Of a stretch of DNA of 64,000 nucleotides, positions 1 through 64,000 are shown piece by piece; position 1 is the stretch's first letter, and each line of letters starts with the position of its first letter. The stretch is from Chaetoceros tenuissimus (taxonomy: Eukaryota > Bacillariophyta > Thalassiosirophyceae > Chaetocerotales > Chaetocerotaceae), in NCBI GenBank assembly GCA_021927905.1, contig BLLK01000022.1:682001-746000 (forward strand), in the 5' to 3' direction. The notes beneath the pieces were generated by a model, which ran no database searches, was not told where the DNA came from, and was given only the letters and a program-made list of their open reading frames with translations. The position numbers were made by a program, and so were the translations under genes.

Positions 1-777
1 CACGACAATATGGATTCACTTATAGAAGCTAAAGAAAAATATGATCGAGCACTGACGGACTATGAAAGAAAACGTAGAAGAACAAAACCAAAGTTTGACT
101 TGCCTATCTTTCTATCCTTTATTCGCCAACCCTTTTGCTCAAGTTTTAAAGCTGGGATTGGATACGAAGACTACGAACCATACTGCTTCATGGCCATTAA
201 CGCTCACTTAATCTTTGGCTCTAAAAAAGATCGTTGGCGCGAATTCGAGGCTCTCATGACATGGATAAAAGGGCGTGTTGAGAATCGTGAGAAAATGTAT
301 CATCCTTCTTTTATTCTTCTTGGTGACCTAAATTTGGACTTCGATGATCCAGATAAAGATATAAAGAAAATGGAAAACTTGATGAAAAAATTGGATGTAG
401 AATCAATGAAGGAAGTGCATGTAAACTTTCCTTTCCTAGATCCTCATCCAACTGAAAGTGAGCATTTCACCAGCAATATAAGACTTTCTCAAAGGTATGA
501 CCAGATTGGTCTTTTCTTTCACGACAATGATGGGTTAGGAAAAGGATTTCCGACACACAAAGAAAACAAGAGCTGTGGACAAGATAAGCAAGGTCCAGAC
601 TACGGCGTCTTCAATTTCACCGAGCTCTTTGCAAAAGCCCTGACAGGAGAATCATTTTCCATGAAATCTTCGGTGAAACAAAGAGTATTTGCCAGAAGAT
701 ATGAACATGAGGTTAGCGATCATATGCCTATCTGGTTGCGTCTCAAGCTAAAGAAAAGGACTAGTTCTTCGTCCTGA
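1..777 (+). CDS. Endonuclease/exonuclease/phosphatase-family protein, 3' part
   Basis: The reading frame is open from base 1, so this is the C-terminal part of a gene that begins upstream; the first Met (base 10) is probably internal. About 258 residues are visible. They carry marks of the DNase I-like metal-dependent fold: an NAHL strand, a LLGDLNLDFDD segment holding the catalytic Asp-x-Asn, a YDQIGLFF segment, and a final SDHMPIWLRL with the Asp-His pair that binds the scissile phosphate. Members of this superfamily cut nucleic acids or dephosphorylate inositol lipids and other substrates, and the visible part does not tell which. The protein ends in a Lys/Ser-rich tail. A bacterial-style secreted nuclease is possible, but the N-terminus needed to judge this is missing. 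The fold assignment is firm and the substrate is unknown. Confidence 0.8.
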   Translation, partial: HDNMDSLIEAKEKYDRALTDYERKRRRTKPKFDLPIFLSFIRQPFCSSFKAGIGYEDYEPYCFMAINAHLIFGSKKDRWREFEALMTWIKGRVENREKMYHPSFILLGDLNLDFDDPDKDIKKMENLMKKLDVESMKEVHVNFPFLDPHPTESEHFTSNIRLSQRYDQIGLFFHDNDGLGKGFPTHKENKSCGQDKQGPDYGVFNFTELFAKALTGESFSMKSSVKQRVFARRYEHEVSDHMPIWLRLKLKKRTSSSS

Positions 778-1736
778 ATGTATGAGAAGGAACAAACATA
801 TTCTTGTGTAATTAACGATGTAATAAATGGAAAGATACATCCAAAACTGCTAACATGCGCTTTCTTTTACTGCCTTTACAAAATTCACATAGTTTTTGCT
901 TAGAATCATATGAAATTAGAAGGCAACAACAATACGTAAATAGATTTTGCAATTATGACATGGTGGTATACATTTGAACATTTCTGTTCAATAGTGTAAC
1001 AAATTTAGGGAAGAGGACTGACTGCAATTAGTGGAATACCAAGCAATGATTGTTGATGAGACAAACACAAAAACTGTGTAAAGTATGCCTATCTTCAATC
1101 GAAGCAGATATATGCTATTCAATAAGAATAGAGTAATTGCTGCTAATATAACTCAACTCTATGATTAATCTTGCACCCGCATGAAGGATGTCGACACATG
1201 GAATTTGTGTAACTCCGAATAAGGATGCATATTTTCATCTACTGATTCGATTCAATCAAGGATCTTTACGAAGAAATCAATTACACAACGCGCAATACAA
1301 AAGAAATACGAAGAATTCATATTGACGCTGAAAACTGAACGAAATCTTTTGGTTCAATTTTTTCTTTCATTATGAACTACATATGGACAGACTAACAGAA
1401 GATTCATATCGGAATCATACCATATGCTCACATTGCAATGCAACAAATGCCTTTATGATAACAACATGACTTTATGATTTATGTGATTTGATGTGATGTA
1501 ATCATTCATATTCGAGCGATTGTGCGATTGTTTTTCGTGGTCGAAGGCGAATCAAAAAAGATAGAAAAGGAAAAGAAAGTAAGAAAGATACAGACTTTCA
1601 TTTTTGGTTGGTTTTGCGGTTTTGCCAAAATTTCCATTAGAAACCTCGTATTAGTGTTACAACTATGATCAACTTTCTTACGCTTTGTTTCATTGGTACA
1701 CTTTATAGATTGGATAGCAAGCATACAATACTCAGC
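778..1736. other. Intergenic, no gene seen
   Basis: AT-rich spacer between the phosphatase-like gene and RidA. Both strands hold only short open stretches without recognisable protein character. It should contain the 3' end of the first gene and the RidA promoter, but I see no convincing motif. Confidence 0.6.
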
Positions 1737-2280
1737 ATGGGAAAAATCGAAGAAAAGCTCGAGGGGATGGGCATTGAAATCCCAACAGTTACTCCATCGC
1801 AAGGTGAGATTGTCTGTTGGTGATGTTTCTCATTTTGGTCACTAGAATTGAGACTAGAGAAGTACTAACTTTTGTGAAACGAAAATAGGTAATTACGTTT
1901 CAGCAGTTAAAATGGGAAACGCACTACATTTGTGTGGACATATCCCCATGACAAAAGATGGTCTTCTTAAAGGAAAATTAGGATCAACTTATACAGTAGA
2001 GCAAGGATATGAAAGCGCAAAAGCTTGTGCAATTAATATTCTCGCAACACTTAAGAGTGAGTTGGGGACTTTGGACAGGGTAAAGCAGGTTGTCAAAGTT
2101 GTTGGTTTTGTAGCATGTACAGACGATTTTGAACAGCAGCCTGCAGTTATCAACGGCGCTTCAGATTTCTTTGTCGAAGTTTTTGGTGAGAAAGGTCGTC
2201 ACGCGAGGTCTGCAGTGGGAACAAATAGTTTGCCTCTGGGCATTGCAACGGAAGTTGAATGCATTATTGAATTCGAATAA
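1737..2280 (+). CDS. RidA/YjgF-family enamine/imine deaminase
   Basis: Two exons, 1737-1803 and 1889-2280, joined across an 85-base intron (GTGAG to ATAG, phase 1), give 152 residues. Splicing restores the family start: MGKIEEKLEGMGIEIP, then PSQGNYVSAVK leading into GNALHLCGHIP. The rest matches the longer RidA-like group (about 150 residues), with LGTLDRVKQVVKVVGFV and INGASDFFVEVFGEKGRHAR; the Arg of GRHARSAVG is the conserved substrate-carboxylate binder. RidA proteins hydrolyse reactive enamine/imine intermediates such as 2-aminoacrylate made by PLP enzymes, as trimers. No transit peptide is visible, so the cytosol is likely. Start choice: the upstream ATG gives the full family N-terminus, whereas the internal Met at 1912 would drop the first strand. 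The assignment is firm at family level. Confidence 0.88.
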
Positions 2281-2770
2281 GTGATTTCATGTAATAACAA
2301 AGGACTGTGCTATGATGTAATGAATGCATATTGAAAGGAAATCTATCATTTATCAGTCGCTGTGTCAAAAATCAAGAGCAGTGATGTTTTTCTCAGAGGA
2401 ATACCTATACCAAGCTACATAAAGTCAATTTTTAATAGACATAAAATATCGTGTAAATACATAAGTTTCTTTTGCTATTGTTTCTAATCAGTTTCTTGTT
2501 CTGATAAATGCTACATTGGTTAAAAAGTGTTCATAAAATCTCTCCTATGATTTTTCTCCTTTTTGAATTTTGACACTCACTATTTTAGACCTATGACAGG
2601 ATATTTTTCCTCACCCTCATCACCACATACATCACCACCACCACTCATTGCCCATGCATCTCCCATCTTCATCTTGAACTCTTCGTATCATTACTTTCCT
2701 TCTTCAGTAATTGCATCAACTTGGCTGAATCGTCGCTATTTGATATGAACAGAATATCTTTCATTGTGAT
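2281..2770. other. Intergenic with CA-rich stretch
   Basis: Spacer between RidA and the methyltransferase gene. It includes a run of CATCACCA-type repeats around 2610-2650 that gives a Ser/Pro/His-rich open frame (2563-2748) without other protein-like features. I treat it as 5' untranslated or promoter DNA. Confidence 0.5.
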
Positions 2771-4314
2771 ATGAAGAGAGATAAGGTATGGTACGAATAT
2801 AACATCCACGGAGATGACGTGCACGACGAGGGATTTAATCTTTTCGAACCAGATCCAGAAGACAAGTACGAAATTCTTGAATGGAACTTTGATGGTTTAC
2901 CTACAATAACATTGAGAGGAAATGCAGAGGACTATACAAACTCAACAGGGATGACTGTATGGGCAGGAGCAGAGCTTCTAGCAGAGTATCTGTTACGAAA
3001 CCGACAATTAGTGAAGAAAAAGAAATGTCTTGAAATTGGTTCAGGCTTGGGTTTATGTGGCATCATTGCATTTCATTTAGGGGCTGATACAGTGTGTTTA
3101 TCAGATGGTGATATAACTGTATTAGAGAATCTAAGATTCAATATACAAAACTTGTGTCAGGAACAAGAAGGTGCTATCCATTGCCCTCAGCTGATCTGGG
3201 GCCAAGATTTACAGGAATTTCAAAATGAGTATGGTGTTCAAGATATAATATTTGCTACCGATTGTGGGTATATTACAAAGAGTTTGATTCCAATGTTCGA
3301 AACAGTATATACGCTGCTTAACCCAGATGGTGGAATATTTCTTTTTGTCAATAAGTGTAGTAGTCAAGCCTCGATGGATTTCATACTTGAAAAAGCAAAA
3401 GAGTGTGGCTTGGAGATGTATGACAGAGGAAGCACGGAGAAAGAGAATAATACGGAAGATGAGCAAATCTACACATTTCGTCGAAAAAGGACCATATTAG
3501 AAGATAAAGAATGGAGGGAGTATCACATTAATGGAGATGACGTGCACGACGAAGCCTTTAATCTTTTTGCGTCTCCTGAAGAGAAATATCAAATGCTCGA
3601 GTGGAATTATCCAAATGTACCAACGATTAGACTTCGTGGTAATGCAGATGATTACACTAATAGTACAGGTGAGTAAAAAAGTTCGAGGTTTAAGTGAGAA
3701 CAGGAATCAACACTAAAATTTCATCAATGTTAGGCATGACAATATGGACAGGAGCTGAAGTCATGTGTGACTTTTTGATTGAAAACATTGAAGTATTTAA
3801 AGGCAAGAAAGTGCTCGAACTAGGCTGTGGCTTAGGCCTTGTCTCGATTTTGGCATTTCATTTAGGTGCCAAGTCTGTATGTATTACTGATGGAGACATC
3901 GATGTTATGAGAAATTTGCGATTTAACATCGAGGAATCTCGAGCTGACTTTCGACACAGAGGAAAAAATAGCCTCCAAATTTCTTGCCCGCAATTAATTT
4001 GGGGAAAAGATATTGATACATTTCAGGAAGCTTATGGTAAATTTGATGTAATAATTGCCGCAGATTGTAGCTACATCACAAAAAGTATTATGCCAATGTT
4101 TGAAACCATCAACAAGCTCCTTGAGCCAAAAACTGGTAGGCTTCTATTCAATCATGTATCAAGTTCCTTAACAGATATGGAGTACATGCTTGAAAGTGCA
4201 GACAAATGCAACCTTGATCTTGTCAGTGCAAAAGAATATGAAACAGGCGACGAGGATGGCGTTAATTTTGATAGACCTAAATGCGTACGAGTTTTTAAGC
4301 TACGAGAAACATGA
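2771..4314 (+). CDS. Protein with two fused METTL21-like methyltransferase domains
   Basis: Two exons, 2771-3668 and 3734-4314 (65-base intron, GTGAGT to TTAG, phase 1), give 492 residues. The protein is an internal duplication. Unit 1 (about residues 1-230) and unit 2 (about 245-492) each begin with W(Y/R)EY followed by HGDDVHDE or NGDDVHDE, pass through YTNSTGMT(V/I)W, and hold an SAM-binding motif I, LEIGSGLGL at about 87-95 and LELGCGLGL at about 327-335. Each has the CPQLIWG strand and a (T/A)DC(G/S)YITKS segment in the position of the methyltransferase-16 post-IV motif. This family (METTL21, METTL18 and kin) methylates lysine or histidine on chaperones, elongation factors and ribosomal proteins. 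The intron interrupts unit 2 exactly where unit 1 is continuous. Both units keep motif I, so both could bind SAM. The substrate is unknown. Confidence 0.82.
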
Positions 4315-4386
4315 TGCACATATAAATTCTATAATTTCTGAATTTTTACGGATTTTTGTTTTCTAATATTTATTGAATAAGTGCAA

Positions 4387-4887
4387 TTACTTGTTCTCCT
4401 CCTCTACATCACTGAAAATCATAGGATCACTTCTAACCAATTGCTCCTTATACATCTCAGCATGTTCCAAAGGGTATTTGCCACACATAGCAGCTCCTCC
4501 AGCTTGTGCTTGCTTGAAAATACTTGCTGCCTGAGCCTCATCCATATCCTCCATAATTTCACACATTCTTTCAACGACATGAGCCTGGTCGTAAGCATCA
4601 TCTCCTAGAAGCATTACTTTGAAAAGAGGAGCATCTTCGAAATCCTCATCACGACGAGACACTGGTCCAGATGACTTTGCTCTATTCTTTTCAACTGACT
4701 TTGCTCTTTGCTTTGTGACTTGCTTGGTGTCAACCCCTACTTTTGGCTTCGCAATAGCTGCTCCTCCATCTTTGTCTGATTCTGCAAAAAGAGATGTTGA
4801 TGGTCTTGCTACAAACACTGGAGAAGTTGTGAATGCAAAAGCGCTCGAGAAGTAAGCAAGAACAAGGAAAATAATAGTCTGACGCAT
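4387..4887 (-). CDS. clpS: Plastid ClpS, N-degron adaptor of the Clp protease
   Basis: Single exon, 166 residues. The N-terminus is a hydrophobic signal peptide (MRQTIIFLVLAYFSSAFAF) ending in an AFAF cleavage motif, the bipartite plastid-targeting signature of diatoms, where Phe after the signal cut directs import through the secondary plastid membranes. A Lys/Ala-rich linker follows to about residue 85. The ClpS core then runs from FKVMLLGDDAYDQAHVV to the end, with the family's alternating helix pattern: VVERMCEIMEDMDEAQAASIF and a HAEMYKEQL helix. ClpS delivers N-degron substrates to the Hsp100 ClpC. The usual ND of the ligand pocket is GDD here, a modest departure. It is transcribed divergently from the GST gene with 374 bases between starts. 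Confidence 0.8.
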   Translation of the reverse strand: MRQTIIFLVLAYFSSAFAFTTSPVFVARPSTSLFAESDKDGGAAIAKPKVGVDTKQVTKQRAKSVEKNRAKSSGPVSRRDEDFEDAPLFKVMLLGDDAYDQAHVVERMCEIMEDMDEAQAASIFKQAQAGGAAMCGKYPLEHAEMYKEQLVRSDPMIFSDVEEENK

Positions 4888-5261
4888 GTTGCAGAATTTA
4901 ATTGAGAATTGACTATGTAGTAAATGTAATGAACAGTTTTGTAGAAGAAGAAAGTGTCAACCTATTTGTGTTGTGATGAGATAGAGATGGATGGCTCTCC
5001 ATAACAATTTTCCTCTTCTTTGTTGAAGTTCCAGTTGTTTTGTTTGGTGCATGTGCGTACGTACTACATTATACTTACAGAACTAATTCCTATCCCAACA
5101 CGATTTAACCATGCTTTAACGTTCTTTTAGAATGAGAAGAATATCCAATCAAGACATCATCACATCATCACCCATCATCTCTTCAAAGAACCCCATTCTC
5201 CTACAGACCACAGAGCAGAGCAGAGATTGCTTTCTAATAACCCAGCTCAGACAAAAAAATC
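4888..5261. promoter_or_regulatory. Divergent promoter region of clpS and the GST gene
   Basis: A 374-base gap between two genes that point away from each other, so both promoters must lie here. It holds the palindrome GTACGTAC at 5057-5064, 170 bases upstream of clpS and about 200 upstream of the GST start. The same 8-mer appears in other gene-free spaces of this window. CATCATCACATCATC-type repeats sit at about 5155-5175. Function is inferred from position only. Confidence 0.4.
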
Positions 5262-5963
5262 ATGAGTCCAAAGCTAACATTGATCTATTTCCCGATTGCA
5301 GGAAGAGCTGAACCTATTCGTTTGACCGCAGCTGCAGGCGCCTTGAAATTCACAAACAAGGTAGTTACGTTTCAAGAATTCTCCCAGATCAAAGAAGATA
5401 AAGATATCCTTCCTCTCGGGCAGCTCCCAGTTCTTCAAATCGAAGAATCTGATGGATCAAAAATGACAATCACTCAATCAGAAGCCATATTGAGATATTT
5501 TGGAAAGAAGACAGGTCTCTACCCTACAAATGAAATAGAGGCTATGCAAGTAGACTCTTGTCTGAATGTAGTTGAAGATATGAAGGCAACCCTTGTTATG
5601 ACAATCAAAGGCGCCGTCAAATCATTTGTGAGCGAAAGTGACTGGACAAAAGAGGAAGTGCTTAATATTCGCAAAAAATGGCTAGAAAATTCCATGCCTA
5701 AAAGTTTGGGATATTTTGAAGAAGTTCTCCAGAACAGTTCCAGTGGGTGGTTAGTAGGGGAAAACATTACAATTGCAGATTTGTTACTATACACTGATCT
5801 TCAATGGCTAACAATGGGTGTGCTTGATGGGATTCCAAAAGATTTTCTCAATTCTTATCCAAAATGTTTGGCACTTATGAAAAAAGTGGAAAGTATAGAT
5901 GGAATCAAGAAATGGCAAGAAAAGTATTCCAAACCTTACTCCACATTCGAATATGAACCCTAA
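5262..5963 (+). CDS. Sigma-class-like glutathione S-transferase
   Basis: Single exon, 233 residues, close to the usual GST length. The thioredoxin-like N-terminal domain shows LTLIYFPIAGRAEPIRL, where the Tyr is the expected glutathione-activating residue and GRAEPIR is the hallmark of sigma, pi, alpha and mu GSTs. LGQLPVLQ carries the cis-Pro and TQSEAILRYF the Ser that holds the gamma-glutamyl group. The all-helical C-terminal domain follows from about residue 90, with the conserved ITIADLLLY N-cap motif. No targeting signal is visible, so it is probably cytosolic. Role: glutathione conjugation or prostaglandin-synthase-like isomerisation; the sequence does not decide. A second, more distant GST-fold gene lies at 59300-60325. 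Confidence 0.9.
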   Translation: MSPKLTLIYFPIAGRAEPIRLTAAAGALKFTNKVVTFQEFSQIKEDKDILPLGQLPVLQIEESDGSKMTITQSEAILRYFGKKTGLYPTNEIEAMQVDSCLNVVEDMKATLVMTIKGAVKSFVSESDWTKEEVLNIRKKWLENSMPKSLGYFEEVLQNSSSGWLVGENITIADLLLYTDLQWLTMGVLDGIPKDFLNSYPKCLALMKKVESIDGIKKWQEKYSKPYSTFEYEP

Positions 5964-6014
5964 AAACATAGGATAGATACAAAGCACTTTTATTTTTAAG
6001 AAAAGAAATACTAA

Positions 6015-7112
6015 TTATTTGGTCATTCTATCATACTCATCTTGTTCAACTCCACCGGTTGATATCGTGACCAATGCAGCTGAAAAGAATGTTAAAATTG
6101 CTACGAATGTAGACAGTACTTTAGCTTCTCTATTCAAAGCAAACCAAGAGGTTGAAGTTCCTATCGTGACTATAGTTGCTAGTATTCTCCGTCTCCGAGT
6201 CGGCTTTCTATTAATGAAAGTCAAAAACTCTTTTGCTAGGCGTGAATCTTGTCCCTCTCTGCATCTTGAAAATATGAATCGAGTCCCCGATGAACCTCCC
6301 TTCCCCACTCTTACTACCGCATCATTATATGTTGTATCCAATACGACACTAGTTGGAGGTCCAAGTTGGAAGTTACCCAATCTTCCCCTTTTCCCTAGTA
6401 CTATACGGGGAGGATCAAAGAACGCTTTGACAGCGAAATTCGACAATGACTGATTGTATTTGCGCTCATTTTCTTTCCTTTCTGATTTATTCAGAGCTAC
6501 TGCATCTCCACGAAGAATGATATGAAGCTTGATTAAATTGAAAAAAATAGAATCAAAAGAAATTACATTCACTGCCTCGGCTACAACTGTTGCCATTCGG
6601 CTCTCGTCTGTGGTGTTTCCTTTGATGCTTACTTGAAGCTTGCCTTGGCCTGTGTAATTGGTTGGCAGTAGGTGTTGATAGGTTCTTGGGGGTCTAACAA
6701 GTGAGGTGAGTTTGTTGCTTTTTCTAGTCCATTTGCCTCCGACGGGGTTATCATTTTCCCTTTCTGGCTTTTGAACAACATGAGTTACATTATATAGTCC
6801 TACCAACGGTTCAAATCGAGTCAAATCATTATCAGGTTTTATGAGTTTGTCATCCAACAGTCGAGTTGCAAATGATTGTTCAAGTTCTTCCACTCTGTTT
6901 ACAATATCTTGCTTTCTAAACATATTGCTCCCACCTAGATCATCATCGGCTTTCAATTTCTTAATTTCGGATAGCAAAATCCTTGTCGGCGAAGCATAGT
7001 GTAAACTCGACCTTTTACAGAAGCTATTGATAGTTGATGTTGGAAAAGACTCTACTAAGAACGAGAAAACTGATGAGACTAGAACGATTCCAACTCTTAT
7101 CGTTATAGTCAT
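6015..7112 (-). CDS. Plastid lipid-associated protein (PAP/fibrillin) with membrane anchor
   Basis: Single exon, 365 residues from the Met at 7112; another Met five codons upstream (7127) precedes a less hydrophobic start. The N-terminus MTITIRVGIVLVSSVFSFLV looks like a signal peptide, as expected for a protein entering a complex plastid. The fibrillin core runs from about residue 95 (LVGLYNVTHVVQKPE) to about 305. It includes FFDPPRIVLGKRGRLGNFQ and the typical VVLDTTYNDAVVRVGKGG, then RFIFSR. Fibrillins bind lipids at plastoglobules and thylakoids and help in stress tolerance. Unusually, two hydrophobic helices follow the domain (ILATIVTIGTSTSWFAL and VLSTFVAILTFFSAALVTI), suggesting a C-terminal membrane hairpin. 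The family call rests on the core motifs and the C-terminal anchor on hydrophobicity alone. Confidence 0.72.
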   Translation of the reverse strand: MTITIRVGIVLVSSVFSFLVESFPTSTINSFCKRSSLHYASPTRILLSEIKKLKADDDLGGSNMFRKQDIVNRVEELEQSFATRLLDDKLIKPDNDLTRFEPLVGLYNVTHVVQKPERENDNPVGGKWTRKSNKLTSLVRPPRTYQHLLPTNYTGQGKLQVSIKGNTTDESRMATVVAEAVNVISFDSIFFNLIKLHIILRGDAVALNKSERKENERKYNQSLSNFAVKAFFDPPRIVLGKRGRLGNFQLGPPTSVVLDTTYNDAVVRVGKGGSSGTRFIFSRCREGQDSRLAKEFLTFINRKPTRRRRILATIVTIGTSTSWFALNREAKVLSTFVAILTFFSAALVTISTGGVEQDEYDRMTK

Positions 7113-7584
7113 TTCATGCACATACAATAGAGGTAAAACTCTCTAGTCTACTTATTGCAAACTTCAATGTTATGGTCTTGGTGTGCTTTTGCTGTGTACT
7201 CTGTTTATTCTCCTTGTTTTTGTATTTTTGTGTAGAAAAAAAAAGGATTTACAGACGTAGTACGGTACGTACTTACTGTTACTGTTGCAACTTGAAGTAT
7301 CCTTCTATTCAGGTTGGGAATAGTTTTCGTCATTTTTAGTACTGCTAGAGACTGTAGTCTATGCCATTGCCATTTCTTTTATGTTTATTTGAAAAGAGTT
7401 TCATCGTATTTTAAAATCATTTATCTTCATTCTCCTTCAAATTCGAGAGGATGCTTCGATGAAAACAATGACGAGTTTCTTATTTTAATTAGATGTTTTA
7501 TTCATTTGTTCCAGACGCTGGGCATCGTTTCCCTTTTTTCTTCTTTATAGCATCTTTTTTAGTCTTGATAGAATTTTTATTGTT
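7113..7584. other. Intergenic; fibrillin promoter side
   Basis: AT-rich spacer between the start of the fibrillin gene and the 3' end of the PSxxPS membrane protein. It contains GTACGTAC at 7265-7272, about 150 bases upstream of the fibrillin start. The rest holds only short Phe/Leu-rich open stretches with no protein-like character. Confidence 0.5.
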
Positions 7585-9384
7585 TCAGCATGAACTGCAT
7601 GTTTGTCGGCAATTCTCAAGAACTGATGAGTAGCAAAATCGATCGATTCTTATCTGTGCCCTCTGTGGTTCACTTGTCAGCCAAGCGCAATTACGGGTTC
7701 TTCTAACAGTAGTGCTAGTATTTATAATCTCGAATTCAAAGTCCGGATCATCTACACACGACAAACTAGGATCTGTAGTATCTGTTCCTTTCAATGCCGT
7801 GGGCGATAATGTTAACTGTTTGGAAGGGCTGCTTGTGTGTAAAATGGACGGTTTATTGGAAGTAAGTAATGAAGGCTTCGACGTCGGGGTTATAGAAGGC
7901 TCATCTGATGGTGACAATGAAAGCTGTAATGTAGGTTTTGAAGAAGGCTCACTTGACGGATGTGTTGATGATACCAAGCTCGGATGACTTGAAGGCAATA
8001 CTGACAGTAACACGCTGGGGATAATAGATATTTCCTTTGAGGGTGACAAACTTGTATTCCTGGACGGTGACAAAGTGAACGTGCCAGTAGGTAATGAGGA
8101 AGGAAATCGACTTGGTAATTTCAAAACTTTCACCTGTGTTGGTGCAGTACTTGGCAGCTTGGATGGTATCATCGAAGAATATTTTATGCTCGTCATAGCA
8201 ATGGAAGGCACGTTTGTTTGATACTTTATCTCAGAAGATGGCTCGACCGAGACAGATATCATCGACGGTGAGGTATTTTTCTGAATGGAAGGAATCTCTG
8301 ACTTGTGTGTAGATGGAACCGAGCTCGGGTTAACATTCATCCATATGTTAGGAACTGCTGTCATGGGTTGATTTGATGGCGACGGTGATAGGCTATAATG
8401 AGTTGGATATACGTTTGGCCTTCCTTTTCCTCTATCATATCCGTATGCATGGAATGCTTCGCTTGGTAAGTTGGAGATAGCCTCCGATGAACCAAGACTT
8501 GGCCAGCTTGAAGGTACTGAAGAATACGCATCCAACGGGATTTCGCTAGGTTCATCTTGGTTCATGGAAAAGGAGATGGTCAGTGTTTTCGCTTCTGAAG
8601 CATCCATTTGTATCATGCTTCATAAATTACACTACTTACCAGAAGGCATCGATGATGGCTCAACCGACGGCATGTGGGAAACTGGACTCGAAGGCGGGGT
8701 AGCGAGAAGTCTATGTTTTAAAGTAAGGACTGTAATAATTGAGGTAACAATGACGAGACAATACTTCAGCAGTTTTTGTTCTCTCAATGTAGCTCGGAAG
8801 CAACGTGTCCAGCTTGAATTCTGTAGATTCAACTCATCAAAGCCGTCGATCCCAGTTAAAGAAAGACTGCTCCTTTGACGAATTATTCTATCTGGGACAA
8901 TCATTTTCAATGGGCGTCGTGAGAAAGATGTTTTACGAACCCTTTGCACCGATGCAAATTCTTTCCTCTGTCTGTTTCTAGAAAATGATATTCTTCTTAC
9001 TTGACGGTCAACAGAAGGGAGACTTTGCTTTCCAATTTCACCGTTTGGCACAAATGACCGATCTGATTCACTTCCTGAAATACTTCTGATATGATTTCTT
9101 CTTTCACCACTCCGAAATCTGTCATTCACACTTTTACTTCTGAAGTTGGCTTTTTTACCATTTCCCTCTACTACTTGACGGCGATTCCTGTGTATTTCAT
9201 TTTTTACGTACTTTGTTTTTTTGGAACGATCACTTCTTTCTCTCTTTTTACTGTCTTCATCATGTTCTTGTTGTCTTTGATCAGTATTTACAGAGTAGAA
9301 ACTGCTATTTAAAGGAAATTTCCATTTTACACTCGGGCGGGAATAATGGTAAGATCTAGAGTGCCTTTTAGGTGTTGGACTCAT
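7585..9384 (-). CDS. PSxxPS-repeat membrane protein with Cys-rich tail
   Basis: Two exons, 9384-8640 and 8594-7585, joined across a 45-base intron (GTAAGT to TCAG, phase 1), give 584 residues. Residues 1-205 are very basic and hydrophilic (Arg/Ser/Lys) and should be cytoplasmic. One transmembrane helix follows at about 208-226 (KYCLVIVTSIITVLTL). From about 230 to 525 the protein is Ser/Pro/Thr repeats of the PSxxPS type, a likely O-glycosylated stalk. The last 57 residues are a Cys-rich module (CVDDPDFEFEI, RNCAW, RFC, then ENCRQTCSSC), resembling a ShK-like fold and shared with the neighbour at 9654-10713. Such proteins are common at diatom surfaces and are suspected in adhesion or wall attachment, but function is unproven. 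The topology suggests type II, with a cytosolic basic head and an extracellular stalk. The intron is short for diatoms, yet the frames join cleanly and keep the PS pattern. Confidence 0.72.
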
Positions 9385-9446
9385 TTCTATGAAACAATCT
9401 CCTCTTTGACATCAAATCTAAAAAAAATTGGTCAGCGAGTAACAGT

Positions 9447-9485
9447 TTGTTGCGTTAGTTCCCATAATGGGAACTAACGCAACAA
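9447..9485. repeat. Perfect 39-base palindrome
   Basis: Two 19-base arms around a single A; the inner 17 bases of the left arm read GTTGCGTTAGTTCCCAT and the right arm is its exact reverse complement. It lies in the 269-base gap between the 3' end of the first lectin-like gene (9654) and the start of the PSxxPS membrane gene (9384), about 60 bases upstream of that start. No U-run follows, so a terminator is unlikely. It could be an operator-like site or a hairpin-forming scar. Confidence 0.85.
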
Positions 9486-9653
9486 CTACATATGGACAAG
9501 ACAACAACTTCGAGAAATTTCTATCATTGATCATGTCAATATTCACAAAAATACTGGTACTACTAATGCCATCACATCAAGAAAGGTACGTAAAACAAAA
9601 CCTATTATTTTTTATCGTATTATTTCATGAACATGACGTGATTTCTTTCTTTA

Positions 9654-10713
9654 TTAACATGTATCGCAAGTTTGCTTGCAATTCTCTATGACCTGCGCAA
9701 TACAAAAGCGTTCAATTCTTATCTGTGCCCTCTGAGGTTCACTTGTAAGCCAAGCGCAATTACGGGTTCTTCTGATACCAGTGCTAGTATTTACAATCTC
9801 GAATTCAAAGTCCGGATCATCCTCACACATTGTTGGTGACTCTACTGGAGATGGGACTGGAATTGTTCTTCCCCCTCCTCCTTGAACAGGGGAAGATGTG
9901 GGCGATGGCTTGATTGAAGGAGAAAAAGATGGATATGTAGAAGGTGATGAAGATGGTGAATATGTTGGTGAAGAAGTCGGAGAAGAAGTTGTCATTTTCC
10001 ATGTGCTGGGCACAGTTGATGGGGTTGCTGATTCCAACATTGATGGTGCTTCACTTCGACTTACCGTAGGAGCAGAGGTCTGTGACACGTATCGAACATT
10101 CCAAGTCAGAGTATCATTATCCAAAATAGAGCGTGTATTTGCTTGCATAAGGAGAACTCTCCCCATTACATTACTTCTTCTCAATCCTAGTAGAAATTGA
10201 ATTCCATCATCATTGTCATGTTCAATATAGTTGTTGCTTTCATCAACAATGAAAGAATTTCTATAATCTGTTTTTTGTTGACAAGTGTGTAAGTAAATTC
10301 TTCGGTGTCTTGCCCTCAAGCACAAATTTCTGCTTGAATCACTGAGTTTGAGTTGATTATGATCATATCTCTCCCAAAGCTGCAAGTTTGTTTCATCCTC
10401 ATCGAATTGTTTGCATTCACGGACGTGTATCAAAGATCCTATGCCATCTCTCTTTGCTGTGAGACACCATTCCTTCTCTGGTGTAAATCTTTCATGTGTA
10501 CTTTGAAAAAGCAATTTGAATGGTTCATCCTATGTTGACATGAAGGAATTGTGTGAGTGTGAGATGCAAAAAGATAGATATCTTATGTATTCCGTCATTA
10601 CCTACATTATCAAGGTTTCTATGGCGCTGAGAGATTTCCACATCTTCACTCACAGCAGAAGCCAAAGCTGCAAATGAAGAAGCTATTAGTATTGAAAAAG
10701 ATAGATATTTCAT
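9654..10713 (-). CDS. Secreted lectin-like PSxxPS protein, copy A (with Cys-rich tail)
   Basis: Two exons, 10713-10606 and 10529-9654 (76-base intron, GTAGGT to ATAG, phase 0), give 327 residues. A signal peptide (MKYLSFSILIASSFAALASA) is followed by a short linker. A module of about 130 residues (37-170) then shows WCLTAKRDG, LQLWERYDHNQLKL and NLCLRARHRRIYL, the Q-W and C-x-L pattern of ricin-B-type beta-trefoil lectins, though divergent. A Ser/Pro/Thr stalk with PSxxPS-type spacing follows. The last 57 residues form the same Cys-rich module as the neighbour gene (CEDDPDFEFEI to KQTCDTC). It is probably extracellular and could bind sugars on the wall or mucilage. A nearly identical copy lies upstream at 11294-12334. 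The domain call is moderate and the secretion call firm. Confidence 0.7.
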
Positions 10714-11293
10714 TTTGGGATGTGAAGTCTTAATAATTGAATTTATTGCAAGGAACTTTTTGAGTGGGAATATGAAACAAAAAACAAAATGATCGTTATT
10801 CCCAAAAAAATCTGTGCTATCAGCAGATTGTACTTTGTGCTAGTCTGTGCCAATGACAAATATGACGTCTTTAGAAACGATTGATTCACTCATTTTTGAA
10901 AAAGAGGGATCCCCCCACAAATTGCATACACCAATCAAAGACCAAACTTAAGACTATTCGTCATTGTTCTTTTACTATACCATAAACTATGAACGACCCT
11001 AATGATTCATTTGTTTTGGACATGGTATCTATTGATGAATACTGCTGCTAGAGAAAAAAAGGTAATTGTGAGTCGGTGTTAAAAAAAAGAGGTGTAGTAG
11101 CGAAGGTGGCAATTCAGATGCTAGCGGATAAGATTGATGAGAAGGCTGAGAGGGAGAAAGAAGAGAGCTTTTAAGTAGATGAAAACGATAGAGAGAGGAT
11201 AGGAGTGATATATGTCAATATTATGTTTATTCAAGATTAAGGAGATATGTGGGAGATGAGAGAGGAGAGGGAAAATGATTATGATGATTTAGG
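10714..11293. other. Spacer between the tandem lectin-like copies
   Basis: It holds the promoter of copy A. The part at 10851-10914 is repeated almost exactly upstream of copy B, which marks it as a duplicated promoter segment; it contains TGACGTC-like and GATCC motifs. No open frame of note. Confidence 0.6.
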
Positions 11294-12334
11294 CTATTGT
11301 TGCGTCTTTTTCTTTTTCTTTTTCTTCTTATTCTTTTTGTTCTTCTTGTTCTTTTTCTTTGCATTCTTCTTTTTCTTCTTCTCCTTTGCATTCTTCACTT
11401 GGTTTGGCGATAATGTTGATGGCTCTACTGGAGATGGCGACAGTGTTGGTGACTCTACTTGAGATGGCGACAGTGTTGGTGACTCTACTGGAGATGGGAC
11501 TGGAATAGATCTTTCTCCTCCTCCTTGAACAGAGGAAGGCATTGGCGATGTCTTGATTGAAGGAGAAAAAGATGGTGAATATGTTGGTGACGTTGTCGGA
11601 GAAGAAGTTGTAATTTTCCATGTGCTGGGCACAGTTGATGGGGTTGCTGATTCCAACATTGATGGTGCTTCACTTCGACTTACCGTAGGAGCAGAGGTCT
11701 GTGACACGTATCGAACATTCCAAGTCAGAGTATCATTATCCAAAATAGAGCGTGTATTTGCTTGCATAAGGAGAACTCTCCCCATTACATTACTTCTTCT
11801 CAATCCTAGTAGAAATTGAATTCCATCATCATTGTCATGTTCAATATAGTTGTTGCTTTCATCAACAATGAAAGAATTTCTATAATCTGTTTTTTGTTGA
11901 CAAGTGTGTAAGTAAATTCTTCGGTGTCTTGCCCTCAAGCACAAATTTCTGCTTGAATCACTGAGTTTGAGTTGATTATGATCATATCTCTCCCAAAGCT
12001 GCAAGTTTGTTTCGTCTTCATCAAATAGTTCGCATTCACGGACGTGTATCAAAGATCCTATGCCATCTCTCTTTGCTGTGAGACACCATTCCTTGTCTGG
12101 TGTAAATCTTTCATGTGTACTTTGAAAAAGCAATTTGAATGGTTCATCCTATGTTGACATGAAGTAGTTCTGTGAGTGTGAGATGCAAAAAGATAGAGAT
12201 ATCTTATTCATTCCGTTATTACCTACATTATCAAGGTTTCTATGGCGCTGAGAGATTTCCACATCATCACTCACAGCAGAAGCCAAAGCTGCAAATGAAG
12301 GAGCTATTAGTATTGAAAAAGATAGATATTTCAT
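11294..12334 (-). CDS. Secreted lectin-like PSxxPS protein, copy B (Lys-rich tail)
   Basis: Two exons, 12334-12227 and 12148-11294 (78-base intron, phase 0), give 320 residues. The signal peptide and lectin-like module are almost identical to copy A. The Ser/Pro region carries extra SPSPVE(S/P)PTL-type repeats, and the Cys-rich module is absent. Instead the protein ends in about 33 residues of Lys with Asn, Ala and Glu (KNAKEKKKKK onward), encoded by a homopurine run (CTT/TTC-rich on the plus strand, about 11304-11397). The poly-basic end could bind silica or acidic polysaccharide, as polycationic diatom wall proteins do, but it could equally be slippage in a gene that lost its natural end. 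The identity to copy A shows that the duplication is recent. Confidence 0.68.
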
Positions 12335-12765
12335 TTTGGGATGTGAATGAATTTATTTTGTTTATTATTGGATATCGGAGTGGGGAAAAGGAAAGCAGAA
12401 ACAAACATCAGTAGAGTTATCGTTATTCTCAAAAAATCTGTACCAATGACAAATATGACGTCTTTAGAAACGATTGATTCACTCATGTTTTTGAAAAAGA
12501 GGGATCCCCCTCCGTCCTACACTATGAAAAGATTACCTATTCGTCATTGTTCATTCACTATTATTTTTCAACCATTCACACACATTTTTCAACCATCAAT
12601 ACAATCACTTTCTTGCTCAATATTCTCTGGTTAAAGTCATCTTGTTCTGTGAAGAAGCAATACAGATGAATTGATTGTAGCCTCTAGTATCAAAGCACGA
12701 AATCAACTGAACGTGAAAAGAAAAGGAATGAGGTGGTCTACTACTAACTGACCCCACAAATCATA
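12335..12765. promoter_or_regulatory. Divergent promoter region of lectin copy B and SPO11
   Basis: The two flanking genes point away from each other. The left part (to 12509) is the duplicated promoter of the lectin pair. The right part, AT-rich and without motifs I recognise, should drive the SPO11-like gene. Confidence 0.4.
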
Positions 12766-14146
12766 ATGCTACACTCACCAAAAGACATACTTGACCGCAT
12801 CAACAAAGTTCTTCTCACGATCTTTGAATGTATGGAAGAAGAGAGGCCACTAACTCTATCATCTCTATTTGAATCGTCTGGAACGTGCAAAAATACATTC
12901 AGGCCAAAGACACTTTCTAATATCAAACAGGCTAGGAGTATCACTGGCATTATTCTAGTCCTTTCTTACATTCAAAATCTAATGTTGCATGAACGTACCA
13001 CAACTGTTCGGGAACTGTATTACTTCTTTGTAACTCACTTTAGAAACCAAAAAGAGTGCGATGGTACAATTGCTGAAATCTGTAATCTTCTTCAAGTCGA
13101 GCGTATTTCATTGGGACTGAATGCTAGTCCAAAAGGTGAGCAATTTGGAATTTCCACCTTTTGCTTGATCTTTGATCTACATGGGAAGTTAGTTTTTTAA
13201 TCTTGTCATCACAATTACTCTGTTGTCAGGCTGGTTTTCTGGCGATATCAAGATTGTCCGTAATGGTCTTGTAAAAGATGGTCGAAACGCATCAACTGTG
13301 CAAGGATTTGCAATTACAAGAGAGTGGATCTATAGAGCAACATCTTTAGCACAACAACTAAATCAGACAAACCAGGAAAGCATTGACCATAGCTCCCATG
13401 ACTCTGACAGTATTGACGAATCCTTGTCTTTTTCAAAGGAAGAATGCGAGGCTTATATTCATCCAGAATCTAATTTCGAGATTCACTCTAACGCAAAAGC
13501 CATTGTTATAATTGAAAAGGAGGGGATTTATAACCGCCTTGCTGAAGATTTGCAGCATTTGCCAATTATATTGATAACGGGGAAAGGAAATCCCGATCAT
13601 GCTACAAGGGCGATGGTGTATTGTCTGTGGAAAACTTTGATTGGACCTGACGGTGAGAGTCTTCCAATTTACGGTATCGCAGATTGTAATCCTTACGGAG
13701 TTGGAGTTCTACAGACTTATGCAAATGGGTTTGGTCAGAGTAACGACTTTCAATTACCAGTTCAATGGCTTGGTCTACGCCCTTGCCAACTACTCGATAC
13801 ACAAAGTGGTGGAGAAAGTGAAGAAAGTGAACTCTGGAACAAGATAAATCAACTACCAAATGAAGTATATCAAAAGTTGACCGAGATGGATGAAAGGAAA
13901 TTAAAGAGTCTCCTTCAAGAATCAAATGGATTTGTTCAGAACTGTCCAGCAATGAAGGCAGAGATTCATCTCATGAAAGAGAATCAATGGAAGTTAGAAC
14001 TAGAAAGTTTGAATTGGCTAGGGATGAACTTTTTGAGTGATTTTATATCTGAGATAATTCTCTACAATCTGAATAACCACAGCTTCGAAGTAGGAGAAGA
14101 TGATGCTAGCTTCAGTTCTTTGGATAGAAAGAGATTAGCATGCTGA
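12766..14146 (+). CDS. SPO11 / topoisomerase VI subunit A homologue
   Basis: Two exons, 12766-13135 and 13230-14146 (94-base intron, GTGAGC to TCAG, phase 1), give 428 residues. The 5Y-CAP domain has TTTVRELYYFF with the Tyr pair 85-86 containing the catalytic Tyr that attacks DNA. The Toprim part follows: IVIIEKEGIY with the metal-binding Glu near 219, TGKGNPDHATR, and IADCNPYGVGVL with Asp near 275. SPO11 makes the meiotic double-strand breaks; its plant and algal paralogues include the TopoVI A subunit used in endoreduplication. Several SPO11 paralogues are known in diatoms and I cannot tell which this is. The region between the two domains has an acidic/Ser insert (residues about 170-200). 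No transit peptide is seen, so the nucleus is likely. Confidence 0.88.
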
Positions 14147-14311
14147 GTATGGGGTTCAGCATGATTGGGCTTGATACGTATTCACAAGGAAGTAGGAAGG
14201 AGTATATTTTGTAGTTTTGTCACGAATGTATTGGGGAAATTGTCAAGGTGCTGTAAATTTAGTAATAGAGAATTGTACATTGTAGAAGGCTATCTCTATA
14301 TTATCTACTTT

Positions 14312-16253
14312 CTACTCTTTCCAAACAAATCCTTGAAAAACTCTTGGGTCAAAATCGCACATGTTATCATCCCAGTCATTGTTATCAATATATGTTGTAT
14401 CAGCGGGAGAAAATTTGTCACATGCATACCAGTAGAGAAGAGACTCGAGACTTTGTCTATCCTTGCATCTTGTTCTAGTCGCACCAAGTCTATCATTTAT
14501 TCTAGTTGGCAAAGAATCGACTAGGTCGTACCATTCCGAACCATCTGGCAACACCACCTTGAGAATACTTATGACATGCTCATGGAAAAATAAAGCAGCC
14601 GCAACCTTTTTCGTCGAATCTTTTTTCTCTTCTTGAGAATCAGAACCTGGATTTGTTTCTTCTCCATTCTCAAGCATATCTATAAGACCACCGACATGTT
14701 GTCTATCAAGAACATTTCCTCCACATACTCCGACAAACATTTCTTGTTTGAGGATTTTTTCATCCACCATAAAATCATGAACATCACTGGGAATAATCAA
14801 TGCGTGTCCTGAAAGTCCAAGTTTCCTTCTGACTCTCGAGAGAATTCCCGGAGCAATTTCATTTATCACTTGTTCAATCTTCATATCTGAAATGCCGCAA
14901 CCCTCAGATCGCAAATGGTTGACCGCGACAAGAGGTGAAATTACAGTGCATCCATTTGTGGAATCGCGTGTTGTACTTTTACCTTGGTACGTTCCAAGTT
15001 GGAAAATCTCAATCTTCTTCTTATTTCTGAGCTGAAAGTATTCTTGTCTTGCATGCTGTTTCTGCATTTGAAATGAAATTTTTGGTGTTTTATTTGTTAC
15101 ATCTCCATGGTCAGCAAGCGATGCAGACATAAGAGGGCCTGCAAATCCCAAATCATTTATATATGAGGGGGCAATGTGCGATGTTGTTGAGATTGCAATA
15201 TTGTGGTTGATTTTATTGCACAATTAATTTGAATAGAATGAGGAGAAATTTGAAGAGAAGAGATGGCAGGTAAGTAAAAATGAAAATGAGCAATTCAATT
15301 GGAGAAACAAGAACTAGCCTTTTAGGCCGTTTCAATGACTTAGGATTGACACTACTTGTCTTACCTTGAAGGGGATTGATAAATGTTTTGGCATTTGTTG
15401 CTCCTTGATCGCTTTCCGAAAGCGGCGCTGAAGGTACCATACCATGTAAACTTCTAGAACTAGATGGTCGCAAATCCATGATACTGTCCTGCCTATAGTC
15501 CATTTTATTTTGCTCGTGTTGAACGAGAGCATCATATGACGGTGGAGGTGGCAATGACCCGAGAGAATCATAGGCTGGAGGAGGGGCTTCTATGCCTTCT
15601 TGAACACTAGGTTGGGGGATAGGCATGGGAATAGGTAAAGGTAAATTCCCTATTGGAAGAGCAGAGACATCCTCTTCCACTTCATCAAACTCATCTAATT
15701 CATTTTCCTTCTCTACCTTTGTGTCCGTATTTTTCTTCTTTTCTGTATATCCAGTTGGCACAGGTCCAAAATTGTCAAGCATATTCAATCTATCCAACAA
15801 AGCTTGAGTAGCTGCTCTTTCTTCTTCTTCTTTTCGCATCTCCTCTTCGCGTTGTTTGATCAACCTCATTGCCTCCTCTTCTCTTCTTTTCATTTCTTTC
15901 TTCTCTAATTCTTCTAGATCCATCAGTTCTACAACTTCTTCTAACTTATCAATGACAGTTTTGAGATCTCGCTTGTTTTCTTTCCTCAATTTCACATATT
16001 CAGGTTGATTTACTTTGTAATAGTCATGTGTCGGTAAAACTTCAGAACTAAATTTTGCGAATCGTAGACCGAATACATATGCTTCATCTAGTTTGTTTGA
16101 ATCAGCTGCAAGATAGAAACTTTTGAGTAATCTTAGAGACAGTGCATAGTAACGCTGGATAGGCGTCAGATTGGAGATGTTGGGTATTTTGTTGAGTTCA
16201 GATGCTTTCAAAGCAGCTCGACGTTCGTCTGATGGGCGTGCTTTCTTTGCCAT
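14312..16253 (-). CDS. USP8-dimer/PPxY protein, probably spliced to a Cys-His protease-like domain
   Basis: Exon 1 is 16253-15365 (Met at 16253) and the proposed exon 2 is 15138-14312, joined across a 226-base intron (GTAAGA to TTTGCAG, phase 1); the frames match and give 571 residues. Residues about 18-115 form an MIT-like USP8-dimer domain (LTPIQRYYALSLRLLKSFY, then EAYVFGLRFAKF and HDYY), the module that brings AMSH and USP8 to ESCRT-III. A Lys/Glu coiled coil, an acidic stretch and two PPxY motifs (PPPAYD, PPPSYD) follow. Exon 2 holds a domain I cannot name, with NGCTVISPL, VAAALFFHEHVISI and WYDLVDSLP, an order (Cys, His, Asp) that would fit a papain-like peptidase. If the intron is retained, the first half ends instead at 15213 with a hydrophobic tail. 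A separate exon 2 gene could start at the Met at 15130. The USP8-dimer call is good, the fusion is inferred, and the protease role is a guess. Confidence 0.6.
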
Positions 16254-16651
16254 TATATATTTATATGTAACCAACTACTGCTCTATCTTAGAAGTGGACC
16301 TATTTGCAAACTTTCTCCTTGATACTAAATCTAGACAGTTGATCTAGTAGTTTCCATTGATGAACTCTTTTGTATCTCCAAACTATACTAAGAACAGAAA
16401 GGAATGGATCAATCAATCGATCACAGAAAAGAATTTTTTGTTGTTTTGGCGTTTTGTGGCTTCGCTTAGGAAAAGAAATAGGTTATGTACTTTACTGCTG
16501 CGAACTGCATGGTAGCACATGACCACCCTCCTTCCTAATACTGCACGAGTAAGAAGTGAAAGTGTATCTTTGAAGGTATTGCAGATCTTTGTTTGCAACA
16601 ATCACCTGTTTTTCTCAACAATTCTATTTTCCTGCAAGTAATAAAAGTAGA
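16254..16651. promoter_or_regulatory. Divergent promoter region of the USP8-dimer gene and the aldo/keto reductase
   Basis: A 398-base gap between two genes that point apart. It is AT-rich with no recognisable open frame; promoters are inferred from position only. Confidence 0.35.
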
Positions 16652-18010
16652 ATGAGAATCGTAGCACTTACTTCGCTTCTTGCAACTTCAACTAGAGCCT
16701 TACATTCTTCGCTTCCTGGGTTTTCCACATTTCGTCATACCAATAGCAAAGCTCTTTTTCAACGCCAAATGACGGTCAGAAGTAAAGAAGCACTTCTCGG
16801 ATGCCCTATCATTCCACTTTATGACAATACTCCTCATCCTGCAATTGGGTTTGGTACATACAAAGTGGGATTTATTCCTTCTTCGGCATCATCAGCTGTA
16901 GCTGCGGCTGCACCTACCACTGTAGAACGGACAGCGGAAGAATGTGTTGCAGATGCACTCTCAGTTGGATATAGATTCTTGGAATGTGCTGAATTTTATG
17001 GAAATGAAAGTGAAGTAGGCAAAGCAATTAAAGCTTCAGGAATTCCAAGAGAAGAACTGTTTATTTGTTCTAAAGTTTGGACCACAACAATTGAAAAGGG
17101 AGAAGATGCTATTCGTGAACAACTGGAGAAGACACTGAGTGATTTAGGAACTGATTACGTAGATCTTTACTTGATACATTGGCCGGTACCAGGAAAGCAT
17201 GTTGATGCGTACAAGGTATTAGAAAAACTGAAAAGCGAAGGGAAAATCATCAATATTGGTGTGTCTAACTATGCTGTTGAAGATTACAAAGAGCTTATGG
17301 AAAATGGAGTTTCTGTGAAACCTGCAGTGAATCAGGTAAGTCATGATTTGTTTATTTCATATTCTGAAGTGCTATTAGTCCTAAACACTTCTTTGATCAA
17401 AGATTGAGATCAACCCATTTCTTTTTCGAAAGAATACTATTGACTTTTTCAAGAAAGAAGGCGTAGTTTTACAAAGTTATAGAAGCTTACGCGATGGAAA
17501 AGCATTTGATAATCCAACTGTAGTCAAGATTGCCGAATCACATGGCAAGACTGCAGCCCAAATCCTTGGTAGATGGTGCGTCCAAAAAGGTTTTGTTTAC
17601 ATTCCAAAATCAGTTAAGAAAGAACGTATGATTGAGAATGCAGAGGTATTCGATTTTGAATTGAGTGATGAAGACATGAATGAATTGGATTCTTTAACTA
17701 CACCAGATGCATTTACAACATTTGAAGGTTTATATAGGTAAGTCGACGGATGAATGTGGGAGTTGTAAGCTTTTGCATGTCGCAAATGGAGCGAAATGGA
17801 ACGAGCACTGTGACATTGGAATCCTTTGTAATGTCGAAGTGAAGTAGACACATGAGTGTATGACCAAATCTTATTTTCGACCTCTACGCACACACACACA
17901 CTAACTTCAACTTACTCACACAACATCACCATCATAGAAAATGCGTGAACCGCGATACCTCTAAAGATGGAACATTGGAAGGAGTGAAAATGGAGATCAC
18001 CTGTGATTAG
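16652..18010 (+). CDS. Aldo/keto reductase with N-terminal targeting sequence
   Basis: Three exons, 16652-17335, 17403-17737 and 17938-18010, with introns of 67 and 200 bases (GTAAGT to AAAG; GTAAGT to ATAG), give 363 residues. The barrel shows IGFGTYKV, GYRFLECAEFYGNE with Asp replaced by Glu at the usual catalytic Asp but Tyr kept, CSKVW with the catalytic Lys, LIHWPVPG with the His, GVSNY, and NQIEINPF formed by the first splice. The C-terminal part has GRWCVQKGFVYIPKS, the NADPH-binding loop. Exon 3 supplies the family-like tail KCVNRDTS. The first 45 residues (MRIVALTSLLATSTRALHSS) look like a signal or transit peptide, so plastid or mitochondrial import is possible. Role: NADPH-dependent reduction of carbonyls. 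Intron 2 carries a CA repeat near 17888. Confidence 0.85.
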
Positions 18011-18192
18011 GATGCACATCATCTTGTACACATTTGAGTGAATTATTTGACGATATCATGCAAAAGGGAGTTGAATATATTTTATCGTTTTCAGTGCTTT
18101 CAAAAGTAGTATACATGTGGATAAACAAATAACCCCCAACCTTTACATTTTCCAGACATTCTACAACACTGTCAATCTGAGTCTAAATCTTA

Positions 18193-19378
18193 TTAGGAAG
18201 CATGAATACTGTAGATGGATGAATTGGAGTCCATGAATCCATCCATAGAATATCCTATCATCATTTCTGCTTCCCAATCCACATTTGCTTTCAAATAATC
18301 CATCTCTTCGTGAATCAGTTCTCTTTTCTTTCGATTCAATTGTGGTGGACTGGCTTTGCATCTAGCCTCTGTTCCTGTTGCTTTTTCAATTTGCTTTATG
18401 ACTTCACCAGTGCCCCTCCGTAGCATATCTTCATAGCGCAAAATCCATAACTCTTTGACGAAAGCAAAGTCTTTGGTAGCAACAAAGTTCTTATTTTTTG
18501 CTGCACGAAGTTGGAGAATATTATCGTAGGGTTTACCAGTCCCATCATTTCTCATCTCATAGAATGGTTGATGGTTTGAATAATGTGTAATATTGAAAAA
18601 ACCTTCTGGAAACGGACGAGTATTGCAAGAAACAACGTCTTTGTAGCTAAATGCCTCCTGACACTGTTGTGTCCTCTTTTCCTCTTGATTTAGGTCAATT
18701 AAATCAAGACCAACTCTCTCCATCGTCCAAGGCTTTGTTACGAACTCTTTCCAGTCTAGATATAAATGCTCTGAAGCATGATGCGGCTAGAGTGATGTTA
18801 GAAAAACTTCATTGATGAAAAATCAATAATGTAAAATAAGGAATCTCTTATGGAACATACCTTCTTTCTCATAGCTTCTACCCAGTCGTATGGATTACGA
18901 AACATTGCAATGACTAATGTCTCATTTTGTATTTTACTAGTAGACACAGTTTCATCTTGAAACCAATGCTTGTATCGAGTTAATCTCCTATTGATAGGGA
19001 CGCTATGATTGAAACAATGATTCAAATGTCTTTTTGCAAGGAATTATGGTTAGAGAAAGATAGATTCAATTGCTATAGACATATCACACATTTGCTCATA
19101 ACTCACTCATACATCCACGTAGTACCACTATTACGCTCGCCAAGAATGCTAATCGCTCGAACGAGCTGTCCCTCGTCAATCCTTTTCTCTAAGTTGCTAT
19201 ACAAGCGCTCCTTAGGAACCATAATTCGCTGCGACCCTCGACCCATTTGCTCTTCCTCAACTTGCAGTCTTCCCTGATATTTGTAAAATTGATCTATAAT
19301 AAGGAACGACGACACAAGAAGACCGATCGCAAACAATACCAACAATGATATGAAATAAGTTGAGTCTCTCATAGTCAC
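18193..19378 (-). CDS. Type II membrane sulfotransferase-like protein
   Basis: Three exons, 19378-19107, 19029-18861 and 18786-18193, with introns of 77 and 74 bases (GTGAGT to AAAG, phase 2; GTATGT to CTAG, phase 0), give 344 residues. A short cytoplasmic tail precedes one transmembrane helix (YFISLLVLFAIGLLVSSFLI), the usual Golgi topology. ILGERNSGTTWMYE is the PAPS 5'-phosphosulfate loop, and VIAMFRNPYDWVEAM contains the 3'-phosphate-binding Arg and Asn-Pro. The second splice joins AMRKK to PHHASEHLYLDW, a good family match. LWILRYEDM, near the C-terminal third, is the usual late motif. Such enzymes transfer sulfate to sugars or Tyr residues of secreted or wall polymers; diatoms make much sulfated polysaccharide. 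Acceptor unknown. Confidence 0.78.
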
Positions 19379-19696
19379 TATTTATTAATTTGAGAAATTA
19401 TATATCACAAGGCTTGGTAAATTATAACAACATATACAACGTGTTTTACTGATGAAAAAGTTATTCAGTCTAGTTCCATCATTGCTAAAATTCCAGTCTA
19501 ATTGAGTCAGTAAAGGAATTCAGGGTTGGATTTGTATTGACAGAAAAAATCGATTGCTTTAATTCTAATTGAAATTCTCTTCCCAATGCTCCTTGAAGCT
19601 ACAAAACTAAAATAGTATCAATAATTTGGCGCGAATTTTTTGGAAAAAATACCTCTGGAACGGAAGAGTTACCAAAACCTGTACGTACTTACGGGA
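19379..19696. other. Spacer before the transposon
   Basis: The sulfotransferase promoter should lie at the left. GTACGTAC occurs at 19681-19688, immediately outside the left terminal repeat of the transposon. No gene seen. Confidence 0.5.
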
Positions 19697-19730
19697 CCAG
19701 GCAAATCTTATGTGTTTTTTTCGACGTCAT
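19697..19730 (+). repeat. Left terminal inverted repeat of the MULE
   Basis: 34 bases beginning CCAGGCAAATCTTATGTGTT; the exact reverse complement lies at 26382-26415. A further AGTGTCAA just inside matches the other end after a small offset. Confidence 0.88.
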
Positions 19731-19802
19731 ATCTAGTGTCAACCGTACGTAACTTTTTCAGTACGGCTTTGGAGGGGGAGAAAATGAATTTTTGTACGTA
19801 CA

Positions 19803-19867
19803 GACAGACAGACCATTTCAATAGGCCATTTAAGAGAGACAGACAGACCACTTGAATAGGCCATTTA
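19803..19867 (+). repeat. Two direct repeats with GACAGACAGACC and AGGCCATTTA
   Basis: Two units of about 30 bases, 35 bases apart, inside the left end of the MULE. Repeated subterminal motifs are typical transposase-binding sites in DNA transposons. AGGCCATTTA recurs outside the right end at about 26579. Confidence 0.7.
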
Positions 19868-20106
19868 GGACATTTTCTGGTTTCATTGACGCCAGTACTT
19901 TCAATACGGGATGAAGTGCTACGCAACACATCTTGCACAAAACACAAGCGCAACCAACACAACAACTAATCACAACTAGCTTTCATTGCATGTCAGTATC
20001 TGCTTCTCAACCCAAGTCCCATTGTGAGCCAGCTACATAGTATCTTTAAATTGCTGTATTTGCCCTGGTTGTGTTTATTGAGCTGTTCTGTTTCTTCATT
20101 TGAAAG

Positions 20107-20217
20107 TCAAAGGTTACTTCGTGTTTCGACTTTCAACTCTTTGTTTGGTACTTTTGCACTACTGTGGAAGAGCATCCAAACGATCTGTTTATTTTCAAAG
20201 GTTACTTCGTGTTTCGA
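20107..20217 (+). repeat. Direct repeat pair (23 bases, spaced by 88)
   Basis: The same 23 bases, beginning TCAAAGGTTACTTCG, occur at 20107-20129 and 20195-20217, just upstream of the first transposon gene. They may be binding sites in its promoter. Confidence 0.75.
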
Positions 20218-20269
20218 ATCTCGACTTTTCTTTCGGTGCTCTGACAGTAGTGCTTTAGTGTAACCCATC

Positions 20270-21010
20270 ATGGACCGGAAAGGAGGAAGTACACAGTCAG
20301 CTCACAACATTGGACGTATATTCAATTTTTTTCGTGGGTCCCATGGGAAAAAGGCAATACAACTACTTGATCAAGAAAAACATTGTACATATGAGTACAT
20401 TGATTACTATAAGTGCAAACACTCTCTAAGAGATACAAGTCTTATCTGTTTAAGATCTGAAAAAGAATTGATCAACGATGAAGTGATCCTCATAGCCTTA
20501 TCTATCCTAACGGATCAATTTTACGAACTCGAGCAGGCATATGCATGGGAAGGAATTTTTATCATTAAGGACCCAATATTTGCACACCAACTACTCGCTA
20601 TCAATTGTTCTGATCCAAGCAAGAAATCATTTAAGATCGGAAACGTTCAACTAAGTCACGATGAACTTGCAAAACATGTCGGTGGATATTTTGGTAAAGC
20701 AAGTAGTAGGAATTTAAGAGGATGGACATTAGAAAATGACCTGGATGGATATGAAATCAATCAGTTAATATTCCCTTGCTGCATTCCTCATAAGCATTGG
20801 TTTATGGTTCGCATCCTTCTTGATGAAAAAAAAATAATGTGTTCTAGTTCGGACTACAGATCCATTCTTTTTGGGAAAGAGGAATTACCCGAAGAATTTT
20901 CCTCATTCCAATATTCCTTCAATGAAGAGTTTCTGTGCTATATGAAAAGTAGAAAGAAGACGAAGAAGGTTTTGAATAGTTGGTGCCAAACGTCCAGGAT
21001 TCTCTCATAA
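20270..21010 (+). CDS. MULE cargo protein, N-terminal part with Ulp1-like His region
   Basis: 246 residues from ATG 20270. The second half looks like the first part of a C48 (Ulp1/SENP-type) cysteine protease: a substrate-groove helix region (LINDEVILIALSIL), then INQLIFPCCIPHKHWFMVRILLD, where His-Trp at 176-177 would be the catalytic His and its Trp neighbour. The frame stops at 21010, but the matching catalytic-Cys region continues in the overlapping frame that opens at 20977. Either a small frame change has split one gene, or a frameshift or tiny intron is used; I see no standard slippery heptamer in the overlap. Ulp1-type proteases are common passengers of plant Mutator elements. Their role in transposition is unclear. 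Confidence 0.62.
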   Translation: MDRKGGSTQSAHNIGRIFNFFRGSHGKKAIQLLDQEKHCTYEYIDYYKCKHSLRDTSLICLRSEKELINDEVILIALSILTDQFYELEQAYAWEGIFIIKDPIFAHQLLAINCSDPSKKSFKIGNVQLSHDELAKHVGGYFGKASSRNLRGWTLENDLDGYEINQLIFPCCIPHKHWFMVRILLDEKKIMCSSSDYRSILFGKEELPEEFSSFQYSFNEEFLCYMKSRKKTKKVLNSWCQTSRILS

Positions 21011-23046
21011 CTCTATTCATGTGCTACACAATGAACCAGACCGCGTCATTTGTTTTTGACCAGTTTAAGATTGATGACCCAAACATGCGCCTAGAATGGA
21101 AGTTATGTTTTGATCACGAGGTCATCCAAATTGATGGATCTAAATGTGACGGTGGTTTGTACTGTCTTCATATGATTGATACAACGTTACGACATTATAG
21201 AGGTGACACAAAATATTTCAACAAGATTGAGAAGAATGGCAGGGGCACTCTTTTAAATTACATCACAAATCTTAATTTTGTGACTCGGAAATTTCTAGCT
21301 TTAGAAGAAGATGATGATGATGACGATGAGGTGCAAATTGTTGAAGAAACTATGAGTGTTAAGGAAGTAATTACAACTATTGCCTCACCAAGTAGAGCAA
21401 ATCCTAACCGAAAAGCCAAACTACTCTCTCAACCAACACCTCGTGAGTTACCTAATCCAGATCTAACTGAGACATTGAACACAACGAAGATGGGTGCAGT
21501 TGGTACCAAGTTATTGAAGTCTATTTTTCTTGATTACAATGCAGATGATGAAACGAAAAAAATCTTCCGTAATTATCTCAGAGAATTTGGTGCATATGTG
21601 CTGACTAATGCGCCAATCGAATCAACACCGGATGAGGATTTGAAAATCATTGCTTACATTTTAATTGAGCACAATCACCTGAGAGAATTCCCAGAAACAG
21701 AGAATGAACCATCAGAAGAAATTCCTGAAACAAAGATTGAACAATCTCAATCCTGTGCAATTGTCCATCTTCATAGCCATACAACCAATCATGATTATTC
21801 AAAGTCTGTCTTTGGCAAGGGTCCTCGCAATACAGTTAGAGAAAATCGTGAAAAGGGTTTGTTTCAGGATAGTATTCCTCTACGATACCTGATGTCTCAG
21901 GTTGCTCGTATGTTAATGTCCCAAAATAAACGTGATGGAACAAAAATGAAGGCCCTTTATTTCCCAGTTTATAAAACAACCACAGATGAACATGGGCATC
22001 ACACAAGAATGAAGAAGAGGAAAACAGAAAGCATTGTATACCCAGACAAATTTAAATTCCGTAGAGAAATTGACAAAGTGGTGGAGCAAAATCAGAATCT
22101 GCGAAAATTGTTTGGTTTCCATATTGAAAGAAAGAAACCACCAGTGAATGCATTATACACTACGGAGGAATATGAGTGGTTGTATAAGCCAGATATCGAA
22201 TATGGTAGCAACATACTTCTGATTGGTCAAACTATTAGTCATGTGACAAAATGTGCCTTGCAAAATCTGACAAATATGGAAGGGCAATTGAAATTTCTCT
22301 TGGGTGTTGGTCAAGAACAAGATTTGTCTTCGCATGTTATGTATCTAGACCCTCATGCAGTAACCGATATACAGTTCTTTCCAGCGGAGGAAAGCAATGC
22401 AGAACCCAATCTCTATGCTAACAATCGTTGGTTTGGATATAAACACGTTCCAAAAGTAAATGAAAAAACTGAGTTAGCATTATCTGAAAATCTCACATCG
22501 ATGATTGAAGACAAGAAGAAAGAAACCAAAACCTCTCAAAAGCGACAATGGATCAGGCCAGAAGTTGGAGGTGCTGTTTCTTTAATTTCCAAAGATAGAT
22601 CTTGTGTGTGGTTATCACTAAAATCAATGCTCCAGCGCCACTTCAGTCATCTTCTGCCAAGATGCAAGATTCTTGAAGATAAATACAGCTCCGGTAAATT
22701 TGAAGACTTGCGTTTTTTCAAGGCTAAAGTCAAAGGCAAAGATATTCCACTGAGTGAACTTTTAAAGGAAATGTCAATTCAGATTGTGAAGGAGAAAACA
22801 CCGGATAAAGTGGATATCTTTTCTTTTCTTCAAAAGGAATTGAAGGACAACAAATGTTATCTTTGCATGCTCACAAACATACATCGTGAATCAATACATG
22901 CCATTGGAATTGAAACGTTTAATGGAAAAGTAATTTTGAATGACAGTGGTATTATTCATGAGTATGATGGTAAAAACAGTCTTTCCAAATGTTTGGGTGA
23001 TATTCCTTGCATTGACGTGAAATTCCTTTGTCATCTTAATCTATAA
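20980..23046 (+). CDS. MULE cargo protein, Ulp1-like Cys region plus second protease-like domain
   Basis: 688 codons in the frame that overlaps the previous stretch by 31 bases; it opens without an ATG (TTG at 20980; first ATG at 21019), so it is probably the continuation of the upstream gene. IQIDGSKCDGGLYCLHMID, near residue 50, fits the Gln and Cys boxes of C48 peptidases. An acidic stretch follows (EEDDDDDDEVQIVEE). The last 150 residues form another region with SKDRSCVWLSLKSML, IHAIGIETFNGKVILNDSG, that is Cys, His and Asp in papain order, resembling C39 or OTU-like folds. It therefore may hold two peptidase-like modules. The middle (about 200-500) is not recognised. It ends 6 bases from the convergent transposase gene. 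Confidence 0.58.
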   Translation: MVPNVQDSLITLFMCYTMNQTASFVFDQFKIDDPNMRLEWKLCFDHEVIQIDGSKCDGGLYCLHMIDTTLRHYRGDTKYFNKIEKNGRGTLLNYITNLNFVTRKFLALEEDDDDDDEVQIVEETMSVKEVITTIASPSRANPNRKAKLLSQPTPRELPNPDLTETLNTTKMGAVGTKLLKSIFLDYNADDETKKIFRNYLREFGAYVLTNAPIESTPDEDLKIIAYILIEHNHLREFPETENEPSEEIPETKIEQSQSCAIVHLHSHTTNHDYSKSVFGKGPRNTVRENREKGLFQDSIPLRYLMSQVARMLMSQNKRDGTKMKALYFPVYKTTTDEHGHHTRMKKRKTESIVYPDKFKFRREIDKVVEQNQNLRKLFGFHIERKKPPVNALYTTEEYEWLYKPDIEYGSNILLIGQTISHVTKCALQNLTNMEGQLKFLLGVGQEQDLSSHVMYLDPHAVTDIQFFPAEESNAEPNLYANNRWFGYKHVPKVNEKTELALSENLTSMIEDKKKETKTSQKRQWIRPEVGGAVSLISKDRSCVWLSLKSMLQRHFSHLLPRCKILEDKYSSGKFEDLRFFKAKVKGKDIPLSELLKEMSIQIVKEKTPDKVDIFSFLQKELKDNKCYLCMLTNIHRESIHAIGIETFNGKVILNDSGIIHEYDGKNSLSKCLGDIPCIDVKFLCHLNL

Positions 23047-23052
23047 AACTGT

Positions 23053-26000
23053 TTAAAAGTTACCTGTGGTATTGTTTAAATCACTTCGTTTTAAATTCCG
23101 ACGATTGTATTCATGTCTGCTCTTTAAACGACCTTTGACAGAAGTTCCTTGACCAGCATTCAAAACTGCCACTGTTCCCACATCTTTTGGATTTGATATA
23201 CTACCAATTGCACCACCTTCCTTACAACGTTTTTGAGTAACAATGAGATTGACTTCTTCTATTGTCTGCGAAGAGCAGGTATCAAACAATAAAGCACAAT
23301 TTGCCAAAAAATCAGCACGAGTGGTTGTATTTGTAAATGCTTCAATTGTTAACAGAGATTGTGACTGTTCTTGACCATATGTGGATTGACTACCACCAGT
23401 CTGTGAAAGCTGTCCCATTCCTTGTACGGGGCCATCATAATGATATGCACTATCTTCATTATCATTCCCAAAAGCCATATCATCATGATGTGCTGTGTCA
23501 TTTTGATGGTTTTTCATATATTTCTTATAATTGTCTGATCCACGACAGAGGTATCCTTCATGTAATATTGCACTTTGTACTGCACAGATAGTTTGATACG
23601 TTTGGGACTCTGTGTCAATAGTCCATTTATCCACAAATGAACAATCATTGAGTACACATCCACGAAATATTCCATTAGAGTCAAAGCCTTTTTCTATTGT
23701 ATCTTTGAATACTTCTTCCAGATTCTCCTGTAACATCGCTGGTGCATAGTCACGATCAAAGTAATAATTGAATACTTTCCACCACCGAATATGATAAAGC
23801 TCTGGTCTCAAATATGTCTCATCATCAATAACAGCCATGATATGAATACAAGGAGCCATGTATTCATGGACAAATCCACAATCACAATGGATTCGATTGT
23901 CAGCACTTATATGCACCACTCGAACATGCTCAAATCTAGTATATTTGCTAGTGCCATCATTATCTGTGTCGAAAACACCAGCGATACCTTCTCTGTCATC
24001 TACACATCCAATCTCAATTTCTTCAAAGATAGAAGAGCGTATCACTAACCATTTCCTATTTCCAATGTAAACAGCAGTAACAAATTCCCTTTTATCAAAA
24101 AATTTGATTGCTAAACTTTCCATGTACTTGGTTAAAAAGGGGGCAGTTTGTGATCGCGACCATATCTTGGTTGCATTGATATCTGCTGCCATCACTGTAT
24201 GCGCACGTTTATTCTTAAATTGACTTTGTTGGATCAATTGATAACCTGATTTTTCAAGTGTATGTCTATGATCAACAGCATGGGGTGTATTGTGTTTTAA
24301 TGTACTGTTCTCTGCCTCTGAAATAGAGCTTCCCCTAAAGCCAAACGTGGGTAAGTATTTAAATATCCAATGCCCACAGTTATCTCGGAATTTATCAAAA
24401 TTCTTGAGGATACCATCAATAGCTATGATGTGATGATCTTTAAGTTGCCCAACTTCTTTTGCCAAATTATACATAGTCTCAAAATCCTTGCGGGACTTTC
24501 TATATTCTGCCTCGCTTTCTATGGAAGTAAACCATGAAAGTATGAATCCACGGATATCCTTTAGGCATTGTTTTGTTTCAAGAGTAGTGCTACTGTCAAT
24601 AATAACATTCTTTAGCCACTCCTGGATCACAAGATGATACATGTCCAGCCTGTGTTTAATTCCTGTTGAGTAATCGCGCTTATTGTCGGTGCCCATTCTA
24701 ATGGCATCAATCAAAGCCATCTCTGCATCACTCGCTACACAAAGCATACGCTTTGTAGTGGAGGTACCAAAAAGATATGGCATTGCTTCGGCAATAGGCC
24801 AAATATATGCTATGGTTTGTTTCGAGGGCATAAAACAATGCATAGTTGTTACTGTTTTCATGTGCCCAGTGACAACCGTAAATGAGAAAAGATTTCTTCT
24901 GAGTCTATTCAAACTAAATGTCATGTCACATGAAGAGAACTCAGGGAACATCTTCATGGAACGGATTTGGTCATCTGTAGCCCAGCAAATTGAGACCAAT
25001 ACTTTTGTGTTTTCATCCAAACTCAATTGGCTTCTCATTTCAGATATTTCACTACGGTATTTATTCTCAAGAGCTAGATGGACAGCATTATTACTGGACG
25101 AAACAACTTCCTTTGATTTTCTAATACGGTTATACACAACTAAACCTGAGTCTGGTTCATGAAAAACGTAGACATATGAAATGTCATCCATTGATTCCAT
25201 CATAGCTAGCAGCCGTTCTGCATCTTGTCCATGAGGTATTTTTTTAACTTTGGCAAAAATATCATCCAGCTCTTTCTCTTTAAAAGAACGAATAGTACTG
25301 TGCGAGACGTAAAGGTTGTATGTCTTTTGTACTAGCCCTACTATAGTATGGCATGGAACGTTGAGTTGAACGTTATACTTTATAAACGTTTGTATCTCAG
25401 GAGTCAAATCATTTTTTGCAGCAGTCAAGTGCTCTGGATCTAAAGGTAAATGATGTGTGTGTTGAATAGGCTTGTTGGCAAATGAGACATACCATAAAGC
25501 ATCATTGGGATCTGAATGATTGGACTTTTTATCACAAAACACTGTGAACGCAAATTTACAAGTAGTTTCAGTTGTTTCAGAACGTGAAGTTGAAGTCTTG
25601 TTCTTTTGTCCATTTATGCGTCTCTTCTCATTACGAGGTTGAGACATACTGCATTGGCTTAAGGTATTATGTGAAGACCTACTGCAATGCCTTTTGCTTA
25701 TAGGCTGATGTTCACGACCTTCAATTGTCATTGGTTGTTGTAGCTTGTCATTGAAATTAGCTTTTGAAGTGGAAGTTTGTTGGCATATGTTATGTTTACA
25801 ACAGAATCGTATGTGATGATACTGTGTTTTGTTGTTGCTTTGTTTTCTAGGAAGTATTTCAGTCCCTTGTTCTCTAGCTTTGGCTTTTAGGAATTGGATG
25901 ATGGAATCTTTCATTTCTTTTGAATGACCTTTGAAATTTTCGATACGGAAAGCAGCATTTTTTGGGTAATGATGAACATCCTGTAGAATTTGTGAATCAG

Positions 26001-26208
26001 CCAAGAAACGTTTACTTTGTTGTATACATTCAATTAGATTTATTTCTCTGTTCTTGGACGTACAGCCAGCAGTTGGTACTGCATGAGGTGTCACAACACC
26101 ACAATCATCTCGGTACCAAACTGAGGAACGCAGAGATATAACAGCATCCCACGTTTTAGATTTATCTATAGAGGAAAACAAATCATTAATTTTAGAAGAT
26201 GATGCCAT
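23053..26208 (-). CDS. MULE transposase with SWIM zinc finger
   Basis: 1051 residues from Met at 26208; the frame is open for 64 more codons upstream, but these would lie in the terminal region. The N-terminal half has a Cys/His-rich DNA-binding-type region (CKFAFTVFCD then WYVSF and HTHHLPL), like the FAR1/FLYWCH fingers of Mutator proteins. The RNase-H-like catalytic core has Asp near 428 (FSSCDMTFSLN), Asp near 494 (CVASDAEMALID) and Glu near 631-633 (ISEAENST). The MULE signature runs through FTVVTGHMKTVTTMHCFMP. A SWIM finger follows near 775-789 (HCDCGFVHEYMAPCIHI). The frame is uninterrupted and all key residues are present, so the enzyme could be active. It cuts at the 34-base terminal repeats of this element (inference). 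Confidence 0.9.
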   Translation of the reverse strand: MASSSKINDLFSSIDKSKTWDAVISLRSSVWYRDDCGVVTPHAVPTAGCTSKNREINLIECIQQSKRFLADSQILQDVHHYPKNAAFRIENFKGHSKEMKDSIIQFLKAKAREQGTEILPRKQSNNKTQYHHIRFCCKHNICQQTSTSKANFNDKLQQPMTIEGREHQPISKRHCSRSSHNTLSQCSMSQPRNEKRRINGQKNKTSTSRSETTETTCKFAFTVFCDKKSNHSDPNDALWYVSFANKPIQHTHHLPLDPEHLTAAKNDLTPEIQTFIKYNVQLNVPCHTIVGLVQKTYNLYVSHSTIRSFKEKELDDIFAKVKKIPHGQDAERLLAMMESMDDISYVYVFHEPDSGLVVYNRIRKSKEVVSSSNNAVHLALENKYRSEISEMRSQLSLDENTKVLVSICWATDDQIRSMKMFPEFSSCDMTFSLNRLRRNLFSFTVVTGHMKTVTTMHCFMPSKQTIAYIWPIAEAMPYLFGTSTTKRMLCVASDAEMALIDAIRMGTDNKRDYSTGIKHRLDMYHLVIQEWLKNVIIDSSTTLETKQCLKDIRGFILSWFTSIESEAEYRKSRKDFETMYNLAKEVGQLKDHHIIAIDGILKNFDKFRDNCGHWIFKYLPTFGFRGSSISEAENSTLKHNTPHAVDHRHTLEKSGYQLIQQSQFKNKRAHTVMAADINATKIWSRSQTAPFLTKYMESLAIKFFDKREFVTAVYIGNRKWLVIRSSIFEEIEIGCVDDREGIAGVFDTDNDGTSKYTRFEHVRVVHISADNRIHCDCGFVHEYMAPCIHIMAVIDDETYLRPELYHIRWWKVFNYYFDRDYAPAMLQENLEEVFKDTIEKGFDSNGIFRGCVLNDCSFVDKWTIDTESQTYQTICAVQSAILHEGYLCRGSDNYKKYMKNHQNDTAHHDDMAFGNDNEDSAYHYDGPVQGMGQLSQTGGSQSTYGQEQSQSLLTIEAFTNTTTRADFLANCALLFDTCSSQTIEEVNLIVTQKRCKEGGAIGSISNPKDVGTVAVLNAGQGTSVKGRLKSRHEYNRRNLKRSDLNNTTGNF

Positions 26209-26381
26209 GTTTGTTTCTAATGTAAGAGTATGAAGTATATCTATGGTGCTGGATATGTATTTGTTGATTAGCCAAGCAATGTTGAGCATTTTTAAACTAT
26301 TTCCTGACCGTTGATATTTTTTGGTAACAAATTGTGAATTCGGATATAGAATAAAAAAAGGGGGTGTATTGACACTAAATG

Positions 26382-26415
26382 ATGACGTCGAAAAAAACAC
26401 ATAAGATTTGCCTGG
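26382..26415 (-). repeat. Right terminal inverted repeat of the MULE
   Basis: Exact reverse complement of 19697-19730. Confidence 0.88.
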
Positions 26416-26436
26416 GTTAACAAAATCTTCCCTGGT

Positions 26437-26575
26437 TTGTCTACTAAAAAAAGGCCAATTTAGCTGGATTGTCTACTGAAACAGTAGACAAAACGATAAT
26501 CGCAACACAATCTTGCACTAGATGCGTCCGTAATAATGAGCTGCGATTTTGGTTTTGTCTACTGATTGTCTACTG
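26437..26575. repeat. Cluster of TTGTCTACT motifs, one pair forming a hairpin
   Basis: Copies at 26437-26445, 26469-26478 (facing 26482-26491 to make a perfect 10-base-arm hairpin with AAA loop), 26555-26564 and 26566-26575 (tandem, 11-base period). Two more face each other at 27474-27482 and 27499-27508, and a shorter CAGTAGAC lies at 27598. All are outside the transposon end and upstream of the GDI gene. Confidence 0.8.
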
Positions 26576-26804
26576 ATTCTAGGCCATTTACGTAGATAAG
26601 TTTATTTCAATGCGATCTCAGTTACTTATAGCTATCTAACTCATTGAGCAATACGGAAATGAGTGGATTGGTCACCTTCTGGCTAGCTAATTCGGGATCA
26701 GTAGGAGAATGAGGAATATCATGGTGGCTGAATAAAAACATCATCGCTTCCAGCCAGTCCTCAACACACAATTTGAACGAAGGCATGAAAAAAGCAGAAC
26801 AAAT

Positions 26805-27100
26805 ATGTTGAGAAGAAACAACACAAATCTAATACTTGCAGATGGCGACTTAGATAGAGATGCGATCGTGGAAAGAGGGGGATGGAAATTTACATGTCAG
26901 TGCAGATATCTTGTTGCAGATACTCGAGGAGATCAGTATGTCGGCCGTATTTTGGCAGAATATGAGTACAATAGAATGCGTGAAAATGAAATTATGGAAG
27001 CAGGGGATGACGGTATGTTTTTCATTCGTATTTTGCTTCTTGTCTTTCATGAATTTACAAAGGCTAATGCATGATATTTATTTCAGCTGTTGAAAAATGA
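26805..27100 (+). CDS. Small hypothetical protein, two exons
   Basis: Exons 26805-27012 and 27087-27100, joined across a 74-base intron (GTATGT to TTTCAG, phase 1), give 73 residues. The product is charged (LADGDLDRDAIVERGG, then EYEYNRMRENEIMEAGDD) with a Cys pair (FTCQCRY), and has no signal peptide or membrane helix. I do not recognise it. Support is the ATG, good splice signals and balanced composition only; it may be an N-terminal remnant of a larger gene. It sits between the transposon and GDI. Confidence 0.4.
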
Positions 27101-27649
27101 ACAAGAGAACGAACATTTTTCATATACAGGCTGCATGGACGCCATAAGTTTAAATTGTTGAAAGAAACGTAAAGACTATAGAGGAATTGTAGAATACGAG
27201 GTCGGCATATATGCAAATGTAAAAAGTAAAATTAATTGGAGGAGGAGAGAGTTTGACGTTGCATTTCAGATATTAGTTTGAGTAAATGCAATATGGAAAT
27301 CTCATGATGATATATTTTTAAAAATTAAATAGTATTCAAATGGAAGACTAAAATAAAAATGAATTAGTGAATTTTCTCGAGGTATCATCAGGTGCCATGT
27401 GATTTCAAATTATTGTGAAAAGGAGGGAAGCGTGAGTAAACCAATGAGAACTCCTAACTGGATGGGGTTGAAATTGTCTACTAGGTTCTACGCGATAGCA
27501 GTAGACAAACCTGTGTAGCCATAAAAGAACATGCTGGATGCTGCTGGAAAGGTATCTCATGGCATCTATTTCAGTGCACATAACTTTCTAATTGCCGCAG
27601 TAGACTTCTACAAATACACCTTAACTCAATCTACTTCAAAAGAAACAAA
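27101..27649. promoter_or_regulatory. Upstream region of the GDI gene
   Basis: AT-rich, no open frame of note. It contains the facing TTGTCTACT/AGTAGACAA pair (27474-27508) and a third CAGTAGAC about 45 bases before the GDI start, so the motif may belong to the GDI promoter and not to the transposon. Confidence 0.4.
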
Positions 27650-29220
27650 ATGTCCGAAGAAGAACCTACCCAAGAACCAGCTGCACCTGTGAGTATGAAA
27701 GAAATGTTTTCTTTGAATATTTTTGTTTGACTGGAGGAAAGATACATTGTGAATGCACTTTCTCAATTCGGAGTCTTTCCTCTGAGGAATGACCTTTGAA
27801 AAACCGAGCTACCCTACTTTGCAGCATTCTCACAACTAACACTCTTTATAAATAGGCCTTTGAATGGATTCCTGAGGGTTTTGAGCCTCTTGCAGATGGA
27901 GAATATGATGCGATTGTCATGGGAACTGGATTAAAAGAGTGCGTTATTTCTGGGCTTCTTTCTGTCAATGGAAAGAAAGTACTCCATGTAGATAGAAATG
28001 GATACTATGGAGCAGATTGTGCATCCTTGAATCTTACCAACTTGTTTGAGAAGTTTCAAGCTGGAGAAGTTCCATCATACCTTGGATCTAATCGTGACTA
28101 TAACGTAGATCTCATTCCAAAGTTCATCATGGCTTGTGGAAATCTTACCAAGATGTTGCTCCATTCAAAGGTAACTCGTTACTTGGAGTTCAAGTCAATT
28201 GATGGATCCTATGTATACAAGGGAGGAAAGATTTTGAAGGTACCAGCAACACCAGAAGAAGCTCTCAAGTCTCCTCTCATGGGAATTTTTGAAAAGCGCC
28301 GTTTCCGCAAATTTCTTATCTACATTGATCAATACAAGGAGGATAATGCAGAGACTTGGGAACTGCGCGATTTGAAATCAATGACTATGCGTCAGCTTTA
28401 TGAAGATTTCGGACTTCAGCCAGATACACATGAATTCATTAGTCATGCAATGTGTCTTCAAACTGATGAGGATCATCTTGACTTGCCTGCCTTGGGAACT
28501 GTGAAGGAGCTTCAAAATTATTGTTATTCTTTGGCACGTTACGGAACTTCTCCTTACATTTACCCTATTTATGGACTAGGAGGACTTCCAGAGGGATTCT
28601 CTCGTCTTTGTGCTATCCATGGGGGAACTTTTATGCTTAACCGTGATGTTGATGAGATTGTTTTCGATGAGAATGGTCAAGCTTGTGGAGTGAAATCTGG
28701 AAAGGAAATGGCAAAGGCAAAAATGGTTATTGGGGATCCATCATACTTTCCACGTGACAAGATTCGCCCAACTGGTCAGGTTGTAAGATGCATCTGCTTC
28801 CTCAACCATCCGATTCCAAATACCAATGATAACCAATCTGCCCAGATTATTATTCCTGGACCACAAGTCGGTAGAAAGAATGATATCTTTGTATGCAGTC
28901 TTTCAGCTTCGCATGCTGTTTCTGCGCGTGGAATCTATATTGCTATTGTTTCCACTAAGATGGAGGCTGGAAAACCTGAGGAGGAGATCGCACCAGGTTT
29001 GGCAGTATTGGGTAATATTATGCAGAGATTTACCACAGTTGCAACCACTTATGAACCAATTAGTGACGGAAGCGATGATCAATGTTTCATTTCTAGCTCA
29101 TTTGATGGAGCAAGTCACTTTGAAAGTGATGTGAACGACTTGCTTTCTTTATACAAGAGAGTAACAGGAGAGGAGCTTGATATGACTATCAATGCAGATT
29201 CTGTAGAAGCTGATTATTAG
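27650..29220 (+). CDS. Rab GDP-dissociation inhibitor
   Basis: Two exons, 27650-27688 and 27856-29220 (167-base intron, GTGAGT to ATAG, phase 0), give 467 residues. After a short acidic leader, the GDI/REP FAD-like fold starts with EYDAIVMGTGLKECVISGLL and SVNGKKVLHVDRNGYYG. HEFISHAMCLQTDE and YPIYGLGGLPEGFSRLCAIHGG are the conserved Rab-binding regions, and the C-terminal SSFDGASHFESDVND matches the GDI end. GDI extracts prenylated Rab-GDP from membranes and returns it to donor compartments. The length and the absence of the large REP insert favour GDI over Rab escort protein. Codon use is markedly regular and GGA-rich, suggesting high expression. Firm call. Confidence 0.95.
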
Positions 29221-29306
29221 GAAGTTACATCTTGTTACTGCTTTTGTTATATAGTATTTGGACTAATTTTTTGAAGAACTTTTTAGTGTCAATTCTATAA
29301 TGAAAA

Positions 29307-29891
29307 CTATTTTCTTCCTCGACCACGGCCTCTTCCTGCTCTAGCTCTCCAACTTCCTCTTCCCGCAGAACTCATCTTTATCGGTTTCAATCCTGTAACA
29401 TGTTCAGCCTCCAAAGCAGAAAGTTCACTTTCCAGCCTCACCTTTTCTTTGATATCACCTTTCAAATTCATTTGCTCGATTTTCTTCTTCAAATCTGAAA
29501 TCTTGTCTTCTCTTGATGACTTTCTACCAGCCTCTTCATTTTGTATTGCCTTCTCTACACACTTTCTGCAACGCGCCTTCTCTTTTTTTGCCAGCTGATT
29601 GCGATTATAATCTGCTTGAGGTAAGGAATTCTTGCATGAAGCACAAACATGTTTTTCATTGCCTAGAGAGCCTGTACCACTAGTTTCTGAAGCAGCTCTT
29701 CGCTTAGCAGCTGCTTCTCGTTCTTTTGTCTCCTGTTCAGATACACATTTTTTGCATTTTAGGGCAGAACCTGTCTTTCGAAATCTTTCGAGTGCCTTGG
29801 AAGAAAATTCACTTCCCACTAACCTCTTCCGCCTACAAATAGAGCAATCGAAGTTTCCAGCCCACTTATCTGTAACTACTGGTGTTGACAT
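29307..29891 (-). CDS. Stc1-domain-like zinc protein with RGG tail
   Basis: 194 residues from Met at 29891; the frame is open upstream to 30017 but lacks features there. Two tandem zinc modules are seen: FDCSICRRKRLVGSEFSSKA to LKCKKC (residues about 14-48) and HVCASCKNSLPQADYN to ARCRKC (about 78-106). The C-x2-C, FS, C-x2-C pattern resembles the Stc1 domain that couples RNAi to the histone H3K9 methyltransferase complex in fission yeast. A coiled coil (EDKISDLKKKIEQMNL) follows, and the tail is Gly/Arg repeats (GRGSWRARAGRGRGRGRK), typical of RNA-binding proteins. RNA-linked nuclear function is a reasonable inference; the Stc1 role itself is not shown. It is convergent with GDI. Confidence 0.6.
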   Translation of the reverse strand: MSTPVVTDKWAGNFDCSICRRKRLVGSEFSSKALERFRKTGSALKCKKCVSEQETKEREAAAKRRAASETSGTGSLGNEKHVCASCKNSLPQADYNRNQLAKKEKARCRKCVEKAIQNEEAGRKSSREDKISDLKKKIEQMNLKGDIKEKVRLESELSALEAEHVTGLKPIKMSSAGRGSWRARAGRGRGRGRK

Positions 29892-30130
29892 GTTCAAGAA
29901 AGTAGTAATGCAACATGGTAATTGATATCTGATAGTAATGTAGTTTTTCACACTTAGTTTAGTAAGAGAGGCTTTTTGGTGCAAGCTATGCGTAGCTATG
30001 TACTCAGTACAACACACACATTTACCATATTATGTTAGAAAACCAATACTTATTCATTCTCCACTGTTATCTACTCATATTGCAGAACTGATTTTCATCA
30101 GTTTCGAAACTGAATAATTATTTAAACTCC

Positions 30131-32467
30131 ATGAATCAAGAGGAGAGCGAGACAGAGCGTCTCTCATCGGACCTTGCCCTTTTTCTGTCCAATCCCAACA
30201 TAAAGTCGTGTCTAGCAGATGGATCATTGAATTTATCATCCTATGCCTCAACTATTGCAGCAGAACTATCTACATTGGAGCATGAATGCATCGACATCTA
30301 CAGAGAAAACCATGAAGTCATTCAACATTTACGAAAAGATATGGATGAATGCGATCTTATCCTTGCGTCACTACAAGAAATGCTCCTAGGTTTCCAAGCA
30401 GACCTGGGAGGTTTATCAGGCGATATTCAAGCGTTGCAGGAAAAGTCCAGGACACTAGGTTTCCAACTTGAAAATAGAAAAGGAGCTCAAGATCAGTTGC
30501 GAAACTATCTCTCTAGAATTGTCATTGCTCCATCTCTTGCCGATCGAATCTGCACCGGTCCTGTTGATACGGAGTTTATCCTAGCCGTTCAAGAACTTGA
30601 AAAGAAATATCAATTTATTCATTCCCAAAATGTTGTCCATTCTCAAGGAGTCAAGCCTGATCAAACACCCAGTGGAAATGAAATGAAGCAACATATTACT
30701 AAGTTGAGACATCGGGCTATTGGGCGCATAAGAACATACTTTCTAACCACAATACAGAGTCTTCGAAGTCCCAAAACCAATGTGAGAATGATACAAATTA
30801 ACTCCATGGTCAAATATACTCCTCTCATGGAGTTTCTACAAGATGCGAAAATTGAAATATACAATGAAATTCGCAATGTTTATACTGAGAGTATGAGCAT
30901 GACTTTATATGCACTGTTCCGTACATATGCCGCCCAGCTTTCCTTATTAGACATTGAGATTGCATCAAGAAAGGATGTCATTGCAGTCGAAGATTCAGCA
31001 CTCAGAGACGTATGGACTCGAGTAAATATGAGTAAAAGAGGGGATGCGTTTTGTTTAGGGTCTCGATGGGAAGTATTAGAGCATGGACGTGGGCATGGAG
31101 ATTCTAATAGTGCCTCCTCTCAAGTGAATGATACAAGTAGGCCTATCCTCGCACACGTTGCACTGAATGAGAAAATGAAATATCCTTACGAAGTTATCTT
31201 CAAAAGCATAATGATGCACCTTATGGATGCAGTCACCAATGAATATATTTTTGTGAGACAATTCTTCCAAGAACACGGGCCAAGCACATTCCCAGCTATT
31301 CTTCATAGAACTCTGAATTTACTCTTGGAGCAGCTCGAGAACTATCTCTTCAATTGTTATGATTGCTTGGGACTATTATTAATGATCAAGTTGACTCATT
31401 CTAATAAAAGAATAATGCGCGAAAGAAAGATTGATTCACTGGATCATTTCTTTGATTCTCTTACAAATTTACTTTGGCCAAGATTGAAGACCGTTATGGA
31501 TAAGCAACTGAGAAGTGTTCGCGATGGCGATGTCAGAAAATTGGGAGCGATTGATTTACACGCGCATTATGTCTCCAGGAGGTATGCGGAATTCACATGC
31601 TCTATTCTTCAAATTTTACAGAAGGGTACAAGGGGTGAGGATGTTGTGATACAAGCTAGTAATTCCTATCAACATGCAAAGTCTGGGAAACATACGATTT
31701 CTACATTAAGTAAATCTGTTGGTGATATGAGTATTTTGGAACATGATTCTAAAAGTAACGATGACCCTAACAGTGGTGTGTCATCACGGAATCTTTCTAT
31801 GGAAAAAGCAAAAAGCCAAGGAAGTTCTCCTCGTGGAAGCGCTGGCGATTTGCTTTTAACTGACATCTCAACTCTTCAAGAGGAAACCATTTTTCTTCTA
31901 CAGCGCTTATCGGAGTCTCATTCGACAAATAAAAAGAGAATCATTTTCCTTATTAACAATTTGGATCAGATCATATCAATTTTCCACGAGCGCAAGGTTT
32001 CTGGCAAGGAACTGAACAGGTTTAACGAGCTTCTAATGCAACAGAGAGAACTTTTCGTTGAGGAAGAATTACTTCAGACCTTCTCAAAGATGATTGCTTT
32101 TGTGCAACAAACTGAGCAACACATGAACCGTCCACAATTTTCAAGTAACACAAGTACAAAAGCAGCCGCCGAGGGGTATAAAATTGAAGTAAATGCACAG
32201 GTTGTAGAAGGGCTTGTAAGAGACTTCGCCACCAACTGGAAGCAGGGAATTGAACAAATTAATCGCGATGTCTTATCATTTTTTGCGAACTTTCGCAATG
32301 GTATGGAAGTATTGAAGCAGTCTCTTACACAACTGTTACTCTATTACACTCGCTTTCAGGATATTATACGCAAGGTATGGAGATCAAAGCCACCTGCTTT
32401 CTGCAAAGACTTAGTTAGTACAAGTGTCATTCTCGCTGAGATCAAGAAGTATGCACTTGCAATTTGA
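30131..32467 (+). CDS. VPS52: VPS52, subunit of the GARP/EARP tethering complex
   Basis: Single exon, 778 residues, close to the family length. The N-terminal coiled coil has the Vps52 pattern: LASLQEMLLGFQADLGGLSGDIQALQEKS and LENRKGAQDQLRNYLSRIVIAPSL, then DRICTGPVDTEFILAVQELEKKY. The middle shows the Vps52/Sac2 core (PLMEFLQDAKIEIYNEIRNVY, SMSMTLYALFRTY). The C-terminal third has helical segments typical of CATCHR tethers, with a Ser-rich linker near 530-580. GARP tethers endosome-derived vesicles at the trans-Golgi. Gene orientation diverges from the Stc1-like gene, with 239 bases between starts. Firm call. Confidence 0.88.
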   Translation: MNQEESETERLSSDLALFLSNPNIKSCLADGSLNLSSYASTIAAELSTLEHECIDIYRENHEVIQHLRKDMDECDLILASLQEMLLGFQADLGGLSGDIQALQEKSRTLGFQLENRKGAQDQLRNYLSRIVIAPSLADRICTGPVDTEFILAVQELEKKYQFIHSQNVVHSQGVKPDQTPSGNEMKQHITKLRHRAIGRIRTYFLTTIQSLRSPKTNVRMIQINSMVKYTPLMEFLQDAKIEIYNEIRNVYTESMSMTLYALFRTYAAQLSLLDIEIASRKDVIAVEDSALRDVWTRVNMSKRGDAFCLGSRWEVLEHGRGHGDSNSASSQVNDTSRPILAHVALNEKMKYPYEVIFKSIMMHLMDAVTNEYIFVRQFFQEHGPSTFPAILHRTLNLLLEQLENYLFNCYDCLGLLLMIKLTHSNKRIMRERKIDSLDHFFDSLTNLLWPRLKTVMDKQLRSVRDGDVRKLGAIDLHAHYVSRRYAEFTCSILQILQKGTRGEDVVIQASNSYQHAKSGKHTISTLSKSVGDMSILEHDSKSNDDPNSGVSSRNLSMEKAKSQGSSPRGSAGDLLLTDISTLQEETIFLLQRLSESHSTNKKRIIFLINNLDQIISIFHERKVSGKELNRFNELLMQQRELFVEEELLQTFSKMIAFVQQTEQHMNRPQFSSNTSTKAAAEGYKIEVNAQVVEGLVRDFATNWKQGIEQINRDVLSFFANFRNGMEVLKQSLTQLLLYYTRFQDIIRKVWRSKPPAFCKDLVSTSVILAEIKKYALAI

Positions 32468-32544
32468 GACTATTTAATCATATTAAAAGTTCTACGTCAT
32501 CACACGCGCATTCGTTACAAAAAATAGGTATAAGTATTTAATAC

Positions 32545-33051
32545 TTAGGGTCTAGTCGACTGATTTTCTGAATTTTGAATCATCACAATTTTCTTCTTGA
32601 TATCCTGAATTTCCAACATCATTGTATGGACCATTTGATCTTTTGTATCGTCATCTATTGCAGGATCACTCTCAATTATTTGGATTAATTTCTTCTTTTC
32701 TTCGATCTCCTCATAAAGTGCGGAGACATCACTATTGTCTTTCATATCTTCAAGCTGCGAATGCATGTTTTCTAGTTCATTTTTTAATAGGCCCACCTCT
32801 TTATGCAGTTCCTCTTCGGCTGGAACTGCGGTCAATACTGTAACAGTAATGATTGATATCAACATTACTATTAATATGGTTATGATCGTCGTATACCTTT
32901 TTCTCCTTTGACGTTCTTCTTCAGCAACTCTCTTAGACGTATTTTCCAACGCGAGATTCATCAGAGTTTCATAATCAATTGGTGTTGCATTTGATCTCCC
33001 TGAATCATCATTAAGTAAAGATGAGTTCTCATCAATAGTATTATCTTTCAT
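32545..33051 (-). CDS. Single-pass membrane protein with coiled-coil lumenal part
   Basis: 168 residues from the ATG at 33051. The N-terminal 60 residues are acidic then basic (RVAEEERQRRKRY). One transmembrane helix follows (TTIITILIVMLISIITVTVL). The rest is Glu/Lys-rich coiled coil (ELHKEVGLLKNELENMHSQL, then EEIEEKKKLIQIIESD). The positive-inside rule puts the N-terminus in the cytosol. I do not recognise a family. It is convergent with VPS52, 77 bases from its stop. Confidence 0.55.
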   Translation of the reverse strand: MKDNTIDENSSLLNDDSGRSNATPIDYETLMNLALENTSKRVAEEERQRRKRYTTIITILIVMLISIITVTVLTAVPAEEELHKEVGLLKNELENMHSQLEDMKDNSDVSALYEEIEEKKKLIQIIESDPAIDDDTKDQMVHTMMLEIQDIKKKIVMIQNSENQSTRP

Positions 33052-33585
33052 GACGGTTCTCAAGTTTTTTTTCAATTATACTGCAAAGGAATATGGGTGA
33101 TGAATCTCAGATCAAGGAGATAGCTGAAGATGATGTAGGTGATCGGACAATAATATGATGGAATAGAGGGCGACATCATAGGTAACTGTTCATGATGTTT
33201 CATCATTCATCATTCTCCAAAAAATAATTCTCCCAAAAGAGGAGAAATAATGACGATGACTTCCGTTGAGGTAATGTTTATTGTCCCGTTCACTAGCTAG
33301 CTAATAAATAAGGCTCACGACATCCTTGTGTGACTAATTTCATCATGTATTTCTTACAGAAATTTTCATATCAGAAAAAAGAATAAGACTAATGTGCGTG
33401 TTTTCGGTTTTTCATTTTTATGTTGTACTTTTTGAATGGAGATATAAAAGTCAAAAGAAGAAAGAAAGGGAAGAAAGAATTTGAATGGTCGGTATAACAC
33501 TTCCTAAATTTCCCAGGAAACATGCTACTCGAAAAGAGACAACCTCTACTTCTAAACTAACTTCACAAACAAGATTGCACATTAT
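33052..33585. other. Intergenic, no gene seen
   Basis: AT-rich spacer between the start of the membrane-protein gene and the end of the giant USP gene. It contains CTAGCTAGCT near 33292 and only short open stretches. Confidence 0.55.
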
Positions 33586-36500
33586 TTATTTATTGTCCCT
33601 TAAAATTTTCAGAAGAGATTCTACTTTCTCAATCGTTTTAATAGATATTTCGTCGGGAGGGGTATCTTTGGAAGAAAGGAAAGCTACTATTTGTGGCAAA
33701 AGTAGAGTGACCCCTTCTACCTCAGGCCAAAAATCTGTACTTTTCAATGGAGAGAGGAAATGTGATTGCTCAAGCAACTGATTGATTTTGATCAAAGCTT
33801 CCAGACACAGGGAAACTAAAATCATATGTTCATTTTTTTCTTCGCCTTGACATTTTCTCCATCTTTCGAAGGAATGATTCAAAGAAGCACTGAGCTTCGA
33901 TAAGCCTCTAACTTCACTTGACAAAAAAATATCAACACAAACTGGTTGAAAGTCATTCAATATGATACTTGATTTCGATTCACTGTCAAATATTGATACT
34001 AGGAGCTCCAGTGTGCCTATATCTGGAGAGTCTTGTGAAATTAGATGACTTGTCTCTAATAATCTTTTGTACACTTTTTGTCGAAATTCTGGATAAAGTT
34101 GGATAAATCCTTTCGTTCCTTTGAGGATTATCTCATAAAGTGGTGTTTGAGAAGATAGGTCTTGGTTTAGAACAAATGCACCGACGGACCATAACCAATT
34201 CTTATGGTTCAATAAGCTCTTTAGAAAAGAATGTGAATGCTTTCCAAGGTCAATGAGAAACTTGAAAAAGTTCATGGTGTAAGAATTGTTGTATTCTACT
34301 GAGGTAGAGGTAGTTACATAAACTTCGAGCATTTGTGTAAATGCATCATCAATGGATCCTTCATCTTCAAGAACTGCGACGGTTTGTCCAGGATCGAGGA
34401 TCAAGAGCTCATCGAGTAACAATACAATTTCCCCTTTCAGAATATCAGCATGATAACGTTTTGATGCTCGAACAGCATCATCAACTTTCCAAAATATTTC
34501 GAGTACTTCTTTTACAAGTGATTGGATCAACTGTGTCTTAGTGTCAACCCTTGCCTTTCCTCTCGGACCTTTTAGGCAACAACGTAACGCTGAGAAATAG
34601 TCAGAGAATGAACTACTCTCTATTATGGCATCAATTTCTTCTCTGTTGTCTTTCACTTGGAGAAATCGTAGAATCCTATTTTCTTCATTTTCCAAGTGTG
34701 TATGAAGAAAATTAATCCTCTTGCATAGATCTTCAAAGACGGCATCTTTCAATCGCTCGATGTTTGAGAAGGGAATTAATTTTCCTTTGGGGAGATATTT
34801 GGAAAATTCAATCTTTTCTTGAACTTTGAATAAGCAATGCACACTTCTGCCGCTATATCTCAAGCGAATAACATCATCTGAAGATTTGAAATCAATTTTC
34901 TTTTCACAGTCAATGCTCACCAATGCATATAGAAGAGCTCCATAACTGCGAAGTACACCTTTTGGCATCTCATGGGATTTCAGTATGGATGCCAAGTGCT
35001 CAAAATTTTCTACAATGTGGTTGTAAAATTCGATTAAACCATACTGAGCTTTCTTTTCTGTTCTTGCGGTAAGTTCAACGAAAATGGAGTTCAAAATACA
35101 ACTACTTTCCTTTTCAAAGGCAATATTCTCCTGAATAACAGCCATTATAGACTTGAATACAAATGCTACCCTTTGTTTTGTAAACTTATCGTCGATATGG
35201 ATGAGTGACAAGAGAGTATTGAGTGCAATTTCAGCTTGAGAGTACTTTTTGTCCTTCACAATTTTTTCAGCGACTTCACAAACGAGTCTTGATATGTCGA
35301 TGTTGTTGCAACATATATGAATCATATAATGCGTGATGTTATCCTTCAAATCAAGACTTTCTGATTTATTTGATGTCATCATGAGCTCAAGGACATCCTT
35401 TCTATATATCGCTCTTGAATCACGTACAGGAAGTATTCTCATCGCAGTTGTTGTTTCCTTTTGGTCTATAATCAAATAAGGACTTTTCTTCATTGGACAA
35501 TTTCTTTCTGACTTATTGTCAGAGTCGCTATCAGAGTCACTGTCAGAAATATCCGAGCCGTCATCCAATGCAATGTTTGCGTGACGTGAAAGATGAGCAA
35601 TCAACGCCTTCAGAGAATTCAGATTTGTCTTTTTGCATTTAGCACTCAATGATTGGTGAGAATTGAACTTTTGCATTGACGATGGTGACAACATAATTGA
35701 TGATGAAGGTATTGTGCTATCTTCTCCAAGTAATACATGCACCAATTTAAGAATCACTCCAGACCTTACGTGAAAATATGAAATGTGAGAGGCTGGCATT
35801 TGGGAAAATGATATTAAAACAATAAACAAATAGTCAACTGACCTTACTAGAAGAAGAGATTCTTCTACACCATTCAATGCAAAGAGATGTAAAACTTCAA
35901 ACAATTGATCAAAGATTCTCATCCCATATCTTGGTGCTAAGATTAGATCCATGAGGAAACCCACACATTGAACAAGATCTACTCTTGAGTGCCAATAGCA
36001 AAATCTAGCTAGCCTAGATGGGGGAGTCGACGAGCTTAGGCTAAGACAGATGACATCATCGTCACAGTCAAAACAATCATTCTCTCCTTCTCTATTGATA
36101 TCATCTTCAACCTCGTAGTAGTGATTCCGTTGTTCAGGAATCGTTACTTTGAAAATCAAGGCTAAAAACTTGACGAAACAAGACCGAATAGTTTCTGATG
36201 TACACTTGAAAAATATTTTTTCAAGCCAAAACTGATGACTTGTGGACAGTATGGATACGAACCAAGTACACGCAGATATGTCAACCTCAAATATAGAACT
36301 CAATTTCGAAAATAGTTCTTTGATTTCACAATCCTTCAGACACGAATGTAAAACGTAATCAAAGGAATGTAAAGTGAGAACTTTTATCCCTTCCAATGAC
36401 GCCGCCATCGTAGTTGATGTTCTGGATGTTTGATTTTTTCTCTGAAGGCATACAGCATCAAGTAGATTACTGAAACTAGAAGAAAATAAGATTTTATCGA

Positions 36501-39500
36501 GCCTATTTCTGCTGTTTGAAGCCCAAATTTCTTTGGCCCATGAAAGATCAGGTTCTGTGCAAAGGTTGCATCCTTTTGACAGAATTGTTGCAGGTCTCTT
36601 GGTTTGTAATCCTTCAATCTTGATACGATCATAAATCAGGAGATATGCGCTATAATTCTTTTCAGATGATGAAAAACTTCGTTTGTGATGAAAGGAAGCT
36701 GTAGAATTTGTAGAGGCACCACCGAATGTTGCTTCAGCGAGTGTACTTGGGTCAAATTTTGTAACAGTAGAATCATTGCAGCGATACCACTCATCGTTTT
36801 TGCACTTGCTAATATTTGAAGCTAAACCAGTGTCAACATCTCTAACACTGCAAATCGAGTAATAATGCCCGGACTCAGCTGTCCCCATGTGAACAAGAAC
36901 TCCTCTCAGTTTATAATTGTAATATGATTCATCTCTTTCTGGCTGATCCAACTCTTGTTTAAGTTCATCAATTCCTTCCACAGTGTACTCGCGAAGATTT
37001 AGTTCCAATGGATATTCAAATTTATCATTCACTTTCACTTTCCTCAGGGATTCCAAATCAAATTCGAACCTTTTTAAATGACAAATCAGTGTTTCTGGTA
37101 GATCCTTTATGCAGCATCTTTTTACAGAATCTCTCTTCTCATTGCATTTGCTACAAAAATATTGGTTTGACCCATCTAAAAGGTCTCCTCGAATGTAACT
37201 CTTCAGACTTTCAGTCATATTTTTCTTTCCCTTCACATCTAAGCTGATTGAAAGGTATTCTTCAGTCCTTTCAGAACAATATCCACATTCTTTGCATTTT
37301 ATGAGATGACTCAATTTACCTCCGAACACGTCATGTAACAATGTGCTCTGAGAAGTTCCTTTCAATGCAGTCTCTAATCTATCAGAAAAAAGATTAAAAA
37401 ATTCATCGACGTCTTGCTGTTCACTTGGTCGTATATAATTTCCGTCGTATCCTTTGATCGTTGCAACGAAGTTGGCAGTGTCATAGTACCTACAATCACT
37501 AAGGTACAAGGACCCAAAGAGGTTTCTGATTTCAATTAGCATTTTCTTTGTCTCCTCATCAGAGTCATCATTATCGTTGCTGCACAAGGTATTCTCTTTT
37601 CGACCGAATAAGATTGAGTCTCGAAAACTTTGAATGAAAAAGAATTGCTGCAATAAGCTATTCATGTAGCACGTCGCGCCTTGATTCTTCAGACCAACTA
37701 AATGTATCTCACTATTCTTTTCCAATAGTGTTGGATCGTAATTCCAAGAGTCAGCAAGGTCTTGTCTCGGGGATTCTTGAAGGAAGAATCTGTTGAAGAA
37801 ATCAATGAAGTGAGATTGGTTTGATTCGCAACCTTGACAGAGTACCTTCACCATATTTCCAATCTCCGTGACAGTGTTCAATGAAAGAGTCGTGGTCTTA
37901 TCATTATCCGTATCTGAGAAAGATGCCACTTTCTGAAGTAAAACATCAATAAATATTAGACGTGATGGAGTACCAATACTTGCAATCAACTCCTTCACTT
38001 TTCTATCTTCAACAGTTGCTAGTAAGTGATTCAACAACTTTAGGAACGAAGCTAATGATATTTCACATTCTACGACATTATTATTTGTAGCAAGTCTAAA
38101 GCAGCTGTTGATAGTCCATAAATAGAGCTCAAAAAACGAAGCAACTCTACTGCGTCGGCTTAATTTTTCAAAATTAGCCGAAGCAGGTGGGAGACTTAAC
38201 TCTTTTAACTTGGTTTGTAGATGAAGAGTAAAAGCTTCCTTTTCGTTGAAGTCCATTTCAGACCACATCAATGTTATACAAGTCTGAAATAAACCAAAAA
38301 AGACTTGGAAATTTTTGGAATTCATGTTCTCAACTTTCATATGCTCTTGCTCAAAGACTACTATCAAGAGGCTAAGGATATTTGAGCGGATAGAACCATT
38401 GCTCTCCTTCGATAGTTCTGTCGTGAATGCAATGCGATCTGGATTTTCATGTAGTAGAAATATATCCATCAGAAAAGAACGTCCTGAAGCACACAATTGT
38501 TCTGTGCTGGTGTGAAAAAGTACTAATTGGATCAAGTCACATATAAGTTTGGCCGAAGCACAAGTACCGATATTTGCGCAATAGGTGCAGAGAAAGTAAG
38601 AACATGTTTTCATTGATGACAGGATAATAGCTTTTGTCAGTGAGAGGCACCTTAGAACAAGAGCCGAACTTATATCAAACAATGAATAAGACCCAACCAA
38701 AGAAGCAGAATTACCAGCATATGAATTCTGAGGAAGAGTTAGAAAGTATTTCTAGACATTTGAGGTACTTGGCAAACAGAAAACTTCTTACCTGAAAAGT
38801 CAGAGTAGCATTTATCACTTCAAAGAGTTTTGTAACTATACTGAACAATGAGCCCCGATTCGATAAATTCAATATGACTATGTCATCCAATTTAGACTGG
38901 TCTACCTCTTGATATAAAAGAGATGAAAGAAGAAATGCTATTTTGTGAACAGATAGAAGGCGTAATACACATTCGTCGAACGTATTGTCATCAAAGTTGT
39001 TGAAATTCACGTTGATAGACTCGAGTAAACCTAACAAATATTCAATACCACCACCAAATTTCATCACTCCACAAAGGGAAACAGAATTCACGACATTTGC
39101 TACTGGTACAGTATCAGGAGTTTTCATATCATCATCGTCAAGGATCACAACTGCATTAGAAGTCGAAGAAATCGGTCTTGCATTAAGCCCATGACTATGT
39201 GATACTGTGCTTTCATCCTCTATGATAGCAGCTTCTTGTAACTGTTCTTTTCCTTCATTCTCTTCAATTTTTAAAAAGTTACGTTCGAGAGCTTGTAAAT
39301 TATATAATAACTTGTGCTCTTCAAGACTTGTAGTGGGCATGGGAAGGATATTGGGCCATGAAATTTTTGTATTTCCTGAAAATACTTCAGCAATACTCCT
39401 CTCTAGATCTGAGTTCGTAGGTAGAAGTTGCAAGAGTTCCCAAATTTGGGGAAAGAGAAAATTTCTAGAATTGACTCTGGAATCTTCTTGTATCGAAAAC

Positions 39501-42500
39501 AAAGAGAATATTACTTCCAACTTTTCATTAGCAGCAAATTGTTCGACGCCATGAACAGTCAAAAAATTTGATCGCAAAGAACGAGGATCCAGAAATCGGG
39601 TCGAATCGTAGACCAGACTCTTTTTCGAATCATCATTTGATTTACACACTATTTCGTCTACAGCATGAGCACTATCGTTGATTTCTTTAACTTCGTGAGT
39701 TACAGTCACAAATGGAGTATATACAATGGAAGATCCTTCTGTTATCCCAAGCGATGACATTGAGATATTGTCATCTTTCAGTTCTTTTCCTGCAAATACA
39801 AGACGGATGGTAGGGAATTTCCTCAGTTTTGCCGCAATCTTCCGAATGTATCCAAGAGTTGTTCTTGAACCATATGGACATTGAACTGTATTTACTTCAC
39901 CTTTAACTCCTTTCAAAACAATATTGAAAGGAGAATTGATTCCAAGTATAGAATCAACTTGTGCTTTATGTAAATCATCCCCGGATCTTCCATGACTGAT
40001 AATGTCTAGAACTTCTCCAAATTTGAGTCCAGAGGAGCGATAAACGTACTTGACAAACAAGGTTAGCAAACAAAGAATTCTCTTAACATGGTGGAGACCA
40101 GAGAGGTCTTTGCACTCTTCAGATAAAATAGAAAAGCAGTGATCAATCAAATCTTGTTGCACCTTTCTTGTTGCATCATTACATTCAAATGTGTACAGAA
40201 TGGATATGTATGTCATTGCTAGATCTGCTACTACATCGTTTCCTTCCAAGACTAGTTTCCATAGCAAGTCAATGCCTTCAATATCATGATCATTGACTTT
40301 TGACAAATAGTAAACATCGGATGTTTTTCCGACTACACTATCAGAGCTTTCATTCCGAAGTGAATTACCTAGCAAAATTTGTGAATGTTCAAAATCACTA
40401 CAACTTGTTTTTTCAAATGGACGAATTTCGTACTTTCCTTCCATAGCGTTGATATTCCCAATACAATAGATGAGTAATTGGTAAGCGGAAAGAGTCATGG
40501 ATGATGGGTGTATATTTCTGCATAAGGGGAACAAAGTCTTTTCAGTATCTTTCCTCCATTCATCAAACTTGGAGCACTTTCCAACAAGGTTTCTAGAGCT
40601 TAGAAGGAAGTGAAATGTATTGAGAATTAAATCTGAGGCTTCCAATCCATCACAACCTTTCACAAAGGAGTCCCATAGATTTTTAATTTGTACCAAATTA
40701 GGAAAGTCGGTTATAGGATCTCTGTTGCGAGGTATGGAGTCCAAACCATTATCGTCTGTATGGCTACCATCTCTTGGGCGTTTTCTTCCAGAAGAAATAG
40801 TATTATGCGTTTCTTTTTGTAAAGAAATCAATACTCGAATGAGATCCTTGAAAAGATTGACACGAATCTCAACACCTTTCAAGCTATCATCAAATAAATG
40901 AGCAGATTCTCCTTGTCGTGTTTTCTGAACATTGTTTGCAAAACTGACCATTTCTTGTATAATAATAGCAGTAAGATCAAATGATTCTAATACATCGTCG
41001 ATGCAAATCAAATTAGATGAATCATTTGATGATCCAGATTCACGAAACTCAAGTCGATTCAAAATTAGGGATAACAAATTTACACTGGGATACCTATGGT
41101 GCTCTGTATCTTTATCACTTTTCAGAGAAGCAATTATCATTTTGATTATATTGCTGCGAAGACTAAGAAAAGAATGCCCCATATCAGAAGCTTTTCTTGA
41201 AAAAATCCATTCAAATAGACGACATAAATGAAGGTAAGCTTGGTAGCAGATTTCGTTTGTGCAGTTCACACAATTTGAGTGATTTGATAGTTCCCATAGG
41301 GAATAGATGCATCTAGGAATAACGCTGGTATCTGAATTGTCTTCAATCAAGATGTCAACTGATCGTCGAACCATAGCGTCTAGGAATTTCAACTTCTGGG
41401 AGTTCCACGCGATATCTTTTTCTACCGACATAAAGAGACTATTGAGGTATGAGAAGGCATCTTTGCTTGCACCACGCCACTTTTTCAAATTGAGTAGGTC
41501 GATCAAGACATCCAAAATTATTGAAGTGACACTAACATGTAGTGACTCTGATGCATCTTTTGTGAAACCGGACAAATTCCACAGAAGAAGGATATGATCA
41601 CTGTCGAGACGAGAATTTTCAGTCAAAAGCTGTAGCACAGGAAAAACTCTTTTCAATAGCTCTCGGTGAACATTTTTTGACATCAAAATATCGAGAACAT
41701 TATATTTCTCACTTGTTATTGTATCAAGGAGTTTGAAGAACCGCGACCGCATTTGCTCCAGCAAGCGACTAACTGCCAATTGGTGAGACGATGATATTAC
41801 AGTTGATTCATCTTCAAGGTGATTACTATCGTCTAGCTTCTGGCGTTTTGCATATTTAGAAGCTTGCTCTTCGTTTGATGAAATACTTGTTTTTGAATTG
41901 CACCGAGCTTCTGTACTTTCATTGTCCAAGACTATTACATCATTTTCATTTTGCATCTCAGACAGATTGATTATCTTTTCGATGTGATCTGTTTTCGTTT
42001 CTTTTGTTTGCTTTGATCCAGGACCTTCGTCAACGATCATAAAACTATCATTATGTATGTCTTCTCGTGTGACCATTCTTTCTCTCGAATCCAAGGGTGA
42101 TTTAGAGTCTAGTTGTGAAGAATTCGGTTGATCCGATGCAGCCCCATTTAAAAGCTTCTCATATTCAGTTTCATATTGCAGCATTTGTATTTCCACAGAC
42201 TGCAGCCACGCCCGAAGCTCATTCAGTCCAAAAAGTTGACATTGTATTGGAGGTTGTATCGACTGTTCTTCGTTTATTCGATGGGTATTTTTCCCACTGA
42301 GTAGTCGCCACATTATTTCGATTCTCAAATTGTCGACATCATCTTGACAAAAATCTACAATTGTTTTGAGCAGAAATTCTTGATCATCTTCATTTTCATT
42401 TGATTCAACACCTGAATTTCTATCATCCAAAATGTTCAGTGTTTCCATGATTGACCGACAATGTTCTGGAGTTGAAACGTCGACACCTACTCTTATCGAA

Positions 42501-43777
42501 GTGATGTACTCAAGTGAAGCATGCCTAAATTTTTCCAAGTTATTGCAAACTCTTGAAAAAACTCCCAAATTTTCATGACCAAGTTTTTCACTAATACATG
42601 AAGAAAGATATGATAAAGATTGCATAATTTGCATTGTTGGCTTGAATACTGCGCAGTCAATTCTTTCCATTCTAGCGACATCTTCCAAAGATATCTCTAC
42701 ACATTTGACTAAATTGCGTACACAAGAGCCTTGTATAAAGACAAAAACCATTGCCACCATATGTTTAGTAAATGTTGGGACCAACGCCTGTTTCACAAGC
42801 TCTGTAACATCACTAGCAGGACAATAGAGTTGGTAATATAACGACCATTCACCGGTCATGATGGGACAACCCCCTAACCTTTCGTTGTCATTCAAATGTT
42901 CATCATTCCATTTTTCTCTTTCCTTGGTGCTGGTACTCTTATAAAAGATGGGAAGATTCTTTTGAATGATATCATCCTGTGGCAAATCGTGCTGCCATTC
43001 TTCACCTTTTATCTTTCTCATGGATTGAATATGACCAGCAAAGCAAGAATCTACGGCTAGCAACTTTGACACAACCTCCAGAAGATTTTCACCTAATATG
43101 TTCAATATGTTGGGACAGGTGCTCTTATATACATCACCCATTTCATTTCTACTCCTTTTTCGACACTGTTTAGTATCATCATTGTCACTGTTTCTATGGT
43201 GATCTTGAAGTCCTTTCATCGCTTGATTTGCGACATGGAGTACCTCACTTATGAAACTCAAGAAATCCAGCATAATGCCAGCTACAATACCTTCAGCCCT
43301 TGGACAAATACATTCCTTACAATCTAACGAGAGCAGATTCTTAATGACCTGAGGCAAAAGTTTACTCTTGACAACAGCCAATGCTTCAGGATCAACAAAC
43401 CTTATCTCATCTAAAAAGTCTACCTCTGCATCTGAGGCCTCATCGGATTTGAGGTAAATTTCCTCTTCTAAATCAATTAATGGTATAGTAAAAGAATGCT
43501 CTGTTCTAATTTTGTTCTTGTTTTCATCATCTATAGCGTCGGACTCAAGAAAAACATCTTTACAATCCAAGTATACGCCCTGCTGAATGTAATGTAGTTT
43601 GAAACGTATATCAGCAAGAATTGCATCTTGATCACTGAATGATTTATGGACAAGATTGGTCAATGGTCGTATAATTTCTTTTCGAAATCTTTTTTCAAAT
43701 TTTGGCATTTGCAATGATGTCAAGTACCTGTAATCAGATTCAATTTCCATTTCATCTGTGTTGGAATACGACTGCAT
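33586..43777 (-). CDS. Giant ubiquitin-specific protease (USP34/USP9X/USP24 type)
   Basis: Two exons, 43777-38792 and 38727-33586, joined across a 64-base intron (GTAAGA to CTCAG, phase 0), give about 3375 residues. The first 1270 residues are helical repeat-like, with acidic and Ser-rich linkers. A ubiquitin-like domain lies at about 1280-1360 (FNIVLKGVKGEVNTVQCPYG, then RLVFAGKELKDDN), as in USP9X-type enzymes. The peptidase C19 domain follows: LKNQGATCYMNSLLQQF with Cys near 2015, two CxxC zinc pairs (CKECGYC, CSKCNEK), ESGHYYSI with His near 2280, and WYRCNDSTVTKFD. About 1000 residues of helical C-terminal region follow. It cleaves ubiquitin from proteins; targets are unknown. An upstream noncoding first exon is possible near 43930. 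Call firm for C19; subfamily by size and layout. Confidence 0.88.
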
Positions 43778-44370
43778 TTTGCCGTCGTCTTGCTGTTGTA
43801 ATGTTGACAAGAAAATAAAATGAGAGAATGAATAGAAAATCCAAGAAACTGAGTGATACTGGTAGGTAAGAAATGGGATACATTATCAAAACATCAAGTC
43901 CCCAAACTGGAAAAGAATAAAGAAGAACTCACGGTGTGATTGTGGCTGCTGGATTGCTTCTACCAGAGCTTTACAAGAGCTTTACAATTCAGCTTTGATT
44001 GCAGCTATGCTATGTGACTAGAGTATATAGAAGTAGGTATCCCACTGTCGTTCCTTTCTGCGAAACGATACCGAGACGATAGTATATTATGAAGAGAGAG
44101 AGAATATTCATGAATGAAACATGTAATGAATAAACTGGAGGGGGGTGACGTAGGTGTGGGGCGGGGTGGGAGGGAATTGGAAGAGAAAGAAGGCTCTTTA
44201 GGAAAGCCCAATACTACTACCACAGTACGTCATTGTTCAACAGTCAGCATTGTGCATTGTGTCTTTCACACCTCTTTGTCATCACTATGTAGAAAGTGTA
44301 GAAGTTTACTTGAATTCATTGAAAGAAAGCATAAACAAAAGCATCGTGTCCATTTCTTATTCTATATGAG
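43778..44370. promoter_or_regulatory. Upstream region of the USP gene
   Basis: It holds a likely donor (GTGAGTT on the minus strand near 43930) and an acceptor (ACAACAG near 43795) that could bound a 5' untranslated intron. A G-rich stretch lies at 44140-44175. GTACGT occurs at 44225. No certain gene. Confidence 0.35.
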
Positions 44371-44658
44371 ATGAACCAAGAAGTAACTGTTCCATTTCCG
44401 CCAGTTTCAGATGATGGTCAAAAGAAAAATGAACAATGCCTGCAAAGTCTTTCTGGTCCACGTCCAACCTTCCCTCAACATTCAGCATATAAACCATTCG
44501 CACAACATGCTAGGTACCCACCTCCACCACCACCACCTCCTCCTCTAATATCGTCATCATATCATCAACGTGATCTCAAGCATCCATCGCCAATTCGTCC
44601 ACTGAATCAGCCAGCCAGAATACATAAGTCGTGCGATCCAAGAGACACGTCTCGCTAA
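44371..44658 (+). CDS. Small proline-rich hypothetical protein
   Basis: 95 residues from ATG 44371. A run of nine Pro at about 50-58 follows a PFPPVSDDG start; the rest is Pro/His/Arg/Ser-rich. Pro runs of this sort bind EVH1, profilin or SH3 partners, but nothing else supports a function. No signal peptide. It may be real, part of a spliced gene, or a chance frame through CCA/CCT-rich DNA. Confidence 0.3.
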   Translation: MNQEVTVPFPPVSDDGQKKNEQCLQSLSGPRPTFPQHSAYKPFAQHARYPPPPPPPPPLISSSYHQRDLKHPSPIRPLNQPARIHKSCDPRDTSR

Positions 44659-44753
44659 TGATATCGTCTCAGGTGCAATTCAAAAGAAGCATCATTTTTA
44701 CAAATTACTATTATTATTATATATATTATACTAACCCCTAATAATACGAATTA

Positions 44754-47723
44754 CTAACCCTCTAATTCGCCATCATCTGATACAGTAATATCTTCTACAT
44801 CTTTGTTTTTTGCTTGTTTCAATGAAGATACAATAGAATCCAACTTACTATCAACAGCAGTAAGCTTTCTATCCATAGATTGAACCCTACCGCCCAAAGA
44901 TTCTACATTATCGTTAATAGCTGAAACTTGGTATTTTTGCATCTCCGCCTCTCTCTCTTTCACAAATTTTTTCTCTTTCTCTCTCCCAACTCTACCATTG
45001 CAAAATTCACGTTTACAGGAATGGTTATGTTTTGGTTTTGCCGCAATGATGTATCCAACAAATTTCTCTAACCCGTCATTGTTTCGTGTTTCTGTGATAC
45101 CTTGCCCGAAGTATTCTGGTGATGAAAGACAAACACCAGCATGAGAATGAACAAGCTCTTCATAGATACATTGCTCAATCATTCTCCCCATGTTTACATT
45201 TTTTTCTGGTTCAACATTCACGAATTCGATTCCAACAGCATGAACATACTCATAGTTATCTACAAATCTGGCAAACATCTTATCTTTCGTTTCATGTAGA
45301 CCCATTGATCTTGGAATACGCTTTTCTGGGTGATTTGTGACCCCTACATCATAAATTGTGTACTTTTCTAGAATGTCAGATAGAATTGACTTTTCATTTC
45401 TAAACATTTCTCTGACTACAGATCGAATGTCACCCCGGTTGACATCACAAGAATATATAGTTTGTACATTTGGAATAATTTCTGTAATAGAATCGAATCA
45501 CAAAAATACAATTAGATGGTCAAAATAGCTAAATAAGAACAAATATCAAAAATACTTACTTTGGTTGTCTTGGCACCTCCCTTCAAGGTGATCGGAATAT
45601 GTTTGTTCACTAAATTGATGATGGCACTTTTTACAAATCCTTGGTCTACTGTCACATTCCCTACAGTAAGCTACAAGATAATCTTTATCTTGATAAAGTG
45701 AACTAGTATTCTTTTGAAGGATTTCCCAACATTCCCCAGCGCCACAATCGCAAAAGAAAACGTCATCATTACGATCATTACGTTTTTGTAGAGATACACC
45801 TTCAAAAAGAACTGGTTTCCCGCAAACAACAAGTTTGTTTCTATAGGCAGGAATCGCATTTCTCTCACTTGACTTGTCATTTGACTCAAAATTGACAAAT
45901 TCACCAGTGCTAGTTTTGATTGGAATATTTAGAGGATATTCAAAAGAACCATTAGAGGAACATTGTTCTTTCATGGTATCTAGATCTTCTTCGGCGAAGA
46001 ATTCTACCGGGAACTCATCTGTCTTATTCGGCCATCCTCCAAATTCCTATATATTAAAAAGGATGAACAATTGAATGAAGAGATAATCAGGGTAACAAAT
46101 ATAAAACTCACCTTGTATTGACAATCAATACAGCCATACCAAATATCGTTTTCATCCGCAGTGTTTACATAGCGTGTACATGCAGGCAGTTTACAATTGT
46201 TGGTACTACACTTTTTGGAATTATGATGAAGGATCTCCTCAGTAGTGAGGATTTTTTCCAATTCCCATTTCTCAACATTTGACTCGCCACTTGACTCAAC
46301 ACTAGACTCGCCACTTGACTCAACACTAGACTCAACATTTGCCTCATTGCTAGACTCAACATTTGCCTCGTCGCTAGACTCAACATTTGTCTCAACATTA
46401 GACTCAACATTCGGGTTGTCTTTGCTATCATAATAGAGAACCTTTGGTAAACATTTCACAACGTCTGCGTCTGCATAAAAATTCTTTTGAAGAATCTTGG
46501 AAAGTTTGGTGAATAGCTCGGCATTTTCATGAAGTGGAATCAGCTCATCATTGACATTCTCAACAGAAACACAGTTTTTGAGAAAGTTTATATGGTCAGC
46601 ACATACATAATGTGAAATACCATGCACCGTGCATGTTTGAGTACAGCATTGGGGATGCATGTAGGCAAATTTTCGTCTCTTGTCTCGCATTTCTGGTCTT
46701 GCATGCAATATTGGCATATTTTGGTAATAAAAAATCATTTCATTTGTCATGAAAGGTTGATTACAAATCATGCATGGATACAAGTTCATTGACAAAGGAA
46801 TCCATTTGACAATAACATATCTTCTCTTGTCAACTAAAGGAAGTGTACTTAACCCTTCCCCTGGAGTTCCAGAGGCCGAATCAAGAATATGATCCGGTAC
46901 AAAGTTGGGACGAGGAGCTCCTGAACAACATCCAGTACTCTCACACGTGGGAGAATCAACTGCTTGACTGTGAGAAATGGCATTTGCACCTTGTTCATTT
47001 CCTTCAACGGTCTCATGAGTAGTCTCCGCAGATACTTGCTCATCTAAATCGATATCATTTGCAAAGACGCCATTTTCATTGATTGGGATGTTTGGCATTG
47101 CAATTGAGTTTTTAGCAGTGCATAAATCTTTCATGATATTGCGATGCTCCATCGTCAAGAAATTCACAGGATACTCGTTCAACTCTTCTGGCCAACCTCC
47201 AAAGTCCTATAGAAAAGTCAAAGTAAAGATGAGCAAATAAAACAAAAGAAAAGAAAATAGCAATTGATTGACTCACTTGTTCTTGGCAATCAAGACAGCT
47301 GTACCAAATACTTGTCTGATCTACAAGTTGAACATATTTGGAACAAGCAGGCAAGGGACAACTTTTGGTCATGCACTCCTGAGGGAGAGGGTCAGTGCGA
47401 GTAATCTCCTCAATGGTAAAGATATGCTGAAGATCCCATTTATCATCAGCATGACCCTCATCTTCTTCCCCTTTTGATGTATCTCTCCCCTGTGATACAT
47501 TTTCTTCCCCGTTAGTTATGTTCCTGATATTTTTATGTACAATAGTGTTCTCTTCATCATCAGAGTCCTCCTCATCGCCAGAATCCAGGAAGATATTCTT
47601 CATTGCTGTCTTCTCTTCTTCATCGCTATCTTCTGTCCTACGGGTGCGCTTTGCACTCTGTTCCAGTCCTCCCTCTGCTCCCTCTGGAGTATCGGTGATT
47701 TTGCCTATGTGTCGACGGGGCAT
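44754..47723 (-). CDS. Four-exon zinc-cluster protein with duplicated exons
   Basis: Exons 47723-47277, 47206-46112, 46046-45560 and 45481-44754, with introns of 70, 65 and 78 bases, give 918 residues. A module occurs twice, each time across an exon junction at the same place: CPLPACSKYV or CKLPACTRYV, IWYSCLDCQ or IWYGCIDCQ, then, in the next exon, (D/E)FGGWP. Six or more Cys per module suggest zinc binding. Exon 2 also holds CMICNQPF and a CTQTCTVHGISHYVC cluster; exon 3 holds FFCDCGAGECW and CRECDSRPRICKKCHHQF. The last exon has YTIYDVGVTNHPEKR, which faintly recalls GIY-YIG nucleases, then a coiled coil. An acidic, likely nuclear N-terminus (MPRRHIG then KRTRR) precedes all. I cannot name the family. 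A nucleic-acid role is a guess from the zinc clusters and charge. Confidence 0.68.
46281..46410. repeat. 24-base minisatellite within the zinc-cluster gene
   Basis: Five units and a partial sixth; the first two are identical and the rest vary. They encode an eight-residue Asn/Val/Glu/Ser repeat (SNVES types) on the minus strand, in exon 2. Confidence 0.88.
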
Positions 47724-48993
47724 CCTATTCCTATATTCCTACTATATATACATCTAGAAAAGAATGGTGAACTAGGAACACTTAGGATGCTCTCTCTCTT
47801 TCATTCTTCTTCGATAGATTTCCATAGAGCGTCGTCGCTGCAGGAAAGATCTTTCAGCAATGCGATGAAAAAAGAATAGAAGGGGAAAGAAAAGAGAAGA
47901 TAGCAGACTATTCCGAGCAAAATTCATGAGTAAATGAGTAAAATATATACGTACAAACAAAAAGAATTCATTGCCTCACCTTGATCTATTAGTAGAATTA
48001 AATACAAACTACAATTACCAATTCAGAAGCTAGGTGGATCCAAGGAATGGTTTTGGGGAGAGGCTCCGTTACAACCGTCCAATTTTCCAAAAACTTGAAG
48101 AAATGATAATACGCAGATTTGAAATATAAAGCAGATAAATAAAACAAACAAGTCCACATGAGACCCCTAAATTCCATTTTTTGTTCTCGAATCTCATGCT
48201 CAAGTAGCGAGGCGTGAAAGACCTCAAATTCATACGAACCGTCTAACACTGTGCAAATCCTGAAACCGAGATAAGATCACAATAGAAGATGAAATCAAGT
48301 GTGCCCACATGCAAAGGACTCTCCTAAAGTCAAGACAATGTAAGCAAAACCGAGATGTCCCAGATTACTCTACAAATACTGACGAGGAAGGTGAAGGACT
48401 TTGTCAAGATTGATCGACAAAGAATTTCCAACACTTTCCAAGAGAATCGACTACTTTACAATCATCGCTCCATGTAGAAGAATAAAGATCACTTTGTTGT
48501 ATTGTTCGTGGGATGTAGATATTCTGACATTATTTTGGTGTGTCTGTTGATGCTGTGAGTGGAGAATCATTAGTATTTCACTGCGGAGGTACGGAGAAAA
48601 AGATATATTTCCTCATCCGGATGGGTACATTTCAAAGTTTTCTGGAAACTTACTAAAAGCTATTTCCCCTATACCAAAGGCATTTCTCTATTGTAAGGCG
48701 AGTGAAGATATATGTAGTATGTTCAACTATGTGGATACATGCTTTAATGCTTGTGATATGCCATTTCAAAAGTTATGCCGTTGATGAGTGTAACTGAGTT
48801 GTACGTGTTGAAATGCAGCACTCGCAACATATGAGTCCCATCTTTATTTGTGGCCACCATTGCAGCTCGCAAAATGGCCTAAAATAGTAGTCATTTAGCA
48901 CAAGCAAGTGTATAAGGTACGTACGTACTGCAGCAGGTTGTTCTCAACTACCAGCAACATGATTTTGCTTCTTCAGTCATAAACCATGTAGTC
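47724..48993. other. Intergenic region with weak minus-strand open stretch
   Basis: The promoter of the zinc-cluster gene lies at the left, with TACGTAC at 47948-47954. At 47998-48249 the minus strand has an open stretch with hydrophobic segments (WTCLFYLSALYF) and a possible splice acceptor (TTTCAG) upstream; it has no ATG start and I could not find a partner exon. GTACGTACGTAC lies at 48917-48928, 66 bases before the next start. Confidence 0.45.
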
Positions 48994-49525
48994 ATGTCAG
49001 CAAACAACAATCTACACAGAACTAGCGAGGAGGGTAAAGCTCAAGAGGAAAATGAGGATGAAGAAGAAACATATGATGACGATAGTAGTAGTGAAGAGGA
49101 TGGCCATGTCGATGATGATTCTGAAGATATACCAGAATTGATACCACCTAGAGACGATACTATTAGTGATAGCGATGATACCGAAAATGAGACCGATGAG
49201 GATGCCAACGATGAGATCAGAGTTTATGCATTACCTAGTGTGATACCTCTTCAATTGCGGTGGGGGGATGTCTACGAAGAAGAGGACGAGAATGAAGAAG
49301 AGACTAGATCTGTTTCCACTTCAAATGAAACCATAGAAATGATTAGGAATATAGATGGATGGATTGGAAGACCTTTGATGGGTCGTCAATATTTCAGAAA
49401 TCAGAACGTTGATTGAATATTACATTGACTTTTACCGTGACAACCCTGAATTCATTCCTCCTCGCTGGGAAGAACAAAAAAGTCATGATGACGAAGAAGC
49501 AAAAAACAATAGTGATGAAAAATGA
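48994..49525 (+). CDS. Acidic hypothetical protein, frame changes near its end
   Basis: An ATG at 48994 opens 140 residues that are mostly Glu/Asp/Ser (residues 10-75), then RVYALPSVIPLQLRWGDVYEE and MIRNIDGWIGRPLMG. The frame stops at 49416. An adjacent frame continues with convincing protein character (LIEYYIDFYRDNPEFIPPRW) to a stop at 49523-49525, overlapping the next ATG. A TTTCAG acceptor at about 49391-49396 fits the second part, but I see no good donor, so this is either an uncertain splice or a frameshifted gene. Acidic proteins of this kind are often nuclear chaperone-like, which remains a guess. It does not resemble the Sec23 N-terminus that follows. Confidence 0.42.
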
Positions 49526-51655
49526 ATGTAGATATGTTCAATGTGGCTAGACACAAAATAGCTTTTTATTTTTATTTTCTTTTTTGGGAGTGTTCTTTAT
49601 CTCCTCCATTCAATAGTAATAGCAAGTGTAAAATATCGGATTCACGTTACATAGTGGAAGATTGTGGCAATGCGTCACCAAGACTTTTAAAACCATGTAT
49701 GCAAATACTCCCTCAGAACTCTTCTATTCAACAGAAAACTCAAATTCCTATGGGAGTCATGTGTGCTCCACTTGCAGTGCCATCTGAAGATTACCTTTTT
49801 GATTTACAACATGATGATGAAGATGATCACAAAGAATGCAATTTATACCCCAGAGAAATGGTTCCATTGGTCTATCCATCGTTTAAAGAGAAGGAAGAGA
49901 GACTATTGGAGTCTATTTCGTGTTCTCATTGCAAATCACATTGGAATCCATACATGAAGTTTGAAAGTAAACTGGATGAAATTTGTTTTCATTGTAATTT
50001 TTGTGGAAAAATGAATCACGCCAAGGTTTCAAATGTCTTCGAGCCCGCTTCAGCTCTAGAATTTGGCACTATTGAGTATGACTTGGGTGAATGCGAGAAT
50101 GACACATTGGGACCTATTCATGTATTTGCTATTGATGGTAACGATCGCGAAAAGTTTGAGGTATATTTACAGTCTATCGCCGCTGCTGTGAAGAAAATGG
50201 ATGCAGAAATTTCAATGCAACTACAACATTCGGCAACATTTCATGCAAGAAATAGAGAGACGCAAGTATACCATCATTCATATCCACGGATTGGATTTTT
50301 TATATACATTAACGATGAGGTACTATTTCCTCACTGGGAAAGGAAGAGGAATTGTTCCTTTGATGAAAAAAGGTACATTTTAAATCTTTCGATTATGAAG
50401 GATACAGAAAATCCTTTTTCTCCAATACCTATTACAGACTGGACCTTTATGCTGGGAACTACATGTGGAACTGGACTAGCGAAATTTTATGAACTCATTG
50501 ATCATCTCCATTCAAAAATGGAATCATTTATTCCAATGTCAGATGACAAGAATTGTAGTGGAAGCTTAGCATTGCAAGTTCTCCTTGACGCATTATCAAG
50601 TAATCAAGGTGCAACAGGCACGTTGATTTCCTCCTCTAGAATAAGTTTTGGTACCAAAGGAGAGACGAGTAGTAAGCTACATACTGGAACGAAAAACTTT
50701 TCTCAACACAAATCGGACTTTTTTGAAACATGTGGTAGAAAAGCATCGAGTCACGGGCTTTCGATAAACTTTGCATTTTGTGCTTCTCCCAATGTCATTC
50801 AACACGAACACCTCGATTTTGTTGGAATTGGATTACTTCTACAACAATGCAATGGTGTACTTAAATGGATAAAGTATAACTCAATAGATGACACGCTACA
50901 CAATACTTTGAGTAAACAATTGGTGTAAGTGAAGTGTTGAAGAAGATGTAAATGTTATTTCTACTCAAAGGTCTCACTTTTCATTCTATTTTCAATCACG
51001 AAGACTATTTATTCGAGCTTCTTTGACTTTAGCAGAAGAAGTGCACTTGAGATGTTCCGAAGGACTGCGCATTTTATCATCTACTGCAAATTTGTCATCG
51101 ACAAAGAATAAGACCTTGTCATCCATTTCCCTGGAGCGAAACAGTGTTGGCACAAATTCATGCTTTGCAATTGAGCTAGGCTTTAGAGTTGGAGGCATTC
51201 CTATCAACAAGAGGCTTCCTTATGAAACCTTAGCATATGTGCAGATTACCACAACCTTATGCACATGTGGAAGAAGAAGACTGAGAGTAAGCACTTTAGG
51301 TATGAAGGTGTCGCAGTGTACAGATGATGTATTTTCATCTGTCAATGTTGATGCAATGACAGCTTTTCTTACTCAACAAGCAGCCAGTCGTGTGTGGGAG
51401 ACTGGATTTCACGAAACCCAGAAAGGAAAAGCAAATATCGAAATCCGACTTGAAGCATTGATACAGAAACTCCAAAATTATCGTGGTCAAAGCAACACAG
51501 AGAGTTGCAATTATCTTCGTGTCTACCAACAGGGTATTCGTAGATCAAATTTTTTTGCTAAGGAAGTAGATAAATTTTCTAGGAATAGAATAGATATGGA
51601 TGATGCAGTAGCGTACAATTCATTTGTTAATTATTATTCTCTAAAGATTGTATGA
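49522..51655 (+). pseudogene. Divergent Sec23-like COPII gene, N-terminal and middle parts (split gene)
   Basis: Two open parts, 49522-50928 and about 51036-51655, probably joined by an intron near 50912-51035 (all visible acceptors are phase 1). The zinc finger is CSHCKSHWNPYMKF to CNFCGKMNHA, followed by FGTIEYDLG, as in Sec23 (TIEYV). The trunk domain shows IHVFAIDGND and FVGIGLLLQQCNGVLKW. The second part has HLRCSEGLRI, YVQITTTLCTCGRRRLRVST, and VYQQGIRRSNFFAKEVDKF, matching the Sec23 FHLRRSSFLQVF region. It then stops after VNYYSLKI. The gelsolin-like remainder is at 58808-59290. Sec23 is the GAP for Sar1 in the COPII coat. The true start is uncertain because the first 30 residues are not Sec23-like. 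Long open frames despite the split suggest a recent break or an unusual expressed form. Confidence 0.62.
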
Positions 51656-52815
51656 TTATTGTAGAATACTGCAGAATAGCGATCAATATCTGTTTTCATA
51701 GGACATATACCATGGAACAAATCTGGGCGCATAAAAACAACGTCACCAGTTTGATACTGAAGACGAAATCCCAAAGAAGGAAATGCCAGCTCGCCCTCTC
51801 CTTCCAATTCTTGGTCAGTTTGAATCGAGATAACAGATGGGAAGTTCTTTGTTTGCGGGTCAGTATCTACATGACCACCACTCAAATGGACTTTGTTGAC
51901 AAGATTTGTTGTTAATTGAAAATTCGAGTCAAAAAATGCATTTTTCATTTTCTCTTTCTGTGTTTCGTCATGATGATTCTTTCCAAAAAAGTAAGGGAGG
52001 TACTCTTCAACAATAAGTTCCATCTCCTCAAGATACTGTTCTATATATGGTCTGACAACATCAAAATTGGGTTCAAGACCCTTGGACTCCCAATGACGCC
52101 TAATTGAAGTTGCAGCATCAGGGCCTGGGTCCTTACCAGACCCAAAAGTAGCACGAGAGCAAGGGTTCTCAAGCCCTAGAGGAATCTCCCTACCATGTTT
52201 GTTTTTATATAGGATTCTACAAGAACGACCTGTAATGATTGCCTTGAATTCATCACACCAATTAGTTCCAAGTTTTTTCCGTGCTTCAGCATCCTTTGCA
52301 CCACGACAAATATGATTTTCAGCAGGTAGCGCACCGATTTTACATTGGCGTGTAACATTCAATGGGAAAGTATTATGCAATTCAAATAGATATGACTGCC
52401 CTTTCAGAGCAGTTTCGGACAAGGCACCTTTGAGTGCTAGTACCTCGATCTTATCTGAAAAGAAAAATGTTTCCTTTGAAAAGTTTTTTGTTTTGGTTGA
52501 GATTAGATGGGTCTGATTTTTTATATCTCTATTCAAAATCAGACCCTGGGTTTCACTCTTTTTAAAATCAAATCTTTGGCATTTATAAAACATCTTACCT
52601 TTTTGCATCCTTTTGGAGATGCCTGCTAAATCTTTCAGTTGTTTGAAGAATTTGATTTTCTCCTTTTTGGAGAAGGCTCTGAGTGGATTCTTGAATGTAG
52701 GACGAATTTGTTTCATGATTTCGACAAGATTGAATACCATTCTACGAATCGCATCAGGAGAGTGTGTCTCCCATCCGCTTTCACTGTAAGTTACTGTGGT
52801 TTTGAAAGCTGACAT
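51634..52815 (-). CDS. 2-oxoglutarate/Fe(II)-dependent oxygenase
   Basis: Single exon, 393 residues. The C-terminal third has the double-stranded beta-helix signature: VHLSGGHVDTD with the His-x-Asp iron ligands, GEGELAFPSLGFRLQYQTGDVVF, MRPDLFHGI with the distal His, and DRYSAVFYNN with the Arg that binds 2-oxoglutarate. The N-terminal 250 residues are basic (KKEKIKFFKQLKDLAG) and not recognised, with CRGAKDAEARKKLG near 175. The layout, an unknown basic N-terminus and a large oxygenase end, recalls nucleic-acid oxygenases of the TET/JBP type found with transposons, but prolyl-hydroxylase-like activity is equally possible. Its last codons (TIFRE and stop) lie in DNA that reads as Sec23 on the other strand, so its end coincides with the edge of the inserted block. 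Confidence 0.75.
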   Translation of the reverse strand: MSAFKTTVTYSESGWETHSPDAIRRMVFNLVEIMKQIRPTFKNPLRAFSKKEKIKFFKQLKDLAGISKRMQKGKMFYKCQRFDFKKSETQGLILNRDIKNQTHLISTKTKNFSKETFFFSDKIEVLALKGALSETALKGQSYLFELHNTFPLNVTRQCKIGALPAENHICRGAKDAEARKKLGTNWCDEFKAIITGRSCRILYKNKHGREIPLGLENPCSRATFGSGKDPGPDAATSIRRHWESKGLEPNFDVVRPYIEQYLEEMELIVEEYLPYFFGKNHHDETQKEKMKNAFFDSNFQLTTNLVNKVHLSGGHVDTDPQTKNFPSVISIQTDQELEGEGELAFPSLGFRLQYQTGDVVFMRPDLFHGICPMKTDIDRYSAVFYNNHTIFRE

Positions 52816-54459
52816 GTTTATTTATGTTACATCTACTGTATTTGTATGAGACGTTGTGAATGCTTTCTTGTAATGGCGCACTAAAGTAATTCAAATCGAG
52901 AAAGTTGAGTCAGTCATGCAATAATGAGTTTAATTACATATTATTTAGATGGGATTTTTTTTAAACCTTTGTTTTTTGTACTTCATTAAGCTATCGGAAA
53001 TATGTTTCTTTTGTTCCATGATCTCACTGTGTAATGAAAGGTATGCAGTTGCAAGCAAATGCACTCGTGTATTTGCTTGAGTCCGTCTCTCTCAACTTTT
53101 TTACCGCCACGCTCATTCGAGTGTGAGTGGCTGATTTAGATGGGCGCTGCCGAATCCTGATGTAAAACACAGACGTGTGCTTTGCATCAGGTCTCCTACC
53201 ATTATATGCCAATCATGACACAGTCAAAAGATATGGTCCCTGCTTCTTTGCTCACTGCTCCACAACTATACTGCCAGCTACTGTACTGGTTACTGACACT
53301 GCTACAGCTACTGGCTACTGACACTGCTACAGCTACTGCTACTATCATTTGATTTAATATTTAGAAAATAAGATCTTAGATTGATAAGTTGCTGCTTATT
53401 ATACAAGAATCCTGCTTCCTCATAGTCAAATCATCCGCTGCCAGATCCTCTTGATAACCCTGTTGTAACGAGTCAATTCTCCAACGACGCTTTGTTGGAA
53501 CACATGACTCTTGATGTTTCCTCTTGTACAATCATGAAGTATCCTTACTCTACCCATACCAAGTTATCTATCACTTGACTACGAAATAAATTTGGTTTCC
53601 TCAGACTTCCAAAAGCTGCCTTCCCAAGATTTCTCCTTGCTTGCCGGTTGCAATTGCTCTCAAATCAAATTATACACAAGAACAAAAACACATTTTCTTT
53701 ATCTGTGTATCTGACAGGTTTCAAATAAACTACTTCTTTGATCTATAAGGGAAATAAAACAGAGTAAGTAATATGGTATAAATGAGAATACAAAATAAAC
53801 GCACTTGTGAGCTGAGCATACTGAGAAAGACAGTGTTAACACGACACTATACATGTCAAAGAACCAAAGCTTCAACTCAACCATAACACTTTTCTTTTGT
53901 TTTTTTCAGCGCTCACTCCACTAGACAACATCATTCTCCTTGGAATCTTTTTGCTATCACTTGTCAGACTTAACATAGTGGATTGGATTGTATTACATAG
54001 GACAAGGTATCAATGTGTTGATGTATGTGCGACGGGTTGTGGTTTGTGATTTTCATGGCTCATAACCTGTTCTGTATGATCATGCTATGGTTGGCACACG
54101 CGCGTGTAATTCCTCCGGGTCTTTGAAGTAACAATCAACATTCTTCTTCTCTTTCACAATGGTAGTTTTCAACATAAATTTTTATCATCACTCTTTTTCT
54201 CAATTCAACTTTCAATAGAAATTAGAGTATCCTTTTGTTAGAAATGTGAAGATACACCCTACATGTGATGGTTACCAGTGAGCTATATTTCCCGCCAAAA
54301 ATCTTACACTCGCTCCCACTCATTTCTTGAAAACTTCTTTTCTTTCAAAAGAGTTGTCAAAACACATCAATTATTGGAGTATCTGACATACCTTCTTTAC
54401 AAAAGAACAATGTTGCCCACTGCATCCAAAAATCAAGATCACACCACCAAGAGTAGATT
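52816..54459. other. Long gene-free stretch inside the inserted block
   Basis: About 1.6 kb with no recognisable gene on either strand. A 25-base unit (containing ACTGACACTGCTACAGC) is repeated in tandem at 53289-53313 and 53314-53338, with ACTG-rich flanks. Short open stretches have no protein-like character. Confidence 0.55.
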
Positions 54460-54580
54460 TTGCTCGGAATAGCACTTGGCGCACCCAGTAAGCTTGATGG
54501 TGTTGCTGATTCAGTCAATGAAGGTAAACTACTTGGGAGTAAAGAAGGTCGTGATGTGCGTGTGAGTCTTCCGAATGAAC
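54460..54580 (-). pseudogene. Remnant of a PSxxPS-repeat gene
   Basis: On the minus strand a short frame reads SRPSLLPSSLPSLTESATPS and continues to GAPSAIPS, the PSxxPS pattern of the genes at 7.6-12 kb. No start, signal peptide or Cys-rich tail is present, so this is a fragment. It shows that the PSxxPS family has spread pieces into this block. Confidence 0.5.
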
Positions 54581-55238
54581 ATCAAGCTTCAACAAAAAAG
54601 GATCAAGAAAAGAAATTGAGTGATGCAAAAGAAGCAGCTCGTGCAAATTGTGAAAAGGCAAGAGAGGCAATGAGAAAAAATGAATGAGTATGGAAGATCA
54701 AGAACAGGATGTCAAGGTCGAGAAAGATAAGCTGCAAGACGCTAGCCCAAAGCATAGGTTTTTCAGTAGATCCAAGAAAAATAGTGTTACTGATTTGTCT
54801 GAAGGAAGTACAAAAGCAAAGAAATTTCCATTATCTCCGACTAGATTGAAATCCTTAGAAAGGTACAAGACAGTATTCATCTATTGATAGCAACACGATT
54901 GTTGTACCTCTAAAGATTGAATGGTCAACTCCCAAAGAGCTCCCAGGAAAGAAAAAGGTCCAAGAGAAGAGTAAAAGACATGCAAAGAGTAAGCACAAAC
55001 TGACTGTTCCAAAGACACCAAATCTTTTAACCAAAGAAAAGAAGGGCCAGAGACGTTATTCATCTGTAGGAAAAAGAAGAGGTGACGATGAAGTAGAAAT
55101 GATCTCGCTTCTAGGAAATGGAGTTAAGACAAGAAAGAAATACATGTTGACTGTAGAAATCATATTTTACTTGCCATCAGATGACAAACAAGAAAGAGAA
55201 GAGATAGTGATAGGATACAAGTGTCTGTTAGTATAACA
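54570..55238 (+). pseudogene. Decayed Lys-rich gene
   Basis: Three successive frames look coding in turn: LSDAKEAARANCEKAREAMR (to 54687), then HRFFSRSKKNSVTDLSEGST and PLSPTRLKSLERYK (to about 54870), then VPKTPNLLTKEKKGQRRYSS to TVEIIFYLPSDD, ending at 55238. The changes of frame have no usable splice sites, so it is probably a broken host-type gene. Rich in Lys, Arg and Ser; no family recognised. Confidence 0.45.
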
Positions 55239-55331
55239 ATAAAGTAACAAATAGAATTACTTTATGATATCTACAATGATTGTATGTCCGACAGTACTTC
55301 CTATACCCCCAAAAGGAAAAGAACTGACTTT

Positions 55332-56996
55332 TCAATAGTCTGAATCTGCATCATTTTCGGATGAAGCAGATGATTCAGATTCATCTCCACAAAACTCCTC
55401 TTCGTCGAATTCCTCTTCTTCCTCTTCCCAATTTTCTTCATCAAAAGAATCAACATCTGAATGTTGGATTGCTACCTCCTCATCCTCTTCATCAATAAAA
55501 GGCGCTTCATCCTCCGAATCCTCAATCATGATCACTTCTCTCTGTGCAGGCGGCACAGGAACATCAATAGGCTGAGCAGCAGACGCAGCAACAGATGCAG
55601 CAATAGGCTGAGCAGCAGATGCAGCAACAGATGCAGCAATAGGCTGAGCAGCAGATGCAGCAATAGATGCAGCAATAGGCTGAGCAGCAGATGCAGCAAC
55701 AGATGCAGCAATAGGCTGAGCAGCAGATGCAGCAACAGATGCAGCAATAGGCTGAGCAATAGGCTGAGCAACTTTATTACCTACAAAATATGAGTGAATA
55801 GTCCTCATTTTAGAAACATCAACATCTGCCTGACTCTTGTATCCACGACTTGATGGACCTTTTGCAACAGGCAAAGGAACTTGTTGTGCAGCTGGCTTGG
55901 AGTCTCCATCGTCTTGTGGAGCACTCTTCAAGTCTCCATCATCCTGCGGAGCTGGCTTGGAGTCTCCATCGTCTTGTGGAGCACTCTTCAAGTCTCCATC
56001 ATCCTGCGGAGCTGGCTTGGAGTCTCCATCGTCTTGTGGAGCACTCTTCAAGTCTCCATCATCCTGCGGAGCTGGCTTGGAGTCTCCATCGTCTTGTGGA
56101 GCACTCTTCAAGTCTCCATCATCCTGCGGAGCTGGCTTGGAGTCTTCCTCTGGTGGTAAAAGGTCCAAAATAAATTTGGTACCATTACCATTTGCTGGGA
56201 ATGGTAAACGAAAATTTTGACCTTTGTTTCTATGCTTATAAACCTTTGTCTTCAATGAAACATACAATTTGGAAAAACCAATTCCATTATTTGTATCATC
56301 ATATTCGAGGATGAAATCAAGTGCTTCTGTCATTGTGTTTGTGGATTTCAAATGTTTGTTATTGAGATCATAAATATTCATCTTGTTTGTCACTTCTTTC
56401 ATAGTGTGTGGTAGTTTCTTCTTCATTTTTTTCTCTTTTTCAAGTTTCACATACCACCATTTATCATCCCTAGATTGAAGGAATGGAAGGTGTTCAGATT
56501 CCTTGTATAGAATTGCTTTGCGATAATAATGATATTTTTCATTATCTGTTATTGCTGGCATCGCAAGCTCTTCAATCATATCCATTGGTGTATCAAAGGT
56601 CATTGTTGGTGTGCCAGGAATTTTCTTAACAACAACTTTTTTAAATTGTTCGTAGACATGCTCAATCCTGAAAACTTCCACTTTGCCATATCCTTTGAAT
56701 AAATTAGAAAATTGTTCTCTAGTATTCACTCTTTCGAAATTATTCATGTTTTCTTGGATTTTATCAACCCGTGCCTTCTCAGGGGGTACTAGGTTGTATC
56801 CTACCTCTACCTCTTTTTCGTTGGCAGTGTCATTTGACAAAGATGAAGCTGATGCTGTTACTTTTGAAACTGACGCTGCTACTTTCGCCATTTGCTGTCT
56901 GATGAAATCTATGTTGTCATCTACTTTCTTTGATGAAACAACTGGAGCTGCAATTCTGTTGAATGGGTTTTCCTTGAATGATTTTTCATTTACCAT
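55332..56996 (-). CDS. Hypothetical protein with two minisatellite-encoded repeat tracts
   Basis: Single exon, 554 residues. Residues 1-295 are globular-looking, not recognised, with WWYVKLEKEKKMKKKLPHTM and ALDFILEYDDTNNGIGFSKL. Then come 20-residue repeats (SKPAPQDDGDLKSAPQDDGD) to about 370, a short link with SQADVDVSKMRTIHSYF, then 12-residue repeats (QPIAASVAASAA) and a very acidic end (EEDEEVAIQHSD, EEEEEFDEEEF). VIMIEDSEDEAPF near 500 resembles a SUMO-interacting motif (hydrophobic core beside acids and Ser). SKMRTIHSYF recalls a PIP-box-like end (Q absent). These are weak hints of a nuclear protein. Confidence 0.6.
   Translation of the reverse strand: MVNEKSFKENPFNRIAAPVVSSKKVDDNIDFIRQQMAKVAASVSKVTASASSLSNDTANEKEVEVGYNLVPPEKARVDKIQENMNNFERVNTREQFSNLFKGYGKVEVFRIEHVYEQFKKVVVKKIPGTPTMTFDTPMDMIEELAMPAITDNEKYHYYRKAILYKESEHLPFLQSRDDKWWYVKLEKEKKMKKKLPHTMKEVTNKMNIYDLNNKHLKSTNTMTEALDFILEYDDTNNGIGFSKLYVSLKTKVYKHRNKGQNFRLPFPANGNGTKFILDLLPPEEDSKPAPQDDGDLKSAPQDDGDSKPAPQDDGDLKSAPQDDGDSKPAPQDDGDLKSAPQDDGDSKPAPQDDGDLKSAPQDDGDSKPAAQQVPLPVAKGPSSRGYKSQADVDVSKMRTIHSYFVGNKVAQPIAQPIAASVAASAAQPIAASVAASAAQPIAASIAASAAQPIAASVAASAAQPIAASVAASAAQPIDVPVPPAQREVIMIEDSEDEAPFIDEEDEEVAIQHSDVDSFDEENWEEEEEEFDEEEFCGDESESSASSENDADSDY
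55565..55756. repeat. 36-base minisatellite
   Basis: Five tandem 36-base units from 55565, nearly identical, plus partial units to about 55768. They encode QPIAASVAASAA on the minus strand. Confidence 0.92.
55891..56146. repeat. 60-base minisatellite
   Basis: Three identical full units (55921-55980, 55981-56040, 56041-56100) flanked by partial ones. Each is built of two related 30-base halves and encodes the 20-residue acidic/Pro repeat. Identity across copies shows very recent expansion or gene-conversion-like homogenisation. Confidence 0.93.
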
Positions 56997-57408
56997 TGTT
57001 AGATAATTTTAATGAGATGAGTAGTTGTCTTCTATTGATGCTAAAAAGTATGTTGTTGGAGCAAGCGAGCAAGCTGCTCCCAGTGCATTGGCATCTTTTG
57101 ACATCGAATGGATTCTTTTCATATGTGGCTAGAACAATAGCTATGAGAATTATTATAACGTTATATATAACTGCTTTTTCGGTATCATTTTTTCCCCATT
57201 ATTCTTAGAATGATTAAATGGGCATAATACATTATTTGTGCTAATGACAGATCCGATATGTTTCATTAGAATGGATTATTGCTGCTCATCTTTAAATATA
57301 TTTGTATGCTAATGTTACAAGAATTTGATTTTTCAAATTTGAATTTCTACTGGGCATTGCTGAGAGATTGCTTGATCAATTTCAAATCATCTCATAATTT
57401 CTTTCATC
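56997..57408. promoter_or_regulatory. Divergent promoter region inside the inserted block
   Basis: A 412-base AT-rich gap between the repeat-protein gene (minus) and the oxygenase-like gene (plus), so both promoters should lie here. No motif recognised. Confidence 0.35.
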
Positions 57409-58263
57409 ATGAGTGTTGTATCAATCTTTGATGTAAATAAGAGACTTAGAGTCGGACAACCTCTTCCATACAATCGTCCCACTCCTGGTGAACAACAACT
57501 TGTCAATGATGTATTTGCTGATTGTGCTGTGGTAGAAGTAAGGAAGGACGACATGATAGCAGGCAATCTAATGTCTGATCTATTCTGTAATTTTCTCGTT
57601 ACAAGACACTTCGACTCATACAGTGTGCATAATTCTAAATTATGCAAAACGCTTGATAGATTTTTGGGAGGTGTAGATGCGTTTGAGGGAGAATCTCTCA
57701 CTATCGATCATCTCAAGGAATACAATCCAGAAATTTGGAGAATGATTGAATTTTGTCAACTTGAAGGTGGTGAAATGTTTCCATTTATCCATGGGTATTT
57801 TCCAAGTTTACGAGGAGAGGGAACAGATAAATGTTCTTATCTTGCATTTCATGGAGACTCGCCCAATGCTCAACACCGAAATGGCATTGAGCCTTATGTG
57901 CGTCTTGGGCTTACAAGATTTGCAAAGTTGGAAGAAGGTGCCAAAGAGGGCAATAGCTTGCAAAAGAAAATGGATTTCAGGAGAGTTATTGCGGGTCCTG
58001 GGCCTGTGAAATATGATAGATTTTCACTAGCGCTTGAAGATGGAGATGTTATGTTTCTGGGTCCACAGGCTGCTGGAAAATTTTCGAATATTCAGCATCA
58101 AGCAATGATTCATAAGAGAGACAGTGTTTCACTTATGATCGATATCACTTTTCCACGAGGTTCACGATTCCATGGTTGGACAATCCCACAATTTGCCGAC
58201 TATGTAGTTAGATGTGATGTTTTTGCAGGTAAAGAATATCTTAATATTAGATATGGTAAATAA
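57409..58263 (+). CDS. Second 2-oxoglutarate oxygenase-like protein
   Basis: Single exon, 284 residues. SYLAFHGDSPNAQHRNG supplies a His-x-Asp pair near 150, and FSLALEDGDVMFLGPQA, then NIQHQAMIHKRDSVSLMIDI, supplies a distal His and an Arg in the order and spacing of Fe(II)/2-oxoglutarate enzymes (AlkB and prolyl-hydroxylase groups). The N-terminal half (EQQLVNDVFADCAVVEVRKD) is not recognised. No signal peptide. It is not obviously a copy of the oxygenase at 51634-52815: the iron motif and surroundings differ. Substrate unknown. Activity depends on the pair and distal His being true ligands, which I infer from pattern only. Confidence 0.55.
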   Translation: MSVVSIFDVNKRLRVGQPLPYNRPTPGEQQLVNDVFADCAVVEVRKDDMIAGNLMSDLFCNFLVTRHFDSYSVHNSKLCKTLDRFLGGVDAFEGESLTIDHLKEYNPEIWRMIEFCQLEGGEMFPFIHGYFPSLRGEGTDKCSYLAFHGDSPNAQHRNGIEPYVRLGLTRFAKLEEGAKEGNSLQKKMDFRRVIAGPGPVKYDRFSLALEDGDVMFLGPQAAGKFSNIQHQAMIHKRDSVSLMIDITFPRGSRFHGWTIPQFADYVVRCDVFAGKEYLNIRYGK

Positions 58264-58386
58264 GTAAGAATCTATTACAATTTCCGAAATAATTTCTTCG
58301 CCTTCCTTGCCATCATAATCTGTAATCTGTAACTGATCATAAATTAAATCAAAGCACATTCAATTTTGAAGCATTGATTTCCAATA

Positions 58387-58860
58387 ATGATTCTCAATAA
58401 ATCCAAAGCTATCCTAGCTGCTCTAGGACTTGCATCCATCTCCGCTGCCTCTGCTAAGCAGACCGGAGAAAACTATCCATTCAGTGCCAGAGTTTGGTGT
58501 GTAACAAAAGGAGGATTACCATGCGAAGATCTTTACGATATTGATACTCGTCCAATGATTTGTGGAGATCGTGTCGTCACTATGCACTATGAATACTGTA
58601 ACGAGCTTGCATCTAACAATGTTCAAGCAAAAGCTCCGAGAGTCGAGGTTAAATATCGTAACCAGTTACAATCTGTGACATGGTACCGCACCAGCAATGA
58701 TCAAGTTGTTGATATTTTGGAACCTATGAGGGGATATGAATGCCGTAAAACCGAACACACGACCATCATCAACAACTGTGAGAAAACCACTGTTACGATC
58801 TCTTGCCAATTTGGTGTCCCCATCCAATTCATTACTTTTTGTTCAACCAGCTGTGTATAA
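58387..58860 (+). CDS. Secreted cysteine-rich protein
   Basis: 157 residues. A clear signal peptide (MILNKSKAILAALGLASISA, cut near ASA-KQ) leads into a Cys-rich domain with Cys at WCVTKGGLPCEDLY, MICGD, YCNEL, YECRK, NNCEKT and ISCQF. No family recognised. From about residue 140 the frame runs over DNA that reads as Sec23 in another frame, so the natural end may have been lost and the final 17 residues (QFGVPIQFITFCSTSCV) may be chance read-through. It is likely exported. It lies downstream of the oxygenase-like gene on the same strand, 123 bases after its stop. Confidence 0.62.
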   Translation: MILNKSKAILAALGLASISAASAKQTGENYPFSARVWCVTKGGLPCEDLYDIDTRPMICGDRVVTMHYEYCNELASNNVQAKAPRVEVKYRNQLQSVTWYRTSNDQVVDILEPMRGYECRKTEHTTIINNCEKTTVTISCQFGVPIQFITFCSTSCV

Positions 58861-59290
58861 CTTGAGTGGTCCTTCCCTTTTCGGAAGCCTCATATTAGAA
58901 AATATGAGTTATATAGGTCTTCCTGAGTCGGTCTCTTTGAATTCTATTTTAAACAATGAGAGCATCTATTTGATTGACGGTTATACAGATTTTTCAATCT
59001 ATATTTGTCGATCTGTTGATGCAGATACAAGAGCTGAGTTACTATCGATTCATGAAAATGCAAGGGGACAAAGACTACTCCGGCTTTCAGCAGCTTCTTC
59101 CTTAGGGAAGAAAATTTGGCGTGTCATTAAGCAACTTCAAAGATGCTACAAAAACTCTACATATCCATGGCCTGATAGACCAATGCCATGTGGAGTGTCC
59201 GTTGTCATTGCTAGCGGGGGACTCGGCTATCGTGAAGGGTTTGACTCGGAAATAGAACATGAGATAATTGCATTATTCGATGATAGGTGA
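58808..59290 (+). pseudogene. Sec23-like C-terminal (gelsolin-like) part, detached
   Basis: From about 58826 the frame matches the end of Sec23: NSLLFVQPAVYNLSGPSLFG against the family's [20 protein letters not shown], then ILNNESIYLIDGYTDFSIYI against the ILLMDTFFQILIYHG strand, and IWRVIKQLQRCYKN in the gelsolin-like domain. It ends at 59290. It lacks a start of its own and supplies exactly what the copy at 49522-51655 lacks, with almost no missing residues between. It is 7.2 kb away. Confidence 0.66.
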
Positions 59291-59299
59291 CAAAATACA

Positions 59300-60325
59300 T
59301 TATAATTTAGAAATAACAAAGTTTTTGATTGAAGAAGGTATAAACACGTCTCTGTCTACTGTTCTTAGTTCAACATTACCACGATGTTTCCTGTACATTT
59401 CCAAAACATGTTGACCTGCAAGTGTACGTCTAAGTTCCTTCTTCAACTTGACAAGCTCGGGGGGCATCTTATCATCATTTATTGGCACAATATGTGATAA
59501 CTCAGGAGGATGAATTAATATTGATGCTAAACTTGCAAATGTAAGATCAGCTGCTGTAAATCCAATGTTTTCACATGTTTTATCAGAATCATCACCTCTT
59601 TCCATGAGATATGTCTTCTTAGTACCATCCCTTTTCTGTAGCTGTTTCGAAATACTTACAAAAGCACTTCTGATTTCTATTAAACTATCCGATGCAGTTT
59701 GACTGCTAATTCTCATCGCCTTTCTCATTCCAGTAGCTAATCCTTTGTCAAGAAAGTTAGTCCAAAGAAATTTTTCAACAGTTGAAGTTGTTTCTGTCAT
59801 GATCCTTGATAAAGTATCATGATATTCTTTTTGTAGCATGTGATGATACATATACAACCGCGATGCAGCTCCAATACTCTTTCCTACAAATACTTCGAAA
59901 TCTTGTATTGTTTCTCGAAATGGTTCAGGGTATAATCTTGGTGACAAAAATTGCACAATTTCTTTACTATCATGAAGAATTTGCAATTTTTTATCGATAT
60001 TTTCAAATACAACCATTGGTACCATTGAAACTTTGCTATTTGTTGCAGCCAAAGTTTCAATTGATTGGAACAAAGGCGGATGGGAGTTTTCAGTATAATA
60101 ATATGGGCTCAAGATGTCTCTCTCCAACAAATCTAGAATCCATCGAACCTTTTCACAATAATGCGATGCTCCTATACTTATAAAAAGTATATGTCGGTTT
60201 TTAGAATGAGGGGGATCCCGACGACGAGATCTAGTACTAAAGGTCTCAATAAGCAACTTAGCAGTTTTGAAAGGACTAGCATTCCACAACGCTTCAGGTG
60301 TTGGTTTTATATCTTCCACAGCCAT
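59300..60325 (-). CDS. GST-fold protein (thioredoxin-like plus helical domain)
   Basis: Single exon, 341 residues. HILFISIGASHYCEKVRWIL (residues about 46-65) is the first beta-alpha unit of a GST N-terminal domain, where SHYCEKV takes the place of the usual active-site Ser or Cys. VSMVPMVVFENIDKKLQIL carries the cis-Pro loop (MVPMVV), and SKEIVQFLSPRLYP the next helix. The C-terminal helical domain ends with FTAADLTFASLASILI, close to the GST N-cap motif. The Cys suggests omega- or CLIC-type thiol chemistry over glutathione conjugation. No targeting signal; cytosol likely. It lies 10 bases from the Sec23-like 3' end and is convergent with it. The fold is well supported, the reaction unknown. 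Confidence 0.72.
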   Translation of the reverse strand: MAVEDIKPTPEALWNASPFKTAKLLIETFSTRSRRRDPPHSKNRHILFISIGASHYCEKVRWILDLLERDILSPYYYTENSHPPLFQSIETLAATNSKVSMVPMVVFENIDKKLQILHDSKEIVQFLSPRLYPEPFRETIQDFEVFVGKSIGAASRLYMYHHMLQKEYHDTLSRIMTETTSTVEKFLWTNFLDKGLATGMRKAMRISSQTASDSLIEIRSAFVSISKQLQKRDGTKKTYLMERGDDSDKTCENIGFTAADLTFASLASILIHPPELSHIVPINDDKMPPELVKLKKELRRTLAGQHVLEMYRKHRGNVELRTVDRDVFIPSSIKNFVISKL

Positions 60326-60761
60326 TATTTTCTTTCTTTAATCTTCTCTACCAACAACAACTTTCTATGAATATTGAAAATACAAGACAATAGAGACCGT
60401 ATTTGTTAGTGTTTTGCCTTCTGCTTTCTTTTCAAATAGATGTTTGAATCAACTGAGAATCTATCATGGTACAGTACGTAATAGCTATGGTTTTGTTTTG
60501 CAGAGGTTGAAAATAAAAATGAGGACCGTGTCGTACGACAGTCAATAGGTGTCAATACGATACTATTCCACACTTGAACGTCAATAGTTTGTCAGTCAAA
60601 GCCACCACCCCACCACCAGCAACACACAGCATACAAGCTGGTTTCACGGATCGAGTAGATATCGTAGAAAATGACCCGATTGGTATGTTTTATACGTAGA
60701 CAGCTAAAAAGCAGTAAAAATGTCACATATCTGATGCATTCTCAGCCAGTGAAAAACAACA
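60326..60761. other. Upstream region of the GST-fold gene
   Basis: GTACGTA occurs at 60474-60480, 150 bases upstream of the start. TCGTACGA, another palindrome, is at about 60532-60539. CCACCACC repeats lie near 60603. A 17-base sequence at 60632-60648 has an inverted copy at 62192-62208. No gene. Confidence 0.45.
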
Positions 60762-61090
60762 TCACATCCGAACAATGAAGGAAGCAAGCGTTTCTTTTTT
60801 CTTCACATCAAAGCAATCTTCAATTCGAATTATTAGATGGTCGTAGCTCCAATAACCTTCTTTTGACACTCCAAATTCAAACGAACGAACAAACGGGTTA
60901 TCACCCTTTTTGAATTCGGGTTTATTACTTCTTCCTTTGTTCACAGCTTTTGCAGATTTGCTATTCCTGTAATGCTTTCCTCCACGAAACTTATACGGTC
61001 GATTTCTTCAATTTCTTCGTTGGTTAATTCATCGGGCAACATGATTGTATAGAATTTCAGTCCGGTAGCTGGATTTTCACTAGATGAAGA
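60762..61090 (-). pseudogene. Fragment of a diatom transposase-like family
   Basis: The minus strand holds FVRSFEFGVSKEGYWSYDHL and IIRIEDCFDV, preceded in another frame by MLPDELTNEEIEEIDRISF. The blocks match, from memory, a large family of transposon-borne proteins in diatom genomes with a conserved (E/K)GYW-x-(Y/S)-x-HM region followed by an ED pair. The piece is short, in more than one frame and lacks both ends, so it is a fossil. It abuts the R-SNARE gene on the other strand. Confidence 0.55.
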
Positions 61091-61134
61091 TTTAGTCAAG
61101 AGCTTTCTTGAGAAATGGTTTACATTACAGAACG

Positions 61135-61506
61135 ATGCGTGAGACGGAAGAATGGATTTATGGAGATGTACTACTCGTATGTGCTCAAGCTTCGTTTGCA
61201 CCGATATTACTGCAAAAGATGGAACAGCCTGTTGATCGTGTTGCAATGGTGAATCAAAAAATCAATACGACGAAAGAAATCATGGCAGAAAATATTGATA
61301 TGGCACTTGCGAGAAAAGAAAGATTGGAAGATATGCAGGAACGAAGTGAAGAGTTGAATGCCATGGCGAAGCAATTTAAAAAGAGAGCAAAGCAAGTCAA
61401 GAGGTACAAGATGATTCAGAATGCAGAGCATGGTGCTCTCATTGGTGGGCTTGTAGTGACAGCTACAGTAGTTGTTGTAGTTTCTCCTCTGGTTGCTCTT
61501 TTATAG
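61135..61506 (+). CDS. VAMP/synaptobrevin-type R-SNARE
   Basis: ATG at 61135 gives 123 residues; a second ATG at 61219 gives 95, nearer the size of short VAMPs. The R-SNARE helix runs from VAMVNQKINTTKEIMAENID through LARKERLEDMQERSEELNAM to KQFKKRAKQVKR, with the Arg of ALARKERL as the zero-layer residue. A C-terminal membrane helix follows (ALIGGLVVTATVVVVVSPLV), making it tail-anchored. The extra 28 residues from the first ATG (WIYGDVLLVCAQASFAPILL) have no longin-domain character and may be an upstream intron or untranslated leader. R-SNAREs on vesicles pair with Q-SNAREs on targets to drive fusion; which pathway is unclear. A transposase-like fossil lies directly upstream on the other strand. 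Confidence 0.8.
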   Translation: MRETEEWIYGDVLLVCAQASFAPILLQKMEQPVDRVAMVNQKINTTKEIMAENIDMALARKERLEDMQERSEELNAMAKQFKKRAKQVKRYKMIQNAEHGALIGGLVVTATVVVVVSPLVALL

Positions 61507-61698
61507 ATTTTTCAGATTCAAACTTTTTAGTGTAATGTAATGACTGTATAAATAATAATGATACTTTCAAAAATTGCTTTATACATATTATAATTGAAAC
61601 TGAAATTGAAAAATGGAATGGAATCAATCTTGACTCCATACATACATAGCGTTTCGATGTAGGGATATTTGCACTGGCGATGATCCACGGCATGTAAC

Positions 61699-62030
61699 CT
61701 AGATGTGTTCCTTTCCGATGTACTCATGAACATCGGCTATGTTGTACTTCCGAAAGCTAATTATATTATTCTGCCATAGAGCATTCACCAGTATATCCTC
61801 TGTAAATGAAAGTTCTTTATCAATGTTGTAATGGTTCAGCAAAAGTGCTGATAAAGTTCCTTCTACCATCCACTTGCCTTTGTGCATATTGAAAGATTCA
61901 TCTTCAATTGCGTATGCAACAAGTGCTGGTATGAAAGTATTATGGAAATCCACTTGGATCCGCTTCAGTTCTAGGTACTAGAGTGGGTAAGGAACCTTCC
62001 TCTAATGGGGATCCAATTGAATTTTTATAT
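61699..62030 (-). pseudogene. Decayed coding region, unrecognised
   Basis: Two adjacent minus-strand frames look coding in turn: one with LEEGSLPTLVPRTEADPSGF and one with FIPALVAYAIEDESFNMHKG and LSFTEDILVNALWQNNIISF. There is no ATG start. It may be a fossil gene or part of a decayed element; I do not recognise the family. Confidence 0.35.
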
Positions 62031-62445
62031 TTAAGGTTTTATGGCATGTTTGGTAATGGCTTTATTTTGATGTAATTACACTGTAGTTTGTATGGAGGAG
62101 CCGAGAAAAATGAGTCTTGAGAAGAGATGTTAAAAGGCCTATTTGACGTCACCATATGGTTTTGCGTAGAATCTACGGCAGCATCAAAAATCGTGAAACC
62201 AGCTTGTACAGCATAGCCACACCGCACAAAGACGCGAGAGAAGAGAGGCCACAGAAGAGAAATGAAAGAAAAAATTAACTACATAGTAAAAAGTAGTCGG
62301 TAGACCAGACGTTTCATTTTTACGTCTCTAAGACTTGGTACATATCCACTGTAAGATTTAGCGTAAGAAAGCGTTTTAATTGCACAAAGTGTTCAGAAGT
62401 TAGGACTTGAGAGGACACCAATGATTCTGATCCAATAATCATACC
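62031..62445. other. Upstream region of the membrane-protein gene
   Basis: AT-rich. Holds the inverted 17-base copy (62192-62208) of 60632-60648. Short open stretches on the minus strand have no protein-like character. It should contain the promoter of the gene starting at 62446. Confidence 0.45.
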
Positions 62446-64000
62446 ATGGCACCAATAAGAAGTTACTACCGTTATTACATGTTTTTCCTATTACCAAATC
62501 CATCCGTATTGTCTTTCAACTTGTGCTATTCGCCGTATGCCAATAGTTCGAAATCGTGGACATATGTGAACTTTCGTTCTCGGTTGAAAAAAGGACACAC
62601 ATGTCTTCATAGTAGCAAGACGGAATGGATTGCTGGTGATTTCGAGAAAGATTTGATGAATCTCAAAAAGGCAGTAGCCTTAGCAAATGCACCCACAAAT
62701 CTCGCTCAGAAAGAGAGACTTGATTTGTTGGATGCATTTGCACATAGCAAAAGATTGATTTTCAAAGATTTGTTTAATTTGTTGAGAATAATTATGTTGA
62801 ATACAATTCTTTGGATGGGGTTGCACAAACTTGGACGCAGAGTCTCTATGTTTTTTATTTCATTCATGAATATTTCGTTTTGGATGTTGAACATAATTAT
62901 TCCCATCATGCTTCATCTGCTGTTTGGAAACAAAAGGAACAAAGAAAAAAGACTTCAAAATGAATGGGAAGCAAAATACATTGAGGAGCGAGATGATACT
63001 AGTGACTTCGCACGATGCATATTAGAAAATTGGTTTGTTTCGTCAATGAATGCCATTTTGCTCCTATGTACTGTTTTCTTAGAACAAAGGAGCAAATTGC
63101 CATCAAACATTGTAATGCAAAATATGATATTCACAAGAATCACATCTAGGATAGGCATTATATGCTCAATTTTGCAATTCCAAGAATATCTGTACAAGTT
63201 GAACAGAGAAAGAACAAGAGGGCCAATATTATGCTTTCATGCTACTTTGCGTACATTAATAGCAGTGACAATCAAGCTATTACCGTTTAGTCTAGCGTCG
63301 GATTTCTATCAATATTGGGTATTGTCAACAGGAAGCAATGCTCTTTCCAATTTCAATTCTTGCGTGGAAATGTTCCATAATTTTGGACTCATGTCCTCTT
63401 TCTTCCTTGCGATCAAAATGATCCAAATTATTTCTTTCACTCGACTTATCAAAATCGGTAATTACTCAAACGTATCTCTATCAATGACAAACACAGAGGC
63501 AGCGAAACTGTTGGAAACCAACCCAGAAATGTTTGAAAGAAAACTACGATATCGTATCCGCTGGAGACAAAGCAGGAGGATTTCTTCATTTGTTCGCTCT
63601 CTTGTGAAAAATTTCACAGTTTATATCTTTTCGGGATGGGGTGATTCTTCAGAAATTTTGAAGGAAACAATCAAACCCACAATACTGAAACTAATCGAAA
63701 GAGAAATGGGTGACGATCTTGTACTTCCTTCAAATACGAGTAGAACCAAACGCTTAGAAAACGCAGAAGAAAACATGAGGAACATACACAAAACAAATTA
63801 TGACAAAAAGATATTTAACGATCCACTTGGAATTGCTTTTCAACAGACCTTTGGAATTGGTCTATCTTTTGATTTCGATCATGATAGTTTGCTGAAGTCA
63901 GGTGAACAGCCATCGGTTCATCGACTGAGAGCACGTTGTGCAAAAAGTGCAATAAAACACTATCATGAGATTCCAAATCTAGTTCGACTAGAGATGTCTT
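62446..64000 (+). CDS. Large hypothetical membrane protein, 5' part
   Basis: ATG at 62446 opens a frame that runs without a stop to the window end: 518 residues and one base, incomplete. The first 30 residues (MAPIRSYYRYYMFFLLPNPS, then VLSFNL) could be a signal or plastid-targeting leader. Hydrophobic segments lie near residues 116-170 (LLRIIMLNTILWMGL, MFFISFMNISFWMLNIIIPI), 200-215 (NAILLLCTVFL), 236-245 and 265-285 (TLRTLIAVTIKLLPFSLA), and 310-330. The later part is soluble and basic (KLRYRIRWRQSRRISSFVR). I do not recognise the family; it might be a plastid or Golgi multi-pass protein. Confidence 0.7.
   Translation, partial: MAPIRSYYRYYMFFLLPNPSVLSFNLCYSPYANSSKSWTYVNFRSRLKKGHTCLHSSKTEWIAGDFEKDLMNLKKAVALANAPTNLAQKERLDLLDAFAHSKRLIFKDLFNLLRIIMLNTILWMGLHKLGRRVSMFFISFMNISFWMLNIIIPIMLHLLFGNKRNKEKRLQNEWEAKYIEERDDTSDFARCILENWFVSSMNAILLLCTVFLEQRSKLPSNIVMQNMIFTRITSRIGIICSILQFQEYLYKLNRERTRGPILCFHATLRTLIAVTIKLLPFSLASDFYQYWVLSTGSNALSNFNSCVEMFHNFGLMSSFFLAIKMIQIISFTRLIKIGNYSNVSLSMTNTEAAKLLETNPEMFERKLRYRIRWRQSRRISSFVRSLVKNFTVYIFSGWGDSSEILKETIKPTILKLIEREMGDDLVLPSNTSRTKRLENAEENMRNIHKTNYDKKIFNDPLGIAFQQTFGIGLSFDFDHDSLLKSGEQPSVHRLRARCAKSAIKHYHEIPNLVRLEMS

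Follow-up and report, generated by a model that had tools for sequence, protein, structure and literature searches.

A divergent Sec24-like gene divided by a 7.2-kb gene-bearing block in the diatom Chaetoceros tenuissimus

The locus

The window analysed here is a stretch of 64,000 nucleotides of the Chaetoceros tenuissimus genome (contig BLLK01000022.1, positions 682,001 to 746,000). Two pieces of a Sec24-like gene, both open, co-linear and on the plus strand, flank a block of 7.2 kb in this window. The block holds four ORFs, together with broken or intron-bearing coding sequence. The features, numbered from the start of the window, are as follows; values per codon refer to the coding frame.

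49522-50924, plus strand: Sec24-like left piece, exon 1, with the N-terminal segment, a zinc finger and a very divergent trunk region; start codon uncertain
50925-51003, plus strand: putative 79-nt intron (GTAAGT...AAG) that restores the frame, placed by eye and frame arithmetic
51004-51649, plus strand: Sec24-like left piece, exon 2, with the beta-sandwich and helical domain; last ten or so codons uncertain
51616-51624, no strand: left copy of a 9-bp direct repeat (CAATTCATT), a candidate target duplication
51634-52815, minus strand: 393-aa ORF, Tet_JBP-like, with a weak 2OG-Fe(II) dioxygenase match; +0.185 per codon
54457-55236, plus strand: open pieces that switch frame (2, 1, 2) in a three-frame translation, with candidate introns inside
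55332-56996, minus strand: 554-aa ORF with in-frame minisatellites; +0.325 per codon
57409-58263, plus strand: 284-aa ORF, no family assigned; +0.208 per codon
58387-58860, plus strand: 157-aa ORF, rich in Cys, whose start resembles a signal peptide (by eye); its final codons are in Sec24 DNA
58825-58833, no strand: right copy of the 9-bp repeat, by its coordinates in the same Sec24 reading frame as the left copy
58826-59290, plus strand: Sec24-like right piece, with the gelsolin-like C-terminal domain and the stop codon

Family of the divided gene

Sequence comparison indicates that the gene is a divergent member of the Sec24 family of the COPII vesicle coat, distantly related to Sec24. The original prediction described a Sec23-like gene split by a 7.2-kb block carrying genes; the split is present, but the gene is not a Sec23. 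Sec24 accounts for 14 of the 15 solved structures (PDB) matched and Sec23 for none, and the pieces joined at 51649|58826 score 43.3 bits with a Sec24 profile versus 6.4 bits with a Sec23 profile. The Sec24 profile was built from five Sec24 C-termini, and it places the two pieces first and second among the 260 ORFs of at least 60 aa in the window (left piece 30.3 bits, right piece 10.9 bits, scored apart). The Sec24 score of the right piece was equalled by none of 2000 of its shuffles, 1415 of which were reported by hmmsearch. Taken alone, this piece has no PDB sequence match at E 1 and no listed Pfam match, and its single-sequence AlphaFold2 model (pLDDT 50) gave 276 Foldseek matches, none of them at E 0.001, with no Sec24 among the best 50 of the 276.

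Two domains are recognizable in the left piece, each with a score below the curated Pfam cut-off: the zinc finger of exon 1 (zf-Sec23_Sec24, PF04810; residues 132-166, E 6.8e-5, 23.2 bits, cut-off 25), in which both cysteine pairs align with those of Sec24A, and the beta-sandwich of exon 2 (Sec23_BS, PF08033; E 2.9e-6, 28.2 bits, cut-off 33.5). The trunk (vWA-like) domain was not reported by Pfam for exon 1 at E 1, and the gene is therefore termed Sec24-like and divergent.

The junction between the two pieces

The two pieces had been predicted to fit end to end at 51649 and 58826. They are indeed co-linear, but these end residues are not the best supported: the join at 51649|58826 ranks only 58th of the 2430 in-frame joins scored and adds only about 2 bits to the pieces scored apart, whereas the best join, 51646|58826, reaches 48.5 bits with the Sec24 profile and keeps the spacing gap-free when aligned with five Sec24 and two Sec23 sequences. 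For the last ten codons of the left piece, the fit to Sec24 exceeds that of random peptides by little (top 5-9%): 155 of 3000 random 10-mers do as well or better with the Sec24 profile, and 268 of 3000 with a Sec23 and Sec24 profile; this is a point against an insertion. On this sequence evidence the split lacks sharp borders, and the residues at which the pieces end are placed only approximately. The left frame runs into a TGA at 51653-51655. Sec24-like codon usage persists up to 51616, which speaks against a fading of the Sec24 frame near 51600; the drop in codon usage seen there in sliding windows is attributed to stop codons within the windows.

The outermost ORFs of the block point outwards and have their last codons in coat-gene DNA, as originally described. 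Their stop codons (51634-51636 on the minus strand, 58858-58860 on the plus strand) fall outside the predicted borders of the block, on its Sec24 flanks, and such reading on into Sec24 DNA is expected if genes were cut by the border.

Content of the block

The four ORFs of the block have a codon usage like that of the window's other genes. Two of them had been considered oxygenase-like. This has some basis for the 393-aa ORF, which matches Tet_JBP below the curated cut-off (E 5e-5, 23.0 bits, cut-off 34.9) and also phrog_24024 (E 0.0011), but not for the 284-aa ORF, for which no Pfam match was obtained even at a limit of E 10, at which the HMMER filters drop most weak matches. The AlphaFold2 model of the latter is poor (pLDDT 32), and a comparison of the two supposed oxygenases gives no support for their likeness (hhalign E 0.064, probability 0.9%). 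Apart from a weak antisense match to the 284-aa ORF (14012-13593, E 0.027), no paralogue of the block was detected within the window.

The 554-aa ORF is the minisatellite-rich gene of the original prediction, with in-frame units of 36 bp (about 55562-55780) and 60 bp (about 55885-56156); it has no Pfam match above the cut-off, including in a repeated search with its N-terminal 280 aa. The 157-aa ORF, described as a secreted Cys-rich gene, is indeed Cys-rich, its secretion being suggested by the look of its start; its coding frame scores +0.128 per codon overall and is low after 58746, and no Pfam match was found. The pieces at 54457-55236 have no Pfam match at E 0.1 and may represent either a decayed gene or a gene with introns. 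PHROGs and NCBIfam searches gave weak matches only, and Rfam gave none at gathering score in 49.0-60.4 kb.

Origin of the block

The arrangement is best explained by a young insertion of about 7.2 kb of the organism's own DNA that disrupted one divergent Sec24 gene, a reading to which we give a probability of roughly 0.58. A stretch of the same genome would have been pasted into the Sec24-family gene and have divided it physically between the regions for the helical and gelsolin-like domains, either when a double-strand break was repaired or, less probably, through a transposition that gave rise to the 9-bp repeat, leaving a copy that could encode no more than a truncated Sec24. Since neither half has lost its open frame (2508 nt in all, where each 1% of neutral divergence would bring about 1.3 stops), the event looks young or polymorphic. 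The original view that a composite insertion or rearrangement was likely, and not a simple transposon, is supported by the co-linear Sec24 halves, the codon usage shared with the window's genes and the lack of inverted repeats.

The open frames could also mean that the gene is still in use. A split Sec24 that is still functional, either through a 7.2-kb intron with four nested genes, lying on both strands and overlapping the host exons at their 3' ends, or as two chains joined non-covalently, seems to us unlikely. The intron version taken by itself, with the 7.2 kb and its four nested genes spliced out and Sec24 intact in the RNA, is a little less probable still. The halves are open, as this would require, and 14 stop-free in-frame GT-AG pairs exist, two of which miss the expected length by four residues or fewer (51613-58782, +3 aa; 51540-58730, -4 aa). 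The claim that no acceptor fits is thus correct for the only good donor, GTATGA at 51650, for which none of the five AGs of 58700-58880 is in phase, but not overall. However, such pairs are not unusual: at least one GT-AG pair within four residues occurs in 73% of 500 mock junctions, and the mean is 18.5 pairs per trial versus 14 here. None of the 14 pairs restores the exact family length, no usable GT donor has a G at +5, and the best 8 of the 14 score 35.6-40.1 bits versus 48.5 bits for the direct join. Four GC-AG and 111 AT-AC pairs are also present, and the best AT-AC pair restores the exact length (43.6 and 57.0 bits), but 111 pairs in one small region, a count without a null, suggest chance. 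The diatom introns described in the published sources average 115-254 bp (PMC5124317, PMC11032307). Our intron survey was limited to 50-160 nt and is silent on long introns; its 23 candidates include chance pairs as well as the 79-nt intron of the left piece. A version allowing long introns was dropped because it chose implausible acceptors.

An assembly artefact, with an intact Sec24 into which the block was misassembled, for example from another haplotype or at a closed gap, is improbable to a similar degree. In a single contig, a chimeric joint could not be told from a heterozygous insertion, but at the best join the distance between the halves departs from the conserved one by no more than a few residues, an agreement seldom to be expected of a random misjoin, and no exact repeat longer than 9 bp links the two junction zones.

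We likewise consider it unlikely that the block is a mobile element that made a 9-bp duplication, such as a relative of Mutator lacking terminal repeats and carrying captured genes. The original prediction saw no clear target duplication and so missed CAATTCATT, which stands in the same frame at both ends and would favour transposition over plain repair. A match of this length occurs by chance in about 1% of cases in a narrow zone that was chosen after the repeat was seen (21 of 2000 shuffles, 26 of 2000 random window pairs), but is not rare in a wider zone (164 and 217 of 2000). If CAATTCATT is accepted as a target duplication, a 10-residue gap in Sec24 follows: collapsing the site at the repeat leaves out ten residues that would otherwise be retained and lowers the score by 8-9 bits (40.6 vs 48.5; 52.1 vs 61.2). 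A Mutator-type transposase gene is present elsewhere in the window. Mutator elements are described as making 8-11-bp duplications, some without inverted repeats, but the diatom elements covered by the same source have inverted repeats of 123-124 bp and are given as "No TSD and not indicated" (PMC6446971). TET/JBP genes are described as riding on fungal DNA transposons (PMC12730594). As predicted, no inverted repeats span the ends of the block, although the same search recovered those of a resident element, and this speaks against an ordinary transposon. There is also no second copy of the block in the window, and no transposase match was obtained for the four ORFs or for the plus-strand readings tried in 53.0-55.24 kb (the minus strand of 52.8-55.3 kb was left out).

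Gene fission into a two-part Sec24, with the right half starting at the ATG at 58736, is very improbable: the right frame is open from 58730 and both halves have coding-like codon usage, but the 32 codons ahead of 58826 carry little coding signal (+0.051 per codon), no relative with the same split was found and nothing seen supports a function for a lone gelsolin-like domain.

Comparison with known systems and significance

Nested genes in introns are whole genes lying inside another gene. The block resembles them in holding whole genes on both strands within another gene, and differs in having no credible splice sites and in border ORFs that end in exon DNA. Gene-carrying Mutator elements are known as Pack-MULEs. 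They are described as acquiring fragments of host genes, inserting in or near genes and making 8-11-bp duplications (PMC6446971), and a Mutator relative lies in the same window as the block; unlike them, the block has no inverted repeats or transposase match, and for a target duplication it offers just the candidate 9-bp repeat. Like the fungal transposons bearing TET/JBP genes (PMC12730594), the block has a Tet_JBP-like ORF and may have moved, but it shows no transposase match and no termini, and the Tet_JBP match is below the cut-off; the main text of that report does not mention diatoms. Class 2 templated sequence insertion polymorphisms are described as DNA patches at repaired breaks, with sequence from elsewhere in the genome and without a target duplication or poly(A) tail, as may be the case here, but they were described in humans and an RNA-derived patch has been suggested for them, whereas the block is 7.2 kb long with several ORFs on both strands (PMC5110952). 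Searches for relatives gave no confirmed match in viral_contigs (six queries), genome_contigs (one) or phages (one), and nothing on this arrangement appeared among the papers listed for Sec24 or nested genes in diatoms, for diatom structural variants or for Chaetoceros.

For now, the locus mainly calls for caution in annotation: the halves would be annotated as two genes, the right one of them without a Pfam match. The structure of the gene would be unusual if it is still in use after the split. Should the insertion prove young or heterozygous, the locus would offer a clean example of multi-gene DNA breaking a secretion-coat gene, and the way in which blocks of this kind are inserted into a compact eukaryotic genome could be read, base by base, from an empty allele.

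The split gene and its family

The gene interrupted by the block, a stretch of about 7.2 kb between its two pieces, was originally described as Sec23-like. The relatedness of the two pieces was borne out, but on sequence comparison the gene is assigned to the Sec24-like family (COPII vesicle coat), as a divergent member. The features concerned are as follows.

49522-51649 (+), left piece of the Sec24-like gene
51634-52815 (-), block ORF of 393 aa
55332-56996 (-), block ORF of 554 aa
57409-58263 (+), block ORF of 284 aa
58387-58860 (+), Cys-rich block ORF of 157 aa
58826-59290 (+), right piece of the Sec24-like gene

In a search of solved structures at E 1, the joined protein matched 15 sequences, 14 of which were Sec24 and none Sec23, the remaining one being an unrelated phage protein. 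Profiles were built from the C-terminal sequences of human Sec24 A, B, C and D plus yeast, and from human and yeast Sec23 (two sequences). The C-terminal part, joined as originally predicted (51649|58826, last left base and first right base), reached 43.3 bits with the Sec24 profile, 6.4 with the Sec23 profile and 55.0 with the two families combined. Scored separately with the Sec24 profile, the left and right pieces gave 30.3 and 10.9 bits, and they occupied ranks 1 and 2 among 260 window ORFs (stop-to-stop, at least 60 aa) with the Sec24 and combined profiles alike. With these two profiles, no shuffled version of the right piece equalled its score in 2000 trials (1415 and 1359 shuffles being reported by the program), whereas 2/2000 did so with the Sec23 profile. 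In the left piece, Pfam matched the Sec23/Sec24 zinc finger and the beta-sandwich below its cut-offs and did not recognise the trunk domain; in the right piece it found nothing even with the limit raised to E 10. The right piece alone had no match among solved structures at E 1, and its single-sequence structure model was too poor for family assignment. The gene is called divergent because the right piece and trunk escape these searches while both pieces match Sec24.

The upstream ORF is listed as ending at 49416; by eye, this gene may run on in another frame (49417-49526) to a TGA overlapping the presumed Sec24 start codon (ATGA), which may therefore be wrong. Downstream and outside the block, the locus is very compact, with 9 bp between the Sec24 stop (59288-59290) and that of a convergent GST-like gene (59300-59302).

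Borders and contents of the block

Of 2430 in-frame joins, 51646|58826 scored best with both the Sec24 and combined profiles (48.5 and 61.2 bits). This join ends one codon before the left border originally predicted, whose own join ranked only 58 and 28; both borders are less sharp than first described. At 51646|58826 the length from the last helix to the gelsolin strand fits the family, and the seven family sequences (five Sec24, two Sec23) align gap-free. When random 10-mers without stops, drawn from the window, took the place of the last ten left residues, the score was matched or bettered in 155/3000 (Sec24) and 268/3000 (combined) cases, so the gain is owed mostly to length rather than residues. 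When the left piece is scored by itself, its alignment goes no further than about 51508.

In ten-codon steps, codon usage is Sec24-like as far as 51616 (final step +0.49). The value for 51617-51646, +0.10, is ambiguous, the 10-90% range being -0.04 to +0.42 for true frames and -0.21 to +0.22 for stop-free wrong frames. At the other border, usage in the Cys-rich frame is good until 58746 and then low (-0.10, -0.06, -0.08, -0.26); the Sec24 frame is ambiguous before 58826 (+0.04, +0.04, -0.13) and gives +0.18 directly after. Our estimate places the left border at about 51616-51652 and the right one at about 58747-58833.

The outermost block ORFs (393 and 157 aa) point outwards, as originally described. 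As in the Sec24-like gene, codon log-odds for the four block ORFs, trained on 19 window ORFs from outside the block and the Sec24-like gene, are positive in their own frame and negative in the other five. Open pieces with frame switches at about 54.46-55.24 kb may represent either a gene in decay or an intron-bearing one. Two oxygenase-like genes had been proposed; the 393-aa ORF does match 2OG-dioxygenase weakly, but Pfam finds nothing for the 284-aa ORF, and the likeness between the two is negligible (18 residues, hhalign probability 0.9%). Two different minisatellites (55562-56156; units of 36 and 60 bp) lie in frame in one ORF, their in-register copies 92-98% alike.

Origin of the split

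Insertion or rearrangement had been thought likely, and insertion now carries most weight: DNA from the genome itself, inserted recently, would have broken a divergent Sec24 gene (probability roughly 0.58).

A giant intron, by which the block would be spliced out, is unlikely. For the strong-looking donor GTATGA at 51650, none of the five AGs within 58700-58880 (starting at 58704, 58729, 58781, 58849, 58865) is in phase, as originally noted, but 14 other GT-AG pairs are in frame and stop-free. Two of these give a length within 4 residues of that expected, but from weak donors. Mock junctions yielded a mean of 18.5 such pairs, and 73% of 500 trials contained one or more within 4 residues, so the 14 pairs mean little. 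Non-GT donors add 4 GC-AG and 111 AT-AC pairs; one of the latter (intron 51618-58796) restores the exact length (43.6 and 57.0 bits) but scores no higher than a random 10-mer placed there. Mean introns of 115-125 bp are tabulated for diatom genomes including Cyclotella cryptica and Thalassiosira pseudonana (PMC5124317), and a mean of 254 bp is given for the diatom Skeletonema tropicum (PMC11032307).

Carriage of the insert by a transposon is comparably improbable; it overlaps the insertion reading, so that the probabilities assigned do not sum to one. No transposase was matched among the four block ORFs or in plus-strand readings of 53.0-55.24 kb (one frame to 54.3 kb, three for the remainder). 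The reported lack of inverted repeats at the block ends holds, in a search that recovered those of a resident element.

19697-26415, Mutator-type element bounded by terminal inverted repeats (47 bp, 95.7% identity)

This element contains a gene (-) for a MULE transposase, whose SWIM finger scores below cut-off, and two ORFs (+) that resemble Ulp1 proteases by eye only, with no Pfam match to that protease. Its flanks share no word of at least 6 bp; a missing target duplication at the block is thus weak evidence. Elsewhere in the window, two minus-strand ORFs, nearly identical by eye over most of their length with differing ends, are attributed to tandem duplication.

9654-10514 (-), first ORF of the pair
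11294-12133 (-), second ORF of the pair

No clear target duplication had been seen at the block, but a 9-bp repeat, CAATTCATT, was overlooked. Its copies at 51616-51624 and 58825-58833 share one Sec24 reading frame, and it is a candidate target duplication. Equally long matches arose in 21/2000 shuffles and 26/2000 random window pairs for narrow zones of 56 and 51 bp at the junctions, picked after the repeat was noticed, pairs less than 300 bp apart being skipped yet kept in the denominator, and in 164/2000 and 217/2000 for wider zones. Were this a target duplication, the insert would be 7209 bp and the original gene would have lacked ten residues here, at a penalty of 8-9 bits.

An assembly artefact has a similarly low probability, and gene fission a distinctly lower one.

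As for age, the joined frame spans 2508 nt, and 5.2% of all its possible single substitutions create a stop, so about 1.3 stops would be expected per 1% neutral change, indels apart; the frame contains none. The split is either young or polymorphic, or else both halves remain in use. The split-gene structure is neat and of a kind already known.
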